Positions 1-64,000 of a stretch of DNA of 64,000 nt are shown here, piece by piece. The DNA is from Schlesneria sp. Its GTDB lineage: Bacteria > Planctomycetota > Planctomycetia > Planctomycetales > Planctomycetaceae. Both the position numbers and the translations under genes were made by a program. Below the pieces are notes generated by a model. The model worked only from the letters and a program-made list of their open reading frames with translations. It did no database searches and had not been told where the DNA came from. The DNA is taken from NCBI GenBank assembly GCA_028291515.1, contig JAQGHU010000084.1, positions 1 to 64,000 of the forward strand, written 5' to 3'. How positions within the stretch are numbered: position 1 is the stretch's first letter; each line of letters begins with the position of its first letter.

Positions 1-26
1 GAAAGGCCTCTTGAACGCCAAAGGCG

Positions 27-270
27 TGGCCTATCGCAGCCCAGGGCAACGCCCTGGGTTTTCGCCGCACGACAATCCGCCAAGCCCTGAAAGGGCGATC
101 TAATATGGGTGATGAACGGGGATGTGATTGTCACAGGCAACGTCGTCTGCGTGAATCTCATGCATCACTCCCACACAGATTATTTGTTGTCAGTTGGGGA
201 ATTAGGTCGCCCTGTCAGGGCTTCGTAAACGCGGGGCCTACGAACCCAGGGCGTCGCCCTGGGCTACGAT
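27..270. repeat. Composite imperfect inverted repeat built of small hairpins
   Basis: Two halves mirror each other. The left half has CCCAGGGC-AAC-GCCCTGGG at 40-58 followed by GCCCT-GAA-AGGGC near 86-98. The right half has GCCCT-GTC-AGGGC near 210-222 followed by CCCAGGGC-GTC-GCCCTGGG at 245-263. Outer bases (ctatcg / cgatag) also pair. No convincing coding region covers it. It resembles the dispersed palindromic repeats common between planctomycete genes; that family link is from memory. Confidence 0.7.
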
Positions 271-476
271 AGGGTGCCCCTTTCGGGGCGGAAGACGGCT
301 GTCGCTAGTCCGACGAGCCAATCCCTCTAATCCACGCCCTTCGCAGAGCCTGTACACACAGCGTCAGGGCGTGCCACCCGTCCGCAAGGCGTGCTCCTCG
401 TCCGTTGGCTCTTTCTGTTGGATTTCTGGTTCGAGATCAGTTGGGATAGACACGAAGCGGAGCTTCGAAGACTTGC

Positions 477-500
477 GTTCCCAAGCTGGAGCTTGGGAAC
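477..500. repeat. Small dispersed hairpin repeat
   Basis: Perfect 11-base arms GTTCCCAAGCT and AGCTTGGGAAC are separated by two bases. Hairpins of this type recur in many bacterial genomes. There is no gene here, and it lies just upstream of the minus-strand terminator at 528-589. Confidence 0.6.
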
Positions 501-527
501 GAGAGTGATGACTCCGATTTCAGGCAC

Positions 528-589
528 AAAAAAAAACCGGCCACACCGATGACCGCCTGAACACAGGCAGTCGATGGGTGTGGCCGGTT
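528..589 (-). terminator. Intrinsic terminator on the minus strand, no recognised gene upstream
   Basis: On the minus strand a 13-base-pair stem (AACCGGCCACACC at 535-547 with its complement at 577-589) encloses a second small hairpin. It runs straight into nine Ts (the A-run 528-536 on the plus strand). On the plus strand there is no T-run, so it should act only on minus-strand transcription. No credible minus-strand gene lies between it and 1330, so it may end a small RNA or be left from a lost gene. Confidence 0.65.
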
Positions 590-780
590 GTTACGGTCCA
601 CGTGTACTTCGTTCACTACGCCAATGATTGTGCCAAGAGGAAATTGATAGTCAAGATGAGTATTCGGTTTGGAGGGATCTTTGTCTCAAAAAGGCATCGC
701 TGCTGGATCGGAGCTCAAGAACTGAAGCTTGAGTTTGGTCCTGTCGCCGGATGTGTGAACTGGAAATCAAAGGCCGCCGC

Positions 781-852
781 GGGCCTGTGCACTACCGCCA
801 GCCGACGTTCACGTAGTGCACAAGCCCGCTTCCACCGAGATGAACTCGGTGG
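781..852. repeat. Two adjacent hairpins in the gene-free stretch 590-1330
   Basis: GGGCCTGTGCACTAC (781-795) pairs with GTAGTGCACAAGCCC (813-827) with one bulge. Directly after it CCACCGAG (832-839) pairs with CTCGGTGG (845-852). The 740-base stretch 590-1330 has no reading frame with recognisable protein features; what it holds is this kind of repeat. Confidence 0.55.
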
Positions 853-982
853 GGTGTGATCGTTCTTCGGATACAGACGCAGGAAGAGCACGACCTTGTC
901 GAGGACTTCAAAGTCGCGGCACCCTCGACGTGAATGCCGCAACAAAGTGCGATGCAGAGATCTGGAGGGCAAATCCAACTCC

Positions 983-1020
983 TGTGCCACTGGCGGTTCA
1001 AGGCCACCGCCAGTGGCACA
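983..1020. repeat. Perfect 15-bp hairpin, 'CCACTGGCGG' repeat family
   Basis: TGTGCCACTGGCGGT (983-997) and ACCGCCAGTGGCACA (1006-1020) are perfect inverted copies around an 8-base loop. Relatives with the same CACTGG core are seen at 20312-20339 and around 36700-36815, so this is a dispersed family in this genome. Bases just upstream (about 885-925) resemble a second family seen near 34300, 36860 and 52490. Confidence 0.65.
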
Positions 1021-1064
1021 CAACGCCCTTCGGCCCGGTAGACAGCAAACTGAGTGCTGAACAC

Positions 1065-1081
1065 GGCACACGGAGTGTGCC
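1065..1081. repeat. Hairpin of the 'GGCACAC-GGA-GTGTGCC' family
   Basis: Perfect 7-base arms around GGA. The same sequence is part of the larger inverted repeat at 28357-28457 between two convergent genes, which marks it as a dispersed intergenic element. Confidence 0.5.
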
Positions 1082-1330
1082 TACTACATTAGCAGGAGCT
1101 TTGCTCTCCCTGATGAGTTGTCATGCGCGAATCTGTGGCTAGCAGTTTCCCGAAAAGAGAGTTTAAAGGACAGATCGCAAGGGACTTTTTGCTTCAGACT
1201 ATCGGACGGAACCGCTATGCTGGTGTGTCGAAGAAGCTCACGCCGCTCGAGTCCTGCCCATTCGGTCGTCCGTTCGCCCGGACAGACGATCGCCCCCGCC
1301 CCGAAGCTCGCCAAGAACGAATCGCAGCCT

Positions 1331-3940
1331 ATGAATCATTTGAGGATCACGATTCTATTTCTCGTCTGCAGCGCAGTCGCGATTTCCGTCGCCCATGCTC
1401 AAGAGACTGCGATCCCATTGGAGGCGACCAAAGCACAGGGACGTGACAAGTCTCGCTTTTTGAAAAAGAACAAGGAAACCGCCAAAGCCGTCGACGCCAT
1501 TCCCAAAGCTGACGTGGCTTTCTTTCGAGAGTCGGTGGGGTCGATCCTGAACAAGAACTGTCTCGCCTGTCATGGTCCCGAGAAGTCCGAGGGTCGGCTG
1601 CGCATCGACCAGTTGAATCCCGACTTGCTGACCGGCCCGGACGTGGAGCGATGGCGTGAGGTCTTCAACGCTCTCAGCAAGTCCGAGATGCCTCCCGAGG
1701 ACGCAGCGGACTATGCACTCGCCGATGCGGATCGCGGCCGCATTGTGGATTGGCTCAGCAATGAACTGAATACAGCGTCCATCATCCGTCGCAGCAGTCA
1801 GTCGCATTCGTCTTTCCGCCGGCTGACGAAGTACGAATACAACTACGCCCTGCAGGACTTGCTTGGTCTGCCCTATTCCATGGCGAACACATTGCCGCCG
1901 GAAACTGCCTCAGAGGATGGATTCAAGAACAGCTCGGAACTGCTGCAGATGTCCGTCATGCAGTTCGAGAGCTATCGCGAGATTGGGCTGAAAGCACTCA
2001 AGCGAGCTACTGTCAGCGGCGAGCGACCGCAGCCCGTCATTTACTTCATCTCGATGCAGGAAGAGATGGACAAAGCGGCTGTCAAAGGGGATGCCAAGGA
2101 GCCTGACAAGAACAAGAAGCCCGCCAGAAGACCCCGAAATCAGCAGCAACTATTGAATCGAGAAACAGGCGAGAGCATTCCGTTTGTCGCGGGCAAGACA
2201 ATGCCTCGGACTGAGGCGGTGGTGGGACAAACGCCGGCTCCCTCTCCAGTTGCATTAGCACTTCCGCGCTCGAACGAGTTGAAGCTGGACCTCGATCGGT
2301 TTCTTCCTGATGAAGGTGACATGCGCGTTCGCATTCGAGCCGGTCGCTCGACGATGAACGCCGATGAGTATGCGAGCCTGCGTCTGATTTTCAGTGCTCA
2401 CACCAGCAACAACGCCAACTTCTCGCAGGTCGTCAGTGAACGAGACATCCCTGTCACGGCAGCTGTCGACGCCCCTCAGTTCATTGACTTCGACATCCCA
2501 CTGGGTGATATCCAGCGCAACCCTTTCCGCAAGCTCACCACAGAGTTCCCCAGACGGGATGAGTTCCTGCACATTCACAATGTCTCGAATGCACATGGCG
2601 GGGAAGACCCTCTGCAAGTATTGATCGAGACCATCGAAATCACCGCGCCGTTCTACGAACAATGGCCGCCGAAATCTCACACCGACATCTTCGTCGACAG
2701 CAGCAACAAGGGTGACGAGCAACTCTACGGCCGCGAGGTCTTGAGTCGATTCCTGCGACGCGTCTGGCGTCGCCCGGTCAGTACGGAGGAAGTCGATCAG
2801 TTCATGGACTTGTATGCGAAGTACCGGCCAGGCTTCTCGACGTTCGAAGAGGCCATGGTCGAGGTGTTGGCGACGGCGCTGGCCACCCCCGAGTTCCTCT
2901 ATTTAACTCAAAGAGCAACGACCGACGAGACGACATCCTCTGCCAGGATCAGTGAGTTTGAATTCGCCAGTCGCCTGTCCGTGTTTCTGTGGTCCAGCAT
3001 CCCTGATGACGAACTGTTGCAACTCGCCGAGCAAGGCAAGCTGCGAGAGCACCAGGTCCTGACTGCTCAGGTGAAACGGATGCTGGCGGACTCGCGTTCC
3101 AGACGGTTCTCGCAAAACTTCGTCGAACAATGGCTCGGCTTGGACAGGATGAACAGCGTCACGCACGTGACAGACAACTCCTTGCGACACGCGATGCTGG
3201 AAGAGCCAGTCGCCTTCTTCGATGATGTCCTGAAGCAGAACCACAGCATCATGGACTTCATCCATTCCGACTACGCCATGGTCAATGAACGGCTGGCGGC
3301 GCACTATGGGATTCCCAAGGTTTACGGTCCTGATTTCCGCAAGGTGGCCATCACGCCTCAAGCAAATCGCGGTGGCCTGCTGACGGCTGCTGCGATCATG
3401 ACCATGAACTCCGACGGCAAGGATTCTCATCCCCTCAAGCGAGGGGTGTGGATGCTCAAACGCGTCCTCGACGATCCGCCGCCTCCGCCACCACCGAACG
3501 TCCCGGAAGTCGATCTGACCGATCCCGAGATCCTCAAGATGACTCTGAAAGAGCGGATCGCCAATCATCGCAGCAAACCGGCCTGTATCTCGTGTCACGC
3601 CAAGATCGACCCGTGGGGAATCGCGTTCGAAAACTACGATGCCGTGGGAGCCTTCCGAACTCACGTGAAGAACGCCCCTGTCGATGCCTCGTCGGAACTC
3701 TTCAACCATCAGACTCTGGCCGGGATGGATGGGCTCAAGCGATACATCTTCACAGACCGACAAGATCAATTTGCCAGAGCGATCGTCCACAAGCTGACGG
3801 CCTATGCTCTGGGCAGACCGCTTTCTTTCGGAGACCGCGCTGAAATCGACGACTTGACCGGACAGTTTCGAAGACACGAAGATCGATTGGGCGACCTGAT
3901 TGAGCTGATCGTCAGCAGCAATTTGTTCAACACGAAGTAA
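1331..3940 (+). CDS. Planctomycete cytochrome-type protein of the DUF1587/DUF1592/DUF1595/DUF1588/DUF1585 family
   Basis: The 869-residue product starts with a Sec signal peptide (hydrophobic LFLVCSAVAISVA, then AHAQ), which is why the ATG at 1331 is preferred over longer in-frame starts. An N-terminal c-type haem motif lies at C77-x-x-C80-H81 (PSCyt1-like). The rest shows the conserved blocks of the DUF1592/1588 families, including a second CISCH motif at 752-756 in the C-terminal part. Such proteins are very abundant in Planctomycetota, are exported, and usually sit beside a DUF1552 gene, as here. Their biochemical role is not established; haem-linked electron transfer in polymer breakdown has been suggested. 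Only weak ribosome-binding sequence is visible. Confidence 0.9.
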   Translation: MNHLRITILFLVCSAVAISVAHAQETAIPLEATKAQGRDKSRFLKKNKETAKAVDAIPKADVAFFRESVGSILNKNCLACHGPEKSEGRLRIDQLNPDLLTGPDVERWREVFNALSKSEMPPEDAADYALADADRGRIVDWLSNELNTASIIRRSSQSHSSFRRLTKYEYNYALQDLLGLPYSMANTLPPETASEDGFKNSSELLQMSVMQFESYREIGLKALKRATVSGERPQPVIYFISMQEEMDKAAVKGDAKEPDKNKKPARRPRNQQQLLNRETGESIPFVAGKTMPRTEAVVGQTPAPSPVALALPRSNELKLDLDRFLPDEGDMRVRIRAGRSTMNADEYASLRLIFSAHTSNNANFSQVVSERDIPVTAAVDAPQFIDFDIPLGDIQRNPFRKLTTEFPRRDEFLHIHNVSNAHGGEDPLQVLIETIEITAPFYEQWPPKSHTDIFVDSSNKGDEQLYGREVLSRFLRRVWRRPVSTEEVDQFMDLYAKYRPGFSTFEEAMVEVLATALATPEFLYLTQRATTDETTSSARISEFEFASRLSVFLWSSIPDDELLQLAEQGKLREHQVLTAQVKRMLADSRSRRFSQNFVEQWLGLDRMNSVTHVTDNSLRHAMLEEPVAFFDDVLKQNHSIMDFIHSDYAMVNERLAAHYGIPKVYGPDFRKVAITPQANRGGLLTAAAIMTMNSDGKDSHPLKRGVWMLKRVLDDPPPPPPPNVPEVDLTDPEILKMTLKERIANHRSKPACISCHAKIDPWGIAFENYDAVGAFRTHVKNAPVDASSELFNHQTLAGMDGLKRYIFTDRQDQFARAIVHKLTAYALGRPLSFGDRAEIDDLTGQFRRHEDRLGDLIELIVSSNLFNTK

Positions 3941-3960
3941 GTTTTACAGGCAAGAAAGCA

Positions 3961-4473
3961 GTGACTATCACCGTGCGTCCGTACGACATTGGATGCGAAC
4001 CATCTCCGTCAGAGCCGGCGGAAACACTGATACAAACGGGAGACAAGTCGTACCTGTTGTTCTTTGCCGTTAGTAAGACTGTTCAGGAGAATGGCTATCT
4101 GAAGAATCTTGGTATCGCAATTCTGGATTGTGTCAATGTATCGTCTGCGAAATTGGGCTACCCGAATGATGAAGGACTCCCAGAACATCCGTTCTGGAAT
4201 CATGGGCTTGCAGACAGTCGGTCTTCCGTGGTCGAAGTTTCGGGATCAGAATGGCTCGCGGATATCCAGGACCAACGGAATCGCTCGGCGAATCGAATAT
4301 GGGGTGGTCGCGGAATGAAGTGGGTGCCATCAGGGGAATCGTCCAAGCACTTTCTCATTACACTCAAGGAAGCGACGTTTGAGTGCATTGCTGAAAGCCT
4401 GACCGTTGTAGAGTACGCGCGAGACTTTGATGCTGCCTTCGCGTACGTGATTTCCGAATTGAAGAAATATTGA
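3961..4473 (+). CDS. Hypothetical protein lying between the DUF1592 and DUF1552 genes
   Basis: A GTG-started frame of 170 residues, 20 bases after the DUF1592 stop and 13 bases before the DUF1552 start, so probably co-transcribed. No signal peptide or membrane segment is seen. Conserved-looking blocks are PNDEGLPEHPFWNHGL and KHFLITLKEATFECIAESL. From memory these resemble a family of small cytoplasmic unknowns with PNDEA..HPLY..GL and HF..TF.D.T.EC motifs, sometimes found near toxin or immunity genes; I cannot confirm this. Its place inside a normally adjacent gene pair suggests insertion. No function is proposed. Confidence 0.65.
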   Translation: MTITVRPYDIGCEPSPSEPAETLIQTGDKSYLLFFAVSKTVQENGYLKNLGIAILDCVNVSSAKLGYPNDEGLPEHPFWNHGLADSRSSVVEVSGSEWLADIQDQRNRSANRIWGGRGMKWVPSGESSKHFLITLKEATFECIAESLTVVEYARDFDAAFAYVISELKKY

Positions 4474-4486
4474 AAGCCAACAGACA

Positions 4487-5884
4487 ATGAACAACAAATC
4501 TGTTTTGCTGAATCGTAGAACTTTTCTTCGCGGTACCGGTGTCGCTCTGGCGTTGCCGTGGCTGGAGTCATTCGCCGTGGGGAGTCCAGCCAGGGACGCG
4601 ACTCCGAAACGGTTTGTCAGTGTCTATCACCCCGATGGTGTCGGATTGCCGCTGAAGTCCGACCCGGCCTGGGAAGACTGGAGTTGGTTTCCACGGGGCG
4701 GCGAGACAGATTTCAAGTTGACCAAAGTGCTTGACGTTCTTGAACCACTGCGCGGCGACATCACGATTTATTCCGGGCTGTCGCATCCTGCGGCGAGAAG
4801 TGTTCACGGCCACTCTAACGCGGACCAGTATTTGACGGGCGCGCCTATCGGTGGTGAAGGCCCGTATCGAAATACGATCTCGCTCGATCAGGTGTATGCC
4901 GAGCACGCCGGCGACTTCACTCGACATTCTTCTCTGGTGATGTCGACCAATGGCGGCGTGGGCGGCCCGCGCGGAGCGCAGACTCAATCCTTCAATCGAG
5001 AAGGACGGCCGATTCCTGCCATGAACAGGCCGAAGCAAATCTTCGACATGCTGTTCGTGACGAGCGGTAAAGACGCAGCCGAAAGACTGGCCAGAAGCAA
5101 GAGTGCCCTCGATCTGCTGATTGAGAATACTCGCTCGCTGAACCGGCAGCTCTCGACTCGCGATCAAGAGACGCTGAAGCAGTATCTTGACGCGGTACGC
5201 GATACCGAGTTGAAGCTCGCCAAGGCGCAACGGTGGATCGATACTCCGGTTCCCCAGGTGGACACCCAGAACTTGCATCTGGATGCCGAACCCAAAGAGG
5301 CCAGACTCTACTTCCAGACGATGTATGAACTGATCTATCTCGCGTTCCTTAGCGATTCGACTCGCGCCGCGACCTTCCAATTGGGTAGAGAAAACGGCGA
5401 AGGTCCGCACGACCTGCTGTCACTAGCCGTCGGTCATGGTGGTGCTCACGGTCTGACTCATGAGGTCAAGAAGCCCGGCGGTTGGCAGAACCTGGGGACC
5501 TACAATCGCTATCAAGCCGAAGAATTCGGTCGGTTCGCGCAACGATTGAAAGAGACCCCCGAGCCGACTGGCAATGGGAACATGCTGGACAATACGCTGG
5601 CCATGCACGGTTCCGCCTCCAGTAGTTTCCATCTCTCGCGCAACTATCCGATGATCTCTGCTGGCGGCAAAAACCTCGGTTTCAACAACGGCCGGTATCT
5701 CAAGTTCGGCAAAGGAAACGAAGACAATCAGGCGGGGGCTGGAATCGATACCGACGCCGGATGGACGGCCAAGATAGAAGTGGAAGAGCTTCCTCTGGCA
5801 AAGCTCTTCGTCACCATTCTGCAGAGACTGGGAGTCGAGACCGATTCGTTCGGCGGACACAGCGGAACGTTGAGTCGGGTTTAA
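4487..5884 (+). CDS. DUF1552 family exported protein
   Basis: The 465-residue product starts with a twin-arginine type leader (NRRTFLRGTGVALALPWLES), the typical start of DUF1552 proteins. The body carries family features such as YHPDGVG near residue 45, the HGHSNADQYLTG block and a C-terminal FGGHSGTLSRV. DUF1552 proteins are partners of the DUF1592 cytochrome proteins in Planctomycetota and related phyla; their function is unknown. The gene follows the small unknown gene at 3961 closely and is the last of this apparent three-gene operon. Confidence 0.9.
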   Translation: MNNKSVLLNRRTFLRGTGVALALPWLESFAVGSPARDATPKRFVSVYHPDGVGLPLKSDPAWEDWSWFPRGGETDFKLTKVLDVLEPLRGDITIYSGLSHPAARSVHGHSNADQYLTGAPIGGEGPYRNTISLDQVYAEHAGDFTRHSSLVMSTNGGVGGPRGAQTQSFNREGRPIPAMNRPKQIFDMLFVTSGKDAAERLARSKSALDLLIENTRSLNRQLSTRDQETLKQYLDAVRDTELKLAKAQRWIDTPVPQVDTQNLHLDAEPKEARLYFQTMYELIYLAFLSDSTRAATFQLGRENGEGPHDLLSLAVGHGGAHGLTHEVKKPGGWQNLGTYNRYQAEEFGRFAQRLKETPEPTGNGNMLDNTLAMHGSASSSFHLSRNYPMISAGGKNLGFNNGRYLKFGKGNEDNQAGAGIDTDAGWTAKIEVEELPLAKLFVTILQRLGVETDSFGGHSGTLSRV

Positions 5885-6244
5885 GAATTCTAGGAGCGCG
5901 ACGATTCGAGCCGTTCGCAGAGAGCGCACGAGTACCCTCGACTAACCGATCGTATTGGATGACGTCGATCACCTCGATCGGAAACCGGCCGGTGTTGTGG
6001 AGTCTTCGGAACGCACCACCCATGCGACATGAAACAAAATGGCGTGTTCCGAAGACTCCACGCGCCCTATAAGCCGCGTAGCCAATCTCGCCAGGAGATT
6101 GGGCGGAGGTCACTGTGCCAACACGAAACAGGTCCGGCACGATTTTGTTTGAAAGGGATCAGCGAGCGTTTAAGATGCTGACCGTCTCATGCCCCGATGC
6201 TTCGAAAGTCGGTTGGAAGTCATCTTGGTCCTGGAGTGAACTCA
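5885..6244. repeat. Gene-free stretch with two perfect hairpins
   Basis: GTGGAGTCTTCGGAAC (5997-6012) is perfectly complementary to 6046-6061, and CCAATCTC (6082-6089) pairs with GAGATTGG (6095-6102). No reading frame here has recognisable protein features. The hairpins probably belong to the dispersed repeats of this genome and may also end transcription of the DUF1552 operon, although no T-run follows. Confidence 0.55.
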
Positions 6245-6850
6245 ATGGCTGGCAAGAAGTCTCCGCAGTCGGCGAAAGCCACGAAAAAAGCGACCGGAAA
6301 GCAGGTCGCGACCAAGGCCGTTAAGTCGCCGAAAGGAGTTGCCAAGGCTGCTCCTGACAAGCCTAAGAAAGCGGTCTCGAAGAAAGTGGCGGCTCAAGAG
6401 AAAGCCACGACAACTACAGCAGTGAAGAGGAAGGCCGCCGCTGCAAAGCCGGTCAAGCTTCTCTCAGGCGGCAACCCGCAAATCGCCAAGGCGGACGGGG
6501 ACGCTCCTGTGCAGACCTACATCGCGGCGATGCCAGGCTGGAAAGGCGACATTGGTCGCCGACTCGATGCGATCATCGAACGGACCGTGCCCAACGTACG
6601 CAAAGGGGTCAGGTGGAACACTCCCTTCTATGGCATCGACGACGACGGCTGGTTCCTCGCTTTTCATTGCATCACGAAGTACATCAAAGTCGCGTTCTTC
6701 CGTGGGACGTCACTGCACCCGGCTCCTCCGGTCGAGTCAAAGCAAAAGGAAGTCCGCTATCTGCACATCTATGAGGACGGCCAGTTCGACGAAGCGCAGT
6801 TCACTGCTTGGGTGAAACAAGCCAGCCTATTGCCCGGTGAACGAATGTAA
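6245..6850 (+). CDS. DUF1801 domain protein with lysine/alanine-rich histone H1-like N-terminus
   Basis: The 201-residue product has two parts. About the first 75 residues are almost only K, A, P, T, S and V, with KKA and AKPVK units like bacterial histone H1-like DNA-binding tails. From about residue 85 on (GGNPQIAKADGDAPVQTYI) it is a DUF1801 domain, with the characteristic VRWNTPFYGI block and a hydrophobic core; this fold is related to frataxin-like and YdhG proteins. The ATG at 6245 is chosen because GGAG lies about 10 bases upstream; an in-frame upstream start would only add residues unlike the family. A second DUF1801 gene follows 37 bases downstream. The tail suggests nucleic-acid binding (inference). 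Confidence 0.8.
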   Translation: MAGKKSPQSAKATKKATGKQVATKAVKSPKGVAKAAPDKPKKAVSKKVAAQEKATTTTAVKRKAAAAKPVKLLSGGNPQIAKADGDAPVQTYIAAMPGWKGDIGRRLDAIIERTVPNVRKGVRWNTPFYGIDDDGWFLAFHCITKYIKVAFFRGTSLHPAPPVESKQKEVRYLHIYEDGQFDEAQFTAWVKQASLLPGERM

Positions 6851-6887
6851 GCCGCGAGATCAACAAGCACTCAGGAAGTGACAACTC

Positions 6888-7304
6888 ATGAAAAAGAAGA
6901 GTAGCGCGAAAGAAGAATCAGCAACCAAGCCAAAGCCAGTCGATGCGAAAATCAACGAGCTGAGTGATTGGCGGGTCGAGATGCTGGCTCGAGTGCGAAC
7001 GCTCATCCAGCAGGCCGACCCCGATGTCGTTGAAGAAGTGAAATGGCGGAAGCCGTCCAATGGGATGCTCGGGGTTCCGGTGTGGTCGCATGCTGGAATC
7101 ATCTGCACCGGTGAGACCTACAAGACCGCCGTAAAACTGACCTTCGCCAAGGGCGCCTCATTGGAAGATCCTGCAGGCCTCTTCAACTCCAGCCTCGAAG
7201 GCAACACCCGGCGAGCCATCGATATTCATGAGGGAGACAAGATCAACGACAAAGCGTTTAAGGCACTGATTCGCACTGCAGTGGCTTTGAATACATCCAA
7301 GTAA
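6888..7304 (+). CDS. DUF1801 domain protein
   Basis: The 138-residue product has a short K/E-rich start and then a DUF1801 domain (VEEVKWRKPSNG, GIICTGETYKTAVKLTF, SLEGNTRRAIDIHEGD). An AGGAAG ribosome-binding site lies 9-14 bases before the ATG. It is a close neighbour of the tailed DUF1801 gene at 6245 and probably shares its transcript. Members of this family are small cytoplasmic proteins of unknown function. Confidence 0.85.
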   Translation: MKKKSSAKEESATKPKPVDAKINELSDWRVEMLARVRTLIQQADPDVVEEVKWRKPSNGMLGVPVWSHAGIICTGETYKTAVKLTFAKGASLEDPAGLFNSSLEGNTRRAIDIHEGDKINDKAFKALIRTAVALNTSK

Positions 7305-7363
7305 GCTTGAGCGATCGTTTGGTGGCTGTGGTCGGCCGCTTTGGACCACCCACAGGAGATCAC

Positions 7364-7395
7364 GAAAATCTGGGGGCTCGAAGACTCGACCCCAG
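7364..7395 (-). terminator. Probable intrinsic terminator of uvrA
   Basis: Read on the minus strand, about 20 bases after the uvrA stop codon, CTGGGG and CCCCAG form a stem with an inner palindrome (TCGAGTCTTCGA), followed by ATTTT. It also lies between uvrA and the convergent DUF1801 gene. Confidence 0.55.
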
Positions 7396-7416
7396 CCACA
7401 CATTCGAGGCCAGTCG

Positions 7417-10400
7417 CTACGATTTGAATCGCTCTTTCAAAAACGCCTTCAGTGCCGCGTTGCGGATGTGCCCCAACTGTGTGAACCGTAGCCGAATGAC
7501 GTCGAGGCCGTCGCGATGCGGTTCGATGCCCGGTTCTATGCCGAATGCCGCGACCTGCCCGAGCTGGATCGAGCCGGTCGGCACGAACACGTTCAGGTCG
7601 ACACCGGCAGGACGCTTGGTGACGATGTTGGCCAACGGCGTTTTGCCCGAGGCAAAGTTCACGACCACTTTCTGCGTCCAGTCGACCTTGGCGTCCGGCA
7701 GCAGTGTTTCGAGGAGCGCGACCACTTCTTCCAGAACCTCAACATCCCACTCGATCGATCCGGACAGAAATCCCTTCCGCATCAGGTGCCACTTGCGGCC
7801 GAGTTTCTTCCAGGGGGTCAGGTCTTCGATATCCAGCGCATTGGCGTTCGTTCGTTCCAGGAACGACTCGCGGGCCTTGGCGAAGAACTTGACAAACGCC
7901 TTCGATTCGAGGTCGGCAGGATCGACCAGCGACACGGTGACATCTTCGAACGGGCCATTCGCCGCCGGACGAATCTGCACGCGCGGTTGCCGGTTGTAGA
8001 CGGGAATGTCGTCCAGATCATTCACGTCCTGCAGGGCCAACTCGCTGAGCAATGTCGCTTCATCAAACGTCTTTTTGCCAACGCGGAACTTCAGCGACAG
8101 CAGCCATTCGTCACCCGTATACGCGTGCAGGAACCAGCCATACGACTTTGTTTTTCCAGTCACTTCGACGGTGCTGCGCTCGGCCCAGTTGGTCGGCGCG
8201 AACTCACCCGAAGCTTCGATCTGGTCAATGATCTGCGTCAGCATGTCGCCCTGCCAACGACGCGGCCTGCCGTTGTTGGCCAGCCCCGTTTCCGTGTGCC
8301 ATTTGCGACCGTCGACTTCCCAAGGCATCCTGGCTTCGGCACCGATCGATTTGGGGTCCACATCCCCCGCCTTCTTCTTGCGAGCCGCCACGGCGTCGAA
8401 CGAATCGCGATTACCGCGGCTCCCTTCCGCCAGCACGCCGGCCAGGATCTCGCCCGTCAGCGATCGATGGACGCCGTTCGAAGCGACACCCGTTTGCTTG
8501 CGACCCGGCGTTTCACCCTTGGGTATCTGCTTGAGCGCATACTCAGCGACCTGCTCCGGTGTCCCTTGAGCAACGATCCAGCCTCCTTCGCTCCCTGCCT
8601 GCGGACCGACGTCGATCATCCAGTCGGCGGTCTTGATGACATCAAGGTTATGTTCGATCACGACGACGGTGTTGCCCGCATCGACGAGACTGTTCAGGAT
8701 CTTCAGCAGCTTGCGGATATCATCAAAATGCAGACCGGTGGTCGGTTCGTCGAGCAGATACAGCGTCTTGCCCGACTGAGGCTTCGCCAGTTCGGCCGCC
8801 AGCTTCACGCGTTGTGCTTCTCCACCCGAGAGAGTCGGAGCGGACTGGCCGAGGGTCAAATAGTCCAGGCCGATCGCAGCCAGCACGGACAACGGCCCGC
8901 GAATCTTGGGGATGTTATCGAACAGCTCCAGGGCCTGGCCAATCGGCATATTGAGCACATCGGAGATACTCTTGCCGCGGTATTTGACCGCCAGCGTTTC
9001 CGAGTTGTACCGCTGTCCATGACAGACATCGCACTCGACCCAGACATCGGGTAGGAAGTGCATTTCGATCAGCTTCTGCCCGTTCCCTTCGCAGGCGTCG
9101 CAGCGTCCGCCGGCTCGATTGAACGTAAATCGAGCCGCTCCATAGCCACGCACCTTGGCTTCAGGCAACTGGGCGAACAGTTCGCGGATATGTTCGAAGA
9201 CGCCGGTGTAAGTCGCGGGGTTGGAGGCGGGCGTTGTTCCTAAAGGCTGCTGATCAACCACGATCAACTTACTGAGGTGTTCCAGTCCCAACAGTTCGTC
9301 ATAGGGACCAGGCTGAGTCGACAGGCGATGCAGCTTACGAGCGATTGCGCGCGCCAACGTGTCATCGATCAGCGAGCTTTTGCCCGATCCGCTGACACCC
9401 GTGATCGCGGTAAATGTCCCGAGCGGAATGCGCAAGTCGACATTTCGCAGGTTATGTTGCCGAGCCCCCAGCAGCTCCAGCCAGCCACCACCCGGTGGTT
9501 TGAGTTCGCCATTGCTTTCGGCCTTCGGAGCGGCGGGTTCCTCATCAAGGAGAGTCTTCTTCCGTCGCTTGGACGTGGGCGTGGGCACAACGGCTTCGGC
9601 AAGGTTCCCCAATCGTCGCGTGTTGGGAATCACAATCTCTTCGCGACCCGACAGATACTTCCCGGTCAGCGACAGTTCGCTCTTGTGCATCTCGCGCGGC
9701 GAACCTTGGGCCGTGATCGTGCCACCGAAGCGACCGGCCCCTGGACCAAAGTCATACAGCCGATCAGCCGCCTGCAGCACTTCGCGATCATGCTCGACCA
9801 TCACGACCGTGTTCCCCAGATCACGCAGCTTTTTGAGGGCCGTCAGCAGCCGACCATTGTCACTGGGATGCAAACCAATTGTCGGTTCATCGAGGACATA
9901 CAGCACACCCGTCAGCGCGCGGCCGATCTGACCGGCGAGGCGAATGCGCTGCGTTTCACCACCCGACAACGTTGGCAGCGTTCGGCCCAGCGTCAGGTAA
10001 TGCAGGCCGACGTCGACCAGGAACGACAATCGCGATGTGGCCTCACCCAGCAGGTCCCCAGCAATTCGCTTCTGCGTCGCGGTCAACTTCAAGTCACTCA
10101 GGAATGGCAGGGCATCGCGCAGTGGCAGTTCGCACACCTGCTTGATCGATTTGCTATTCAGCCGAACTGCGGCAGCATCGTCTCGGATGCGGCTTCCCTG
10201 GCAGGCCGAGCAGGGGACTTCGCCCACCAGCCCGAACAGCTTCATGCGGTAGTCGTAGGAGAGTGTCGCGGCCTGTTCGATCGTGGGATACAGCCCCTTG
10301 TATTGGAACCGCAGGCCCGAGGGTGCCGTCGTCGCCTTCTTGCCTTTTCGTTCCGCGGCGTCCAAGGGAATCCATTGATCGCCGGTGCCGTACAGGACCG

Positions 10401-13400
10401 CTCGCTGCTGGACCGCATCCAATTGAGCGAACGCGACATCCAGCGGGATATCACACTCACGAGCCATCGCCGTCAGCATCTGCTTGAACAGCGGACTCTT
10501 CACCGGATCGGGCCAGGCCGTGACCGCTCCATCACCCAGGCTACGTGTCGGATCGGAGATCAGCGCACTCAGATTGGTTCCCTGCTGCGTGCCGATCCCT
10601 TCGCAGACTTCGCACCACCCCAGCGGACTATTGAACGAGAAGTTATGCGGCGACAGTTCTTCGAAGCTGCGGCCACAGTGCTCGCAGGATCGATGCAGGC
10701 TGAACGGCAGCGTCTTCCATTTCTTCTCGTCGCGTTCGTCATCGACGACCGCCACACGAATCAGTCCCTTGCCCAGATCAAACGCGAGTTCCACCGATTC
10801 GGCCAGTCGCGATCGATTCGACGAGGCCTTCTTTCCTTCGCGTTCGGCCGTCCCCACGGTGACGCGATCGACGACGATCTCGACAACATGCTTCCGCTTG
10901 CGATCGATTTCGGGAACTTCGTCCAGTGTGTACGTCACACCATTGATACGAACTCGGCGAAAGCCTTGTTCGGCGAGTCGTTCCCACAGCTTCGAATACT
11001 GTTGACCGACCGTCACTTCTTGAGGAGCCAGGATCAGCAGCCGGCCCGGGGCTTCGACCGTCCCCATCGCCATCAGCTTGTCGATCACGTCGTCCGTCGT
11101 CTGCGACTGAACCGGGACATTGCAGTCCGGACAGTATTGGGTTCCCAGCCGAGCGAACAGGATTCGCAGGTAGTCGTAGATCTCCGTGACCGTTCCCACA
11201 GTCGATCGAGGCGTATTGCCGACGGTCTTCTGTTCAATGGCGATCGAAGGCTGCAGGCCGTGAATATGTTCCACGCGCGGCTTGGGCATCTGGCCGAGGA
11301 ACTGCCGAGCATACGACGACAGCGATTCGACGTATCGCCGCTGTCCTTCGGCATACAGCGTGTCCATCGCCAGCGAACTCTTGCCGGACCCGCTGGGGCC
11401 GCAGAAGACACTCATCATGTCGCGCGGGATTTTCAGATCCAGGTGCTGCAGGTTATGTTGAGACGCCCCGCGCACGACGATCGACGTATCGGCCCCATCG
11501 GCCGTATCCTTGAGCGCGACCGATGTCTGCCAGCGGTGACTGGTTGCTGGAGCCCGCAGAGCCGCCGTCGCAGTCTTCGAAGCCTTCTTGCCTTTCTTCG
11601 CACCAGCTTTTGGTGTTTCGGCCGGCATGGCCAATCGCAACGCTTGGCCGGTGTACGACTCGTCACACTGCACGATCTCTTCGGGCGTCCCCGCCGCCAG
11701 GATGCGACCGCCACCCGATCCCCCTTCGGGACCAAGATCGATCACCCAATCCGCCGTCTTGATCACGTCCAAGTTGTGCTCGACGACGATCACGGTGTTG
11801 CCCGCTTCGACGAAGCCGTGCAGGACTCGCAGCAGATGCTCGATGTCGACGAAATGCAGACCGGTGGTTGGTTCATCCAGGATATAGATCGTCTTGCCGG
11901 TCGAACGCTTGCTCAGTTCGCGAGCCAGTTTCACTCGTTGAGCTTCACCTCCCGATAGCGTCGGCGACGGTTGGCCGAGCTTGATGTAGTCGAGTCCCAC
12001 GTCATGCAGCGTTTGCAGCGATCGCTTGAGCTTGGGATGGTTTTCGAAATGTTCGAGGGCCTGCTGGACGTCCATCTCCAGCACATCGGTGATGTTCTTT
12101 CCTTTGTAGCGGACTTCCAGCGTTTCCTTGTTGAAACGATGCCCCTGGCAGACGGGGCACGTGACCCAGATATCCGCGAGGAAATCCATTTCCAGCTTGT
12201 TGGACCCGTTCCCTTCGCAGGCTTCGCAGCGGCCTCCTTCGACATTGAACGAGAACCGGCCGGGCTTGAAGCCGCGCAGCTTCGATTCGGGGAGTTGCGT
12301 ATAGAGGTCGCGCACCAGATCGAACAACTTCACGTACGTCGACGGGTTCGATCGAGGGGTTCGACCGATGGGACTCTGGTCGATGTCGATCGCCTTGTCA
12401 ATATGCTCCAGTCCCGTGAAGCCGGTGTGTTCTCCGGGGTTGCCGATTCCCTTGTTGATGTCACGGTTCAGGACTTCCCACAGGATGTCGTTCACCAGGG
12501 AACTCTTGCCGCTGCCGCTGACACCTGTCACGCAGATGAACTTGCCGAGTGGAAACTGGGCCGTGACGTCTTTCAAGTTGTGATGCTTGGCCCCGGTGAT
12601 TTCGATCGCGAGGCCATTGCCCGGTCGGCGAACAGAGGGAACTTCAATCTTGCGACGACCCGACAGAAACGCGCCCGTCAAACTGCGTGCCGACTTCTTC
12701 ATGTCATCGACGGAGCCCTGGACGACGATCTCACCGCCGCGAACTCCGGGGCCGGGGCCGAAGTCGACGACATAGTCGGCCGCTTGCATCGTTTCTTCAT
12801 CGTGTTCGACCACGATGACGGTATTCCCCTGATCGCGCAGGTCTTTCAGGCTGTCCAGCAGCATCGTGTTGTCGCGCGGATGCAGGCCGATCGAGGGCTC
12901 GTCCAGGATGTAGACGACGCCAACCAGCCCGCAGCCGATTTGTCCTGCGAGCCGAATACGCTGCGTCTCACCGCCAGACAACGTCGGCGCTGTGCGGTCG
13001 AGAGTCAGATAGTCCAAGCCGCAGCGCAGCAGGAAGCCCAATCGACCACGGATCTCTTTCAAGACTTCGGTCGCGATGAAGCGGCCCGTGTCATCGAGTA
13101 CCAGTTCACCGAAGAAGTCCCAGGCATCGACAACGCTGAGCGAACAGACTTGCGGCAGCGACAACGACGCTGGTTCTTTGGTCGACGATCCTGGCAACGA
13201 GGTCGATGTCACCAGGTAACTACTGGCCTGCTTGTTCAGACGGTGGCCGTGACACGTCGAGCAGCCCGTTTCGTGCATGTATTTTTCGAGCTGCATGCGT
13301 CGCATCGGATTGCGAGTCGTCCGGTATTCCTCCAGCAGTTCGGGGATGAACCCGGCGTACGTTCCGCCGCGCTTCCACAGGCCCTTAGAATGGCGATACG

Positions 13401-14625
13401 AGAACGTGATATTGCGAGTGCCCAGGCCATACAAAAACAGTTGCTTGGCCGCTTCGGGCAGGTCGCGCCACTTCAGCTTGAAGAACGAATCTTCGGCCAT
13501 CTCCAAGTCGATCTCGATGGCTCGCCCCACCCCTTTCAGGACGTGCTTACGCCATTTACCGATCGAACTGAGCTTCCCCAGGATGGCGATCGCCCCCTTC
13601 TGGATCGACAGCGTGTCATCGGGGACGAGGCGATCATTGCGAAAGTCGAATCGTACTCCCAGGCCGTTGCAGTCGGGACACATTCCCTGCGGGCTGTTGA
13701 AGCTGAACAGTTGCGGCGACGGCGGGTCGTAGCTGATGCCGCAGTGCGTGCAGGCATAGTCTGTCGAATAGAGCGTGTCGTGAGCCGCGGTCGGGGGGAT
13801 GCTGTCGCCGTCTTCGTCAAACTCTTCTTCGCGTGGCTTGGTCTTCGATCCCTTCTTGCGCTTGGCTTCCGCAGGGGCTTCGTCGCTGTCTGTATCGGGC
13901 GAGTCCGATTCGGTTGCGACGATCAAGCGTCGTTGCGCCAGGTTCAAGGCCGATTCAATCGCTTCCGCGACGCGCGAACGAGTCGACTTGCCCGCCACCA
14001 GCCGATCGACGATGACATCGATCGAGTGCTTCATCTGCTTGTCGAGCTTCAAGTCGTCTGTGAGCTGAACCACCTTGCCGTCAACACGGGCTCGCAGGAA
14101 ACCTCGCTTCAACAGATCGATGAACAGATCTTTGAACTCGCCCTTCTGCCGCTGAACGACAGGGGCCAGGACCTGGAACTTGGTTCCCTCGGGCAAGCGG
14201 AGGATGCTGTCGAGGATATGTTCGCGAGTCTGCGCGGTGATCGCTCGACCGCACTGATAGCAACTGGGGTGGCCGACTCGCGCGAAGAGGACGCGCAGGT
14301 AGTCATAGATCTCCGTGATCGTGCCGACGGTCGAGCGGGGATTGCGGCCGCTGGACTTCTGCTGGATCGAGATCGACGGAGCCAAACCGGTGATCGAATC
14401 GACTTCGGGCTTGGGCATCTGGCCCATGAACTGGCGCGCGTACGACGACAGCGATTCGACGTAGCGGCGTTGCCCTTCGGCATACAGCGTATCGAACGCC
14501 AGCGAGCTCTTTCCCGATCCGCTGACACCCGTCAAAACGATCAGTTTGTTGCGTGGAAGGGTGAGGCTGACATTTTGCAGGTTATGTTCGCGCGCACCAC
14601 GAATGACAATATTGGAAGAGGCCAT
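7417..14625 (-). CDS. uvrA: Tandem double UvrA excinuclease subunit with C-terminal extension
   Basis: UvrA is the damage-sensing ATPase of nucleotide excision repair and normally works as a dimer of about 940-residue subunits. This 2402-residue protein holds two complete copies in one chain. Copy 1 (about 1-1000) and copy 2 (about 1040-2030) each have two ABC modules: Walker [10 protein letters not shown] (K39) and a second GVSGSGKSS, then GPSGSGKSS and GVSGSGKSS. Each also has LSGGE signatures, ILDEP/LLDEP Walker B segments and paired CxxC zinc fingers (CTHC...CPDC and CEAC...CPVC; CEHC...CEVC and CDAC...CDVC). From about residue 2090 a 300-residue extension starts with [11 protein letters not shown] and has no motif I recognise. 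The start at 14625 follows GAAAGAGAC and begins [16 protein letters not shown], as in other UvrA. No frame break was seen. Confidence 0.95.
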
Positions 14626-14782
14626 GTCTCTTTCAGATTGGATTCTGCAGGATGATTCGGAGGGATACGGCGAGCAGCCGGTCGAATCCATCAGCAGATC
14701 GTTCTGCATCCGTGATCGCACTCAACTGCCGTGGGACCGCCAACGCGTCCATTGCGGGCGGCGTGAATCATACGCAAGTCGG

Positions 14783-15268
14783 TCAAAGAATTCCCTCGCC
14801 CCACTCATCGGCCGGTTCTTCTGCTTTCACGACGATCGGCGGTTCAGGTGGAATGTTGGTTTCAGGAGCGGGCGGAGCCACCTTCAGTGCCTGCTCGACG
14901 ATGGCCTTCGCAGCCGGTTCAATCTTGGCCACTTCGGCCGGCGGCTTGATCGTTGGTTCGGAGCCGGTCCCATCGGGACGAGGCCGCCGCGGACCTGTTC
15001 GTTCGGGGGGCAACGACGACGGATGCGGCTGCAGCACCGGCATGTCGTCGATCCCGAATTCGGAGGAGCGGACCTCGTGTTCGTGGAGCGATTGATAAGG
15101 CCGTGGCGCGACGGTCCGTTCGGACACAATGGCCATGAAAGTCCCTTCGGGCTTGCAGTAGCACGTCAGTGTCGTCACGTCACCCAGCAGTTTGCGTTCG
15201 CGATTGCAGGCCGGACAGCGCCAGGTGCGACGCACGTCATTGCCGAGTTTGTATCCGGGACCCTTCAT
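14783..15268 (-). CDS. Small zinc-ribbon protein with proline-rich tail
   Basis: The 161-residue product begins with a zinc-ribbon-like cysteine set (WRCPACNRER and TCYC), followed by a proline/alanine/glutamate-rich, probably disordered tail. AAGGA lies 7-11 bases before the ATG. It is on the same strand as, and 157 bases upstream of, the double uvrA, and 133 bases downstream of the CpaF-type ATPase. No function is proposed beyond metal binding by the N-terminal cysteines. Confidence 0.7.
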   Translation of the reverse strand: MKGPGYKLGNDVRRTWRCPACNRERKLLGDVTTLTCYCKPEGTFMAIVSERTVAPRPYQSLHEHEVRSSEFGIDDMPVLQPHPSSLPPERTGPRRPRPDGTGSEPTIKPPAEVAKIEPAAKAIVEQALKVAPPAPETNIPPEPPIVVKAEEPADEWGEGIL

Positions 15269-15292
15269 GGAATGTTCCTTATTTATGATTTC

Positions 15293-15374
15293 TTTCCTGA
15301 GCGGGGGGCGTAAGCCCCTTGGCCCGTCGGTGAGTCACGATCTGCCAGGGGGCTTACGCCCCCCGCTCAGGAAA
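15293..15374. repeat. 30-bp inverted repeat, 'GGGGGCTTACGCCCCCCGCTC' family
   Basis: Arms 15293-15322 and 15345-15374 are inverted copies with one mismatch, forming a very stable hairpin between the CpaF-type gene and the zinc-ribbon gene. Parts of the same repeat flank the IS4-type element at 36931-36950 and 37981-38004. It may attenuate read-through from the upstream minus-strand gene. Confidence 0.7.
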
Positions 15375-15401
15375 TCGAAAGAGGGGACTGCTGCTGGAGT
15401 T

Positions 15402-16514
15402 TTATTCTTTCCAAAGTTCGTGCGTGTGGCTGACCAATTTTTCTAAACCGTATTCACTGATTTCGTTGGCAAATGTCGCGGTCACGCCGACAGGAGCCAA
15501 GTCGGTGATCAAGCGTCCTTGCGGGGTGCGGCCTTTGATCCGGTTGATGAACAGATCGCGGAAGATGTAGTTGTTGGTGGCGTCCATCCCGCAGGCTTCC
15601 GTGATCCGCGAAATCTTGCGTGATCCGTCTTCGGAATAGCGAGCCAGTTGCACGACCAGGTTGATCGCCGAGGCGACTTGGGCTCGAGCGACATAGACTG
15701 GCAACTCGATTTCGGACATCAGCGACAACGTTTCCAACCGGATCAGGGCATCGCGTGGCGTTGTCGCGTGGACCGTGGTCAAGCTTCCTGCGTGACCGCT
15801 GATCATCGACTGCACCATATCCAAAGCTTCGCCGCCACGGACTTCACCGACGATGATTCGGTCGGGCCGCATTCGCAATGACGCCTTAAACAGATCGCGG
15901 ACCGAAACCCCGCCGCGACCCATCGAATCGGGTTGCTGCACTTCCAAGTACATTGTATGCGGCTGGGCAAGCCTCAGTTCTGAACTGTCTTCAATCACGA
16001 CGATGCGTTCGTCTTCGGGAATCGCCGTCGAAACGGCGTTCAACAGCGATGTCTTTCCGGTTCCAGTTCCCCCGGCGACGATGATGTTCTTCTTCAGCCG
16101 GACGCAAATCTCGAGGAATTCTTTGGCCGATTCGGACATGCTTCCCAGGTGGATCAGGTCTTCCATCCCGAAGATGTCGCGATTGAATTTGCGGATCGTC
16201 AGATAGATCCCGCGTCGGGCACTCGGCGGGAGCACCACATGCACGCGCGAACCGTTGGGCAGGCGCGCGTCCATGATCGGTCGATCCCTGTCGATTTCGC
16301 GATTCACGAACTGGGCCACGTTGTGAACGGCGGACAGCAGCGCATCGTGGCTGGGGAACGACGCATTCGTCCGTTCGAGTCGCCCACGGCGTTCGATGTA
16401 AATCTCGTTAAAGCCGTTCACCATGATTTCGGTGACCGTATCGTCTTCCAGAAACGCGCGGATCGGCGTCAGGAAGAAATCGACACTGGCTTCAAAAATA
16501 GCGTCGCGAGACAT
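15402..16514 (-). CDS. cpaF: CpaF/TadA-type secretion ATPase
   Basis: The 370-residue product is a PilT/VirB11-superfamily ATPase of the CpaF branch, which powers Tad pilus assembly or type II/IV secretion at the inner membrane. Visible features are VTEIMVNGFNEIYIERRG near the start, Walker A GGTGTGKTSLLNA around residue 150, ASLRMRPDRIIVGEVRGGEA (Walker B and Asp/Glu region) and SGHAGSLTTVHA (His box). Length fits a CpaF lacking the long N-terminal extension. No other Tad genes (cpaB, rcpA, tadB/C) are in the window, although two pseudopilin-like DUF1559 genes are present elsewhere. Confidence 0.9.
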   Translation of the reverse strand: MSRDAIFEASVDFFLTPIRAFLEDDTVTEIMVNGFNEIYIERRGRLERTNASFPSHDALLSAVHNVAQFVNREIDRDRPIMDARLPNGSRVHVVLPPSARRGIYLTIRKFNRDIFGMEDLIHLGSMSESAKEFLEICVRLKKNIIVAGGTGTGKTSLLNAVSTAIPEDERIVVIEDSSELRLAQPHTMYLEVQQPDSMGRGGVSVRDLFKASLRMRPDRIIVGEVRGGEALDMVQSMISGHAGSLTTVHATTPRDALIRLETLSLMSEIELPVYVARAQVASAINLVVQLARYSEDGSRKISRITEACGMDATNNYIFRDLFINRIKGRTPQGRLITDLAPVGVTATFANEISEYGLEKLVSHTHELWKE

Positions 16515-16612
16515 GAAAGCGTCAGTGCGATGAGTAAGGCCCGAGGGCGAAGCGCGGAACTATGAGCCCATGATTCTAGCCGCTCATAGTACCGGACACC
16601 ATCCGTAGACGA

Positions 16613-18571
16613 TTGCTCTCAGCCAGAGTTCTAGACATAGTGACTGATGCGATTCCGCAGCTCTCGCAGGCATTCTTCTTCTCACTCTTCATTGATCCAC
16701 CGCCGTGGAAACGGATAGCCATCTTGTCCAGCCGCAAGCCGGGATATCTGTTCGGCATTTTGTTGCTAGCGGTGCTCTGTTCTTCGCCCCAGTTGTTTTT
16801 TGTGTCTCTCATCGTTCAGAACGGTCGGTACGATCAGTTCATGCCAGCGCTGCTATTGCAGGAATGGGGTCGCGTTCAGCGGGACGAAGACTTAGTCGGT
16901 GACCTCTGGCAGGATCGATTCGTCCATTTCGGCTATCACAGCCAAGTCAACGGCGCCATACCCTGGACATTGAAGCTGATCGATCCTCGAACGAGAGTCG
17001 CAACAACTTTGACTGGAGAGACGCCCGGGAACTGGGGGCCTCAAGTTCTTGTATTCGGATCTCGTCTCTGGGTGATTGGAAATAAATCCGCCGTCGAATT
17101 GGTCGATGGAACGTTCCAGCCTTCTTCGATGGTTCGCCCAAACCTCAACCCGGATGAGCAGCAGCGGCTTTTGTTGGATGGAGAACCGGCATTCCTGAGA
17201 AGCTCGACCCCCGGTTTTACTATCTTTACCTTCAATGGAACTGCCTGGAAGCGCAGCTATGATCTGGTGCTGCCGGACACTGTGTTGATCGCTGGCATCT
17301 CGATCAATTTCAAAAAGGCACGCAGCGCAGCTTGCATCAACGAGGGCAATCGACTTCATCTCTTTTTGGATGTCGAAGGGCGCATGCTGCATCACGAAGG
17401 ATTGCAGTTGCGCGCGCTCGCTGGTCCGGCGACGGCGAACGCTAGTCTAGTCGAGTCACCTGTTTCGGCGCTCTACGCGGAAAACATGCCCGCCGATGTG
17501 GCTGGTTGGTCGGTCGTCAATAAAACACCGATGGTCGGCAGAGCCCTCTCTTTGTCATACCAGGAGTTTCCCAATCACATTGGCCTGCTCGTGGACGGAA
17601 AGCCTGCCGCAATCGTGGTGGATACTGACGATGCCAGTGCGGTCGTCGGACACCTGTTTCGCTTTGACAACGGACACTGGTCTGAATTCGCAACGCAAAC
17701 TTTTCCCTTCGGAACCGCGATCGTTCGCGCGGCGATCTACCAGGACCACCAGACATCATTCGTTCTGGCGACGACATCGACTGGATTGCTGCATTTGTAC
17801 GAAGTCGATGCGAAGGGTATCGACTTTATTCCGGGAACTCAGACCGTCCAGTTTCGCAATTTCATGGCGGCGCACGCGCTGGTCTGGGCGGTGACGATAC
17901 GGGTGATGACGCTCTTGCTCGGCGGAGCCTATGGATTGGGGGCCACCGTCTTGATGTGGTTCTACACGCGGCCCGACTATGGGTTCGGCTCGCAGCAGGT
18001 GAGGTTGGCGGGAATTGTACGCCGTGCCATCGCGCGGTTGATCGACTTCGGATTGATCGGTCTGTCGACGACAGTGCTGATGTGGTGGCTGACGCGCGAC
18101 ATGGACTGGTTGTCGCTGATCGAGGCGATGAATCTGAAGGTTTCCCATCCGACGGTGGAATCGGCGATTCGAATCATCTGTGTGCTGATTCTATGGCTGG
18201 TGGTTTGCGAAGGGTTGATCGTGGTGGCTCAAGCCCGCTGGGGCGTGACCGTGGGAAAATGGTGTTGCGGTTTGCGAGTGTTTCAAACATCGCTGCGACC
18301 CTGCGGAATCTACAGAAGCCTGGTCCGTGAAATCTTGTTGTGGGTCGACGCGTGCGGCCTTCTCTGTTGGACACCGGGCATCGCGAGCATCGCCCTCACG
18401 GACCGTCGTCAACGGTTGGGGGACATCATCGGCGATACGATCGTGGTGACTAAGTCGTCGATGAAGCAGCCACCGTTTCGCCATGACGAACCGTCGAAGA
18501 CCGCCGCCTGTGGCTTCCCGTCACCGGGTGCTGAAGTTGAAGCGCTTCACGAAACTCCGAATATCTGCTGA
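16613..18571 (+). CDS. RDD-family membrane protein, copy 1 of 3
   Basis: The 652-residue protein has an N-terminal membrane segment (PGYLFGILLLAVLC), a central region of about 350 residues with repeated propeller-like stretches (FGSRLWVIG, LFRFDNGHWSEFA, STGLLHLYEVDAKG), then several membrane helices forming a C-terminal RDD domain (ARLIDFGLIG, RWGVTVGKWCCGLRV, TDRRQRLGDIIGDT). The start is uncertain: TTG 16613 gives the longest frame, and a TTG at 16724, just before SSRKPGYL, matches the point where all three paralogues become strongly similar. The SMI1/KNR4 gene begins 7 bases after the stop and is probably co-transcribed. The role is unknown; RDD proteins are often transporters. Confidence 0.8.
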   Translation: MLSARVLDIVTDAIPQLSQAFFFSLFIDPPPWKRIAILSSRKPGYLFGILLLAVLCSSPQLFFVSLIVQNGRYDQFMPALLLQEWGRVQRDEDLVGDLWQDRFVHFGYHSQVNGAIPWTLKLIDPRTRVATTLTGETPGNWGPQVLVFGSRLWVIGNKSAVELVDGTFQPSSMVRPNLNPDEQQRLLLDGEPAFLRSSTPGFTIFTFNGTAWKRSYDLVLPDTVLIAGISINFKKARSAACINEGNRLHLFLDVEGRMLHHEGLQLRALAGPATANASLVESPVSALYAENMPADVAGWSVVNKTPMVGRALSLSYQEFPNHIGLLVDGKPAAIVVDTDDASAVVGHLFRFDNGHWSEFATQTFPFGTAIVRAAIYQDHQTSFVLATTSTGLLHLYEVDAKGIDFIPGTQTVQFRNFMAAHALVWAVTIRVMTLLLGGAYGLGATVLMWFYTRPDYGFGSQQVRLAGIVRRAIARLIDFGLIGLSTTVLMWWLTRDMDWLSLIEAMNLKVSHPTVESAIRIICVLILWLVVCEGLIVVAQARWGVTVGKWCCGLRVFQTSLRPCGIYRSLVREILLWVDACGLLCWTPGIASIALTDRRQRLGDIIGDTIVVTKSSMKQPPFRHDEPSKTAACGFPSPGAEVEALHETPNIC

Positions 18572-18577
18572 GGTCTC

Positions 18578-19594
18578 ATGAGCACTGCATTTGAAATGTC
18601 GATCAAAGAGCGAATTCAACTTCTGAAAAGCATTGATACCGAAGAGTGCGCGGACAACGCTGACTACCATCAGTATCGACTTGCCGATCCGCTGCCACTG
18701 GACCAGTGCCTGGCGATCGAGAAAGACTATGGAATCGTCCTGCCGGAAGACTATCGAGACTTCATCACGCAGATCGGGAACGGTGGAGTCGGACCTGGAA
18801 TGGGATTGGAACGATTCGCCATCGCCTCGTCGAAAGACCACTTGCCGTGGCCGGCTTTCAGCCGCAGTGAGCGGACCAAAATAAAGTCGTTTTTCGGTAA
18901 GGAGCACCTTGGGCCAGAGCAGCGATACGATGCCGAAGGCAACGTGATCGATCCTTGGGAGTTTCGCTTCTACCTATTGGCCAGGGACTACGCATCAGAT
19001 GGTAAAGCCGGGCGCGACTGTTTGCATCGACCGTTTCCATTGGACAAACCATTCCGCGTGATTCCTGATGAAGCCTGGCGTCGTGGCTGGCAGAATTGGA
19101 CGGACGCGGACCAAGAAGATTTTGCCAGGCGCAAGGAGTTTTTTCAGACGATCCCGCGGAACGACGGTGCCATCGAGGTTTGTAGCTTTGATGATTACAA
19201 CTCGTTCTATCTCGTACTCAATGGACCCTTTCGCGGTCACATCTGGATTCATGATGCGGTGGAAGGCGATTTTGTCCCGGCATCAATGCGGCGCGACCGA
19301 CTGGAAGCCGATGTCGAGGAACCGCCGAAGCCATTCTCCGTCAGCGCCATCACAGAGCGTCTTTTCGAAAGAACTCGTCTTCCACCGCCGGCCGACAGCT
19401 TTACGTTTACTCAATGGTATGAACATTGGCTCGACAAGGCGCTCGAATCGATTCACTCCGAGTACACACCACAGGAGATCGAGAATCGCCGGAAGTCCGA
19501 TGAAATGTTCGAAGAGCTAAAGAATCTGCCACCGCGATTGATTGAGTCTGGTGAAGTCGACGGGTTGAAATACAGTTTGTACGAACCTGAATGA
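18578..19594 (+). CDS. SMI1/KNR4 family protein
   Basis: The 338-residue soluble protein has a classic SMI1/KNR4 (SUKH) start: IEKDYGIVLPEDYRDFITQIGNG from about residue 45, then GVGPGMGLERF. The SUKH superfamily includes many immunity proteins of contact-dependent toxins, but also many without known partner. A GAGG-like ribosome-binding site (gaggtctc) precedes the ATG and the gene starts 7 bases after the RDD gene. No toxin gene is recognisable nearby. Confidence 0.85.
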   Translation: MSTAFEMSIKERIQLLKSIDTEECADNADYHQYRLADPLPLDQCLAIEKDYGIVLPEDYRDFITQIGNGGVGPGMGLERFAIASSKDHLPWPAFSRSERTKIKSFFGKEHLGPEQRYDAEGNVIDPWEFRFYLLARDYASDGKAGRDCLHRPFPLDKPFRVIPDEAWRRGWQNWTDADQEDFARRKEFFQTIPRNDGAIEVCSFDDYNSFYLVLNGPFRGHIWIHDAVEGDFVPASMRRDRLEADVEEPPKPFSVSAITERLFERTRLPPPADSFTFTQWYEHWLDKALESIHSEYTPQEIENRRKSDEMFEELKNLPPRLIESGEVDGLKYSLYEPE

Positions 19595-19647
19595 TCTGAT
19601 TCGAGTCACACCTTCGTGCCGGTCACTTGTCTTCAATGCCATTTTCC

Positions 19648-20181
19648 TCATCTTTCCCCCCACCAAGTGAGATCTTCCCGCTGCTGGATAGACACATTCG
19701 TGGGGTCTGACAATCGGAACGAATAACGATATCCGCTGGTCGACAAGGCGTGAAGCACACCATCCTCGATCGAAAGCTCTTCGAAGGGATTGGAGCCGCT
19801 GAAGAACGCAACCCAGCGAAGCTCGGAGGAAGTCGAGTCACGTTCCTCCTCTACGGCCACATACCCGAAGGAGCCGTTCCCACAACACTCGCCACATTCG
19901 ATTCTCAACTGACGGCCTGCAAATGTGGTTCTGATCTCACAACGACGACTAACCCATGTCAGGAGAGAAGAATGGAGCGGATTGCCGAGTCCCTCAACAA
20001 GCACTGCCAACCAGGTGCTCTGACGAAGCACCTTCAAAATTGTCGCACGAGACGATAACGGCTCGTCGCGCGAAAGAATTGCAACCGTGCCGTCTCCAAA
20101 TTGGATGGAGTCCGTCGCAAGGCACGTTTCTCCTCTCCAGAGAGCCTCTGCCAAATCGCGGTCGTCGTCCGTCGCGTCCAT
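19648..20181 (-). CDS. Hypothetical protein
   Basis: A 177-residue frame, convergent with the SMI1/KNR4 gene (53-base gap). A GAGG lies about 11 bases before the ATG. There is no signal peptide or transmembrane segment. Visible traits are a cysteine pair cluster (IECGECCGNGSFGYVAVE) and a tryptophan-rich C-terminus (EDLTWWGER). I do not recognise the family. Its size and place beside an SMI1/KNR4 gene are compatible with an orphan immunity-like protein, but nothing shows that directly. Confidence 0.55.
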   Translation of the reverse strand: MDATDDDRDLAEALWRGETCLATDSIQFGDGTVAILSRDEPLSSRATILKVLRQSTWLAVLVEGLGNPLHSSLLTWVSRRCEIRTTFAGRQLRIECGECCGNGSFGYVAVEEERDSTSSELRWVAFFSGSNPFEELSIEDGVLHALSTSGYRYSFRLSDPTNVSIQQREDLTWWGER

Positions 20182-20410
20182 AACGTTGTTGCCTCGGAAC
20201 CCTTCAAGAAGCCGTGGGTGAACCTATGAAGAACGGAGTAAACAAGGCGTGCTGACGCTGAATGTTGCACACGCTCGTCACCCGATCAAGGCGATTGCAG
20301 CGACGCGAAGACACTGGTGGCCCAGAGCTGCCACCAGTGGCACTCGACCTTAGATCCAAAACGAGCAGAATTGCGCACGGTCATTTAGTGCTGATATTGA
20401 GAGTAGAGAG
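20182..20410. repeat. Intergenic stretch with a CACTGGTGG hairpin
   Basis: CACTGGTGG (20312-20320) and CCACCAGTG (20331-20339) are perfect inverted copies, related to the repeat at 983-1020. It lies upstream of the hypothetical gene at 20181 and downstream of the esterase at 20411, both on the minus strand. Confidence 0.5.
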
Positions 20411-21415
20411 TTATTTCTCTTTCTTTTTGGCGAACGCTTCGACATCGATCGCTGCTTTAGTTTGTGCTCCAGGTTTCCCCAAGAAGCCGAGGTCTTTGAA
20501 CCAATCGATGTACCGATCGGTCCAGGTTCCAAACGGAATACCGCCGCGAGCCGTTAATCCACCGCCGTGGCCTCCGTTCCCGTAAATGTGCATCTCCAGG
20601 TTGGGGACGCCTGCTTTCAACATCGCAGTGAAATAGTCCGCTGCCCACAAGGCATGGATCCGGTCACCCGATCCTGCTGAGGCGATAAAACTCGGTGGAA
20701 CATTTCTGGGGATCTTCGTCGCAGGGTCCTTTGTGAAAGGAGTCGGGCCCGGATAGATCACACCCACAAAATCGGGTCGTGCCGAGATCTTTGCCAGCGG
20801 GTCAGCAGGGTCACTGTTGTCGCGTTCAAAGTCATCGAAGAACAAAGCAGTAGGAGCCGACAGTTCGGCACCTGCTGAAAAGCCCATGATGCCAATCTTG
20901 GCAGGATCCAGCTTCCATTCGGTCGCATGCGAACGGACCAGGCGAATTGCTTGAAAGGCATCATTCACGGCGTCCGTCTTGGGTTCGTAGCCGTCAACTC
21001 GCAATCGATTGCGTAGAATGATCGTCGAGACTCCATGCTTCTTGAAGAACGCGACAAAGTCCCCACCTTCAGGGCCAACCCAGAGAATCTGATGTCCACC
21101 GCCTGGCGCGACGATCACCGCGGCTCCGGTGTTTGACGGCTCGTCACCCGCAAGATGCACTTCGATCGAAGGGTTATGAATATTGATGACGTTGAGAATC
21201 TTGTCCGACTTGTTCTTCAGGCTCGTGTTGTACTTTTCAGCCTCGTGAACTCGCTCTTGTTTCAGTCGTGATGACCCGACCGGATACAGCGACAGCACTT
21301 GTCCATTCGGCAAGATCGGCTCGGGAACGAACGCTGTTTTCGTAGCGGGGTCTTGCGCGAGCGCAGCGTGACAACAGACCAGAACGAGAACCAGCGGACC
21401 AGGCGAGAGCTTCAT
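20411..21415 (-). CDS. Exported alpha/beta-hydrolase (BD-FAE/acetylxylan-esterase-like)
   Basis: The 334-residue product has a Sec signal peptide (LVLVLVCCHAALAQ). An oxyanion-hole HGGG-like element VAPGGGH is followed by the nucleophile elbow GFSAG (Ser about residue 176). A C-terminal Asp/His region includes GNGGHGGG. These are the marks of small esterases of the BD-FAE/acetylxylan esterase group acting on plant or algal polysaccharide side chains in the periplasm. A paralogue of similar design lies at 38013. The gene ends with a lysine-rich tail (FAKKKEK). Confidence 0.85.
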   Translation of the reverse strand: MKLSPGPLVLVLVCCHAALAQDPATKTAFVPEPILPNGQVLSLYPVGSSRLKQERVHEAEKYNTSLKNKSDKILNVINIHNPSIEVHLAGDEPSNTGAAVIVAPGGGHQILWVGPEGGDFVAFFKKHGVSTIILRNRLRVDGYEPKTDAVNDAFQAIRLVRSHATEWKLDPAKIGIMGFSAGAELSAPTALFFDDFERDNSDPADPLAKISARPDFVGVIYPGPTPFTKDPATKIPRNVPPSFIASAGSGDRIHALWAADYFTAMLKAGVPNLEMHIYGNGGHGGGLTARGGIPFGTWTDRYIDWFKDLGFLGKPGAQTKAAIDVEAFAKKKEK

Positions 21416-21555
21416 GGTTGGCTTTCAAGGAGGAGAGGTCACCGCAGACCACGCGTCAGTATGCGATCGCATCGTAGCAACGCGGCATTCCTGTCGCATC
21501 CACAGGGGACAAGTCCAAATCGGCTGCGGCACCCCGGAAACCGCCTTAGGGACGA

Positions 21556-23397
21556 TTGCTCTCAGCTCTAATTGCAGACATAGTGTCTAATGTAGTGCTG
21601 CCTTATCAAGGATTCCTGTCTGACTTCGTTTTTTGTTCACTGCCGTTCAAACGGATAGCCATTGTGTCCAGCCGCAAGCCGGGATATCTGTTGGGCATTT
21701 TGCTTTTGGCGGCACTCTGCACCGCGCCGCATTTGATCGTTGCTTTCAATTTGGCGACCGAGGCAGCGCTGATGCGACAATTGCCCTTCCAATTCAATCT
21801 GGATTGGAATCGCGTCGTCCAAAAGGGAAGCCGGATGTCTCACACGCCATTCGCGCGAGACCGCTTCTATTACATCAGCCATCGGTGGAACCTGCAGGCC
21901 ATTGATCCAAGCACCAGAAATGAAGCCTCGTTGAATATCGACGTTCGCGGCGGCGCGTTCCGGATCCTCACATTTGGTTCGCGTTTGTGGTTAGTCGGAA
22001 GCACCGAGGCCCACGAACTGATCGACGGCACGTTTCAATCGTCCACAATGAGCATTCCGAACCCCTGGGTTGCCGATCAACAGCGATTTTTGCTGGATGG
22101 CGAACCGGTGCTAATTGCCAAGTCAGGATTGCAGTTCGCAATTTCGACATTTGAAGCGGGAGCGTGGGTGGTCACCCAAGATCTGCTGCTGCCGGATAGC
22201 CAGCGTGAAATTGTCATTAATGATATGCCCCTTAATTTTCAAAAGGCGACACAGGCCATCTGCATCAATCAGGGTGATCGAGTCCATTTGTTTCTAGAAG
22301 TCGACGGCTGGATGCTTTATCGCGAGGGGCTCGATCTGCAGGCTGTGACGGGAACTTCAGCCCGACGCGTCAGTCTCCCCGAGGAACCCGTTTCGGCATT
22401 GAATGCGGCAAACATGGAGGGTGGTCCGGCCGTTTGGACGTTGATCAACAAAGTGTCGATTGCCGATGTCGGCAACAATTTCACGTTCCGCAATCGTTCG
22501 TCCGGAAATAAATTTGGGTTGCTTCTGAACGGCCAACCCGCGGCCCTGATCGTCGACGGTTCTGACCCAGCGACAATGGTCGGACATCTGTTTCGATTTG
22601 ATGGCCGACAATGGACAGAGTTCGCAACACAAACGTTTCCTTTCGGCACTGCAGCGATCAGGACTGTGGTTAGCCAGGATGATCAGACGTCATTCATCGT
22701 GGCGACAACATCGACCGGGGTGGTTCATGCCTACGAAGTCGATGCTGCGGGCGTGCGACCGACGCCCGGCAATCGAGAGGTTGCGATCGTTTCTGTTGAG
22801 CTCTCGCATTTACTGCTGAATGCCGCGGTTGTGTTGTTGATCGTCTCGATCCTGGGCGGGTTTCTGGGTGTGGGGACGGCATTCCTGATGTGGTTTTATA
22901 CGCGTCCCGATTACGAATTCGGGATGCAACGTATCAGGCTAGCCAGGATTTTTGGACGGGGCGCGGCCCGGTTAATCGACTTGGCTCTGATCGGTCTTTC
23001 GACGGCAGCCCTGGCGTGGTGGCTGACCCGTCACCTCGACTGGCTGTCATTGGCCGAGGCGGTGAATCTGCGACTGCCGCACCCGGCAGTGCAATCGGCA
23101 ACACGAACCGTCTGGACGCTGATCGTATGGCTGATCACCTGTGAAGCCCTGCTCGTCATTGGCCAGGCCCGTTGGGGACTGACCATCGGCAAATGGTGCT
23201 GTGGCATACGAACTCTGCAAACAAGTCTCAGGCCTTGTGGCTTCGCGAGAAGCCTGGTTCGCGAATTGATCTTTTGGGTCGACGTCTGCGGCCTGCTGTG
23301 CTGGACGCCCGGCGTTGTGAGTATCGCGTTGACCGATCGTCGGCAGAGGTTGTCGCCGATACCCTGGTCGTGGATGTGTTGGGAACGAAAGCGATGA
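21556..23397 (+). CDS. RDD-family membrane protein, copy 2 of 3, with frameshifted C-terminus
   Basis: The 613-residue product is closely similar to copies 1 and 3 over its length: N-terminal membrane segment, propeller-like middle and RDD helices. After TDRRQRL the frame departs: the expected GDxVADTLVVDV is encoded in another frame directly downstream and runs on to a TGA at 23414. The sequence around 23350 fits loss of about 10 bases between short GTTG repeats, so the last 12-20 residues are replaced by SPIPWSWMCWERKR. The RDD core is intact, so it may still work. As in copy 1, the true start may be the GTG at 21664 rather than TTG 21556; both copies share conserved bases upstream (gattgctctcag, aacggatagccat). 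Confidence 0.75.
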   Translation: MLSALIADIVSNVVLPYQGFLSDFVFCSLPFKRIAIVSSRKPGYLLGILLLAALCTAPHLIVAFNLATEAALMRQLPFQFNLDWNRVVQKGSRMSHTPFARDRFYYISHRWNLQAIDPSTRNEASLNIDVRGGAFRILTFGSRLWLVGSTEAHELIDGTFQSSTMSIPNPWVADQQRFLLDGEPVLIAKSGLQFAISTFEAGAWVVTQDLLLPDSQREIVINDMPLNFQKATQAICINQGDRVHLFLEVDGWMLYREGLDLQAVTGTSARRVSLPEEPVSALNAANMEGGPAVWTLINKVSIADVGNNFTFRNRSSGNKFGLLLNGQPAALIVDGSDPATMVGHLFRFDGRQWTEFATQTFPFGTAAIRTVVSQDDQTSFIVATTSTGVVHAYEVDAAGVRPTPGNREVAIVSVELSHLLLNAAVVLLIVSILGGFLGVGTAFLMWFYTRPDYEFGMQRIRLARIFGRGAARLIDLALIGLSTAALAWWLTRHLDWLSLAEAVNLRLPHPAVQSATRTVWTLIVWLITCEALLVIGQARWGLTIGKWCCGIRTLQTSLRPCGFARSLVRELIFWVDVCGLLCWTPGVVSIALTDRRQRLSPIPWSWMCWERKR

Positions 23398-23427
23398 GCA
23401 GGATTAATTGTTGATGAATGGAACCGG

Positions 23428-25197
23428 ATGGCGATTCCTGAGGGATCGGGGAAAGACCAATCCGCGCTTCCGTTCATGAAAACCGAGTTGCTTCGTGGGG
23501 TGCCTTTGTCCAGTCGTAAACCAGCATACCTGATTGGCCTGTTCCTGCTGGCGCTCGTCTTGTCGGCACCTCAGTCGGTGACTTGCTTCCAAGTGGTAGA
23601 AGACTGTTACCGATGGCGTCGTGGTCCGCAACTGCCAGCGTTTGAGAACTGGAGTCGTTGTATCGATCGAAGCCTCCTCGGTTACTACGCGACGGAGTGG
23701 CATGGTCAGTACATCGAACTGACGCCATCCCTATGGACTAATGGTACGGCTCGGCATCGGATCACGGGATTTGATCCTCGGACGCGTCAAACGATGCCGA
23801 TCGGCGAAAGGTTCTCCAGCAACAGCGACTTGCAGCCGGTCACATTTGGCGATCGTTTATGGCTGGTTGGGACCGGCGAAGCGTATGAATTCGTGGACGG
23901 CGCACCACAGCCCGCCACTCTTGTTCAGCCGGTTCCGTGGCCTGAGGTCGGCGAACGTTTCTTACTGGATGGCAATCCCGCAGTGTTTCAACGGACGCGC
24001 ACGGGGATCCACGTCAAAACGTATGACGATGGCGTCTGGATCACATCGCATGAATTGGTCCTGCCGGATCCGCGAAACTGGTCGAACCCCAATGGCTCCG
24101 CCGACGTCCACTATTTCATGGTTAATCGCTGTATCAATCGCGCTGGCCGAATGCATCTATTCCTCAATGTCGATGGCTCACTGATTTATCGTGGCGGGCT
24201 GGAACTCAAGCCTTTGGGGGATGCACCCGCGTTCGCCGTGAAAACGCCCTGGACACGGGTTTGTGTCCCGCCCAAAGAGTCTCACGAGCTCGAATACTAC
24301 TGGTTTAGCGGGATGCTGCTCGATGATCAGCCGATCGCTCTGACAGTTGAGATGTATCGCGATGGCCGCTCCGCCGGCAACTTCTATCGATTTGATGGAG
24401 CCCAATGGACTCCCTTCGCCACCGAATCGTTCCCATTCGGGTCGACCGGCTTTCAAGCCGTGGATAGCTACAATGGGAAACCGGCACTTGTCGTCGTCAA
24501 TTCATCAATGAGGTCGTATGTCTATGAAGTTGATGCCTCGGGTGTCCGGCTGATCCCGTGGAAGCATTCGATGGGGTTCACGTCACTCAACCTTTGCCCC
24601 ATGCTGACAGACTACGGAACGGCGTGGGCCGTGACATCGACCTTGGGCGCGCTCCTGGGGGTTGGCGTCTGGCTGTTAATGCGCCGATACACGCGGCCTG
24701 GGCATGCGTTTGGGACGCAAACCGTCACGTTGGCGTCGTTGGGGCGACGTGGGGCAGCGAAACTGATTGACATCGGTTTGTTTGCCCTGTCGACGATCGG
24801 ACTCGGTTGGATTCTGCTGCGCAATCTGGACTGGATCGAACTGGCCGAAGCGGTCAATCACGGAGCGGATCACCCGATGAAACAACTGGCGGTCCGGACC
24901 ATCGGCATCCTGACGCTTTGGCTAGTCACGTGCAGCCTGACGCTATTGTTCGTGCAGGGCCGCTGGGGTGTGACGCCTGGCAAGTGGTGCTGCGGATTGC
25001 GTACGGTTCAATCGACTCTTAAACCCTGCGGGTTTGCTCGAAGCCTGGTTCGCGAAGTGGTGCTATGGGTGGATGCCTGCGGCTTCCTCTGCTGGACGCC
25101 GGGCGTGATCAGCATCGCCCTGACGAACCAGCGACAGCGGTTGGGCGATCTGGTCGCGGACACATTGGTGGTGGAGGTGTCATCGATAAAGCGATGA
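23428..25197 (+). CDS. RDD-family membrane protein, copy 3 of 3
   Basis: The 589-residue product has the same layout as the two upstream copies: SSRKPAYLIGLFLLALVLSAP membrane segment, propeller-like centre, and a C-terminal RDD domain (AKLIDIGLFALST, RWGVTPGKWCCGLRT, TNQRQRLGDLVADTLVVEV). Its C-terminus is complete and shows what copy 2 has lost. ATG 23428 is used; ATG 23476 is an alternative, and neither has a strong ribosome-binding site. It follows copy 2 by 30 bases, so the two probably form one transcript. Confidence 0.8.
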   Translation: MAIPEGSGKDQSALPFMKTELLRGVPLSSRKPAYLIGLFLLALVLSAPQSVTCFQVVEDCYRWRRGPQLPAFENWSRCIDRSLLGYYATEWHGQYIELTPSLWTNGTARHRITGFDPRTRQTMPIGERFSSNSDLQPVTFGDRLWLVGTGEAYEFVDGAPQPATLVQPVPWPEVGERFLLDGNPAVFQRTRTGIHVKTYDDGVWITSHELVLPDPRNWSNPNGSADVHYFMVNRCINRAGRMHLFLNVDGSLIYRGGLELKPLGDAPAFAVKTPWTRVCVPPKESHELEYYWFSGMLLDDQPIALTVEMYRDGRSAGNFYRFDGAQWTPFATESFPFGSTGFQAVDSYNGKPALVVVNSSMRSYVYEVDASGVRLIPWKHSMGFTSLNLCPMLTDYGTAWAVTSTLGALLGVGVWLLMRRYTRPGHAFGTQTVTLASLGRRGAAKLIDIGLFALSTIGLGWILLRNLDWIELAEAVNHGADHPMKQLAVRTIGILTLWLVTCSLTLLFVQGRWGVTPGKWCCGLRTVQSTLKPCGFARSLVREVVLWVDACGFLCWTPGVISIALTNQRQRLGDLVADTLVVEVSSIKR

Positions 25198-25205
25198 TCC
25201 GAGTT

Positions 25206-25245
25206 TTCGACCCTCAAGTCCCGGGAGACGACCGGGACTCGAGTC
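25206..25245. repeat. Hairpin between convergent genes
   Basis: AGTCCCGG and CCGGGACT form a stem after the third RDD gene, before the convergent AIM24-like gene. No T-run follows, so terminator function is uncertain. Confidence 0.4.
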
Positions 25246-25320
25246 CTTTCCCGATTCGGTGGGTTGGCAGATGACTCGCCGTCTGGCCCTCCCATTTTTT
25301 CGCCATCAGCAGGTGTGGGC

Positions 25321-26238
25321 CTATTGCGCCTGGAAATAGACTTCTTCATAGGGCTGCACGACGACGAAGCCGTCTCCTTTGAAGTGCATCTGTATCGACT
25401 CGCCGCTGCCTCGGCCGAAGAATGTTTTCAGGGAGATATCCTTTTTGAATTCGGGTGTCAGGCCGCCGGACCAGGCGACCGTCGCGTTGGGGTCCGTGGT
25501 GACGGGTTGATTGGGGGTGACACGCAAGGTCATCGGTTGGAAGTGAGACGTGATAGCGATCATGCCCGTTCCTTCCAGCTTCACGTTGAACAAGCCACCC
25601 GCCAGCATGCCGGTGATGGAACGCATCATCTTGATGTCCCAATTGACCGACGGTTCCAATGCCAGCAGATCGTTTCCGTTCACGAAGATGGATTCATCCT
25701 GCAGATTCAGGATGCTGATCCGCTTGCCGTTGTCGGCTAGATACAGCTTGCCGCGACCTTCGGCTTTCGTGAGCTTGGTCCCTTCGCCACTCACCGCCTT
25801 CTTCAGCAGCGTGCCAAACCCCTTGTCGAGCAGGCCTTCGCGAGTGAACTTGATGCTGCCAATGTAGGCGACCATCGAACCCATCTTGGTCCAGATCAGT
25901 CCGTCGAGATTCACCTCCAGCATGTAGGGGCTTTCGAGTTCGAATAGCCCTTGCCCCTGATCCTGCTGAGAAGTCGCGTCGACGAACTCATCAATCGAGT
26001 ACCGCTGATCATCATCTTGCGATGGACGACTGCTGCGCGACTTGGAGAATTGCGGTCGCGATCCGAAGACCGAGCGAGGTTCCTCGTCCACTTCCGCCTC
26101 TTCGATCTCATCGTCCGCGACAGCTAGCGACGGGACTTCGATATCGGTGCTGCAACTGGGGCACGCGACCGTGCGACCGGCGAGCTTATCGGGGGCCTTC
26201 AAACGTTTTCCGCACTGGCATCGAATCTCGATCGGCAT
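25321..26238 (-). CDS. AIM24 family protein with N-terminal zinc ribbon
   Basis: The 305-residue product begins with a CxCG/CPSC zinc ribbon (IRCQCGKRLKAP, VACPSC), the planctomycete-type leader often put on diverse domains. An acidic linker follows, then a C-terminal AIM24/TIGR00266 domain (about residues 105-305, e.g. LEVNLDGLIWTKMGSM, FVNGNDLLAL, GLFNVKLEGTGMIAI, FFGRGSGE). AIM24-like proteins form beta-rich, often trimeric folds of unclear function. The start at 26238 is chosen because GAGG lies a few bases upstream and the zinc ribbon starts there. Confidence 0.85.
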   Translation of the reverse strand: MPIEIRCQCGKRLKAPDKLAGRTVACPSCSTDIEVPSLAVADDEIEEAEVDEEPRSVFGSRPQFSKSRSSRPSQDDDQRYSIDEFVDATSQQDQGQGLFELESPYMLEVNLDGLIWTKMGSMVAYIGSIKFTREGLLDKGFGTLLKKAVSGEGTKLTKAEGRGKLYLADNGKRISILNLQDESIFVNGNDLLALEPSVNWDIKMMRSITGMLAGGLFNVKLEGTGMIAITSHFQPMTLRVTPNQPVTTDPNATVAWSGGLTPEFKKDISLKTFFGRGSGESIQMHFKGDGFVVVQPYEEVYFQAQ

Positions 26239-26549
26239 GATGAACCTCGTAAAGAAATGACGGCGGTTGTCCCGAGAGAAATGCCGCCGCATCGTACCGA
26301 CCGATCCCAGAATTTGGCAGCGAGTCCCTTGGTCGTCCGATTGGAATGATTCCGAGTGCGCACAGGATTGTGCCGGCATCTGTAAGAATTATGGGAACGA
26401 AAGCAACGCCAGCCTGTATAAGCTGGCAGACTGTGCGGGCCGCACTTCGTGTCGCGTTGAAGCATGGGTTAAACACAGTGGGTTTCCGCTCGCGGGATGC
26501 CACAGTTAGGTAGGATGCGCTCTAATCGAAAACTCGACGAATCCCACGA
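26239..26549. other. Divergent intergenic region, no gene seen
   Basis: The 311 bases between the divergent AIM24-like gene and the ECF sigma gene must hold both promoters. I see no coding sequence and no repeat strong enough to name; promoter boxes cannot be assigned with confidence. Confidence 0.4.
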
Positions 26550-27164
26550 ATGTCCGATGAACACACGATCATAGAAAAGGTTCTGGCCGGTGAAACGGGT
26601 GCCTTTCGACTATTGGTCGAGACGTATCAACCGTTGGTCTTTCAGTTTGCACGAAACATGTTAAGGACCATTGAAGATGCCGAGGATCTGACTCAAGAAG
26701 TCTTTGTCGCTGCTTTTCAGAACCTTCGGAAGTTTGACATCACGCGGGCGAAATTCTCGACGTGGTTACTGACGATCACTCGCAACCGATGCCTGAACCA
26801 GTTGGCTCGTTACCGGGCCAGTCCACCGGGCGCGATCGTCAGCGTCGATCGCGGCCTGTCGCCGGATGCGGCCGCATCCGCCAACGAAGTCTGGCAGCAC
26901 CTGTCCGACGCACTGGAGACGTTGCCGATTGAACAACGGACCGCCTTTGTCCTGGCGGAGATCCAGGAGCTGCCGCAGGCCGAGATCGCGATGATCGAAC
27001 AGGTTGAAGTGGGCACGGTGAAGTCTCGAGTCAGTCGGGCTCGTGATAAGTTGCGGCAAGCCATGCAGGCCTGGCAACCCGAGCGAGCCGTCCACGGTTC
27101 GACACGCAAGATCATCGGCAACCATGACGCTGCCAGTGACAACCGGAAAACGAATTCAGAGTGA
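26550..27164 (+). CDS. ECF-type RNA polymerase sigma factor
   Basis: The 204-residue product has sigma region 2 (ETYQPLVFQFARNML, AEDLTQEVFVAAFQNL, FSTWLLTITRNRCLNQL) and region 4 (ALETLPIEQRTAFVLAEIQELPQAEIA, VGTVKSRVSRARDKLR). It lacks regions 1 and 3, which defines an extracytoplasmic-function sigma factor. It is the first gene of a three-gene operon with a small membrane protein and signal peptidase I, so it may respond to envelope state. The small membrane protein downstream is the obvious anti-sigma candidate by position. Confidence 0.92.
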   Translation: MSDEHTIIEKVLAGETGAFRLLVETYQPLVFQFARNMLRTIEDAEDLTQEVFVAAFQNLRKFDITRAKFSTWLLTITRNRCLNQLARYRASPPGAIVSVDRGLSPDAAASANEVWQHLSDALETLPIEQRTAFVLAEIQELPQAEIAMIEQVEVGTVKSRVSRARDKLRQAMQAWQPERAVHGSTRKIIGNHDAASDNRKTNSE

Positions 27165-27180
27165 TGCCGGAGAGAATCCT

Positions 27181-27474
27181 ATGAAACCGGATGACGACTA
27201 TCAGAGCTGGTTAAAGCACAGGCGAGCCACTTCCGCTTCTGTCGATGTGACGGATCGAGTGATGGCTGCCATTCGTGCTCCCGCCAAACCAGTCCGACCT
27301 GTCGCACGAATTGGCTTAGTGCTGCTGTGGACCGCGGCGTCATTGGTCTTTGTGACCAGAATCGCGGCACTGGTCGGCAACGTGATCTTCCCGACTGACA
27401 GTTACCCTGAATTTGCTGTGGATCAACGAATCGAGGACGTTCCCCATGACCACCGAAAACCAACACGTTCGTAA
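27181..27474 (+). CDS. Small single-pass membrane protein, possible anti-sigma partner
   Basis: A 97-residue frame with GGAG 7-12 bases before ATG 27181. The soluble N-terminus (DDDYQSWLKHRRATSASVDVTDRVMAAIR) is followed by one membrane helix (IGLVLLWTAASLVFVTRIAALVG) and a short outer tail. It starts 16 bases after the sigma gene and overlaps the signal peptidase gene by 29 bases. Size, topology and position fit a minimal anti-sigma factor, but no zinc-binding HxxxCxxC motif is present, so the role is inferred only from context. Confidence 0.65.
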   Translation: MKPDDDYQSWLKHRRATSASVDVTDRVMAAIRAPAKPVRPVARIGLVLLWTAASLVFVTRIAALVGNVIFPTDSYPEFAVDQRIEDVPHDHRKPTRS

Positions 27475-28348
27475 TCCCTGGATCGCGACCTCGCTGTCAC
27501 TTGTCTGTACCGGCCTGGGCCAGATTTATTGCGGACAGGCGGGACGAGGGCTGATGATGTACAGCGCCTCGCTGCTGGCCGGCATGCTGATTGTCGCGAC
27601 GGCTTATTTTGCGAGCAGTACCTTCATGCTGATCGCGTTTCTGGCCAGCTTAGCTAGCATGATTGGATTACTGATCTGGTCAGCTCGTGACGCCAGGGCC
27701 ATTGCGCGCCGTCTCGCCACGACCGACTTTCGACCTCAGGAATACAATCGTCCCGCGGTGTATTTGATGATGGCGTTGACGAACTTGCCGTATGTTTTCG
27801 GCCTGGCATTTTTTCTTCGCGCGACCGCGATTGAAGCGTTCGTCATTCCTTCCGCCAGTATGGCACCAACTTTTGTCCCAGGCGATCGAATTCTGGTGAC
27901 GAAGATTGGCCTGGACGTGCAGACTCTAAAGCGAGGTACACTGGTCGTGTTTCGCAACCCGATCGATCGGCGTCAGAACTTTGTGAAACGTATCATTGGC
28001 CTGCCCGGTGAAACCGTCGAGATTAAAGAGGGCAAAGTCATCATCAACGGCCAGCCACTGGAACAGCTTCCGGCAGTGCAGGACGAACAGGGTCAGGATG
28101 GAGCAAAAACGTTTCTGGAAAGGGCCGGCGACCATCAGTATCGGATTCAAATCGATCATCCCGATCAGCCGATCGAATCACCACCGGTAACGGTTGCGCC
28201 GGATGCCTACTTCGTGCTGGGCGACCACCGTGACCTGTCACGAGACAGCCGTGAAGTCGGGAACGTCCCGCATGGGTTATTGGTTGGGGTCGTGCGATAC
28301 CTGTATTTTCCCGGCAGCAACTGGGGGCGCTTCGGCACCGTTGAATAA
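27446..28348 (+). CDS. lepB: Signal peptidase I with N-terminal membrane domain
   Basis: Signal peptidase I cleaves Sec signal peptides on the outer face of the inner membrane. The 300-residue product has two to three membrane helices with a TM2-like GLGQIYCGQAGRG motif before the S26 peptidase part. The catalytic serine is S138 (PSASMAP) and the catalytic lysine K181 (FVKRIIGLPGE); a later box GDHRDLSRDSREVG is also typical. GAGG precedes the ATG at 27446, which overlaps the previous gene, pointing to translational coupling with the sigma operon. Confidence 0.92.
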   Translation: MTTENQHVRNPWIATSLSLVCTGLGQIYCGQAGRGLMMYSASLLAGMLIVATAYFASSTFMLIAFLASLASMIGLLIWSARDARAIARRLATTDFRPQEYNRPAVYLMMALTNLPYVFGLAFFLRATAIEAFVIPSASMAPTFVPGDRILVTKIGLDVQTLKRGTLVVFRNPIDRRQNFVKRIIGLPGETVEIKEGKVIINGQPLEQLPAVQDEQGQDGAKTFLERAGDHQYRIQIDHPDQPIESPPVTVAPDAYFVLGDHRDLSRDSREVGNVPHGLLVGVVRYLYFPGSNWGRFGTVE

Positions 28349-28356
28349 CTTGGAAA

Positions 28357-28457
28357 GTAGACGGTGCACTCCGTGTGCTGAGCGCTCTTCGAAGTTCAAT
28401 TCGACTGGCATGTGCCGAGGAAGAATAAAACTTCGGCACACGGAGTGTGCCTTCTAC
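28357..28457. repeat. Imperfect inverted repeat between convergent genes
   Basis: GTAGACGGTGCACTCCGTG... (28357-28380) is an imperfect inverted copy of 28431-28457 (cttcggcacacggagtgtgccttctac). It fills the whole gap between the signal peptidase stop and the convergent PQQ-propeller stop. The core is shared with the hairpin at 1065-1081. Confidence 0.6.
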
Positions 28458-28463
28458 TTTGAA

Positions 28464-29780
28464 TCACTTTTCGAGTGACACGCACACCAGTTCTTTATCG
28501 TTGCGAGCGAAGCAGCACTTATTTGCATAGGCGGGGGCGGACCAGACGACTTCGCGGCCGAAGCATTCGCCGGTTGGTTCCAGAACGTGGAAGCGGCTGA
28601 TTTCGTCGTACTTGCTGGCACTGAGCTTGGCGAGGATCAGGTCGCCCGTTTCGCTGAACAGGAAGTACTTGTCTTCGTTGCGAACGATGAAGGCCGTGCC
28701 GTGTCCGCCGCGGCGAGTGTTCGTCGTTGGTGCGAACGTGTCCCACAGGCGATCGCCCGAATCGAGCTTCACCGCGCGAAACTGACCCGACATGCAATCG
28801 GCTCCATAGATGATCCCATCGTCATCAATCACCGGTGTCGTGTTGGCGGCGAAGACGGCGGTCTTGGGAGTGGCACGCCAAACGACTTCGGCTGCGGGTT
28901 CGCTATCTTTCAGTTTGAACACGGCGGCGACTGATCCGATCCCGCTGACAAACAGCAGGTTGCCGTGATGCTGCGGGACGGCGATCGACATGCCGTAGCT
29001 CGGCTTGATCGGTTGCGTCCAGTGGACCTTGCCTGTGTCGGGATCGAGGCCGTTCAGATCATCGGCACTCCAGATGATCAGTTGGCGTTTGCCACCCGCT
29101 TCGATGATCGAAGGAGGGCAGTACCCAGGTTCGCTGGCCGAAAGAGCTCGCCACAGTTCCTTGCCGGTATCTTTATCGAAGGCCACGGCCACGCTGCCTT
29201 CGCCCCCGGCCAGGCAGATCAGCTTCTTGCCGTCGACCATCGGTGCGGCGCAGAAACCCCAGATCGGGGCGTCGATTTTGTATTCCTTCTTGAAGTCTTT
29301 CGACCAGACTGGCTTGCCATCTTTTTCATTCAGGCACAGCAACAGGCCTTCCGCACCCAGCGTGTAGACCTTGCCATCGGCCACAGTCGGGGTGGCTCGT
29401 GGTCCTGAGGGATACGAAATCTTGTAGGTGACTTTGTCGCTGTGTTCCCAAATCGGCTTGCCATCGTTGGCGTTCAAGCAGAGGACTCGTTCGATACCCT
29501 TCAGCTCTCTGCGTTCGTTGGGGCTGTTGGAAACATCGCCTGATTCGCGGACATAGTCGGTGATGTAAACACGATCGCCCACGACCGCTGGTCCTGCATA
29601 GCCCAGGCTGACGGGGACTCGCCATTTCACTTTCAGGCCCGATTCGGGGAACTTGTCGACGATTCCCTTTTCGTGCCAGACGCTGTCGCGTGTGGGGCCC
29701 AGCCATTGCGGCCAATCGTCGGCTCGGACGACTCCAGTGATCGCAACGATAACCAGACAGCATGACAACAGACGATACAT
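28464..29780 (-). CDS. Exported PQQ-like beta-propeller protein
   Basis: The 438-residue product has a signal peptide (LLSCCLVIVAITGVVRA), then DDWPQWLGPTRDSVW, the usual start of planctomycete PQQ-like propellers. Repeated blade motifs follow, such as VLCLNANDGKPIWEH, LLCLNEKDGKPVWSK and VAFDKDTGKELWR. Such proteins are periplasmic; those lacking catalytic residues are taken as scaffolds or sugar-binding propellers. GGAG lies about 10 bases before ATG 29780. A second member is cut by the right end of the window. Confidence 0.88.
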   Translation of the reverse strand: MYRLLSCCLVIVAITGVVRADDWPQWLGPTRDSVWHEKGIVDKFPESGLKVKWRVPVSLGYAGPAVVGDRVYITDYVRESGDVSNSPNERRELKGIERVLCLNANDGKPIWEHSDKVTYKISYPSGPRATPTVADGKVYTLGAEGLLLCLNEKDGKPVWSKDFKKEYKIDAPIWGFCAAPMVDGKKLICLAGGEGSVAVAFDKDTGKELWRALSASEPGYCPPSIIEAGGKRQLIIWSADDLNGLDPDTGKVHWTQPIKPSYGMSIAVPQHHGNLLFVSGIGSVAAVFKLKDSEPAAEVVWRATPKTAVFAANTTPVIDDDGIIYGADCMSGQFRAVKLDSGDRLWDTFAPTTNTRRGGHGTAFIVRNEDKYFLFSETGDLILAKLSASKYDEISRFHVLEPTGECFGREVVWSAPAYANKCCFARNDKELVCVSLEK

Positions 29781-29984
29781 GGCAACCAACTCCATCCAGG
29801 CGGGGCTCAGGCAATAGCGAGGTGATTCATCGTAGCGACTTGGGTTTGGATTGTGCGAGCGTTCACGCAGTGAGCATCAACGATCAAAAATGTGAGAGAA
29901 CAAGAAAGAGGTCTCACGCGAAGCCGCGGAGGCGCGAAGAGAGGCATAGAAGAAATGGAGAAGGTGAGCGGCATTGCGATGGTC

Positions 29985-30728
29985 TCATTCGATTCGTGTG
30001 GGTAGGCCGTGTCGGACCATGATCTCGGAGCCCTCGGCGACGAAAGCGGAGATGGCGGGACGACTAAGGAGTTCGACGAAGTCGGTCCCGTAAAGCGTCG
30101 CGATGTCGCTCGAGAACCGGCTTTGATCGGCGGGCCAGAATCGCCAGGCGGGGTGTTCCACTTGATACTCTAATGTTGAACCATCGCGTTGAGCGGCATA
30201 GCCCCAATAGTGTTCGGTGATGAATTCGGCTTCGGAGTCGTTCGCCAGCGGAATCGGTTCGCCGCTAATCTGGGCGGAGAGTTCATGCCAGCGATTGGCC
30301 CATTTCCAGGAATAACTGACGGACCCCTGTTGCCCATTCGTGGCGGTGGGCAGTTCGATCACGCTCTTCATTGGCAGCGCGACATACTGCTCGTTGTAGG
30401 CCCAACGAGCCACCAACGCGATCGCCAGCCGGGGGACGATCTCTTTCACGAAGACGACTCCGCGTCGCCATTCGCTACCTGATTTATGTCGCACGTAAAA
30501 CCGCAGATTGACTTCATCGAAGTTGATATGAAACGGGACCCGGCGGCCCAGGACTCGGGTTTCGAGAAAGCGAAATCCGACCAGGCTGACGTAGGTCTTG
30601 TCGTTCCAGAAATCGAGTTCTGTTCCCTTGGGGAGACGCTTCTGCAAGATTGCGTGATCGACCTCGTAGTTCAGCATCACCAGGTTTCGCCACTGGGCTG
30701 TCAGGAAGGCGGCGGGGATCAATGTCAT
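29985..30728 (-). CDS. DUF2071 family protein
   Basis: The 247-residue cytoplasmic protein matches the DUF2071 (YqjF-like) pattern: FLTAQWRNLVMLNYEVD, LPKGTELDFWNDKTYVSLVGF, VNLRFYVRH and a C-terminal segment with EYQVEHPAW. The family is distantly related to acetoacetate decarboxylase-like folds and has no assigned reaction. The gene follows the glycosyltransferase-like gene by 43 bases on the same strand and is probably the last gene of that operon. Confidence 0.85.
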   Translation of the reverse strand: MTLIPAAFLTAQWRNLVMLNYEVDHAILQKRLPKGTELDFWNDKTYVSLVGFRFLETRVLGRRVPFHINFDEVNLRFYVRHKSGSEWRRGVVFVKEIVPRLAIALVARWAYNEQYVALPMKSVIELPTATNGQQGSVSYSWKWANRWHELSAQISGEPIPLANDSEAEFITEHYWGYAAQRDGSTLEYQVEHPAWRFWPADQSRFSSDIATLYGTDFVELLSRPAISAFVAEGSEIMVRHGLPTRIE

Positions 30729-30771
30729 GAATCAGGCCCGAATCACAAGTCAAATCAACGCTGTTGCAGGA

Positions 30772-33066
30772 TCATAGTTGCACCGGAAAGACTTGGACGG
30801 CTTTGATCCCAGGACGATCACCCAGCATCACGCATAAGCTTGGCGACCAGTCAGTGACCTGTTGTCGTTTGGCATCGTTTACCGGGACGAATGATGCGGC
30901 ATCGGGCAGCTGCAGTGCCGGGCCGAGCAAGCCGGCGGCTTGGAGTTTAGCGAAGGTATCGGGGTGAGCGAAGTCCGTATATCCGTAGCTGCCTGGTTCG
31001 CGATAGCGCAGGATTTCGGACCAGTTTACGAGGATGTGCGTGATCCCGCGCTGACGCAGCCACTCGCGAGATTCTGCCGGTGATTTGTCGGCAAAGCACT
31101 GTTCGAACAGCGATCGATCAAACACGGTGTTGTAGAGGTAGGGGAACTTCGCGTGAAACAAAGCGGCTTCGCCGACGCACAGCACCTTGAAGTCTGCTGG
31201 CAAACCGCCTGCCGCGACTTCGTCGTTCAGCCAACGTTGCGATGGGGAGACGACGAGGTTCTCTGCAGCTCGCAGGTCGGTTCGTCCGGCATTGAAGCCG
31301 CCGATGTTCTGCATGATCCAGATGTTGAACGCCAGGCTGGCTGCGATCAAAACTCCGCCGCACCAGCGGCCGGGTGTCCGCGTCCAGAGCCAGCTGGCTC
31401 CACAGCCCGCTAGCAGCGCGACGACCGGGAACATCGGGACGTAGAAGCGATCGATGTGATGCGTGAATAAGAACCAGGTCAGGAACTGCCAGCCGACACA
31501 TGCCCAGATCAGCCAGACTTTTCGTCGCCAGACCGCGAGCAACGCGATTGGTGCGAAAGCGAACATCAGCACGCTGTGCCAATCGTTATTGGCGACGACA
31601 TCGGTCAGCTTCACGGGCCAGTCCCAGATCCAATCGGACAGGCTGGCATAATGACTGGAATGCCCACGCTTCCATTGTTCGTTCATGGCGGCATCACGAC
31701 CATTGCCACCGAAGATCGAGTAGGCGAGCGGAAAGACCGGGTTGCCGGTTTCGAGCATGTTCTTCAGCAACCACGGACCGATCGCGACCAGAACTCCCAT
31801 GGCGAACGCGGCCCCGGTGAGAACCAGTCTTCGTGGATCAACGGCCCGGAGCGAACGAGGTACGCTCATACCGATGATCACCAGGCCGACTGGAATGATC
31901 ACCGAGATCAGCCCTGTGTACTTGCAGGCCATGGCACTGCCCGCGAGGAACCCGCAAAGGCCGTACAGTGCCGCTGGTTGATTTGCTGGGCGTGGTTGAT
32001 CGTCTGCTGTTATCTGTGACGCCTGTTCGTCAGGCCAGACAATCCGCAGGGCGATCGCGAAGGCTGCGAACAGGTAGCAGGCCAACCCTCCTTCCGCATA
32101 GGCGATGATGGAGATTCGATAGACCCACGGCGTTGTCAGCCAGATTAAGGCCGCGAACCAACCGGCTCTGTCGGAAAACCAACGTCGAGCCGTGGCGTAC
32201 AGGCCGATCGCGACGAGCGGCGCGAAGCCTGCAATCGTGGCTTGTCCGGCGAGTGCTCCCCAGTTCCAGTCACCAAACAGAACCATGCCGCTGAGGACCA
32301 GCATCTCTGTCAGGAACGGAAAGCTGGTGTAAACGTTGTGCGGCAAGCGAGTGATCTGCCCCTGCTGGAACCATTCCTTCGGGCCACCGAGGTGGTATTC
32401 GATCACATCGAAATCAGTCTGCGGCGACATCGCTCCGAGCAGCATGCAGAATACGAAGGGAGTGGCGATGCCGATCACGATCCAGCCGAAACGTGATGAT
32501 CGGTCTGTATCGTTGCTAGATCCAATGACTGCGGCTGGTCGATGATCACGCCAAGAGAGCCCCAGTTCCATCAGCGTTGTCGTCAGCAGCGCGATCAGGA
32601 GTGGCGAGCGGCTCATCCAGCCGACGAGCCCGAAGCCAAGCATCAATAGCGATAGTGTCGACAGTCCCAGGCAAGCTGCAAAGAACAGTCGTTCTGCTCG
32701 ATCGAAGATTGAATAAAGTCGTAACGCTCGCAATTCGAGCCGACCAATGCCGACTGCGGCAGTCCAGATGAAACAGGCAACGGCCAGAAATGGCAGTCGT
32801 TGCGCGAGGTTCAGCCAGCGCCACGCGAGTGCTGGCGGTTCGGCGGCGGGTGGGTCGAGCAGATCGAGGAGATCGAATGGCAGGGCTGACCAGACCATCC
32901 AGCGTTCGGCAGGTCGGTTGTTCGGCAATCCAAAACTGTAGAACCAGGCGCTGAATAGTCCCAGCCAGACGAGCGCCAGCGCCAGACGGATCGACCCCTG
33001 GCCCACAGTCGCATTGTCAGGCGATTGGGTTCGCGCGTTGGTCTCAACAGGAATTCGGCGGCTCAC
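30772..33066 (-). CDS. Multi-pass membrane glycosyltransferase-like protein (GT39/ArnT-like)
   Basis: The 764-residue product has about a dozen membrane helices. After the first helices comes the loop TDFDVIEYHLGGPKEWFQQG, with the acidic residues expected of GT-C enzymes, followed by LPHNVYTSFPF. A soluble C-terminal part (about 590-764) includes the ITHILVNWSEILRY segment typical of this group. These enzymes move sugars from polyprenyl-phosphate carriers across or at the membrane; the substrate cannot be predicted. GTG start with a weak ribosome-binding site. It follows the LOG gene by 36 bases. A shorter relative, also GT-C-like, lies at 34875 on the other strand. Confidence 0.8.
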   Translation of the reverse strand: MSRRIPVETNARTQSPDNATVGQGSIRLALALVWLGLFSAWFYSFGLPNNRPAERWMVWSALPFDLLDLLDPPAAEPPALAWRWLNLAQRLPFLAVACFIWTAAVGIGRLELRALRLYSIFDRAERLFFAACLGLSTLSLLMLGFGLVGWMSRSPLLIALLTTTLMELGLSWRDHRPAAVIGSSNDTDRSSRFGWIVIGIATPFVFCMLLGAMSPQTDFDVIEYHLGGPKEWFQQGQITRLPHNVYTSFPFLTEMLVLSGMVLFGDWNWGALAGQATIAGFAPLVAIGLYATARRWFSDRAGWFAALIWLTTPWVYRISIIAYAEGGLACYLFAAFAIALRIVWPDEQASQITADDQPRPANQPAALYGLCGFLAGSAMACKYTGLISVIIPVGLVIIGMSVPRSLRAVDPRRLVLTGAAFAMGVLVAIGPWLLKNMLETGNPVFPLAYSIFGGNGRDAAMNEQWKRGHSSHYASLSDWIWDWPVKLTDVVANNDWHSVLMFAFAPIALLAVWRRKVWLIWACVGWQFLTWFLFTHHIDRFYVPMFPVVALLAGCGASWLWTRTPGRWCGGVLIAASLAFNIWIMQNIGGFNAGRTDLRAAENLVVSPSQRWLNDEVAAGGLPADFKVLCVGEAALFHAKFPYLYNTVFDRSLFEQCFADKSPAESREWLRQRGITHILVNWSEILRYREPGSYGYTDFAHPDTFAKLQAAGLLGPALQLPDAASFVPVNDAKRQQVTDWSPSLCVMLGDRPGIKAVQVFPVQL

Positions 33067-33102
33067 GAGTTGGATCCGATAGAAGTCGTTCGGGAGACGA
33101 TT

Positions 33103-33696
33103 TCACGTCTGTTCCGGGGAAGGGATCCATTTCTTGACCGTCGGCAGTTCGTGTTCACGCAGCTTCTGCAGCAGGCTTTCGGGCTGATCATCGACGACAA
33201 ACAATTGACGATATTCATGGCGACAAAAGCCGTCCGTGATCGCTCGGTCGATCAGTGCGATCAGCGGATCGAAAAAGCCGGCGATGTTCAGCAGTCCGGT
33301 TGGTTTGCGATGTAAGCCCAACTGCGCCCAGGTCAGCACCTCGAACAGTTCCTCGTACGTTCCCAAGCCGCCGGGGAGGGCGACGAAGGCGTCGGACAGT
33401 TCCGACATCAGCGACTTGCGTTCGTGCATGGTCTCGGTGATTCGCATGTCCGATACACCCTGATGCAACAATTCACGAGTGGCCAGGAAGCGCGGAATGA
33501 CTCCGATCACGTGCCCGCCCGACTGCAGGAGCGCATCAGCCACCGCCCCCATCAGCCCGATGCTGCCGCCGCCGTAGACGAGTTCGATCCCTTCACGAGC
33601 CAGCGAGGCTCCCATGTTGCCAGCCATCTGGGCGTGGATCGGATCGAACCCGGCACTGGAACCGCAGAATACACATAGCCGTTGCAGGTTCAACAT
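33103..33696 (-). CDS. LOG family cytokinin-riboside-monophosphate phosphoribohydrolase
   Basis: The 197-residue product shows the LOG/TIGR00730 fold: CVFCGSSAG at the start, GGGSIGLMGAVADA, and the nucleotide-binding PGGLGTYEE with the catalytic Glu. It would hydrolyse AMP-type nucleotides to base and ribose 5-phosphate. ATG 33696 is preceded by AAGGAG at only 3 bases; GTG 33708 four codons upstream is the alternative. It is the first gene of the LOG / glycosyltransferase-like / DUF2071 operon. Confidence 0.88.
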   Translation of the reverse strand: MLNLQRLCVFCGSSAGFDPIHAQMAGNMGASLAREGIELVYGGGSIGLMGAVADALLQSGGHVIGVIPRFLATRELLHQGVSDMRITETMHERKSLMSELSDAFVALPGGLGTYEELFEVLTWAQLGLHRKPTGLLNIAGFFDPLIALIDRAITDGFCRHEYRQLFVVDDQPESLLQKLREHELPTVKKWIPSPEQT

Positions 33697-33708
33697 CAAC
33701 TCCTTCAC

Positions 33709-34005
33709 AGATGCGGTCGTACCCAGTGATTTATTTTCGCCTGATTCGGTATCCGCTTTTAATGTAGCCGAATTTGTCCAAGATTACCTTGTGTGCATCG
33801 GGTCCGGTGCTGACGCAGCGTGGCTCACATGCGCATTGGGGGTCGGGCTTTAGGTGTCGACTGGCGATGAAATACTTGCTTGGCGCGTCATTTGCCAATT
33901 GAGGTGGGACGTTCGGGCGTTCCAAGGGAATGCGGTGACCTGTTTGTCACCATCGCCCGTAAACGTGTCCTACGAATTTTCAGGAGAGCATGATGACTGC
34001 GAAAC
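33709..34005. other. Gene-poor stretch with a 'GTGCTGACGCAGCG' repeat fragment
   Basis: No convincing gene. Near 33808-33830 lies ggtgctgacgcagcgtggct, a single arm of the 33-bp inverted repeat found complete at 49262-49374. A frame across 33854-34177 has no recognisable features and is not called. Confidence 0.45.
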
Positions 34006-34200
34006 GTGGCAGCTGGAAGATGGAACGGGCCAGCGGGTGCAAAGCGAGCCAAATCGAATAAGTACACTAAGAATGACGCGGATGAGCGACCTGCTCCGCA
34101 CACTCGGAAACGAGTTTGGATCGGAGCGTACACCCAAGCTGATGGGCATCGGGTGGAAGGGCATTATCGAAAAGTGAACAATAATAGTTCGGTTAGTTGA
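34006..34200 (+). CDS. Small basic protein, possibly truncated
   Basis: A GTG-started frame of 64 residues, rich in K/R. The part HTRKRVWIGAYTQADGHRV followed by EGHYRKV resembles short conserved 'GYTRxDGTxVxxHYR' proteins seen in several phyla (from memory). A good AGGAGAG site and ATG ATG pair lie just upstream at 33983-33995, but in another frame that stops after 23 codons, so a frameshift may separate the original start from this conserved part. Confidence 0.4.
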   Translation: MAAGRWNGPAGAKRAKSNKYTKNDADERPAPHTRKRVWIGAYTQADGHRVEGHYRKVNNNSSVS

Positions 34201-34484
34201 CGGCCTGGCCGTATTGCAAAAGACCGAGTTGGTCGGCGGAGAATCAACGTTCTTATCAGCGGGGATCGTGAGCGTGGATTGCAGTCTGCGAGATGGTCAT
34301 GGTGTTGATCGAAGACACGGCCACCCCGAAGACGGTGAGACCGTGGCACCCAACGCTCGCAAGAATTCTATAGATGCGAATATGGCGCGAGGATCTCGCA
34401 GGTAGCGGCATCCCAAGAGTGATCGACCCTGAAAGTTCCATCTTTCATCGTGCCCGAAAAAGGTTGAAACAGGCCTCGTCACAA
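34201..34484. repeat. Repeat-bearing stretch without gene
   Basis: Around 34300-34360 lies a copy of the family gacacggcca...gaccgtggcaccc, also seen near 885-925, 36860-36913 and 52490-52530. No coding sequence is supported. Confidence 0.45.
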
Positions 34485-34724
34485 TCATTGAGCAATCGTC
34501 GGCAGTGAGAGGCAGAGCACGACAAGCAGAGTTGCCAATGCGATCGTGTAGACAGCGCAGAGCATCGCGCCGATGACGGCGAGCTTCCGAGGCCAGCCTG
34601 TCGATGTTCTGGTTTTATAGACCGCTGCCATTGAGATGAATGGCGAGAACGGCAACATCCAGAAGGTGGCGATGCTTGCGATCGGCAAGATCAATCGGCT
34701 GCGGTTGGTCGTGCTGGCGTCCAT
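34485..34724 (-). CDS. Small two-helix membrane protein
   Basis: A 79-residue frame with two hydrophobic segments (LILPIASIATFWMLPFSPFISMAAVY and LAVIGAMLCAVYTIALATLLVVLCLSL) joined by the basic loop KTRTSTGWPRK. This is the layout of small DUF4190-like membrane proteins. Only a weak GGAA ribosome-binding sequence precedes the chosen ATG. It is divergent from the glycosyltransferase-like gene at 34875. No function is proposed. Confidence 0.5.
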   Translation of the reverse strand: MDASTTNRSRLILPIASIATFWMLPFSPFISMAAVYKTRTSTGWPRKLAVIGAMLCAVYTIALATLLVVLCLSLPTIAQ

Positions 34725-34874
34725 GGTCGGAAGTTCCGATTGCAGAGAGGATGTATTGCAAGATGACCGGTGAAGTGATTCTGACCAAATGACCATGCGC
34801 GGTGAAGTCCGATTCGGAGATTGGCTTGCCTGCCATGGCTACCGTGTGGGCGGGCGCATGATAACATCGTGGCG

Positions 34875-36533
34875 ATGTGGCAGTCCGTTCGATCATTTGG
34901 TAAGTCGGTTCTGAGTACCTGGCCTTCGGCTGCGGTGGCGCTGGTGGCTTGGATCAGCATTGTCGCGTGCCTCGATCCGGCGGGAAGTTATCCGTCGATG
35001 CCGCAGGGGCCGGGGCTGACGATTGACGAGATCTTTAATGTCGAACAGGGGGTCTACCTGGTCGAGAGTGCGCGGGGACTTGGTTGGTACAACCTGATTC
35101 CGGGGACATCGGTCGAGGCGTTTCGTCCTGAAAACGGCTGCAATCCCGATCATCCACCGCTGGGCCGGTACTGGTTGGGCGTTCATCATCAGTTGGCGTG
35201 GTGGATCGCTCCTCCCGATCAGCCGGACGGGCCGTTTGTCACGGCATGTGCTCGAACCGGTTCGGCGACGGCGTTTGCGCTGACGGTCTGGTTGATCGGG
35301 GCTTACGTCGGATTTGCTGCGAAGGCTGCTGGTTCCGGTGGCGAAAAGCGGTCGTTTCAAGGGTGGCAGGGGCCGCTGGCCGGTGTGGCGCTCGTGCTAA
35401 TGCCACGAGTCTACGGGCATGCGCATCTAGCGGCGCTGGAGACGATGACGAACCTGACCTGCACGGCAGCGGTGCTGGTCGTGGCGGCGTGGTGGTCGGG
35501 TCCAGCGGTTCCAACCGGTCGGGCCGCATTCTTCGCGGGGATCGTGATGGGGTTGGCGCTGCTGACAAAGGTTCAGGCGGTGTTGATTCCATTGCCGGTG
35601 ATCGCGTGGGCACTGATCCGCTGGCGACAAAAGGGGATTGTGCCGCTGCTGATCTGGGGGATCACGGCGAACGTCATCTTCCTGATGTGGCCCTATCTGT
35701 GGTTGGACCCAGTGGGCCATCTGATGGAGTACCTAGGTCGCACGACGAATCGAGTCACTCTGTACTGCTATTACTTCGGGACTCGTTACGCCGACAAGGA
35801 AGTGCCATGGCACTATCCGTTCGTGATCTTCGCAATCACGGTACCGATCGGATTGCACTTGCTCGGTTTATGGGGCGCGAAGTCAGACTTAGTCGTTTCC
35901 AAAACCGCGCCGCAACCGAGACGAGACAATGCTTGGCGAACGGGGCTGCTTTTGGCGTGTTGGTTGTTCCCTTTGCTTGTCTTCGCTGCTCCAGGAGTGG
36001 CTGTCTATGACGGCGAGCGATTGTTTTTGACGGTCTTTCCGTTATGGACACCATTAATCGCCAGCGGGGCTGTCTGCGTGATGCGTTTGACGAGTTCTCG
36101 AATCGGTGTCGGGTTGACGAAGGTCGCGGTCTGTCTGTTGATTGCGGCGCAGGTTGGTTCTAACTGGCAGAGCCATCCGAGCTACTTGAATTACTACAAC
36201 GTGGCCGTCGGCGGACTGGCTGGTGCCGAGAAGTTGGGGCTGGAGATGAACTACTGGAGCGATGGGATCACTCGCGAGTTGCTCGAAGAGGCCGTGGCGG
36301 ATGCGAATGCCTATGGCGCGATCGAAGTTCGGCCGTCGCTGCATCAGTTTCAACGCGACGATTTGATGCTGCAGTCGCCGATCCTGAGGAAGCATCGGGT
36401 TCCGGCTGGTCCTGAGGCGAAGCGAACGCTGCACTTCGCCTTCCGTCGGCGAGCGGATTTGAGCGACGAAGAGTTTTTCAAATACGATCATGTCACGAAG
36501 AACAGGCTGGCTGGGTTTCGGAGCAAGCAATGA
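34875..36533 (+). CDS. Multi-pass membrane glycosyltransferase-like protein
   Basis: The 552-residue product starts with a membrane helix and then PGLTIDEIFNVEQGVYLVES, where the Asp-Glu pair after the first helix fits the GT-C/ArnT-type catalytic loop. NPDHPPLGRYWLG follows and resembles the second conserved loop of dolichyl-phosphate-mannose-like transferases. About ten membrane helices follow. The soluble C-terminus has SYLNYYNVAVGGLAGAEKLG, frequent in planctomycete GT39-like proteins. ATG 34875 is preferred because the longer frame adds residues without family character. Confidence 0.78.
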   Translation: MWQSVRSFGKSVLSTWPSAAVALVAWISIVACLDPAGSYPSMPQGPGLTIDEIFNVEQGVYLVESARGLGWYNLIPGTSVEAFRPENGCNPDHPPLGRYWLGVHHQLAWWIAPPDQPDGPFVTACARTGSATAFALTVWLIGAYVGFAAKAAGSGGEKRSFQGWQGPLAGVALVLMPRVYGHAHLAALETMTNLTCTAAVLVVAAWWSGPAVPTGRAAFFAGIVMGLALLTKVQAVLIPLPVIAWALIRWRQKGIVPLLIWGITANVIFLMWPYLWLDPVGHLMEYLGRTTNRVTLYCYYFGTRYADKEVPWHYPFVIFAITVPIGLHLLGLWGAKSDLVVSKTAPQPRRDNAWRTGLLLACWLFPLLVFAAPGVAVYDGERLFLTVFPLWTPLIASGAVCVMRLTSSRIGVGLTKVAVCLLIAAQVGSNWQSHPSYLNYYNVAVGGLAGAEKLGLEMNYWSDGITRELLEEAVADANAYGAIEVRPSLHQFQRDDLMLQSPILRKHRVPAGPEAKRTLHFAFRRRADLSDEEFFKYDHVTKNRLAGFRSKQ

Positions 36534-36938
36534 GTCAGCGAAGAGAAGAACACTAGCCACGGATTGAACAGGGATAAAGAAGAAGCAACTTAAGATGTGG
36601 TTACCGTAGTCTCGCTGCTACTCGACGGTGGCATGCTTGGTACCCCGTAGAGAGAGGCTCCGACGAGCGTCGTAATGAGTGGCACTGGCGATGGCCTGGC
36701 GTTGCCAGTGTCTTACCGAAGTGGCGAAGAGCCGACAACGCGTGGCTTCTGACGCGATTAGAGTGTCATCAGCGACGCCAAGACACTGGCTGCCTTGAGC
36801 GGCGGCCAGTGACACCCGCCGCGAAAGCCTAAATGACGTGGGCACCGTGTTTGGAGTGCCCGTGTCTTCGGTTGAAGACACGGCCTTGTCGAAGACTCCA
36901 AAACCGTGGCACCCCGCGCGAGCGAACAAAGAGCCAGG
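36534..36938. repeat. 400-base intergenic stretch full of dispersed repeats
   Basis: Copies of the CACTGG family lie at about 36680-36715 and 36780-36815. A gtgtcttcggttgaagacacgg hairpin is at about 36863-36885, followed by the 'aagactccaaaaccgtggcacc' element. No gene is seen. Confidence 0.5.
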
Positions 36939-37992
36939 GGGCTTGCGCCCAATCACGTTCGGCACGCCGCTTGGAGCGGCCACGACCGGAGGCCAGATTC
37001 CGCTGGAACTGGTGCAGCGGTTGACCGCCGTGGACGGGACCGCCTTGAGAGCGTTGCCACAAATTGTCGGGGCCGTCGGTTCTTCCCGTAATGCCAAATG
37101 GCGATTGCATCTGCAGTTCGAAGTCCATCGGGAGTTGCCTGCCCACGCCACCCTCACACCGGACGAGACCGGAGGAGCAGACGACGAGCGCAGCGTCCTG
37201 TCTCGAAACCTTCATCCCGACCGCCTGTTGCTGCTGGATCGCGGCTACGAACGCTATTCGCTGTTCAACGACATTGTCAGGGCCAAATCGGATTATGTCT
37301 GCCGGGTTCAGCATCGTGCCTTGGCGGTGGTCCAGGCCAATGAACTTTCCCCTGCCGATGTCGCAGCCCGAGTGATTTCCGATGACTTCGTGACTCTGGC
37401 CAAGGTCACGCATCCGGTCCGTCGAATCATCCTCCAGAAACGGGCTCAAGGACGACAGCGAACGGACAAGACGAACTCGGACAAGATCGTCCTGTTGACC
37501 AATCTGCCGGACGTACCGGCCGAAGTCATCGCCGCCCTGTACGAGCTACGCTGGTCCATCGAATTGTTCTTTCGCTTCTTCAAACATGTTCTGGGTTGCC
37601 GTCAGTTACTCAGCCACAAGCCCGAAGGGGTGATGATCCAGGTTTACTGTGCCTTAATTGCGGCTTTGCTGATGAGCTTCACTCTCGGTGGAAACATCGG
37701 TCGCCGCGGCTTCGAACTCATCTGCCTTTACCTGCAGGGCTGGGCGGAAGAAGACGAGCTGCTGGCCGGCTTGCGCCGCTTGGCGGCCTCAAAAACACGC
37801 TGATCGGCCCGACTCGTGAGGTACCGCGCCTCGACCGAGTTCCTTCACGCTGCGCATCTGCTTTACCGAACCGCCACCCAATTCGTCCGGCACACGCCAA
37901 ACACGAGTCACTCCCCAATACACTCAGATCGATCTGTTCAAGTCCACCTCCACTCCGCATCTCGCGCGCCGAACGTGATTGGGCTTACGCCG
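36939..37992 (+). mobile_element. Internally deleted IS4-family element inside a dispersed repeat
   Basis: The element at 36951-37980 has perfect 13-bp terminal inverted repeats (AATCACGTTCGGC at 36951-36963 and its complement at 37968-37980). It is flanked by near-direct repeats GGGCTTGCGCCC (36939-36950) and GGGCTTACGCCG (37981-37992), 10 of 12 identical, a size that fits the 11-13-bp target duplication of IS4. Left and right flanks together rebuild the CCAGGGGGCTTACGCC...CCGCTCAGG repeat seen at 15345-15374. The internal transposase lacks its N-terminus, so the copy is probably not autonomous. Confidence 0.75.
36951..37803 (+). pseudogene. IS4-family transposase, N-terminus missing
   Basis: The readable product holds all three DDE residues: first Asp in AVDGTALRAL (codon 37033), second Asp in LLLLDRGY (codon 37237), and Glu in the IS4 signature Y-x2-R-x3-E-x6-K (YELRWSIELFFRFFK; Glu codon 37561). 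IS4 transposases have roughly 80-120 residues before the first Asp; here only about 27 codons separate it from the left inverted repeat. No proper start codon lies inside the element, although the frame stays open into flanking repeat DNA. The C-terminus looks complete. Confidence 0.8.
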
Positions 37993-38012
37993 CCCCGCTC
38001 AGGAAGAGGTAG

Positions 38013-39197
38013 TTACTTGGGGAGGTCGACTTTGATTTCGTTGCCACTCTCTTTGACATCGACAACCAGGCCTTCGTCATAAACGACAAAATCTTCGATC
38101 GTCGGCTTGGGTTCGACTGATCCCAGGTCGTAGATGATCACGGAGTTCGTTCCCAGCACGGGGCCGTGAGCTGTGTCGATCGAATACTTGCCTTGTGAGA
38201 CCATTGCCCACGCACGCGGTTTGTTTTTGTCTTGCGGCACGAAGGCGACCATTCCCCAGCGAAGGGGATTGCCGTTCCGGACAACTGTTCCAGTGATAGG
38301 GGCTCGCTTCACATCAGCGAGCAAGCCGTTAGCCTGCAGCCATTCACCGAGTCGATCTTTCCAGCCGTAGACCGCGGGATCAGCGGGGGCGAGGCCGACA
38401 CCATGAGGTCCGTTCTGATAGACATGCAGTTCGGCAGGGACTTTCGCTTTTCGGCAGGCCGCGTAGAACGCCAGGCTGTTCTCGACGGGAACGCCGGAAT
38501 CTTCGCCGGTGTGAAACAGGAATGTCGGTGGCGTCTGCGGCGTGACCTGCTTGTCGTTGGAGAGATTGTCCAAGAGTTCGGGCGTGGCCTGATCACCCAG
38601 GAGATTCTTGGCCGATCCCGTGTGTGCGAACTTCTCAGTCAGGCTGATCACGGGATAGCAGAGGACTGCGAAGTCGGGGCGCGAACTTTGTTGAGCGACC
38701 AAATCACTGCTCGCCTTGTCTCCGTCGTCAAAGTGAGTCGCTGCCGTCGAAGCGAGATGCCCGCCTGCCGAGAATCCCAGGATCCCGATGCGGTTTGGGG
38801 CGACGCCGAACTTGTCGGCATTTGCACGAACATAGCGGATCGCTCGTTGAGCATCCTGCAGCGGAGCCGGATGTCGATAACGAGGTGCCAGGCGGTACTT
38901 CAGCACGAAGCCGGCCACACCAATCGAATTGGCCCACTTGGCGACTTGATGACCTTCGTGATCAGTCGCCAGAGCTCCGTAGCCGCCGCCTGGACAAATC
39001 ACGATGGCCGCGCCGGTCGCCTTGTCTTTGGCAGGCAAGTAGGCACGAAGTTCAGGCTTGTCACGTTCTTCTTCGCCCGCGGCATTCGGAGCCCCATTCG
39101 GCCAGATCAAGATCGGGTCAGGACCGGCCGCATTGACCAACGCAGGCATCATCAGCAGACCACTACAAACAACCGCAGACCAGACAAAACGCGACAT
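38013..39197 (-). CDS. Exported alpha/beta-hydrolase (acetylxylan-esterase-like) with extra C-terminal domain
   Basis: The 394-residue product has a signal peptide (SAVVCSGLLMMPALVNAA), the oxyanion block CPGGGYGALA, the nucleophile GFSAGGHLAS and the acid/His regions HTGEDSGVP and YQNGPHGVGLA. The hydrolase part ends near residue 300. The last 90 residues (ITGTVVRNGNPLRWGMVAFVPQD...) look like a planctomycete carboxypeptidase-regulatory-like beta domain. GGGAGG lies before ATG 39197. It is a paralogue of the gene at 20411. Confidence 0.87.
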   Translation of the reverse strand: MSRFVWSAVVCSGLLMMPALVNAAGPDPILIWPNGAPNAAGEEERDKPELRAYLPAKDKATGAAIVICPGGGYGALATDHEGHQVAKWANSIGVAGFVLKYRLAPRYRHPAPLQDAQRAIRYVRANADKFGVAPNRIGILGFSAGGHLASTAATHFDDGDKASSDLVAQQSSRPDFAVLCYPVISLTEKFAHTGSAKNLLGDQATPELLDNLSNDKQVTPQTPPTFLFHTGEDSGVPVENSLAFYAACRKAKVPAELHVYQNGPHGVGLAPADPAVYGWKDRLGEWLQANGLLADVKRAPITGTVVRNGNPLRWGMVAFVPQDKNKPRAWAMVSQGKYSIDTAHGPVLGTNSVIIYDLGSVEPKPTIEDFVVYDEGLVVDVKESGNEIKVDLPK

Positions 39198-39336
39198 CGA
39201 GCCACCCTCCCGTTGAATCGTCATAGAATGCCACGCGAGGATTCTAACAACATTGGGAGTGCCGTGAATGACTCAGGGCCATGTCCTTGACGAACATGGC
39301 CCCGATCACATTCAGCGTATGAAAGAAACGCCGATC

Positions 39337-40836
39337 TCAACCCGTTCCCAGGCCGCGATCGTAGGCTTCCAGATCACGCATGTAGACGGCCAGTGTCGAC
39401 TGCAACGTCTCGCGGCTGATCTGCCATTTGGGCGATTCGTCGGTGTAACGGTGACAGTGTTCGACCAGCAGTCGGTGCAGGAACTTGAACAGGTGTCGGG
39501 GGACTCGCAACCGAGCCAACGTGCTGACCAGTTCCGGCTCACTGATAGAATCGTCGAACCAGGATTTCAGCTTTGATGCGGCGGCCTGATTTTGGGGATT
39601 GCTGGCGCGGATGCGATCGTTGGCCAGATCGTAGAGCGATTCGCCAGTCCACTCGAGCGAGCGGATCAGGTTCTGCTTGTCCAACCGGGACCGTTCGTAG
39701 AACTCTTTGTCTTCCTTCGCCAGGTAGAAGCTGACTTCGATTGGCAGCAGCAGTTTGAAGCCGAGTCCTGCCAGCTTGAGGAACTTGTTATCGAACATCG
39801 GCCACAGGAACGCCTTCATGCGATCGGGCGACCCGTTAATCAAATGCGGTTCGTCGACGCGATCGACCAGCACCGTCACCGACGTGAATCCCAGCGATTT
39901 CAGGATCGCCTGCAGTTTGCCGAGCAGTTCGTAGCGATCGTCGCTACGTTCGCGAGAGGGTAACGGTTGACCGATCAGATCGCCTGCTTCAAATCCCGAC
40001 AAGACTTCACGCAGTGGATTGACCTGACGATCGAGCACTCGGACCTGACGCTTGATCTTCCAACTCAGCCAAGCCAATTGGCCATGCTTGTACAAGAAGG
40101 GAGCCCACGCCGCGATCAGAATCACCCACGTCCACCACTGTCCAAACTGCTTCAGGCTGCCGAGTTGTGCGAGCAACCCGAACAACCCCAGCGACACGCC
40201 GGCCCCCAGGCCCAATTGCCACCAAGTCTTCCAGTTCTGGAAACGCAGCTTGCGACGCAGGCTGGTCCAGCGATGCTGCGGGCTGACATGCGTGCTGCGA
40301 TCATAAAACGCGGCCAACAGCAGCAGATCGCGCTTCTGGGATCGTGTCAGGTTCTGCAGCTTGTCGCCCACCACTTCAAACGGCTGCGGCGCGCCGTGAG
40401 TCCGCTCGTCGAGCACATCATCAATCAACCGCGTCACCGCGATCGACAGAATACAGTCGATGTGATCCCACAGTCGCCACTTTGTCAGCGTCCGTTCCGG
40501 CGTTCCACCAGGCCAGGCCATCTTCTCGTTGAAGCAGTCGAGGAACGGATTGAAATCATCGTACTCAATGATGAAGACGCGATTGTCGGGATTCGCCTTG
40601 TTGTGTTCGGCGGTATGTTCAACGATCTGCAGCCGCAGCGCGGTCTTACCGCTGCCTTTTTCACCGAAGACGACAGCGGTCGACGGAGTGGCAGGGTCGC
40701 CGTAAATCTTATCCCAGGCGGGGTGAAAGGTGCCGCGAGCACAGAATTGCTGGAATAGCGGGTCGGTCTGAGCATCTTCCTGGCTGAACGGATTCTGTTT
40801 CAGACCGTGATGGTCAAGGAACTGCTGAACTTTCAT
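39337..40836 (-). CDS. Membrane-anchored P-loop NTPase, KAP/ExeA-like
   Basis: The 499-residue product starts with an ExeA-like lead (FLDHHGLKQNPFSQEDA) and Walker A GEKGSGKT (K64). Two membrane helices (about 210-255) follow, and only after them the Walker B-like VTVLVDRVDE. Membrane segments inserted between Walker A and B are a hallmark of KAP-type NTPases, a STAND-related group found at membranes. The C-terminal third is helical and polar. No partner gene is adjacent: the esterase lies downstream and DUF2760 is divergent. Some KAP NTPases occur in antiviral loci, but nothing here shows such a role. Confidence 0.7.
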   Translation of the reverse strand: MKVQQFLDHHGLKQNPFSQEDAQTDPLFQQFCARGTFHPAWDKIYGDPATPSTAVVFGEKGSGKTALRLQIVEHTAEHNKANPDNRVFIIEYDDFNPFLDCFNEKMAWPGGTPERTLTKWRLWDHIDCILSIAVTRLIDDVLDERTHGAPQPFEVVGDKLQNLTRSQKRDLLLLAAFYDRSTHVSPQHRWTSLRRKLRFQNWKTWWQLGLGAGVSLGLFGLLAQLGSLKQFGQWWTWVILIAAWAPFLYKHGQLAWLSWKIKRQVRVLDRQVNPLREVLSGFEAGDLIGQPLPSRERSDDRYELLGKLQAILKSLGFTSVTVLVDRVDEPHLINGSPDRMKAFLWPMFDNKFLKLAGLGFKLLLPIEVSFYLAKEDKEFYERSRLDKQNLIRSLEWTGESLYDLANDRIRASNPQNQAAASKLKSWFDDSISEPELVSTLARLRVPRHLFKFLHRLLVEHCHRYTDESPKWQISRETLQSTLAVYMRDLEAYDRGLGTG

Positions 40837-41118
40837 CGCGTGATCAACTTTCGGTTGTTCTGGTATTCAACGACATCCGCACACACAGCGTGCGGGGTGC
40901 GAAGGCCTGATGAAAAGGCCTCGGCGTTCGAGCGACGGATTGTAGACGTGAATGACTCTACGCGCGGAAACGCACAGCGTCTACCGAATGCAACATGTTT
41001 CACAGACTCTTCAGATAGGCGATTGCCAGTCTGTTCGGCGGACTTGGTTGACAATTGCGATTTCACCCGCGCTACTTGGGGTTTGCACGACTGATTATGA
41101 CATCGGGAGAGACCCTTC

Positions 41119-41676
41119 ATGGGCCGGATTTTGCTTGCGTTTCGAGTGTTCTTTAAGGTGCTGTTCAACGGCGAAGTGGCGTCGCGCGTCGATCGAGCTT
41201 TGGTGGGACTGGCCGCGCCCGAGCCAACCCCCGTTCAACCGGCCCCAGTCCCCAAGACCGAAGAGCGACCCCGTCCAGAACCGAAACGGCCGACTCAAAG
41301 CGAAGCTGTCACGCTTCTGGCCACTTTGCAACGCGAAGCACGACTGGTCGACTTCCTGAAAGAAGATCTGTCCGGCTACACGGACGATCAAGTGGGAGCC
41401 GCCGTGCGAGCGATCCACCAAGACGCCGCCAAGGTACTGGATCGATTGTTCTCGATCCGAGCGGTCGTCAGCGACGAAGAAGGGGCCGCCGTGGAAGTCC
41501 CCGCGGGATTCGACGCGGCTCGGTATCGATTCACTGGCAAGGTCGCGGGAGAAGCACCGTTTCGCGGGACGTTGCGACATCATGGCTGGGAAGCGGGTCG
41601 CTGCGAGCTGCCGCAATTTACCGGGAGTGACTCGGGAGCGAAGACGATTGCGCCGGCGGAGGTGGAGTTGGGTTGA
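41119..41676 (+). CDS. DUF2760 family protein
   Basis: The 185-residue product has an N-terminal hydrophobic segment (RILLAFRVFFKVLF), a proline-rich linker (about 33-60), then the DUF2760 core (LLATLQREARLVDFLKED, DDQVGAAVRAIHQDAAKVL, and FRGTLRHHGWEAGRCELP). DUF2760 genes typically precede an Hsp70-like gene. Here the Hsp70 gene comes after an inserted four-helix-bundle cassette, 587 bases downstream. The function is unknown; a helper role for the Hsp70 homologue is inferred from conserved neighbourhood. Confidence 0.85.
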   Translation: MGRILLAFRVFFKVLFNGEVASRVDRALVGLAAPEPTPVQPAPVPKTEERPRPEPKRPTQSEAVTLLATLQREARLVDFLKEDLSGYTDDQVGAAVRAIHQDAAKVLDRLFSIRAVVSDEEGAAVEVPAGFDAARYRFTGKVAGEAPFRGTLRHHGWEAGRCELPQFTGSDSGAKTIAPAEVELG

Positions 41677-41696
41677 GGAAAGCGATTGCAAATTGC

Positions 41697-42218
41697 GAAT
41701 TGCAAAATGCAAATTGAAAATTGGAAGACAGAAAGCAGAACGACTCGATCCGCAACTTGTTACTTGAGGGCGTGGGCATGAACTCGGAGGCGTTGGAAGA
41801 ACGACTGCTGGAGTTTTCTGCTCGGGTTGGTCGGGTTGTTGATGCGCTGCCTGACACTCGTTTGGGTCGCCATATCGCAGGACAGCTTGTTCGAAGCGGA
41901 ACGTCACCTGCTCCCGATTATGCCGAAGCCTGTAGTGCTGAGAGTCGCAAGGATTTCATTCACAAACTTCGCATTGCCTTGAAAGAACTTCGCGAGTCGC
42001 GAAGCTGGATACGTCTGATTATTAAAGCAGAGCTACTGCCAAGTACCCGAATGACCGAACTACAAGAAGAGTGCGAGCAACTCGCTAACATCATCGGCAA
42101 GTCGATCGTCACGGCCCGCCAAAAACAACCAACTCGCGATCCCCAACAAGACCGACAACCATAGCCTCCTGCCTCATCAATTTTAAATTTGCACTTTGCA
42201 ATTTGCATTTTGCAATTC
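41697..42218. mobile_element. Four-helix-bundle (IVS-type) cassette bounded by A/T-rich inverted repeats
   Basis: GAATTGCAAAATGCAAATTG at 41697-41716 recurs as a perfect inverted copy at 42199-42218. Further out, tails of the aaattg/caattt type continue on both sides. The cassette holds only the four-helix-bundle gene and splits the usual DUF2760-Hsp70 pair. Genes of this kind with such 'TTGCAAATTGC' borders are known as dispersed, probably mobile units (from memory of the family); how they move is not settled. Confidence 0.65.
41778..42164 (+). CDS. Four-helix-bundle protein (23S rRNA IVS / S23 type)
   Basis: The 128-residue product matches the S23/TIGR02436 family: LEERLLEFSARVGRVVDALPDT, then GRHIAGQLVRSGTSPAPDYAEA, SRKDFIHKLRIALKELRESR and a C-terminal helix. 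Such proteins form pentameric four-helix bundles and were first seen encoded in intervening sequences of 23S rRNA genes; their function is unclear. GAGGG precedes ATG 41778; an upstream TTG start would run into the border repeat. Confidence 0.87.
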   Translation: MNSEALEERLLEFSARVGRVVDALPDTRLGRHIAGQLVRSGTSPAPDYAEACSAESRKDFIHKLRIALKELRESRSWIRLIIKAELLPSTRMTELQEECEQLANIIGKSIVTARQKQPTRDPQQDRQP

Positions 42219-42263
42219 CCCGACAAACGCAAGCTGTAAATCTCAAACCAAACCAAGAACTCT

Positions 42264-44057
42264 ATGCCAGCCAAGTACATCATCGGAATTGACCTCGGAA
42301 CCACCAATAGCGCTTTGGCTTATGCCGCGCTCGATGCGGATCGGCCTGATGTCAAATTGCTGCCTGTTCCTCAGTTGGTCGCGCCGGCGACTGTTGAGAA
42401 CCGAAATCTATTGCCGTCGTTCTTGTATCTCGCCAATAAACTGGAAGCGTCGTCGGGTGCCTACGACTTGCCGTGGGCGACCGATCGAGAATTCGCCGTG
42501 GGTGAGATGGCGCGGCGTCAGTCGGCCGAGTTGCCTGAACGGACAGTGGGCGCAGCGAAGTCGTGGCTGGGGCATAGCCGCGTCGATCGGCATCAGGCGA
42601 TTCTCCCTTGGGGAGCCGGGGATGATGTACCCAAGGTGAGTCCCGTGACGGCCGCTCGTCGCTATCTCGAGCATTTGGTCGCCGCGTGGCACGATGCCTT
42701 TCCGAACGATCCGATCGCCGAACAACAAGTGGTGCTTACTGTTCCAGCGTCCTTCGATGCGAGTGCTCGCGAACTCACGCGCGAAGCGGCATCGCTGGCC
42801 GGTTTGCCCGACGGCATGGTGTTACTCGAAGAACCGCAAGCGGCGGTCTATTCATGGCTGACGGCGATCGGCGAACGCTGGCGTAAGGTACTGAAGGTTG
42901 GCGACACGCTGCTCGTCTGTGACGTTGGTGGAGGAACCACGGACCTCACATTGGTGGGCGTTGCTGAGGAAGCGGGCGAGCTGATTCTGAAGCGAATCGC
43001 TGTTGGCAATCACCTACTGGTGGGCGGCGACAACATGGACCTGGCGCTGGCTCACTATGTCGCCGGGTTGTTTGCAAAGAAGGGGGTCAACCTGGATCCC
43101 TGGCAATCCGTGTCGTTGTGGCACGCGTGTCGTCTGGCCAAAGAAGCGTTGATGGCACCCGATGGCCCCAAGAAGCATCCGGTCTCAATCCTGGGTCGCG
43201 GCAGCAAGCTGATTGGCGGCACGGTCACGGTTGATGTTCCGCGCGATGCGACAATGGACCTGCTGATCAATGGATTCTTTCCGACCTGCGGCGTGGACGA
43301 TCGACCCGCTCGTCAACGCGCATCGGGCTTTCAAGAATTGGGCCTGCCCTACGAAGCCGATACGGCTGTCACAAAGCATCTGGCGGCGTTCCTGCAGAAC
43401 CACGGTGAGACCGAAGGCCAGCCCGCTCGACCAACTTACATCCTATTCAATGGTGGTGTGTTCAAGGCCGATCCATTGCGAGATCGTTTGCTGGAAACCC
43501 TGAAGACCTGGTTCCCTGACTCAGTGCCGCAGACGCTCGAAGGAACGCACGACCTGGACTACGCCGTCGCTCGTGGAGCCGCCTACTACGGCTGGGCCAA
43601 AACCAATGGCGGTGTCCGCATTCGAGGAGGCGCGGCACGGTCGTACTATGTCGGTATCGAATCAGCAGGCTTAGCGATCCCAGGGGCACCTCGTCCGCTG
43701 CGAGCCTTGTGCGTCGTTCCGTTCGGGATGGAAGAAGGAACCGAAGTCGATGTGCCGTCGGAAGCGATCGGCCTGATTGTCGGCACGCCGGCCCACTTCC
43801 GGTTCTTCAGCTCGTCGACTCGAAAAGACGATGATGCCGGAGTGCGGCTGCAGCGCTGGACCGACGACGAATTGTCCGAGACCGATTCCCTGGAAGCCAC
43901 TCTGCCCAAGGACGAAGCGCTCGATGACAACTATGTTCCCGTGCAATTCCACACGAAGATCACGGAACTTGGCTTGTTAGAACTGTGGTGTGTCAGCACG
44001 CGTGGCAGCGGTCGCTGGAAGCTGGAATTCAGCGTTCGTGATGACGTGGAAACGTGA
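42264..44057 (+). CDS. Hsp70 (DnaK-like) family protein without classical substrate-binding domain
   Basis: The 597-residue product has the Hsp70/actin ATPase motifs: phosphate-1 GIDLGTTNSALAY at the start, phosphate-2 VCDVGGGTTDLTLVG and an adenosine-type motif later (PTYILFNGGVFKADPLRDRL). The C-terminal part is not a normal DnaK substrate-binding domain, as is typical for this bacterial Hsp70-like family found with DUF2760. The stop codon lies one base from the stop of the convergent methyltransferase gene. Confidence 0.88.
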   Translation: MPAKYIIGIDLGTTNSALAYAALDADRPDVKLLPVPQLVAPATVENRNLLPSFLYLANKLEASSGAYDLPWATDREFAVGEMARRQSAELPERTVGAAKSWLGHSRVDRHQAILPWGAGDDVPKVSPVTAARRYLEHLVAAWHDAFPNDPIAEQQVVLTVPASFDASARELTREAASLAGLPDGMVLLEEPQAAVYSWLTAIGERWRKVLKVGDTLLVCDVGGGTTDLTLVGVAEEAGELILKRIAVGNHLLVGGDNMDLALAHYVAGLFAKKGVNLDPWQSVSLWHACRLAKEALMAPDGPKKHPVSILGRGSKLIGGTVTVDVPRDATMDLLINGFFPTCGVDDRPARQRASGFQELGLPYEADTAVTKHLAAFLQNHGETEGQPARPTYILFNGGVFKADPLRDRLLETLKTWFPDSVPQTLEGTHDLDYAVARGAAYYGWAKTNGGVRIRGGAARSYYVGIESAGLAIPGAPRPLRALCVVPFGMEEGTEVDVPSEAIGLIVGTPAHFRFFSSSTRKDDDAGVRLQRWTDDELSETDSLEATLPKDEALDDNYVPVQFHTKITELGLLELWCVSTRGSGRWKLEFSVRDDVET

Positions 44058-44058
44058 T

Positions 44059-44964
44059 TCAGACAGGATCCCAGCGCTGGTAAAACTGCTTGTTGGAGAA
44101 CGAGTAGTGCCGCAACTGGCGCTGGCCGTCGACATAATGTTGCCAACGGATCGGTAAGGCGCGAAAGCACGTTCGAGCGAGTCGTCGACACGTTTGATAG
44201 ACCGAACGTGAAGTCGGCGCTGCATCGGTCGGTTTATCGCCACTTTGATAGGCCGTCGCATAGTCAGATTGAATCGGCGCCTTCGTGAAGAGTGGCACGG
44301 TCGCCGTCTTTAGAGCGTGAGCCATCATCATGACTGGCGACTTGGAAACGAGCCCGACGCGCGTCTTCAACAGTGCCGGATCAACAACAGAGTAGCATTG
44401 TGTCTGATATCCCAGTTCCGCTCCGGGATAGCTGTGCTGCTCCAGAATGACTTGGCGGACTTCGAATCCGTTCTCGGGTTGCAGGATGCGAAAGAAGAGT
44501 TCGGGGCTGAACTGGTAGAAACCGTGTCCGGCGTGATTGTTGGCCATCGTGAAGACGAACAAGCTGCCACCCGGCTTGACCAGCTTCATACAGTTCGCGA
44601 TCGCCGCCGGAAAATTGAAGATGTGTTCCAGCGAGCCGCCATCGATCACGACATCGAATTTATCATGGTGAACCGAGTCGATCGGTTCATTCATGTCGTG
44701 AAGAATCTCGCTGCCTTCGAAGTCCGAGTAGTCGAGCGACTGGACATCCCTCGCACCGAGAAATGATCTGAAGAGATCATCCACGTATTTTTCCCGAGCC
44801 AGGGCCGCGGCACCGAGTTGCGGACCATAGCGCGTGGCCAGCCGTTGAATCTGGGATTGCGACAAATAGCTCTGCTGATGGCCGATCGTCAGTATGCGAT
44901 CAAAACAAACCCCGGCCTGCTTGGCTTGGGCGAGCAAAGCAACATGACTAAAGAGGATCCCCAT
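44059..44964 (-). CDS. SAM-dependent methyltransferase (class I)
   Basis: The product (301 residues from ATG 44964; a TTG at 45030 would add 22) has a methyltransferase-like core: KFDVVIDGGSLEHIFNFPAAIANCMKLVKPGG, with VVIDGGSLEH as the acidic strand and KPGG as the family hallmark, then LFVFTMANNHAGHGFYQFSPELFF. The first SAM-binding glycine loop is not obvious, so substrate and activity are uncertain. Such genes often belong to sugar or surface-polymer modification; no neighbour supports that here. Confidence 0.75.
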   Translation of the reverse strand: MGILFSHVALLAQAKQAGVCFDRILTIGHQQSYLSQSQIQRLATRYGPQLGAAALAREKYVDDLFRSFLGARDVQSLDYSDFEGSEILHDMNEPIDSVHHDKFDVVIDGGSLEHIFNFPAAIANCMKLVKPGGSLFVFTMANNHAGHGFYQFSPELFFRILQPENGFEVRQVILEQHSYPGAELGYQTQCYSVVDPALLKTRVGLVSKSPVMMMAHALKTATVPLFTKAPIQSDYATAYQSGDKPTDAAPTSRSVYQTCRRLARTCFRALPIRWQHYVDGQRQLRHYSFSNKQFYQRWDPV

Positions 44965-45274
44965 CGTCGATCGTTCCGCGGACTTCGGTCTTAGCCGGTC
45001 AAGTTTGCGGCGACCTTGGAACAGCGTCAACGAATACGCGAAAAGTCATCGCCAAACGAATCCACAGGGTCGCTCAAATCGCCCGAAAGTACGCTTCCCC
45101 CAATAAAATGGAGAGGGCCTGACGATCGCTCTTGCATTTCTGAAATGGAGTTCTGTACTCTGTCCTGGTGTATTCGCAAGAATTCTCGACGAAATGCCGA
45201 CGAATTCGAAACCCATTCTGACATCAGTCGTGTACGCTTTCGCGAGTTGAATCCCCAATCCTTGGCCATGTGAC
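44965..45274. other. Intergenic stretch, nothing recognised
   Basis: About 310 bases between the divergent methyltransferase gene and the first gene of the duplicated cluster. I see no gene, hairpin repeat or clear promoter. It must carry the promoter of cluster copy A if that is transcribed from here. Confidence 0.35.
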
Positions 45275-45700
45275 ATGATCGCCGGACGCCCTTCAGCGCC
45301 GATTCGATTGATCACGCGCGGTAGCTTGCTATCGTTGTGCCTGTTGGCGTTTCTGGCTGGAGATGCCCGTCCGGCATGGGCCACTTGTGGTGATTATCTG
45401 CACGGCCACGGCCCGGCAGTCGCCAATCGCTTCGACAGTCCCGTCAGCCTGCCAATGGCGAATCAGGACCATCGTTCAGTTCCCGGACCAAAGTGTACGG
45501 GACCGCAATGTCAGCAAAATCGACAAACTCCTGGCGCGCCGACGAAATCGGTTCCGGTTCCCGTCTCCAGTGATGCCATCTTGATGGTGATCGCGGTACT
45601 GACGAATGCGGATGATTTCTCTTGCCACCGAATTGCCCACACCGAACACTCGATCACGGGTTTTATCGGCGGCATCTTCCGCCCGCCGCAAGCTGCGTAA
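45275..45700 (+). CDS. Small secreted 'ATCGDYL' protein, copy A
   Basis: The 141-residue product has a signal-like N-terminus (LLSLCLLAFLAGDARPAWA) followed by TCGDYLHGHG. It is a paralogue of the product at 50856: both share A-T-C-G-D-Y-L right after the signal peptide, a P-x-C-x-GP-x-C cysteine pair in the middle (PKCTGPQC / PVCLGPNC), proline-rich linkers, and a C-terminal IFRPP. I do not recognise the family. The cysteines suggest a disulfide- or metal-linked exported protein. The start is uncertain, with no strong ribosome-binding site. Confidence 0.65.
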   Translation: MIAGRPSAPIRLITRGSLLSLCLLAFLAGDARPAWATCGDYLHGHGPAVANRFDSPVSLPMANQDHRSVPGPKCTGPQCQQNRQTPGAPTKSVPVPVSSDAILMVIAVLTNADDFSCHRIAHTEHSITGFIGGIFRPPQAA

Positions 45701-45978
45701 CCGCATGCTGACGCGTCGGTTGCGATAAGCTGCGCCAAAATGTATCTGGTTTCTTTGGCGTGGCGAACCTCGGGATTATGACGGGAAGAGCGCGACTTGA
45801 TCGCGCTCGACCCACCCGCGGTCGTCAACTCGACTCCTCAGCAATTGTCGGTGACCCGGTCAGAAATGTGGTCTGCTGCGCCATCAATTTCTGCCATGCA
45901 CTTCCGCGGGCTGGTCTGTTGTCATTTTTCTTCGCGCGATTGCGCGGTTCATTGTCGGATGCTTTTGGAGGAATCACC

Positions 45979-46956
45979 ATGTCTGTAAGAACTCGTCGAA
46001 GTGCTTTTACGCTGATCGAACTGCTGGTCGTCATCGCCATTATCGCCGTTCTCATCGCTCTGTTGTTGCCAGCGGTCCAACAGGCCCGTGAGGCGGCTCG
46101 CCGGACGCAATGCAAGAACAACTTGAAGCAGTTGGGGCTGGCATTGCACAACTACCACGACACCTATCGCGGTCTGCCGATGGCGAAGAACACGGCGACG
46201 GCACCGGCTCAAACGAACTTCCCCGCTCAGGCTCGAATCCTGGCTCAGCTGGATCAGGTGCCCCTGTTTAATCAGATTAACTTCAACGGTAAGGCCACTG
46301 ATCCGACCAATGCGGTGCCGTATGCCTATACGGTTCCCGCTTTTCGCTGCCCGTCGGACTCAGACACTATGCAGGCGGTCGCTGGTGGTCGTAACAATTA
46401 CTACACGAATTATGGAACCATCATCGGAAATTCGTTGCCCGGAGCGACCGCGGCTCAAGCGAACTTCGGAATGCCGATGCCAGATGGCGTGATGTTCCAA
46501 GATAGTTTCGTCGGATTGGGCGACATCACCGATGGAACCAGCAATACGGTGATGATGTCTGAGCGTTGCCTGGGCGACGGAAGCAACGGGATCAGTACCC
46601 GCAGAAGTGACACGTTCCAGCCGGGGACTTATCCCGCCGACGCGAACGAAGCGTATACGATGTGCCGGGCCACGGACATCACGGATCTCTCGAAGCAAGG
46701 GAAGTCCAACGGCGGCGTCTCGTGGCTTGCTCCAGACCATACGACGACGTACTACCAGCACGTGCTGTCGCCGAACGATCTGTCGTGTATGTATCCACCC
46801 AGCCGGATTACGACGACGGCCAACAGCCGGCACACGGGTGGGGTCCAATCATTGATGTCTGATGGTGCCGTCCGATTTGTGTCGGAGAACATTGACAACA
46901 AGGTCTGGCGTGCTGTCGGATCACGCAATGGCGGCGAAGTGGTGAGCGAGTTCTAG
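45979..46956 (+). CDS. DUF1559 pseudopilin-like protein, copy A
   Basis: The 325-residue product has a type IV prepilin-like leader: short basic MSVRTRRS, then [14 protein letters not shown], followed by [26 protein letters not shown], the DUF1559 signature. The C-terminus carries the family block [13 protein letters not shown]. These proteins are presumably cut by a PilD-type peptidase and are massively expanded in Planctomycetota; their function is unknown. A near-perfect GGAGG lies before ATG 45979. A paralogue in the same neighbourhood order lies at 51487. Confidence 0.93.
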
Positions 46957-47088
46957 TCGGATCGCAGACGACGTCTGGACCAGAACTATGAGGTCTGAGG
47001 TTTCGAACCCGCTGTTCGAAGCCTCAGGCAGTCTATTCCCAGAGCCGCCTTCCGGTCGTTTCCTATTCCGAACAGGAATTTCTTTCAG

Positions 47089-47478
47089 ATGTGTCATACC
47101 TCGACAACTTCATGCTTGCGCTCCCTGCTGGCGATGGCTTTTCTAGTCGGCCTGATTGGTTGTGAACACAATGCGCGCAACCTCTCGGTCGATAAAGCCG
47201 GTGCCCGGCAATTCTGTACGACTTTCCTAACCGCCTGGAAAGACGGCAAGAAGGCCGCGGACCTGAAACCAAAGATCACTGGCAAGGACTCTGACTGGGA
47301 AGCCGGAAAGACTCTCGAATCCTTTGAGATTCTTCCCGACGAACGAACAGATGGAGCCAATCTGTTCTTGACCGTCCGCCGAACCATCAAGTCGCCAGAT
47401 GGAGCGTCACAACAGCAAGAAGTGGGATACGTCGTGGGAACATCTCCTGTCGTCACTGTCTTCCGAACAGACGAGTAA
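47089..47478 (+). CDS. Small lipoprotein, copy A
   Basis: The 129-residue product has a lipoprotein signal with lipobox LIGC (Cys about residue 25). It is a paralogue of the product at 52620: shared pattern AWK/SWK-x-G, L...D-x-DW-x-x-G-x-x-L, a DANL/GANL strand and the conserved end Y-V/L-VGTSPV-V/L-TVFR. I do not recognise the family. It follows the DUF1559 gene by 130 bases, the same arrangement as in copy B. Confidence 0.7.
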   Translation: MCHTSTTSCLRSLLAMAFLVGLIGCEHNARNLSVDKAGARQFCTTFLTAWKDGKKAADLKPKITGKDSDWEAGKTLESFEILPDERTDGANLFLTVRRTIKSPDGASQQQEVGYVVGTSPVVTVFRTDE

Positions 47479-47497
47479 ATTATTCAGGAGGATGCCA

Positions 47498-47821
47498 ATG
47501 CAGACTCTAACACAGTTAGAAATTTATGAGCCAGGGCCACTGACCGTGATCGGATTCGGCACTCGCTACACGGTGGATCAGTTTGATCTGGCCGCCTGCC
47601 GAGACGATATTTTCGACCTGATCCGCAACCATCATTGCCAGTTGCTGGCCATTGATTTGACCGGCATTCAGATCATTCCCTGTGGGTTGCTGGGGCTGCT
47701 CGTTTCCGTTCATCAACAAGAGATCAACGTCTGTCTTTTCAACCCGTCCGAAGATCTGCGCGAAGTTTTACAAATCACCAAGCTCGACCGGTTGTTTCCG
47801 TGCTACCGCGTGGCAGCCTAA
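47498..47821 (+). CDS. STAS-domain protein (anti-sigma antagonist-like)
   Basis: The 107-residue product has the STAS/SpoIIAA-like order: RYTVDQFDLAACRDDIFDLI, LLAIDLTGIQIIPCGLLGLLVSVHQ, and LFNPSEDLREVLQITKLDRLF. The usual phosphorylatable Ser after D-x-S is not clear: at that place the sequence reads IIPCGLLG. Start at ATG 47498 is chosen because AGGAGG ends 6 bases upstream. No partner kinase or phosphatase is present. It lies inside cluster copy A, with no equivalent in copy B. Confidence 0.75.
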   Translation: MQTLTQLEIYEPGPLTVIGFGTRYTVDQFDLAACRDDIFDLIRNHHCQLLAIDLTGIQIIPCGLLGLLVSVHQQEINVCLFNPSEDLREVLQITKLDRLFPCYRVAA

Positions 47822-47889
47822 GTTCAAGTTCCGGTCGTGGCGATATCCGCAATTCACTTTTCCTTCGTTCAATACTAGGAAGCCTTCCG

Positions 47890-49254
47890 ATGCGAACACT
47901 TTCTCGATGGAGCGGTGCCTTGTGCATCGTTGCTGTTTGTGCCAGTAGCTGGGGTGCAGAGATCAGCAGCGGTCTAACGAAGACTCGCCCCGAAATGAAG
48001 AAGCGAATCGAAGCACTTAAGGAGCGCGAAGCTCGGATCCCATTGCCGGCACTCACCGCTGAAGAGATCGCGTCCGGGAAACGATCAGTCAACAATGGTC
48101 GGCTGCGATCGATCTACCTTCCCGAATCGTGGCAAGCAAATCGATCTGCGACCGCGAACACGCAGGGCCGGACAGCCGGTCCGCAAAGCGTCGCCGCGAA
48201 TCTGAACCAGCAGCAGCAGGCCCCCGACTATCCGTTCAAAACGCGCCTGTTCTGGATCGTCTCGCGAACCAACGACTGCCAGTATTGCCTGGGACATCAA
48301 GAACTGAAGCTGCGTCGCGCCGGCATGACTGATGATCAGATCGCGTCGCTCGACTGCAAGTGGACTGCGTTTCCGGCCGACGAGCAAGCTGCGATCCGGT
48401 TGACCCGCAAAATCACGCTGACCCCGCACCTGGTGACCGACGATGATCTGGCAGCGCTGAAGAAGCACTACACGGATGCCCAAGTCGCCGACATCATTCA
48501 GACGGTGGCTGGCTATAATTCGACGAATCGCTGGACAGCCTCGACCGGCATTCCTCAAGACCGTTCTTTCGGCGGCGATGAGCCCAGCCAACTTGATACC
48601 CCGACCTCTGCCGAGTTCTCTGCCGTCGAAACCAGCGTCGCCCCGTACGACTACAAGCCGCGTGCTGCGTGGGAATCACGTGCAGAAGTCGACGCCGCCA
48701 TCGCGGCTTGCCGCGGTCGTTCCCCGTTGATCAAACTGCCGACGATGGAAGCCGCGCGACAAGCGCTGGCGGCCGATACGCCGGGAATCACGCCCCCTAT
48801 CTGGTGCCAGGCAATGGCATACGCTCCACAGACGGCTCTGCGCGGGTGGAAGCATCGTCAAGCCGTTGCTCGTGACGGCAAGCTGAATCCGAACCTGAAA
48901 GCCCTGATCGCCTGGGTCACCGCTCGCGAGAACCGCGCTTGGTACTCGGCCGCACATGCCAGAACCCGACTGAACGCCCTCGGTGTGACGGATGACACTC
49001 TGTATTCGATCGGCACGAACGAAGGTTCGTTCACACCGGTAGAACAGGCGACTTTCGCCTTCGCACGCAAACTGACATCAGCTCCGCATACGATTGTTGA
49101 TGACGACGTCGCCGGATTGCGAAAGTTATTCAGTGACAACGAAGTCGCTGAAATCATCTTTCTGGTCTGCGATGGCAATTCGTTTGACCGCGTCACGGAG
49201 ATGCTGCGATTGCCGCTCGAAGGAGGATCGACAACGATCGGTCAGGTTCAGTGA
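47890..49254 (+). CDS. Exported two-domain carboxymuconolactone decarboxylase (AhpD-like) protein
   Basis: The 454-residue product has a signal peptide (WSGALCIVAVCASSWGA). The N-terminal CMD domain keeps an AhpD/peroxidase-like motif C130-QY-C133-LG-H136, preceded by TRLFWIVSRTND. A second CMD domain near 330-440 has lost it: A350-WY-S353-AA-H356 replaces both cysteines. CMD proteins with CxxC reduce peroxides or act as alkylhydroperoxidase partners, normally in the cytoplasm, so export is unusual. Both domains end with the same core (FARKLTSAP, then DNEVAEIIFLV). AGGAAG precedes ATG 47890. A close paralogue follows at 49398. Confidence 0.85.
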   Translation: MRTLSRWSGALCIVAVCASSWGAEISSGLTKTRPEMKKRIEALKEREARIPLPALTAEEIASGKRSVNNGRLRSIYLPESWQANRSATANTQGRTAGPQSVAANLNQQQQAPDYPFKTRLFWIVSRTNDCQYCLGHQELKLRRAGMTDDQIASLDCKWTAFPADEQAAIRLTRKITLTPHLVTDDDLAALKKHYTDAQVADIIQTVAGYNSTNRWTASTGIPQDRSFGGDEPSQLDTPTSAEFSAVETSVAPYDYKPRAAWESRAEVDAAIAACRGRSPLIKLPTMEAARQALAADTPGITPPIWCQAMAYAPQTALRGWKHRQAVARDGKLNPNLKALIAWVTARENRAWYSAAHARTRLNALGVTDDTLYSIGTNEGSFTPVEQATFAFARKLTSAPHTIVDDDVAGLRKLFSDNEVAEIIFLVCDGNSFDRVTEMLRLPLEGGSTTIGQVQ

Positions 49255-49261
49255 AATCCAA

Positions 49262-49374
49262 GTGAGCCGCGCTGCGTCAGCACGCGGATAACTTCACCGC
49301 AGTGATCAACAGAATCGAATCGTGGCCATGTGATTCAGATCAAGTTATCCGCGTGCTGACGCAGCGCGGCTCAC
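49262..49374. repeat. 33-bp perfect inverted repeat between two CMD genes
   Basis: Arms 49262-49294 (starting GTGAGCCGCGCTGCGTCAGC) and 49342-49374 are perfect inverted copies separated by 47 bases. A single arm fragment lies at about 33808-33830. It sits exactly between the two paralogous CMD genes and could hinder read-through or protect mRNA ends. Confidence 0.8.
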
Positions 49375-49397
49375 CAAAGCACCTTTGGAAAAACATC

Positions 49398-50831
49398 ATG
49401 CTCAAACCCTGTTCTACAGCGTTCGCCATCGGCCTATCTCTGCTATCTGCCGGGGCGGCATTCGCGATCGACTCCGTCAACGCACCGCGCCCAATACCGT
49501 TGACACGTCCGGAAATGAAAGAGTTTCTGGAAGACATGAAGGGCCGAACGCCGCGGATTCCTCTTCCCGAACTGACGGATGCGGACAAAGAACGGTTGGG
49601 TGAGCGAGGCGGCAGCTACGAAGGTCGACTGCGATTTCACTACATGCAGCCGAACGAAGGACAAGGACCAGGCGGACAGGGACGCGGCGAAGGTCGCGGA
49701 ACGGGGAATGGCGGACGCGATAACGATCCCGATATGACACTCGACTATGCGTTCAAAGTCCAGTTGTTCTGGATCGTGTCGCGCACCAATAACTGTCAGT
49801 ACTGCCTGGGTCATCAGGAATCGAAGCTGCTGGGCGCGGGGATGACCGAAGATGAAATTGCGGCTTTGGATGGTGACTGGTCGCAGCACACGCCTGCTCA
49901 ACGGACTGCGTATGCCTTCGCTCGCAAGATCACCTATGAGCCTCAGAATCTCACGGACGCTGACATCGATGGCCTGCGAAAGCACTACACCGATAAACAG
50001 ATCCTGGAAATGATCCTGTCGGTCGCCGGCAACAACTCGATCAATCGCTGGAAAGAAGGAGCGGGCATTCCGCAATCGTCCGGTGGCGGAAACTTCGGTA
50101 ATCGTCGACCTGGTGGAGCCGAAGCAACCGCCGAACGTCCGGCACCCACTACGTCGCATAGCTACCTGACACCGACATCCGAGAAGTTTCAGAAGCTGAC
50201 GACCAAGGTGGCTCCGGCCATCGATCCCAAACCGGGCCAGACCACTTCGGCGACGGTTTCGAATCGACCACCGCTGGAAACGCAAGCGGACGTTGAAAAG
50301 GCTTTGGCGACAGCACGGCAGCGTGCTCCTCGCCTTCCTTTGATTGACGAAGACAAGGCTCGCGAAGTCGTTCCCGAAGGCTTCCCGGACGGATCACTGC
50401 CCCAATGGGTGCGGTTGCTGGCGAACTTCCCGACCAGTGCGAAAGGTCGCATCGGCAGTATTCGTTCGGCCGAAGAACGAAACGACTTGAAGCCGCTGCT
50501 GAAAGCACAACTCAGTTGGATCATCGCTCGTCAGGATCGTGCCTGGTACGCCGTCGCCCTAGCAAAACAGCGACTGAAGGATCTGGGCTGGTCGGATGAT
50601 CAGGTCTATTCGCTGGACGGAGACTGGGCGCAGTTCACGCCCGCCGAGAAATCCCTGTTCACACTCGCTCGCAAGCTGGCGGCGACTCCCGTCGTACTGA
50701 CCGACATCGATGTCACCGAGGCGGTCAAGCACGCGGGACCACGCGAAGTCGTTCAGACCATCAGCTACACGACCAACCGAGCTTCATTTGATCGGATCAC
50801 GGAATCAGCGGGCTTACGAGCCGAGAAGTAA
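49398..50831 (+). CDS. Exported two-domain carboxymuconolactone decarboxylase (AhpD-like) protein
   Basis: The 477-residue product has a signal peptide (FAIGLSLLSAGAAFA), a glycine-rich insertion about 85-115 (EGQGPGGQGRGEGRGTGNGG), then a CMD domain with an intact motif C133-QY-C136-LG-H139. The second CMD domain has lost the active site fully: A382-WY-A385-VA-L388. It is closely similar to the preceding gene over both domains (LFWIVSRTN, ALDGDW, FARKI). GGAA lies about 9 bases before ATG 49398. The ATCGDYL gene of copy B starts 24 bases after its stop. Confidence 0.85.
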   Translation: MLKPCSTAFAIGLSLLSAGAAFAIDSVNAPRPIPLTRPEMKEFLEDMKGRTPRIPLPELTDADKERLGERGGSYEGRLRFHYMQPNEGQGPGGQGRGEGRGTGNGGRDNDPDMTLDYAFKVQLFWIVSRTNNCQYCLGHQESKLLGAGMTEDEIAALDGDWSQHTPAQRTAYAFARKITYEPQNLTDADIDGLRKHYTDKQILEMILSVAGNNSINRWKEGAGIPQSSGGGNFGNRRPGGAEATAERPAPTTSHSYLTPTSEKFQKLTTKVAPAIDPKPGQTTSATVSNRPPLETQADVEKALATARQRAPRLPLIDEDKAREVVPEGFPDGSLPQWVRLLANFPTSAKGRIGSIRSAEERNDLKPLLKAQLSWIIARQDRAWYAVALAKQRLKDLGWSDDQVYSLDGDWAQFTPAEKSLFTLARKLAATPVVLTDIDVTEAVKHAGPREVVQTISYTTNRASFDRITESAGLRAEK

Positions 50832-50855
50832 GCCCTCACGCTGCGGTATTAAACA

Positions 50856-51278
50856 ATGCAACGGCAAGTGCTATCAATGACGATGCGATCTCTCCAGCGC
50901 CACTGCTTGCAGTGGCTGCTGCTGATCGTTGCTGTCGTTGGACAACAGCGCATAGCCGAAGCGACCTGTGGTGATTATCTGCAGAAATACAGCGATCAGG
51001 CGGCCGGTCACAGCAGACATCTATCCAAGGCAGGTTCAATACCAGCCACTGGCGAGCCTGCCAACTATCCCGTCTGCCTGGGACCAAATTGCCGTCGACA
51101 CCAGCCGATTCCGGCGCAGCCTTCCAATGAGATTCTGCCCCCCACAGCCAGGGAAGCCGTTCTGGTTCCTGGTCTTTTGATCGTTCCTCTTTCATTGCTC
51201 GATCGCGATCGAGCAATCCAGATCACCGACATCAGCGGTCCCGCAGACCGCATCTTTCGCCCTCCGCGGATGATGTGA
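50856..51278 (+). CDS. Small secreted 'ATCGDYL' protein, copy B
   Basis: The 140-residue product has an N-terminal hydrophobic signal (LLLIVAVVGQQRIAEA) followed by TCGDYLQKYSD. It shares with the product at 45275 the ATCGDYL motif, the PVCLGPNC cysteine pair, a proline-rich linker and the C-terminal RIFRPP. ATG 50877 (MTMRSLQ) is an alternative start; neither has a good ribosome-binding site. It is followed, as in copy A, by a DUF1559 gene and a small lipoprotein gene. Confidence 0.65.
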   Translation: MQRQVLSMTMRSLQRHCLQWLLLIVAVVGQQRIAEATCGDYLQKYSDQAAGHSRHLSKAGSIPATGEPANYPVCLGPNCRRHQPIPAQPSNEILPPTAREAVLVPGLLIVPLSLLDRDRAIQITDISGPADRIFRPPRMM

Positions 51279-51486
51279 TGTTTGAAGCTCTCTAATTCGA
51301 GTCATCGGCAATATCAGGCCGCGGAACAGGTAAGGATCACGATCCTGCCGTCCCTCTGCGTCACTGCTGCAGTTCGATGATCAGAATCGATAGAAGTCTC
51401 ACGCATTAATTGGACGGCGCGCTCGTTGCGCATCGTCATTCCATCACATTTTCCGCCATCGCGCGGACATCTCGAGGGCCTGATCC

Positions 51487-52434
51487 ATGATTCATCATTC
51501 TCGTCGTCGTGCATTTACACTGATTGAACTTCTTGTCGTCATCGCCATTATTGCTGTGTTGATCGCGTTGCTGCTGCCTGCAGTTCAACAAGCTCGTGAA
51601 GCTGCCAGGCGCACGCAGTGCAAAAACAACCTCAAGCAATTGGGTTTGGGACTACATAACTATCACGGCACATTCAACTGCTTCCCATTTGGCCAGATTG
51701 ACTCGGCCAAGGGCTACTCGGCAATCAGTCAGATGCTCCCTTACTTCGATCAGGCTCCGCTCTACAACCTGATTAACTTCTCATTGTCGTATAGCGACGC
51801 CTCGAACAGTACGGCGCTCAATTCCGTACTGCCGGCCTTGCGCTGCCCGAGTGACGGGAACAACAATCTCTCCGGCCAGGGCGGTCCGACGAATTACATG
51901 GCCAATAAAGGCAGCGGTGTGATTTGGCAGGATGCCACCGGGCCGAATACGGGCATGCCGCCACAGACGGGAGTGATGTTCTACGCCAGTTCCGTCCGCA
52001 TCGGCGATATCACTGATGGGACGACGAACACCGCGGCATTCAGCGAGCGGTTGCTGGCAGACGGCAACAACGGAATCGTCAGTCCGATCGCCGACGTTTT
52101 CTTCAGCCCTGCGTCTCCGGCAACCCCTGACGACGCGATCGCCATGTGTGCTGCCGTCGATATCAACAATCTCTCCAATCAATTCCCACTGTACATGGGA
52201 GCACCCTGGATGCACGGGCAACACACCTATCTGCACATCAATGGTCCCAACTCGCGATCGTGCGGGTTCTTTACTGTGCTGCGAGCCAACATGCCTCCCA
52301 GCAGTCGGCACGTTGGTGGCGTCCACGTGCAACTGTGCGATGGATCGGTGCGGTTTGTCAGCGAGAATGTCGATCGCTTGGCCTGGCGAGCCGTCGGGAC
52401 CCGCGCCGGCGGCGAAGTGATTGGTGATTTCTAA
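51487..52434 (+). CDS. DUF1559 pseudopilin-like protein, copy B
   Basis: The 315-residue product has the prepilin-like leader [22 protein letters not shown] and the DUF1559 block [19 protein letters not shown]; the C-terminus has [13 protein letters not shown]. The N-terminal 60 residues are nearly identical to copy A and the rest diverges, which is usual for this family. GAGGG lies about 10 bases before the ATG. Confidence 0.93.
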
Positions 52435-52501
52435 AAGAGAGTGCGCGACGGTGATCTGTCCTGATTTAGTTTGGGTGCCACGGACTTGGAGTCCTCGACA
52501 T

Positions 52502-52529
52502 GGCCGTGTCTTCGATCGAGGACACGGCC
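52502..52529. repeat. Hairpin of the 'GACACGGCC' family
   Basis: GGCCGTGTC (52502-52510) and GACACGGCC (52521-52529) are perfect inverted arms, in the gap between the DUF1559 and lipoprotein genes of copy B. Related elements lie near 885-925, 34300 and 36863. Confidence 0.55.
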
Positions 52530-52619
52530 ACTCGGTAGGGCCATTTTGTCGTTACTAACCGCTATTGATCGCTGCATGACACGATCCCGTCTTATTCCAC
52601 TTCATTGAGAATTTCATAC

Positions 52620-53030
52620 ATGAACCCTCGTTCGCATCGATCGTTCCAATACGTGACCTGGCAGCAATTCATGCTGCTGTTGATTCTGTCCTCTGGTTTG
52701 ATCGGATGTGGCGGTAACGCGCATGCGGTCAAACCCGATGTGGCCCAGCAGACACTGCGCTCGGCCCTGGACTCATGGAAGAGCGGCCAGACCATTGAGA
52801 GCCTGAAAAAGGGCTCGCCTTCAATCGTTGTTCAGGATCTGGATTGGTCGGGCGGTGCCAAGTTACTGGACTATGAAGTTCTCGATGGCGGTAAGCCGGT
52901 CGATGCGAACCTGCAAGCCAAAGTGAAACTGAAATTACGCGATGCGAAAGATGTCGAATCGGAAAAGACGGTCAGCTACCTGGTCGGAACGAGCCCCGTC
53001 TTGACCGTCTTTCGTGACATGTTTCATTGA
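52620..53030 (+). CDS. Small lipoprotein, copy B
   Basis: The 136-residue product has a lipoprotein signal with lipobox LIGC (FMLLLILSSGLIGC). It shares with the product at 47089 SWKSG, the DLDWSGG block, DANL and the end SYLVGTSPVLTVFR. The ATG at 52620 is preferred over the upstream one because the basic region and signal core start here. The EF-hand/deiodinase-like gene follows after 51 bases. Confidence 0.7.
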   Translation: MNPRSHRSFQYVTWQQFMLLLILSSGLIGCGGNAHAVKPDVAQQTLRSALDSWKSGQTIESLKKGSPSIVVQDLDWSGGAKLLDYEVLDGGKPVDANLQAKVKLKLRDAKDVESEKTVSYLVGTSPVLTVFRDMFH

Positions 53031-53081
53031 TCCTGGCCACCTGATTTGAAGTCCCCTAGTTCCCTAATCCAAGAGATTCCC

Positions 53082-54335
53082 ATGAGATTGACCTGCCTGA
53101 AACTAACTGCTCCGGTCCTATCGGTCACTGCGATGCTGCTCTCTCAAGCGAGTGCGGACGACGCGACTGCCACGGGCGCAACTACTGCCGCGAAAGAAGA
53201 CCCGAAGTTCACCGTGAATCCGGACTTGACCAAGGTTCCCAACGAAGAAATCGAAGCCGCTTACGAAGGGAAGACCCAACCGGAAGCGATTCGAATGTAC
53301 CTGGCGATCAGCAAGGGAGCCATGATGGGTGGCAACGACGGCTGGTTCGGGCCGGCGGCCTCGCGATACAGTTGGGCCTGGCTGGCCGAGAAACACGGCG
53401 TCACCCCCAAGGGTGAAATTGAAGCCGCCAAGTTTCAGGGCGATGCGGCGTGGTTTAAGCGTCTGGATCGAAACAAAGATGGCAAGATCGTCGCCGAAGA
53501 CCTGGACTGGTCTGATCGCAATTTCTGGGTCCAGAATGCCTCTCTGGTGAATCGCCTGTTCCGCAAAGCAGATCCCAATGGTGATGGCGCGCTAACGCGT
53601 GACGAGTGGCTCGCATTTTACGACGCCACGGCTCAAGGTCAGAAATCGCTCAGTGCCGAAGACCTGCGAGAAGCCTGGCTGACGGGCATGGCTTCGAATT
53701 TTCTGCCGGGTGATGCTCCTACGAAAGAGATGCTTCTTAATGGACTGTTCACCGGCGAAGTCGGATCGCTACAGGAAGGTCCCGCACTGAATGCGCCAGC
53801 TCCAGACTTCACGCTGAAGACACAAGACGGCGAACGGACGATCCAGCTGTCCGAAGTCATCGGCAAAAAGCCTGTCGTGTTGATGTTCGGCAACTTTACC
53901 TGTGGGCCGTTCCGTTCGATCTCCCCAGGCGTCGAAACGGTTCATGAGCGTTTCAAAGATGACGCTGTCTTCATCGGAGTGTATGTTCGCGAAGCACACC
54001 CGACCGATGGCTGGAAGATGGAATCCAATACGAAGGTCGGCGTCGCGGTGGCTCAGCCCAAGACCTACGACGAGCGTAAAGCGATTGCTCAGCAATGCAA
54101 TCAACTCTTAAAGCTGAAGATGCCGCTGCTGGTCGATGACATCAATGATTCGACCGGAAACGCCTACAGCGGCATGCCCGCTCGGTTGTATGTGATCGAT
54201 AACGAAGGTCGTGTGGCTTACAAGGGAGGTCGCGGCCCCTTCGGCTTTAAGCCGGGTGAGATGGAGCAGGCGTTGGTCATGACTCTGCTCGAAGCCGCCA
54301 CGCCAAAAGCTCCTTCACAAACGTCGACGAAATGA
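53082..54335 (+). CDS. Exported EF-hand protein with iodothyronine-deiodinase-like domain
   Basis: The 417-residue product has a signal peptide (LSVTAMLLSQASA). Two EF-hand loops are visible, at 129-140 (DRNKDGKIVAED) and 164-175 (DPNGDGALTRDE, with canonical ligands). From about residue 235 a thioredoxin-fold domain begins with APDFTLKTQDGERTIQLSE and continues with VVLMFGNFTCGPFRS and FIGVYVREAHPTDGW. The EAHPTDGW block and the FTCGPF site are marks of the deiodinase family (PF00837). The active position is Cys274 where animal enzymes have selenocysteine. Substrate in bacteria is unknown; it may act as a thiol oxidoreductase. It takes the place of the STAS gene of copy A. Confidence 0.82.
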   Translation: MRLTCLKLTAPVLSVTAMLLSQASADDATATGATTAAKEDPKFTVNPDLTKVPNEEIEAAYEGKTQPEAIRMYLAISKGAMMGGNDGWFGPAASRYSWAWLAEKHGVTPKGEIEAAKFQGDAAWFKRLDRNKDGKIVAEDLDWSDRNFWVQNASLVNRLFRKADPNGDGALTRDEWLAFYDATAQGQKSLSAEDLREAWLTGMASNFLPGDAPTKEMLLNGLFTGEVGSLQEGPALNAPAPDFTLKTQDGERTIQLSEVIGKKPVVLMFGNFTCGPFRSISPGVETVHERFKDDAVFIGVYVREAHPTDGWKMESNTKVGVAVAQPKTYDERKAIAQQCNQLLKLKMPLLVDDINDSTGNAYSGMPARLYVIDNEGRVAYKGGRGPFGFKPGEMEQALVMTLLEAATPKAPSQTSTK

Positions 54336-54407
54336 CAGCAAGCTATTTGAATTCCAATAAATTTATCGTTTCTGAAGATTGGCTTTGAATATTATGGAAA
54401 GGCTCTC

Positions 54408-57083
54408 ATGCCAGAACGCCTCCTTACTTCTTCACCGTGGATCACTGCATTGACCGGACTAGTGATTGGTTCCATGGCCGCTGTTTCAATCGCCAACGAT
54501 GGCCCTCGTTTCCCGGTGCTATCAAATAGCGACGCATGGCGGCAATTACCTGCCGCCGTGAAAGGAAGCGACCAGCCGTTGCCGACGTGGGCTCGCATGC
54601 TGGCGGCCGAGTTGCCACGAACTACCGCCGCCTTCTTGGAGCTCGATCTGGCTCAGCGGAACAAAAGTCCCGTGGCACCAGAACTGCGCGCTGGTATGCG
54701 TTGGGTCGCTGCGCACGCGAACCATTGCGCGTATTCCGAAGCAACCGCCGCCACTGATGCCGTTCGCGCTGGAGTTAGCTCGGCCAGAGTCGATGGACTG
54801 AAGTCCGTGGACTTTCAAGGCTGGTCCAATGACGAACGGGCGGCGTTGTCGTTCGCTCGCAAGATGAGCGTCGATTCCGATTCGGTGATCGATGAGGAAT
54901 TTGCACAACTCGTCAAACTGTTTGGCGACAAGCAGGCGGCGTCTATGGTGCTGATGATGGCCTACGCCAACTTCCAGGATCGGTTTCTGCTGGCTATTGG
55001 CGCTCCCTTGGAGGCGGAGAGCTCACTTCCACCCGCTGATGTCGACTTCAGTCCCGAGTCGTTCGTTATCAAGACAACTCCGCCACCGCCTTTAAAGAAA
55101 GTCCCCCTGCCGAAGCCAACCGGTCAGGATCAAACTCCAGACGATCCCGAATGGGCCGCGACCAGCTACGATGTGCTGCAGCAACGACTGGAGTCTCAAC
55201 GAACCAAGCCAACACGATTGCCGGTCCTTCCCTGGGATCAGGTCGCTCGCAACCTTCCCGAAGGTCTGATTTCACGACCCAGCGACATCGTCTGGTACCG
55301 CATCGTCTTCGGGTACGCTCCCGAACTGGCGGTCCCCTTCGAAGTGTTCATGCGAACAGCCGGGGCCGAGACCAGTTCGAAATGGGATCGCATCTTCGGA
55401 CAAAGCCTATTCTGGGTGACGACTCGCGCCGTGAAGTGTCCATACTGCATGGGTCACTGCGAAATGAATTGGGAAGTCGCGGGTTTGACGACTCCCGAGA
55501 TTGCCGAGCGTAGCCGCTTACTCGCCGGTGACGATTGGTCGAGCTTCACTCCAGCCGAACAACACGCCTTCGCATTCGCCCGAAAGCTCACGAGTACTCC
55601 CTGGTCGGTGTCCGGCGCAGATGTCACCCAGCTCAAGGACGATTTCGGCACCGATCGAGCGATGATCGTGATGCTGAACGCCAGCCGCTATCACTACATG
55701 ACCCGCATTTCGAATGGGTTCCAACTGACGCTGGAACGCGACAACGTATTTTACGATTACTACAACGTGAAGTCGCCCGCAGTCGCCGCAGCGTCTGCCG
55801 AAGGAACGTCTGTCATCCCCTTGCTGAGTGTCGAAGAATGCTGGAAGCGGATGCCCGCGACTGTTTCAGGTGGTGGGCAGACCCTACCGAACTGGGCGCG
55901 AAGCGTGGCGTCCTCTCTTCCACGCACAGCGGCTGCCATGCTGCAACTGGATCACGCCCAGCGGACCAAGAGCCCGCTTGATCCCGTCCTGCGTGCGAAG
56001 ATGCGCTGGGTCATCGGCAAGGCCAATCGATGCCTCTACTCGCAAGCGTACGCTGTCGCCGATCTGAAGCGAGCTGGCTTGGACGCGGACGCGGTTCGCA
56101 AGTTTACGACGGATGATTCTTCGTGGATAGAAGCCGATCGAGAGCCGCTTGAGTTTGCGAGATTGTTAACCGTCGCCGCCCCGACGATTCCCGACGAGAT
56201 GTTTGAGCGACTGAAAGCTCGGTTCGGGGACAAGCAAGTCGCGGCCATGGTGCTGTTGGCAGCCTACGGCAACTTCCAGGATCGTCTCGTCCTGGGGCTG
56301 AAGTTGCCAATTGAAGTCGGTGGTCCATTGCCACCACTGGCCGTTCAATTTACCGATGATGCGTTTCAGGTCGCGCCGATCTTCCCGCCTCAGGCTGCAC
56401 CAGTAGCCCTCAAATCGTCAGGCCAGGATGTCGTCGATGATGATCCCGCCTGGTCTGCCATCTCGTATGACCAGTTGCAAACACGACTGGAGCAGCAGCG
56501 CAGTCGCAATCCGCGGCTGCCGATCCCTACGTGGGACGAAGTGAAACAGAAGCTTCCCCCTGCGATGGCCGCGCGTCCGACTCGAATCATCTGGAATCTC
56601 GTCTGTTCGGGCTACGTTCCCGAGTTGGCAGTTCCATGGAGCATCGCCACACGAACCATGTGGTCTGAAACAAAGCCGGACCGCGTCCTCGAGGAAAGTC
56701 TGTTCTGGATTCAAACGCGCGCGATCGAATGCAATTACTGCATGGGTCACTGCGAAATGCTGCTGGAAGTCGCCGGATTGGACCAGAAAGCCATTGCCGA
56801 GCGAACAAGACTGCTGGCAGGCTCCGATTGGTCTGCGTTTCCATCCGAAGAGCAGCGTGCCTTTGCATACGCTCGCAAACTCAGTCAAATGCCTTGGGAT
56901 CTGGCAGCAGACGACTACAAAACGCTGGAAGCCGACTTCGGTCCCGACAAGGCGATGGCCACATTCTGGTGGCTCTGTCGAGGTCTCTACATGACCCGCG
57001 TCTCAGATGGGTTCCAGCTTCCGTTGGAGCGAGAAAACGTGTTCGCCAGTCCACCGATTAAGACATCGGGTACAGACAAGTAG
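54408..57083 (+). CDS. Exported four-domain carboxymuconolactone decarboxylase (AhpD-like) protein
   Basis: The 891-residue product has a signal peptide (ITALTGLVIGSMAAVSIA) and then two copies of a unit of about 433 residues, each made of a degenerate and an intact CMD domain. Domain 1 has C107-AY-S110, domain 2 C344-PY-C347-MG-H350-C351, domain 3 C542-LY-S545, and domain 4 C775-NY-C778-MG-H781-C782. Spacing between equivalent cysteines (431 and 435) shows the internal duplication. The intact sites carry an extra Cys after the His. The order degenerate-then-intact is opposite to the two-domain proteins of copy A. GGAAAGG precedes the ATG. The CRTAC1-type gene follows after 22 bases. Confidence 0.85.
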   Translation: MPERLLTSSPWITALTGLVIGSMAAVSIANDGPRFPVLSNSDAWRQLPAAVKGSDQPLPTWARMLAAELPRTTAAFLELDLAQRNKSPVAPELRAGMRWVAAHANHCAYSEATAATDAVRAGVSSARVDGLKSVDFQGWSNDERAALSFARKMSVDSDSVIDEEFAQLVKLFGDKQAASMVLMMAYANFQDRFLLAIGAPLEAESSLPPADVDFSPESFVIKTTPPPPLKKVPLPKPTGQDQTPDDPEWAATSYDVLQQRLESQRTKPTRLPVLPWDQVARNLPEGLISRPSDIVWYRIVFGYAPELAVPFEVFMRTAGAETSSKWDRIFGQSLFWVTTRAVKCPYCMGHCEMNWEVAGLTTPEIAERSRLLAGDDWSSFTPAEQHAFAFARKLTSTPWSVSGADVTQLKDDFGTDRAMIVMLNASRYHYMTRISNGFQLTLERDNVFYDYYNVKSPAVAAASAEGTSVIPLLSVEECWKRMPATVSGGGQTLPNWARSVASSLPRTAAAMLQLDHAQRTKSPLDPVLRAKMRWVIGKANRCLYSQAYAVADLKRAGLDADAVRKFTTDDSSWIEADREPLEFARLLTVAAPTIPDEMFERLKARFGDKQVAAMVLLAAYGNFQDRLVLGLKLPIEVGGPLPPLAVQFTDDAFQVAPIFPPQAAPVALKSSGQDVVDDDPAWSAISYDQLQTRLEQQRSRNPRLPIPTWDEVKQKLPPAMAARPTRIIWNLVCSGYVPELAVPWSIATRTMWSETKPDRVLEESLFWIQTRAIECNYCMGHCEMLLEVAGLDQKAIAERTRLLAGSDWSAFPSEEQRAFAYARKLSQMPWDLAADDYKTLEADFGPDKAMATFWWLCRGLYMTRVSDGFQLPLERENVFASPPIKTSGTDK

Positions 57084-57105
57084 CAATTCATCCAAGGATC
57101 GCGCT

Positions 57106-59394
57106 GTGTCACAGTCGAAACTCTCTGCTCTTAAATTACTACTAACTCTCGGATCTCTCGCCGTCGCGGTGGGGACAGGAATCACATTCACCAAGTCTCG
57201 ACCGCCGCGCCACGTGGAGAAAAAGCCCGTCGTCATCCAGTATGAACCTCAACAGGATTTTGACGCCACCGGATATGAGATCATCCACAACACTGTTCCG
57301 CGATGGGGGAACAACGCGACCCTTGCGGAAGTCAAAGCCATTTGGGACGGAGCTGCTCAACGTGGGATCGATGCCGCAGATGAAAAACTTGAGAAACTGG
57401 ACGGATCAGACCCGCTGGTGAATTCACTGATCTATCAAAAGGGCGCTCTCTTAAACTTCGAAGGACGCGCCAAAGAAGCATATCAGACTTTCGAGGGGCT
57501 TCGATCTCGTATCGAAGCAGACAGCAGCGCGGCGCAGGAGAGCCTCTACAGCATCATCTACTTGCAGGGCGTCACAGCGCTGCGTCGCGGTGAAAACGAA
57601 AACTGCATCATGTGCCGTGGAGAAAGTTCTTGCATTCTCCCGATCTCACGGGCGGCCAGGCATATCAACCCGGCGGGCTCGCGCCTGGCGATCCAACATT
57701 TCACAGAGTACCTCGATAAATTCCCCGACGATGCTGGCGCGAGGTGGCTGCTGAACCTGGCACACATGACTCTGGGAGAGCACCCCGATCTTGTTGATCC
57801 CCGTCACCTGATTTCATTGGATCATTTTACAAAGTCCGAATTCGACATCGGCAAGTTTCGAGATCTGGGCCATCTGGTCGGAGTGAATCAGTTCACTCAG
57901 GCTGGGGGAGCCATCATGGAGGATTTCGACAACGATGGCCTGCTGGACATTGTCATCACCACGTTTGATCCAACGACACAAATGTCGTTTCTGAAGAACT
58001 CGGGTGACGGCACATTTGAAGATCGCACCCCTGGTGCCGGGATGGATGGCCAGTATGGAGGCCTGAATTGTGTGCAAACCGACTTCAACAACGACGGATA
58101 CGCCGACATCTTCGTGATGCGCGGGGCGTGGCTGATGAGTCCCGTGCGACCCACGTTATTGCGCAACAACCAGGATGGAACTTTCACGGATGTCACAGCG
58201 GAAGCAGGATTGGCACGCCCCGTCAACTCGATCGCGGCGTCGTGGGCTGACTATGACAACGATGGATGGTTGGACTTGTTCATCTGTTGTGAGAAGCAAC
58301 CGAGCGAGCTGTATCGCAATCTCGGCAACGGAACCTTCGAGCCAGTCCTCGAGAAGTCTGGAATGCGGATGCAACGCGTCATCTGCAAAGGCGCCGCCTG
58401 GATCGACTACGACAACGACAGCTTCCCGGATCTATTTGTGAATTACCTCACCGGGCCGGGTGCACAATTGTTTCACAACAATCGAGATGGAACATTTCAG
58501 GATGCGTCGATCGCAATGAATATCGACGGACCCACGACTGGTTTTTCATGCTGGGCCTGGGACTATGACAATGATGGCTGGCAGGACATTTTCGCCACCT
58601 GTTACGAGAGAACGATGGGGGACGTGTTGCATGGTCTAACGGGTCACCCACATGAACGAAAGTCGAATCGACTCTATCGCAATATGGAAGGCAAGCGATT
58701 CAAAAATGTAACGCAGGAAGCAGGCTTGGACGTAGTCTTTGTCACGATGGGAAGCAACTTTGCCGATTTTGACAACGACGGTTTTCTCGATATGTACCTG
58801 GGGACTGGGGAACCTAGCTATGCGGTCCTGATTCCCAACCGAATGCTGAAGAATGTCGCCGGTCGCCGATTTGCCGACATTACCGCAACATCGGGCACGG
58901 GGTCGCTCCAAAAAGGACATGGCGTTGCTTGCGGAGATTGGGATCGCGACGGGGATGTCGATCTCTACCTGGAAATGGGTGGTGCGGTTCCTGGCGACAA
59001 ATACCACAACATCCTGTTCCAGAACCCAGGGCAGAAAAATCACTCTCTCACGGTCAAACTGATTGGCCAGAAATCAAACCGGGCCGCGATTGGCGCGAGG
59101 ATCAAGATCGTCACCGCAGGAGACGAGCCGCAAACTTTCTATCGACATGTTTCGACAGGAAGCAGCTTTGGTGCGAACCCACTGCAGCAAACAATTGGCG
59201 TTGGTACCGCGGACCGGATTGCGACTTTGGAGATTCATTGGCCCACCAGTGGGACCGATCAAGTCTTTCACGATATTGCCGTGAACCAGGCCATCTCGAT
59301 TACCGAGTTTGCCGAAGACTATGAACGCCTTGACTGGACTTCGATCAAGGTTGATGAGTCGAAGGCCGACAAGACCATGTTAGGGGGCAAATAG
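57106..59394 (+). CDS. CRTAC1/ASPIC-UnbV family protein with FG-GAP repeats
   Basis: The 762-residue product has an N-terminal membrane or signal segment (LLLTLGSLAVAVGTGITF), a TPR-like part (about 90-240) that contains CIMCRGESSC, then several FG-GAP/VCBS repeats (ADIFVMRGAWL, DYDNDGWLDLF, DYDNDGWQDIFATC, DFDNDGFLDMYLG), and an ASPIC/UnbV C-terminal domain (IGARIKIVTAGDEP, STGSSFGANPLQQTIGVG). Such proteins are exported and probably calcium-binding beta-propellers. GTG 57106 is chosen because AAGGA lies 6-10 bases upstream and it clears the previous gene; an in-frame earlier start would overlap it. It is probably the last gene of cluster copy B. Confidence 0.87.
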   Translation: MSQSKLSALKLLLTLGSLAVAVGTGITFTKSRPPRHVEKKPVVIQYEPQQDFDATGYEIIHNTVPRWGNNATLAEVKAIWDGAAQRGIDAADEKLEKLDGSDPLVNSLIYQKGALLNFEGRAKEAYQTFEGLRSRIEADSSAAQESLYSIIYLQGVTALRRGENENCIMCRGESSCILPISRAARHINPAGSRLAIQHFTEYLDKFPDDAGARWLLNLAHMTLGEHPDLVDPRHLISLDHFTKSEFDIGKFRDLGHLVGVNQFTQAGGAIMEDFDNDGLLDIVITTFDPTTQMSFLKNSGDGTFEDRTPGAGMDGQYGGLNCVQTDFNNDGYADIFVMRGAWLMSPVRPTLLRNNQDGTFTDVTAEAGLARPVNSIAASWADYDNDGWLDLFICCEKQPSELYRNLGNGTFEPVLEKSGMRMQRVICKGAAWIDYDNDSFPDLFVNYLTGPGAQLFHNNRDGTFQDASIAMNIDGPTTGFSCWAWDYDNDGWQDIFATCYERTMGDVLHGLTGHPHERKSNRLYRNMEGKRFKNVTQEAGLDVVFVTMGSNFADFDNDGFLDMYLGTGEPSYAVLIPNRMLKNVAGRRFADITATSGTGSLQKGHGVACGDWDRDGDVDLYLEMGGAVPGDKYHNILFQNPGQKNHSLTVKLIGQKSNRAAIGARIKIVTAGDEPQTFYRHVSTGSSFGANPLQQTIGVGTADRIATLEIHWPTSGTDQVFHDIAVNQAISITEFAEDYERLDWTSIKVDESKADKTMLGGK

Positions 59395-59425
59395 GCCAGT
59401 TGGAGCCGACGATTCCCCTGATCAC

Positions 59426-59884
59426 TCAACTCCTCGCCAGAGCGGGCTTCCGCTCGGGTTTGCGATCGTCGCAGAGCGGAGGGCTGCCGGTTGGCTCGGC
59501 CAGGATCTCGGCAAGCGTCGTGTTGCGGAACGCCGCTTCTACAGAGGCCATCGCGTCGTCCATGCGGCGATGCAATGGACACAGATTCTTGCCGTGCGAC
59601 TTCAGCCCCAACGGACACGTGGCGATTCTCTGAATCGGTTCGACCGCGTTGACCACTTCCAGGATCGTCAATTCCGCAGGTGGCCGCAGGAGCGTGACGC
59701 CACCCCCAACGCCGCGCTGAGTCCGCACGATCTCGCAGCGACTTAGGTTCTGCAGCACCTTGGACAGATACGGCTTCGGCACTTGTGTCCTTTCCGCGAT
59801 CTGCTCGGTCGTGCAGGCCTCCGGTGATTTGTCGGCCAGAAAGACGATCGCTCGCAGTGCGTATTCGACAGTTTGAGAAAACAT
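59426..59884 (-). CDS. Rrf2-family transcriptional regulator
   Basis: The 152-residue product has the Rrf2 winged helix (MFSQTVEYALRAIVFLA, TTEQIAERTQVPKPYLSKVLQNL, RTQRGVGGGVTLLRPPAELTILEVVNAVE). Cysteine spacing resembles the iron-sulfur type: C90 and C102 are 12 apart, with H105 three further, as in IscR (C92, C104, H107), but the middle Cys is replaced by Ser96. It may bind a cluster differently or be a redox switch. GAGGG precedes ATG 59884. It is divergent from the c-type cytochrome gene at 60046, and a dyad between them is a likely operator. Confidence 0.88.
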   Translation of the reverse strand: MFSQTVEYALRAIVFLADKSPEACTTEQIAERTQVPKPYLSKVLQNLSRCEIVRTQRGVGGGVTLLRPPAELTILEVVNAVEPIQRIATCPLGLKSHGKNLCPLHRRMDDAMASVEAAFRNTTLAEILAEPTGSPPLCDDRKPERKPALARS

Positions 59885-59943
59885 GCCGCCCTCGACTTGA
59901 TTCAACCGGAGATTGACGTCGCATATCGACGCCAGTACAGTTT

Positions 59944-59967
59944 AAAGTGGATATGATTATCCAATTT
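59944..59967. promoter_or_regulatory. Candidate Rrf2 operator (24-bp dyad)
   Basis: TGGATA (59948-59953), four bases, then TATCCA (59958-59963) form a perfect dyad. Extending it gives AAAG-TGGATA-TGAT-TATCCA-ATTT, 9 of 10 bases paired per half. It lies 60 bases from the Rrf2 start and about 80 bases before the cytochrome gene. Rrf2 regulators usually bind such dyads in their own divergent promoter; binding here is inferred. Confidence 0.55.
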
Positions 59968-60045
59968 TGCGGTCTGCGTGCGAGGACGTCAACTCACAAG
60001 AGGCGCGCCGTAAGGCGCAAGACCTGCTTTCTTGAGAAGTCGGTA

Positions 60046-61374
60046 ATGTTAACGAGCCCGTTTCGATCAACGTATTTCCTCGGAATAGTGATCGCTATTC
60101 TACTGAGCGCCGGTTCGAACTCTGTCGAGTTGCATGCTCAGGATTTCGAGCGTGAGCCGATCAACTATGCCACCGCGACGCCGGACAATCCAATTTCGCG
60201 GCTGCGGACTCGACTAGACGAGGGAACGTCGCAACTGTCGTTTGCAGAGGGGCCAGGCTATCTGAAGTCTCTGCTTGCCGAACTGAAGATCCCTGTCTCG
60301 TCGCAGACGCTGGTCTTCTCGAAAACAAGCCTGCAACGGCACCGCATCACCCCAAGGACGCCGCGAGCCATCTACTTCAACGACGACACCTATGTCGGCT
60401 TCTGTCAGAACGGCGACGTGTTGGAATTGTCGGTGGCCGACCCGCAACTCGGAGCCGTCTTCTACACGCTCGACCAGGACGCAACGCTCAAACCACACCT
60501 GGCCCGACAAGTCGACAATTGCCTGCTGTGTCACGGTACCGGGCATACGCGTGGCGTTCCCGGGCATTTCATTCGGTCGGTCTATACCGACAGCGTTGGC
60601 TTCCCCGTACTGGCGATGGGAACGCATCGCATCGATCACAGTAGCCCGATCTCGCATCGCTGGGGCGGTTGGTACGTGACGGGGACACATGGTGAGCAGG
60701 AACACCGGGGCAACCTGATCGTCAGCGGCAAGCAGGAACGCGAACCCGTCGACAATGCCGCCGGACAGAATGTCACCGACCTGACCTCTCGATTCAAGAC
60801 CTCGGCCTATCTCTCTCCTCATAGCGACTTGATCGCGCTCATGGTCCTGGAACATCAAACCGAAGCTCACAACCTGCTGACGCGCGCCAGCTTCCAGGCT
60901 CGCGAAGCCCTCTACTCTGAAGCGAAGCTCAACAAGGAACTCGGTGAGCAAGAGGGGCATCGCTGGGACAGCACCAACACCCGAATCAAAAGTTCGTGCG
61001 AGGCGTTGGTCAAATACATGCTGTTCTGCGACGAAGCCCCGCTGACCAGTCCGCTTCAAGGAACATCCACGTTCGCCGCCGACTTCGTTGAACTCGGTCC
61101 GCGCGATCCCGCCAACCGTTCCCTGCGCGACTTTGACTTACAGCGTCGATTATTCAAATATCCGTGCAGCTATCTGATCTATTCGCGCTCGTTCGACGAA
61201 CTTCCAGCCGAAGCCAAATCGCTGGCCTATCGACGCCTGTGGGAAGTCCTGAGCGGGGCAGATCAGACGAAGACGTTCGCCCATCTCACGGAAGCAGATC
61301 GCCAGGCGATTCGTGAGATTCTCATTGCCACCAAGCCTGGCTTACCCGACTACTGGCAGAATGAGCAGCGATGA
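60046..61374 (+). CDS. Exported c-type cytochrome-like protein
   Basis: The 442-residue product has a signal segment (YFLGIVIAILLSAGSNSVELHAQ) and one haem-binding motif C159-LL-C162-H163 followed by GTGHTRGVPGHF. The middle block SVYTDSVGFPVLAMGTHRI and HRWGGWYVTGTHG looks conserved but I do not know its family. The rest is helical and soluble, with no second haem motif. ATG 60046 is chosen as the start just before the signal segment. It is divergent from Rrf2 and downstream of a candidate operator, so it is probably redox- or NO-regulated. Confidence 0.75.
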   Translation: MLTSPFRSTYFLGIVIAILLSAGSNSVELHAQDFEREPINYATATPDNPISRLRTRLDEGTSQLSFAEGPGYLKSLLAELKIPVSSQTLVFSKTSLQRHRITPRTPRAIYFNDDTYVGFCQNGDVLELSVADPQLGAVFYTLDQDATLKPHLARQVDNCLLCHGTGHTRGVPGHFIRSVYTDSVGFPVLAMGTHRIDHSSPISHRWGGWYVTGTHGEQEHRGNLIVSGKQEREPVDNAAGQNVTDLTSRFKTSAYLSPHSDLIALMVLEHQTEAHNLLTRASFQAREALYSEAKLNKELGEQEGHRWDSTNTRIKSSCEALVKYMLFCDEAPLTSPLQGTSTFAADFVELGPRDPANRSLRDFDLQRRLFKYPCSYLIYSRSFDELPAEAKSLAYRRLWEVLSGADQTKTFAHLTEADRQAIREILIATKPGLPDYWQNEQR

Positions 61375-61380
61375 TATCCG

Positions 61381-62910
61381 CTATCGAGCGGCCGCGGTTG
61401 GTGTCGACTTCGCTCGATCCATGCGAATCGTCGCAGGCTCTTCCAGCCACGCCTTGATCGTTCCGGCAATCGCGTGCAGATCATTCAAGTCCCCGGCCGC
61501 GCCACTTCCAGCAGCGAGTGCCCCTGCCGTCGGGGGCGGGGCAGACTTGCTGCGAATGGACATTACGCCGATCGCCAGCAGCGCCAATGCGGCGATACCC
61601 AATGAAGAGGCCTTCGCCACAGTCCCATAGCTCTGCCAGTTCTGCACAGCCAGCAGTTGTTGATCCAATGCCTTTTCGGCCGGCGATTCGATCGGCTTGC
61701 CGATGCCGACTTCAATCTTGTCACGGCCCTCTTTGAATCCCACCGCCTGCTTGACCAGCGATTCCGCTTTCTCGGGCGTGATCCCCAGCGATTCTTCCAA
61801 TGGCATCTCGTCGACCGAGATCGGCGGGATCAGCATCACCGCGACAGTCAATCGGTTAATGGTTTCCTGCTGCTCTTCCAGGATCCGGCCGTTGCGCGAA
61901 ACCAGATACTGACTATCGATGACTTCCTCATTCGCGGACGGTCCGGCAACCGGAGGTCCAACCGGAACGCCGGGTGGCAGATTGCTGGCAGTTCCTGCCG
62001 GGCCGCGCGGTCCGCCGGCTGCGGTCGTTTTCGACGACTGGACCGATTCGTGAACCACTACTTTGCCGTCGGGATCAAACTTTTCGCTGTTCTCTTTGAC
62101 ATGCCGAAAACTCATGTCGACTGTCACGCGGACAACCGCCCGATCGGGACCGAGCAGTTTGTTCATGACTTCCTGAGCCTTCTCGGCCAGATGAGTTTCC
62201 ACTTCTAACTGATGAGCCAACTGATCCGATGACGCCTGACCCTGAGTCGATCGCTTCTTCTCCGACAGCATTCGCCCTTCGGTATCCAGGATTGTGACGT
62301 TGTCACTGGTCAACCCCTTCACACTGGCGGCCACCAGTGCCACCATGCCGTGAACGGCGGGACGGCTGAGTGACGCACCAGGGCGCATCTTCAAGACCAC
62401 GCTGGCGGTCACCGGTTTTTCGTCGCGGACGAAAGGGTTCGAATCGGGTTGCACGATATGGACGCGAGCATGCGCCACAGAATCGAGCGTCATGATGGTC
62501 CGGGCCAGCTCACCCTGCAGAGCACGGGAGTAGTTCACGTCTTGAATGAACGGAGTCGCTCCCATCGGCAGCGAGTCGATGATCTCAAATCCCTTCTCAT
62601 TCCCCTTCAGCAATCCGGCAACAGCCAGATTCATGCGAGTCTTCTGCACCCCTTCCGAGGGGACGAGGATCGTGGTTCCATCCGAGGAGAGCTTATAGGT
62701 GATCCGATCTGCATCGAGCTTATGAGTGATCGCCGCCGCTTCCTCCATCGGTAGACCCGAATAGAGCACGGCGTAACTGGTCTGGCTCGACCAGAAGCCG
62801 ACGCCAGCCACAATCAACACCAAGACCGCTGTCGCGCCACCTAGAACCAAACGGCCCAGGAAGCTCTGGCGATTCCAGAGTTGTTGGATTTGTTGCAGGA
62901 ACGGATTCAT
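61381..62910 (-). CDS. fliF: Flagellar M-ring protein FliF
   Basis: The 509-residue product shows FliF/SctJ features: an N-terminal membrane helix (VLGGATAVLVLIVAGVGFW), YAVLYSGLPMEEAAAITHKLDA, VNYSRALQGELARTI, ARVHIVQPDSNPFV, ASVVLKMRPGASL and a second membrane helix near residue 460 (SLGIAALALLAIGVM). FliF builds the inner-membrane MS ring of the flagellar basal body. The C-terminus after the last helix is short (about 55 residues) and lacks a clear FliG-binding end. No other flagellar gene is in the window; the next gene on this strand is a PQQ propeller. ATG 62910 is used; ATG 62928 is possible. Confidence 0.88.
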   Translation of the reverse strand: MNPFLQQIQQLWNRQSFLGRLVLGGATAVLVLIVAGVGFWSSQTSYAVLYSGLPMEEAAAITHKLDADRITYKLSSDGTTILVPSEGVQKTRMNLAVAGLLKGNEKGFEIIDSLPMGATPFIQDVNYSRALQGELARTIMTLDSVAHARVHIVQPDSNPFVRDEKPVTASVVLKMRPGASLSRPAVHGMVALVAASVKGLTSDNVTILDTEGRMLSEKKRSTQGQASSDQLAHQLEVETHLAEKAQEVMNKLLGPDRAVVRVTVDMSFRHVKENSEKFDPDGKVVVHESVQSSKTTAAGGPRGPAGTASNLPPGVPVGPPVAGPSANEEVIDSQYLVSRNGRILEEQQETINRLTVAVMLIPPISVDEMPLEESLGITPEKAESLVKQAVGFKEGRDKIEVGIGKPIESPAEKALDQQLLAVQNWQSYGTVAKASSLGIAALALLAIGVMSIRSKSAPPPTAGALAAGSGAAGDLNDLHAIAGTIKAWLEEPATIRMDRAKSTPTAAAR

Positions 62911-63100
62911 ATCGGCCCGAAAATTCATGAAAATGCAGCGGCGCAGCACGACAGCCAGGGCAGACAACAGCCCTCATCAACTCTATCGGTCCGGAAGGCT
63001 GTAACGGTTAAAGCAATTAATCTAGCTCGCGATCGCCGACGATCAATCGGCAGAATTCGCCGAATTGGTCCGGTCACGACAGGGCGCGGTTTTCGTGTTT

Positions 63101-63181
63101 GGGAGGGCGAGGCTCCTGCCGAGCCGAGCAGTCGATGGACTCGCAACAACATGCACGGCTCGGCAGGAGCCTCGCCCTCCC
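63101..63181. repeat. 26-bp perfect inverted repeat, 'GGGAGGGCGAGGCTCCTGCC' family
   Basis: Arms 63101-63126 and 63156-63181 are perfect inverted copies around a 29-base loop. It lies between fliF and the PQQ gene, both on the minus strand. This type of repeat is widespread between genes of planctomycetes (from memory). The remaining bases of 62911-63223 show no gene. Confidence 0.8.
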
Positions 63182-63223
63182 AGGCAGACGCCATCCGCTG
63201 GATTGCGGGTCGATTAATGGCTG

Positions 63224-64000
63224 CTATTGCGCCTTAAAACAATACAAATGCTGCTGCCCACGCAAATAGAGCTCATCGCCCACAATCGCCGGCGACGCAT
63301 CGATCAAATCGTCCAGACGATTCGTCGCCAGGATTTCGACGGTTGTCGATCGCTTCAGCACGACAGTCGTCCCATCGCGTCCGACGAAGTACATTCGATC
63401 GGCCGCGCCGACTGGTGACGCATAGATGTTCGAGATCCCCTCCAATCGCGTCGTTTCCAGGACGGGCTTGCCCGTCTTCGCATTCAGACCTGTCAGGATG
63501 CCGTTGTTCGACTTGTTAAAGAACAGCAAGTCGCCATACAGCAGTGGCGAGGGAACATAGGGAGTGTCGCGATCGAACTGCCAGGTAATCTTGTCGGTCC
63601 CGCTGATATCGCCGGTCGAATCGAGTGGGATGGACATCGCGATGCTCCCTTTGTAGCCACTCATGCAGATCACGTTCTGCCCCAGCAACACTGGCGATGG
63701 AGTCACATTGGCCACTTGTCCCGCACATTCCCACAGGAGTTTGCCTGTCGACAGCTCATAGCTGCGAACTTTGCGGGTGGCATTGGTCACAACCTGAGTC
63801 GTGCCGCCGTAATCAACGATCAGCGGCGTCGCCCAGGCACTCACTTCTTCACGCGGGGCTTGCCAACGGATCTCGCCCGTTTTGGTATCAACCGCCAGGA
63901 TCCTTGAGTTTGTTTCGTTGTCGCGATTCAGGATGACCACATCGCCATACGCGACAGGCGAACTCGCTTCGCCAAAACTCAGTCGAGTCGACACATTGTC
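63224..64000 (-). CDS. PQQ-like beta-propeller protein, 5' part beyond the window
   Basis: The C-terminal 258 or so residues of a propeller protein are visible; the frame is open through position 64000, so the start lies outside. Blade motifs include ILAVDTKTGEIRWQAP, YELSTGKLLWECAG, GLNAKTGKPVLETTR and the end ELYLRGQQHLYCF, the usual C-terminus of planctomycete PQQ/WD40-like exported propellers. Membership of the same family as 28464-29780 is clear, but the two are not close copies. Confidence 0.85.
   Translation of the reverse strand, partial: DNVSTRLSFGEASSPVAYGDVVILNRDNETNSRILAVDTKTGEIRWQAPREEVSAWATPLIVDYGGTTQVVTNATRKVRSYELSTGKLLWECAGQVANVTPSPVLLGQNVICMSGYKGSIAMSIPLDSTGDISGTDKITWQFDRDTPYVPSPLLYGDLLFFNKSNNGILTGLNAKTGKPVLETTRLEGISNIYASPVGAADRMYFVGRDGTTVVLKRSTTVEILATNRLDDLIDASPAIVGDELYLRGQQHLYCFKAQ

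Follow-up and report, generated by a model that had tools for sequence, protein, structure and literature searches.

An EF-hand deiodinase-like protein of Schlesneria and its CMD partners as a putative exported two-part thiol reductase

What does a domain of the iodothyronine deiodinase type do in a planctomycete, within a protein that also carries EF-hands and whose gene lies among genes for CMD proteins? The window analyzed here comprises 64,000 nucleotides of Schlesneria sp. (assembly GCA_028291515.1, contig JAQGHU010000084.1, positions 1 to 64,000, forward strand), from a genome of 8.59 Mb in 119 contigs. An earlier note, made from the letters alone, had recognized a deiodinase-family domain with Cys274 at the selenocysteine position, preceded by two calcium-type loops and a signal peptide, and had proposed it as the reductant or dehalogenase of a system formed with the neighboring CMD proteins.

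The deiodinase-like protein and its Cys/Sec site

The open frame at 53082–54335 on the forward strand encodes a deiodinase-like protein of 417 amino acids, with the following features:

53082..54335, + strand: deiodinase-like protein, 417 amino acids, NF038285 family (Pfam, NCBIfam, phmmer, AlphaFold2 model)
53082..53156, + strand: signal-peptide-like N terminus, residues 1–25, ASA/DD (by eye; pLDDT <50 for residues 1–34)
53397..53432, + strand: degenerate EF loop, residues 106–117 (strict pattern unmet in the window, met in 30/106 relatives)
53466..53501, + strand: EF loop DRNKDGKIVAED, residues 129–140 (Pfam EF-hand; strict pattern in 93/107 relatives)
53571..53606, + strand: EF loop DPNGDGALTRDE, residues 164–175 (Pfam EF-hand; strict pattern in 70/108 relatives)
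53793..54275, + strand: deiodinase-type thioredoxin-fold domain, residues 238–398 (PF00837; Dio2/Dio3 fold matches)
53901..53903, + strand: codon of Cys274, the Cys/Sec site (TGA in the same column of relatives)
53991..54014, + strand: EAHPTDGW block, residues 304–311 (E304, A305 and H306 in 134/135 relatives, one gap)
54096..54098, + strand: Cys339, candidate distal (resolving) Cys (Cys within 337–342 in 124/135 relatives)

In the Pfam scan, PF00837 (T4_deiodinase) matches residues 238–398 with 93.4 bits (cut-off 27), and AhpC-TSA (40.5 bits) and Redoxin (27.3 bits) pass their cut-offs as well. The closest solved relatives by phmmer against the PDB are mouse Dio3 (E 4.5e-20) and Dio2 (E 5.3e-19). 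The AlphaFold2 model, built from 36 sequences (pLDDT 88.5, pTM 0.86), is nearest in fold to Dio2 (Z 17.4, rmsd 2.5 over 167), with Dio3 at Z 16.9 (rmsd 5.3 over 185) and ResA-type proteins and the 1-Cys peroxiredoxin AhpE ranking thereafter at Z ~14. The assignment to the deiodinase family therefore stands by profile as well as by sequence and fold. AhpC/TSA and TlpA were considered as better families and rejected, since AhpC-TSA scores below PF00837 and both CxxC and PxxxTxxC are absent; nor is the EAHPTDGW block poorly conserved. NCBIfam model NF038285, ‘deiodinase family protein’ (deiodinase_rel), is matched with 535 bits (cut-off 250) over residues 60–404, EF-hands included.

The N terminus, MRLTCLKLTAPVLSVTAMLLSQASA-DD, reads by eye as a signal peptide, and on this ground the protein appears to be exported. 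Four EF-hand models pass the Pfam cut-off. The loops at residues 129–140 and 164–175 both fit the strict EF pattern, so that the two calcium-type loops of the earlier note are retained; at the fourth EF place the pattern is found in 0 of 109 sequences.

Within the window’s GTDB family, NF038285 is matched at E ≤ 1e-20 in 60 of 170 genomes, and its cut-off is passed in 52 of the 170. A phylum sample of 294 genomes contains 203 with a match at E ≤ 0.001 and four passing the cut-off. As six of the 14 control genomes also match at E ≤ 0.001, other thioredoxin-fold proteins are among such weak matches; one in-frame TGA is carried by most of the listed stronger matches below the cut-off. The nearest named relative record is an uncultured Schlesneria MAG (93% identity over residues 1–417, in a search that may omit the window’s own genome), and a second deiodinase-like copy occurs on another contig of the same genome (G000:C45:488-1522, locus L094).

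The motif FTCGPF is present and assigns Cys274 to codon 53901–53903. We could compare this site across 140 distinct segments out of 171, the window included. The column holds Cys in 86, an in-frame TGA in 50 and is unreadable in four, i.e., Cys or TGA occurs in 136 of 136 readable segments. The equation of Cys274 with the selenocysteine position is thereby confirmed, as 50 of the 140 segments read TGA there. Around this site, the window and most Cys forms read FGNFTCGPFR; the Sec forms of the EF-hand family mostly read FGSFTUGPFR or FGSFTUGPYR, and most distant forms FGSYTUPPFR. All 12 same-family genomes in which a TGA form is listed have a selA match (TIGR00474) above cut-off, versus 16 of 42 others searched, and so do 25 of 26 distant genomes picked for their TGA form; the same profile search gave no selA match in the window’s genome. 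The TGA-bearing relatives thus likely insert selenocysteine. Folding of the 54 bases after the site shows a weak shift only (mean z −0.38 for deiodinase-like Sec forms, n = 42; +0.16 for Cys forms, n = 84), as it does after the CMD site (Sec −0.41, n = 19; Cys −0.15, n = 90), and no clear SECIS signal emerged from these 54 bases downstream of the TGAs. A tree of 137 rows, among them the window protein and two Dio sequences of mouse, requires three Cys/Sec changes at the site; the animal enzymes join it where long branches meet, which makes their placement unusable. Two divergent forms were also seen. Locus L139 carries, at 3374, a tandem Sec paralogue with the site FGTYSUTNFR after an FGSYTUPPFR copy, and a Cys branch with FGCFSCGNYR occurs in L110 (9992–10939, in tandem with a Sec copy) and L118.

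Mouse Dio3 and Dio2 numbering was mapped onto the window protein and residues were counted in 135 aligned relatives. Six Dio2 proton-relay residues and a Phe proposed to open the thyronine cleft are described in passages of PMC11592359, and further Dio residue roles in passages of PMC9141512. Four of the six relay residues are kept, with T273, Y301, E304 and H306 corresponding to Dio3 T169, Y197, E200 and H202. Conservation is high for Thr273 (n = 133), Tyr301 (n = 133), Glu304 (n = 134), His306 (n = 134), Arg332 (n = 134) and Trp311 (n = 122). The relay Ser (Dio3 S167, Dio2 S127) is Asn271 in the window; all 50 Sec forms in the alignment have Ser at this position, and 82 of the 85 Cys forms have Asn. 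The second relay His (Dio3 H219, Dio2 H182) is replaced by Pro326 (Pro in 128 of 135, His in four), and the thyronine-cleft Phe (Dio3 F258) by Pro366 (Pro in 134 of 135, one gap), which is probably the cis-Pro of thioredoxin folds. Because two thyronine-site/proton-relay residues are not conserved, the window protein is unlikely to be an iodothyronine deiodinase.

The proximal Cys of Dio1 and Dio3 corresponds to Phe272, mostly Phe or Tyr in relatives; since Dio2 has Ala there, this Cys is not general to deiodinases. The Cys found at 337–342 lies near the deiodinase distal Cys yet in another column, and Cys339 may serve as a resolving residue. CxxC occurs at the deiodinase-type site in none of the 136 segments, and neither does PxxxTxxC, the peroxidatic signature of peroxiredoxins. 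A table entry of a 2026 review (PMC13188914) lists a deiodinase-like protein with the motif UxxC; a CxxC active site is rejected for the proteins compared here by the same count.

CMD proteins beside and within the deiodinase-like protein

Three CMD proteins flank the deiodinase-like gene, in each of which a domain with an intact CxYCxxH motif is paired with a degenerate domain. They are listed here with the small protein just upstream of the gene:

47869..49254, + strand: CMD protein, an intact domain (CQYCLGH) plus a degenerate domain, N terminus signal-like by eye (above cut-off for PF02627 and TIGR01926)
49392..50831, + strand: CMD protein, an intact domain (CQYCLGH) plus a degenerate domain, N terminus signal-like by eye
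52605..53030, + strand: small lipoprotein-like protein (no Pfam/NCBIfam match)
54408..57083, + strand: the partner, a four-domain CMD protein, signal-like N terminus (by eye; PF02627 32.9 bits)

The partner at 54408–57083 has the domain order degenerate–intact–degenerate–intact and thus holds two such pairs; its intact motifs, CPYCMGH (from 55437) and CNYCMGH (from 56730), represent a CxxC plus His within a CMD domain. The protein at 49392–50831 scores 23.3 bits for PF02627 (cut-off 23) and 46.5 bits for TIGR01926, below the cut-off of 81.8. The whole genome contains six TIGR01926 domain matches, four of them in the window’s CMD proteins, and four PF02627 matches, two of them in the window (one just below cut-off); across 12 genomes searched, TIGR01926 matches number 2–6 per genome. 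Between the deiodinase-like gene and its partner, which share one reading frame, lie 72 bases. Since these include two in-frame TGAs, the split into two genes could stem from a stop codon. At the second copy, L094, no CMD domain is found downstream, and the upstream side is cut.

Relatives of the proteins at 52605–53030 or 47089–47478 are present in many deiodinase-like loci. Both belong to a module repeated at 45275–47478 and 50856–53030, consisting of a small TCGDYL protein, a DUF1559/pilin-like protein (named by eye) and a small lipoprotein-like protein, parts of which have relatives recurring beside the deiodinase-like gene in many loci. Directly downstream of the partner, an FG-GAP and ASPIC/UnbV protein is encoded at 57007–59394, and a weaker FG-GAP relative lies beside L094. 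An Rrf2-family regulator (59426–59905, − strand) closes the cluster, which might point to redox or iron-sulfur control. The protein at 60028–61374 contains CLLCHGTGH (a CxxCH motif, by eye) and has no Pfam/NCBIfam match at E ≤ 0.01.

The link to CMD proteins extends well beyond the window. A CMD domain is fused, adjacent or within 6 kb in 70 of 115 EF-family loci (window included, deiodinase match >150 bits), absent in 27 and obscured by a contig end in 18, where the 115 exclude 20 distant loci and L115–L117, count the broken gene of L182 twice (adjacent and fused), and draw in part on the best 80 of 577 matches, which lean to window-like proteins and overlap assemblies of the other locus sets (identical ends alone were removed), and where the profile used to score context derived from these very CMD proteins. 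A single-query phmmer search in an earlier, smaller locus set found CMD in 32 of 60 loci. The 70 comprise CMD in one frame (n = 23), adjacent downstream (n = 23), adjacent upstream only (n = 14) and within 6 kb (n = 10). An intact domain within 6 kb is present in 63 of the 115, the other seven having weak or degenerate domains only. The fused loci have no stop in the linker between the deiodinase and CMD parts; they include L074 (G372), from a genome in a single contig, and L168, from the named isolate Zavarzinella formosa DSM 19928. The 23 include two imperfect cases, as L182 represents the fragment behind a break in its deiodinase part and L084 reaches its contig end before an intact CMD domain. 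Between the beginning of the deiodinase part and the CMD motif, five fusions (L163, L171, L172, L190 and L203) contain two TGAs in all, each at one of the two active sites, and three (L162, L211 and L216) combine Cys in the deiodinase part with TGA in the CMD part. The meaningful link with the neighboring CMD proteins that the earlier note had suspected is thus well founded, with CMD at 70 of 115 loci and fused in 23.

Whether the residues of the two partners are matched is a different question. Considering the nearest intact CMD domain on the same strand within 5 kb, the deiodinase/CMD combinations are Sec/Sec in 14 cases, Sec/Cys in none, Cys/Sec in six and Cys/Cys in 41, while such a domain is absent in 76 of the 140 segments, distant Sec loci included. 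Fisher’s test gives 1.7e-9 for matching; we set it aside as unfair because the tree holds three site changes and two independent pairs. The Cys form of L068 has a Sec domain as its nearest intact CMD, so partner residues are not matched one to one. Nor is a CMD neighbor obligatory, as none is present near 27 of the 97 loci with readable context, or in the flanking sequence, short in some cases, retrieved for the 20 distant Sec loci. Stand-alone CMD proteins with an in-frame TGA in NNC(L/Q)Y-U-LGHQE were seen beside Sec deiodinase-like genes in L109 (5710–6264), L111, L112 and L113. In the passages of open-licence PMC literature that our search returned, neither the CMD partnership nor the double-TGA fusions were found.

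A CMD profile of 18 intact domains, searched against solved chains, ranks the debrominase Bmp8 first (E 9.5e-11) and the AhpD chain 6k40 next (E 1.7e-9). Bmp8 has the same C-x-Y-C-x-x-H spacing and 6k40 one residue more before the His; CxYCxxH is present in all 109 distinct CMD domains above 120 bits, Sec being counted as Cys. A single-sequence match to Bmp8 is weak (E 4.5e-4) and lies over a degenerate domain, and for the protein at 47869–49254 other CMD chains score better, Bmp8 being absent among the matches listed. The 2019 Bmp8 paper reportedly describes a dehalogenation strategy in common with thyroid deiodinase. The model of a fused relative, L063 (pLDDT 81.5, pTM 0.67), matches Dio2 at Z 14.2; its first CMD domain, which is degenerate, is matched at Z ~15–18 by Bmp8 and by AhpD-like chains of one domain, with Bmp8 (Z 16.8) and AhpD (Z 17.6) tied there.

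The same model gave an observation of its own. Sestrins carry two AhpD-like domains in one chain, and the double CMD part of L063 (protein positions 474–873) matches human Sestrin2 at Z 25.3 (rmsd 3.6 over 292, 12% identity), compared with ~17 for single AhpD chains, the Sestrin2 match also being longer. By sequence, no sestrin is among the 12 CMD-profile matches at E ≤ 0.1. This modeled likeness may bear on the origin of sestrins.

Electron flow, substrate and rival readings

We consider it probable, with appreciable room for doubt, that the locus encodes an exported two-part thiol reductase (in relatives probably a selenol reductase), in which the CMD dithiol recharges the deiodinase-type Cys or Sec. 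The domains, the Cys/TGA equivalence, the gene adjacency and the fusions are observed in the sequences; export, the direction of electron flow, the role of calcium and the class of substrate are what we infer from them. Cys274, placed as the deiodinase Sec, would attack an electrophilic atom of a small extracytoplasmic substrate, either a peroxide oxygen or a halogen, and become oxidized. The CxYCxxH dithiol of the CMD protein encoded alongside would then recharge it, perhaps by way of Cys339, and the EF-hand domain would probably stabilize or position the protein with calcium. The fusions, the adjacency and the scarcity of other CMD genes in these genomes suggest that the two domains act together. 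AhpD-type proteins are described in passages of PMC10460364 as reductants of thiol peroxidases; as AhpD dithiols recharge such enzymes and no adjacent thiol is present at the site, the CMD dithiol is a plausible source of electrons for Cys274. The earlier proposal of the deiodinase-like protein as ‘reductant of the system’ may well be reversed. With CxxC at 0 of 136 deiodinase-type sites and Phe272 in place of the proximal Cys, the CMD dithiol is the more likely reductant. The CMD proteins may in addition have an activity of their own.

As to the substrate, a halogen is indicated by the deiodinase loop, by the lack of the peroxiredoxin signature and by the match to Bmp8, an oxidant by the missing thyronine-site residues and the likeness to AhpE and AhpD. 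The two corresponding readings are substrate-specific forms of the two-part reductase, and their probabilities overlap. An extracytoplasmic peroxidase, i.e., a 1-Cys-peroxiredoxin-like enzyme with the AhpD-like partner as its reductant, is possible, though we would not bet on it: ResA and AhpE are among the next folds after Dio (Z ~14), AhpC-TSA and Redoxin exceed their Pfam cut-offs and AhpD reduces peroxidases (PMC10460364), but PxxxTxxC is lacking in 136 of 136 segments and the deiodinase match is far stronger. The absence of that signature counts instead for a reductive dehalogenase, whose fused or paired proteins would strip halogen from aromatics outside the cell with a thiol or selenol in both halves. 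The retention of four of the six relay residues and the EAHP block agrees with this, as do CxYCxxH in 109 of 109 CMD domains above 120 bits and the ranking of debrominase Bmp8, with its identical motif spacing, as the first solved chain of the CMD profile (E 9.5e-11). However, Pro stands in place of Dio His219 in 128 of 135 relatives and in place of Dio Phe258 in 134 of 135, Cys for Sec cuts Dio activity ~1000-fold according to a passage of PMC11592359, no dehalogenase family was matched among the nine window proteins scanned (Pfam, NCBIfam), and Bmp8 is tied with AhpD by fold (Z 16.8 and 17.6) over a degenerate domain, which leaves dehalogenation a tentative and somewhat doubtful reading. Its boldest form, in which the deiodinase-type and debrominase-type CMD domains constitute one exported organohalide-dehalogenating enzyme, in some planctomycetes as a single chain with two selenocysteines, we regard as unlikely; if true, it would place the selenium-dependent halogen abstraction of thyroid deiodinases in environmental bacteria, with the reductant built in.

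Two further readings give the redox site another role or none. Thiol-disulfide exchange of the TlpA/ResA type on exported proteins or cytochrome c would fit the ResA folds directly after Dio, a weak match to a ResA model (19.1 bits) and the CxxCH-motif protein (by eye) nearby, but that score lies far below the cut-off of 170 and CxxC is found at the site in 0 of 136 segments, so that we think it improbable. The EF-hands and the signal-like N terminus would suit a structural surface protein or a calcium sensor whose redox site is vestigial; this is very hard to reconcile with Cys or TGA in 136 of 136 readable segments and is the least credible reading by far. Returning to the two-part reductase, its conserved, partly fused and sometimes double-TGA partner offers a candidate electron donor for the EF-hand branch of deiodinase-like proteins. 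A dehalogenating pair would place deiodinase chemistry in environmental bacteria, and a peroxide-reducing one would represent an exported peroxidase type of its own. The window’s Cys form, from a genome without a selA match, should suit expression in E. coli.

Relation to known systems

A bacterial deiodinase homologue is in itself already known. Deiodinase-like proteins of bacteria, in both Sec and Cys form, entered the literature in 2005 (PMC1088965); in the passages concerned of PMC1088965, PMC2398784 and PMC13188914 they are listed without an assigned function. The Sargasso/GOS deiodinase-like selenoproteins (PMC1088965, PMC2398784) are likewise bacterial Sec and Cys homologues of deiodinases; in the sections of these papers that treat them, deiodinase-like and AhpD/CMD-like selenoproteins form separate families, with no link between the two and no EF-hands mentioned. 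The combination of EF-hands and a deiodinase domain is already catalogued as NF038285, whose family name carries no function. The window protein matches this whole model, EF-hands too, but the model has 347 positions and stops at the end of the deiodinase domain, and the CMD part of the fused relatives lies outside it.

With Dio1–3, the window protein has in common the fold, the Cys/Sec site, the conserved T, Y, E, H and W and the EAHP block. Unlike them, it carries EF-hands, a signal-like N terminus, Phe272, Pro326 (for His219) and Pro366 (for Phe258). Its partner belongs with Bmp8 and AhpD to the CMD family, sharing CxxC and His with both and the motif spacing with Bmp8, and differs from them in its signal-like N terminus and its paired intact and degenerate domains. 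A likeness to human Sestrin2, with its two AhpD-like domains, is seen in the modeled fold of the relative L063 and does not imply a common function.
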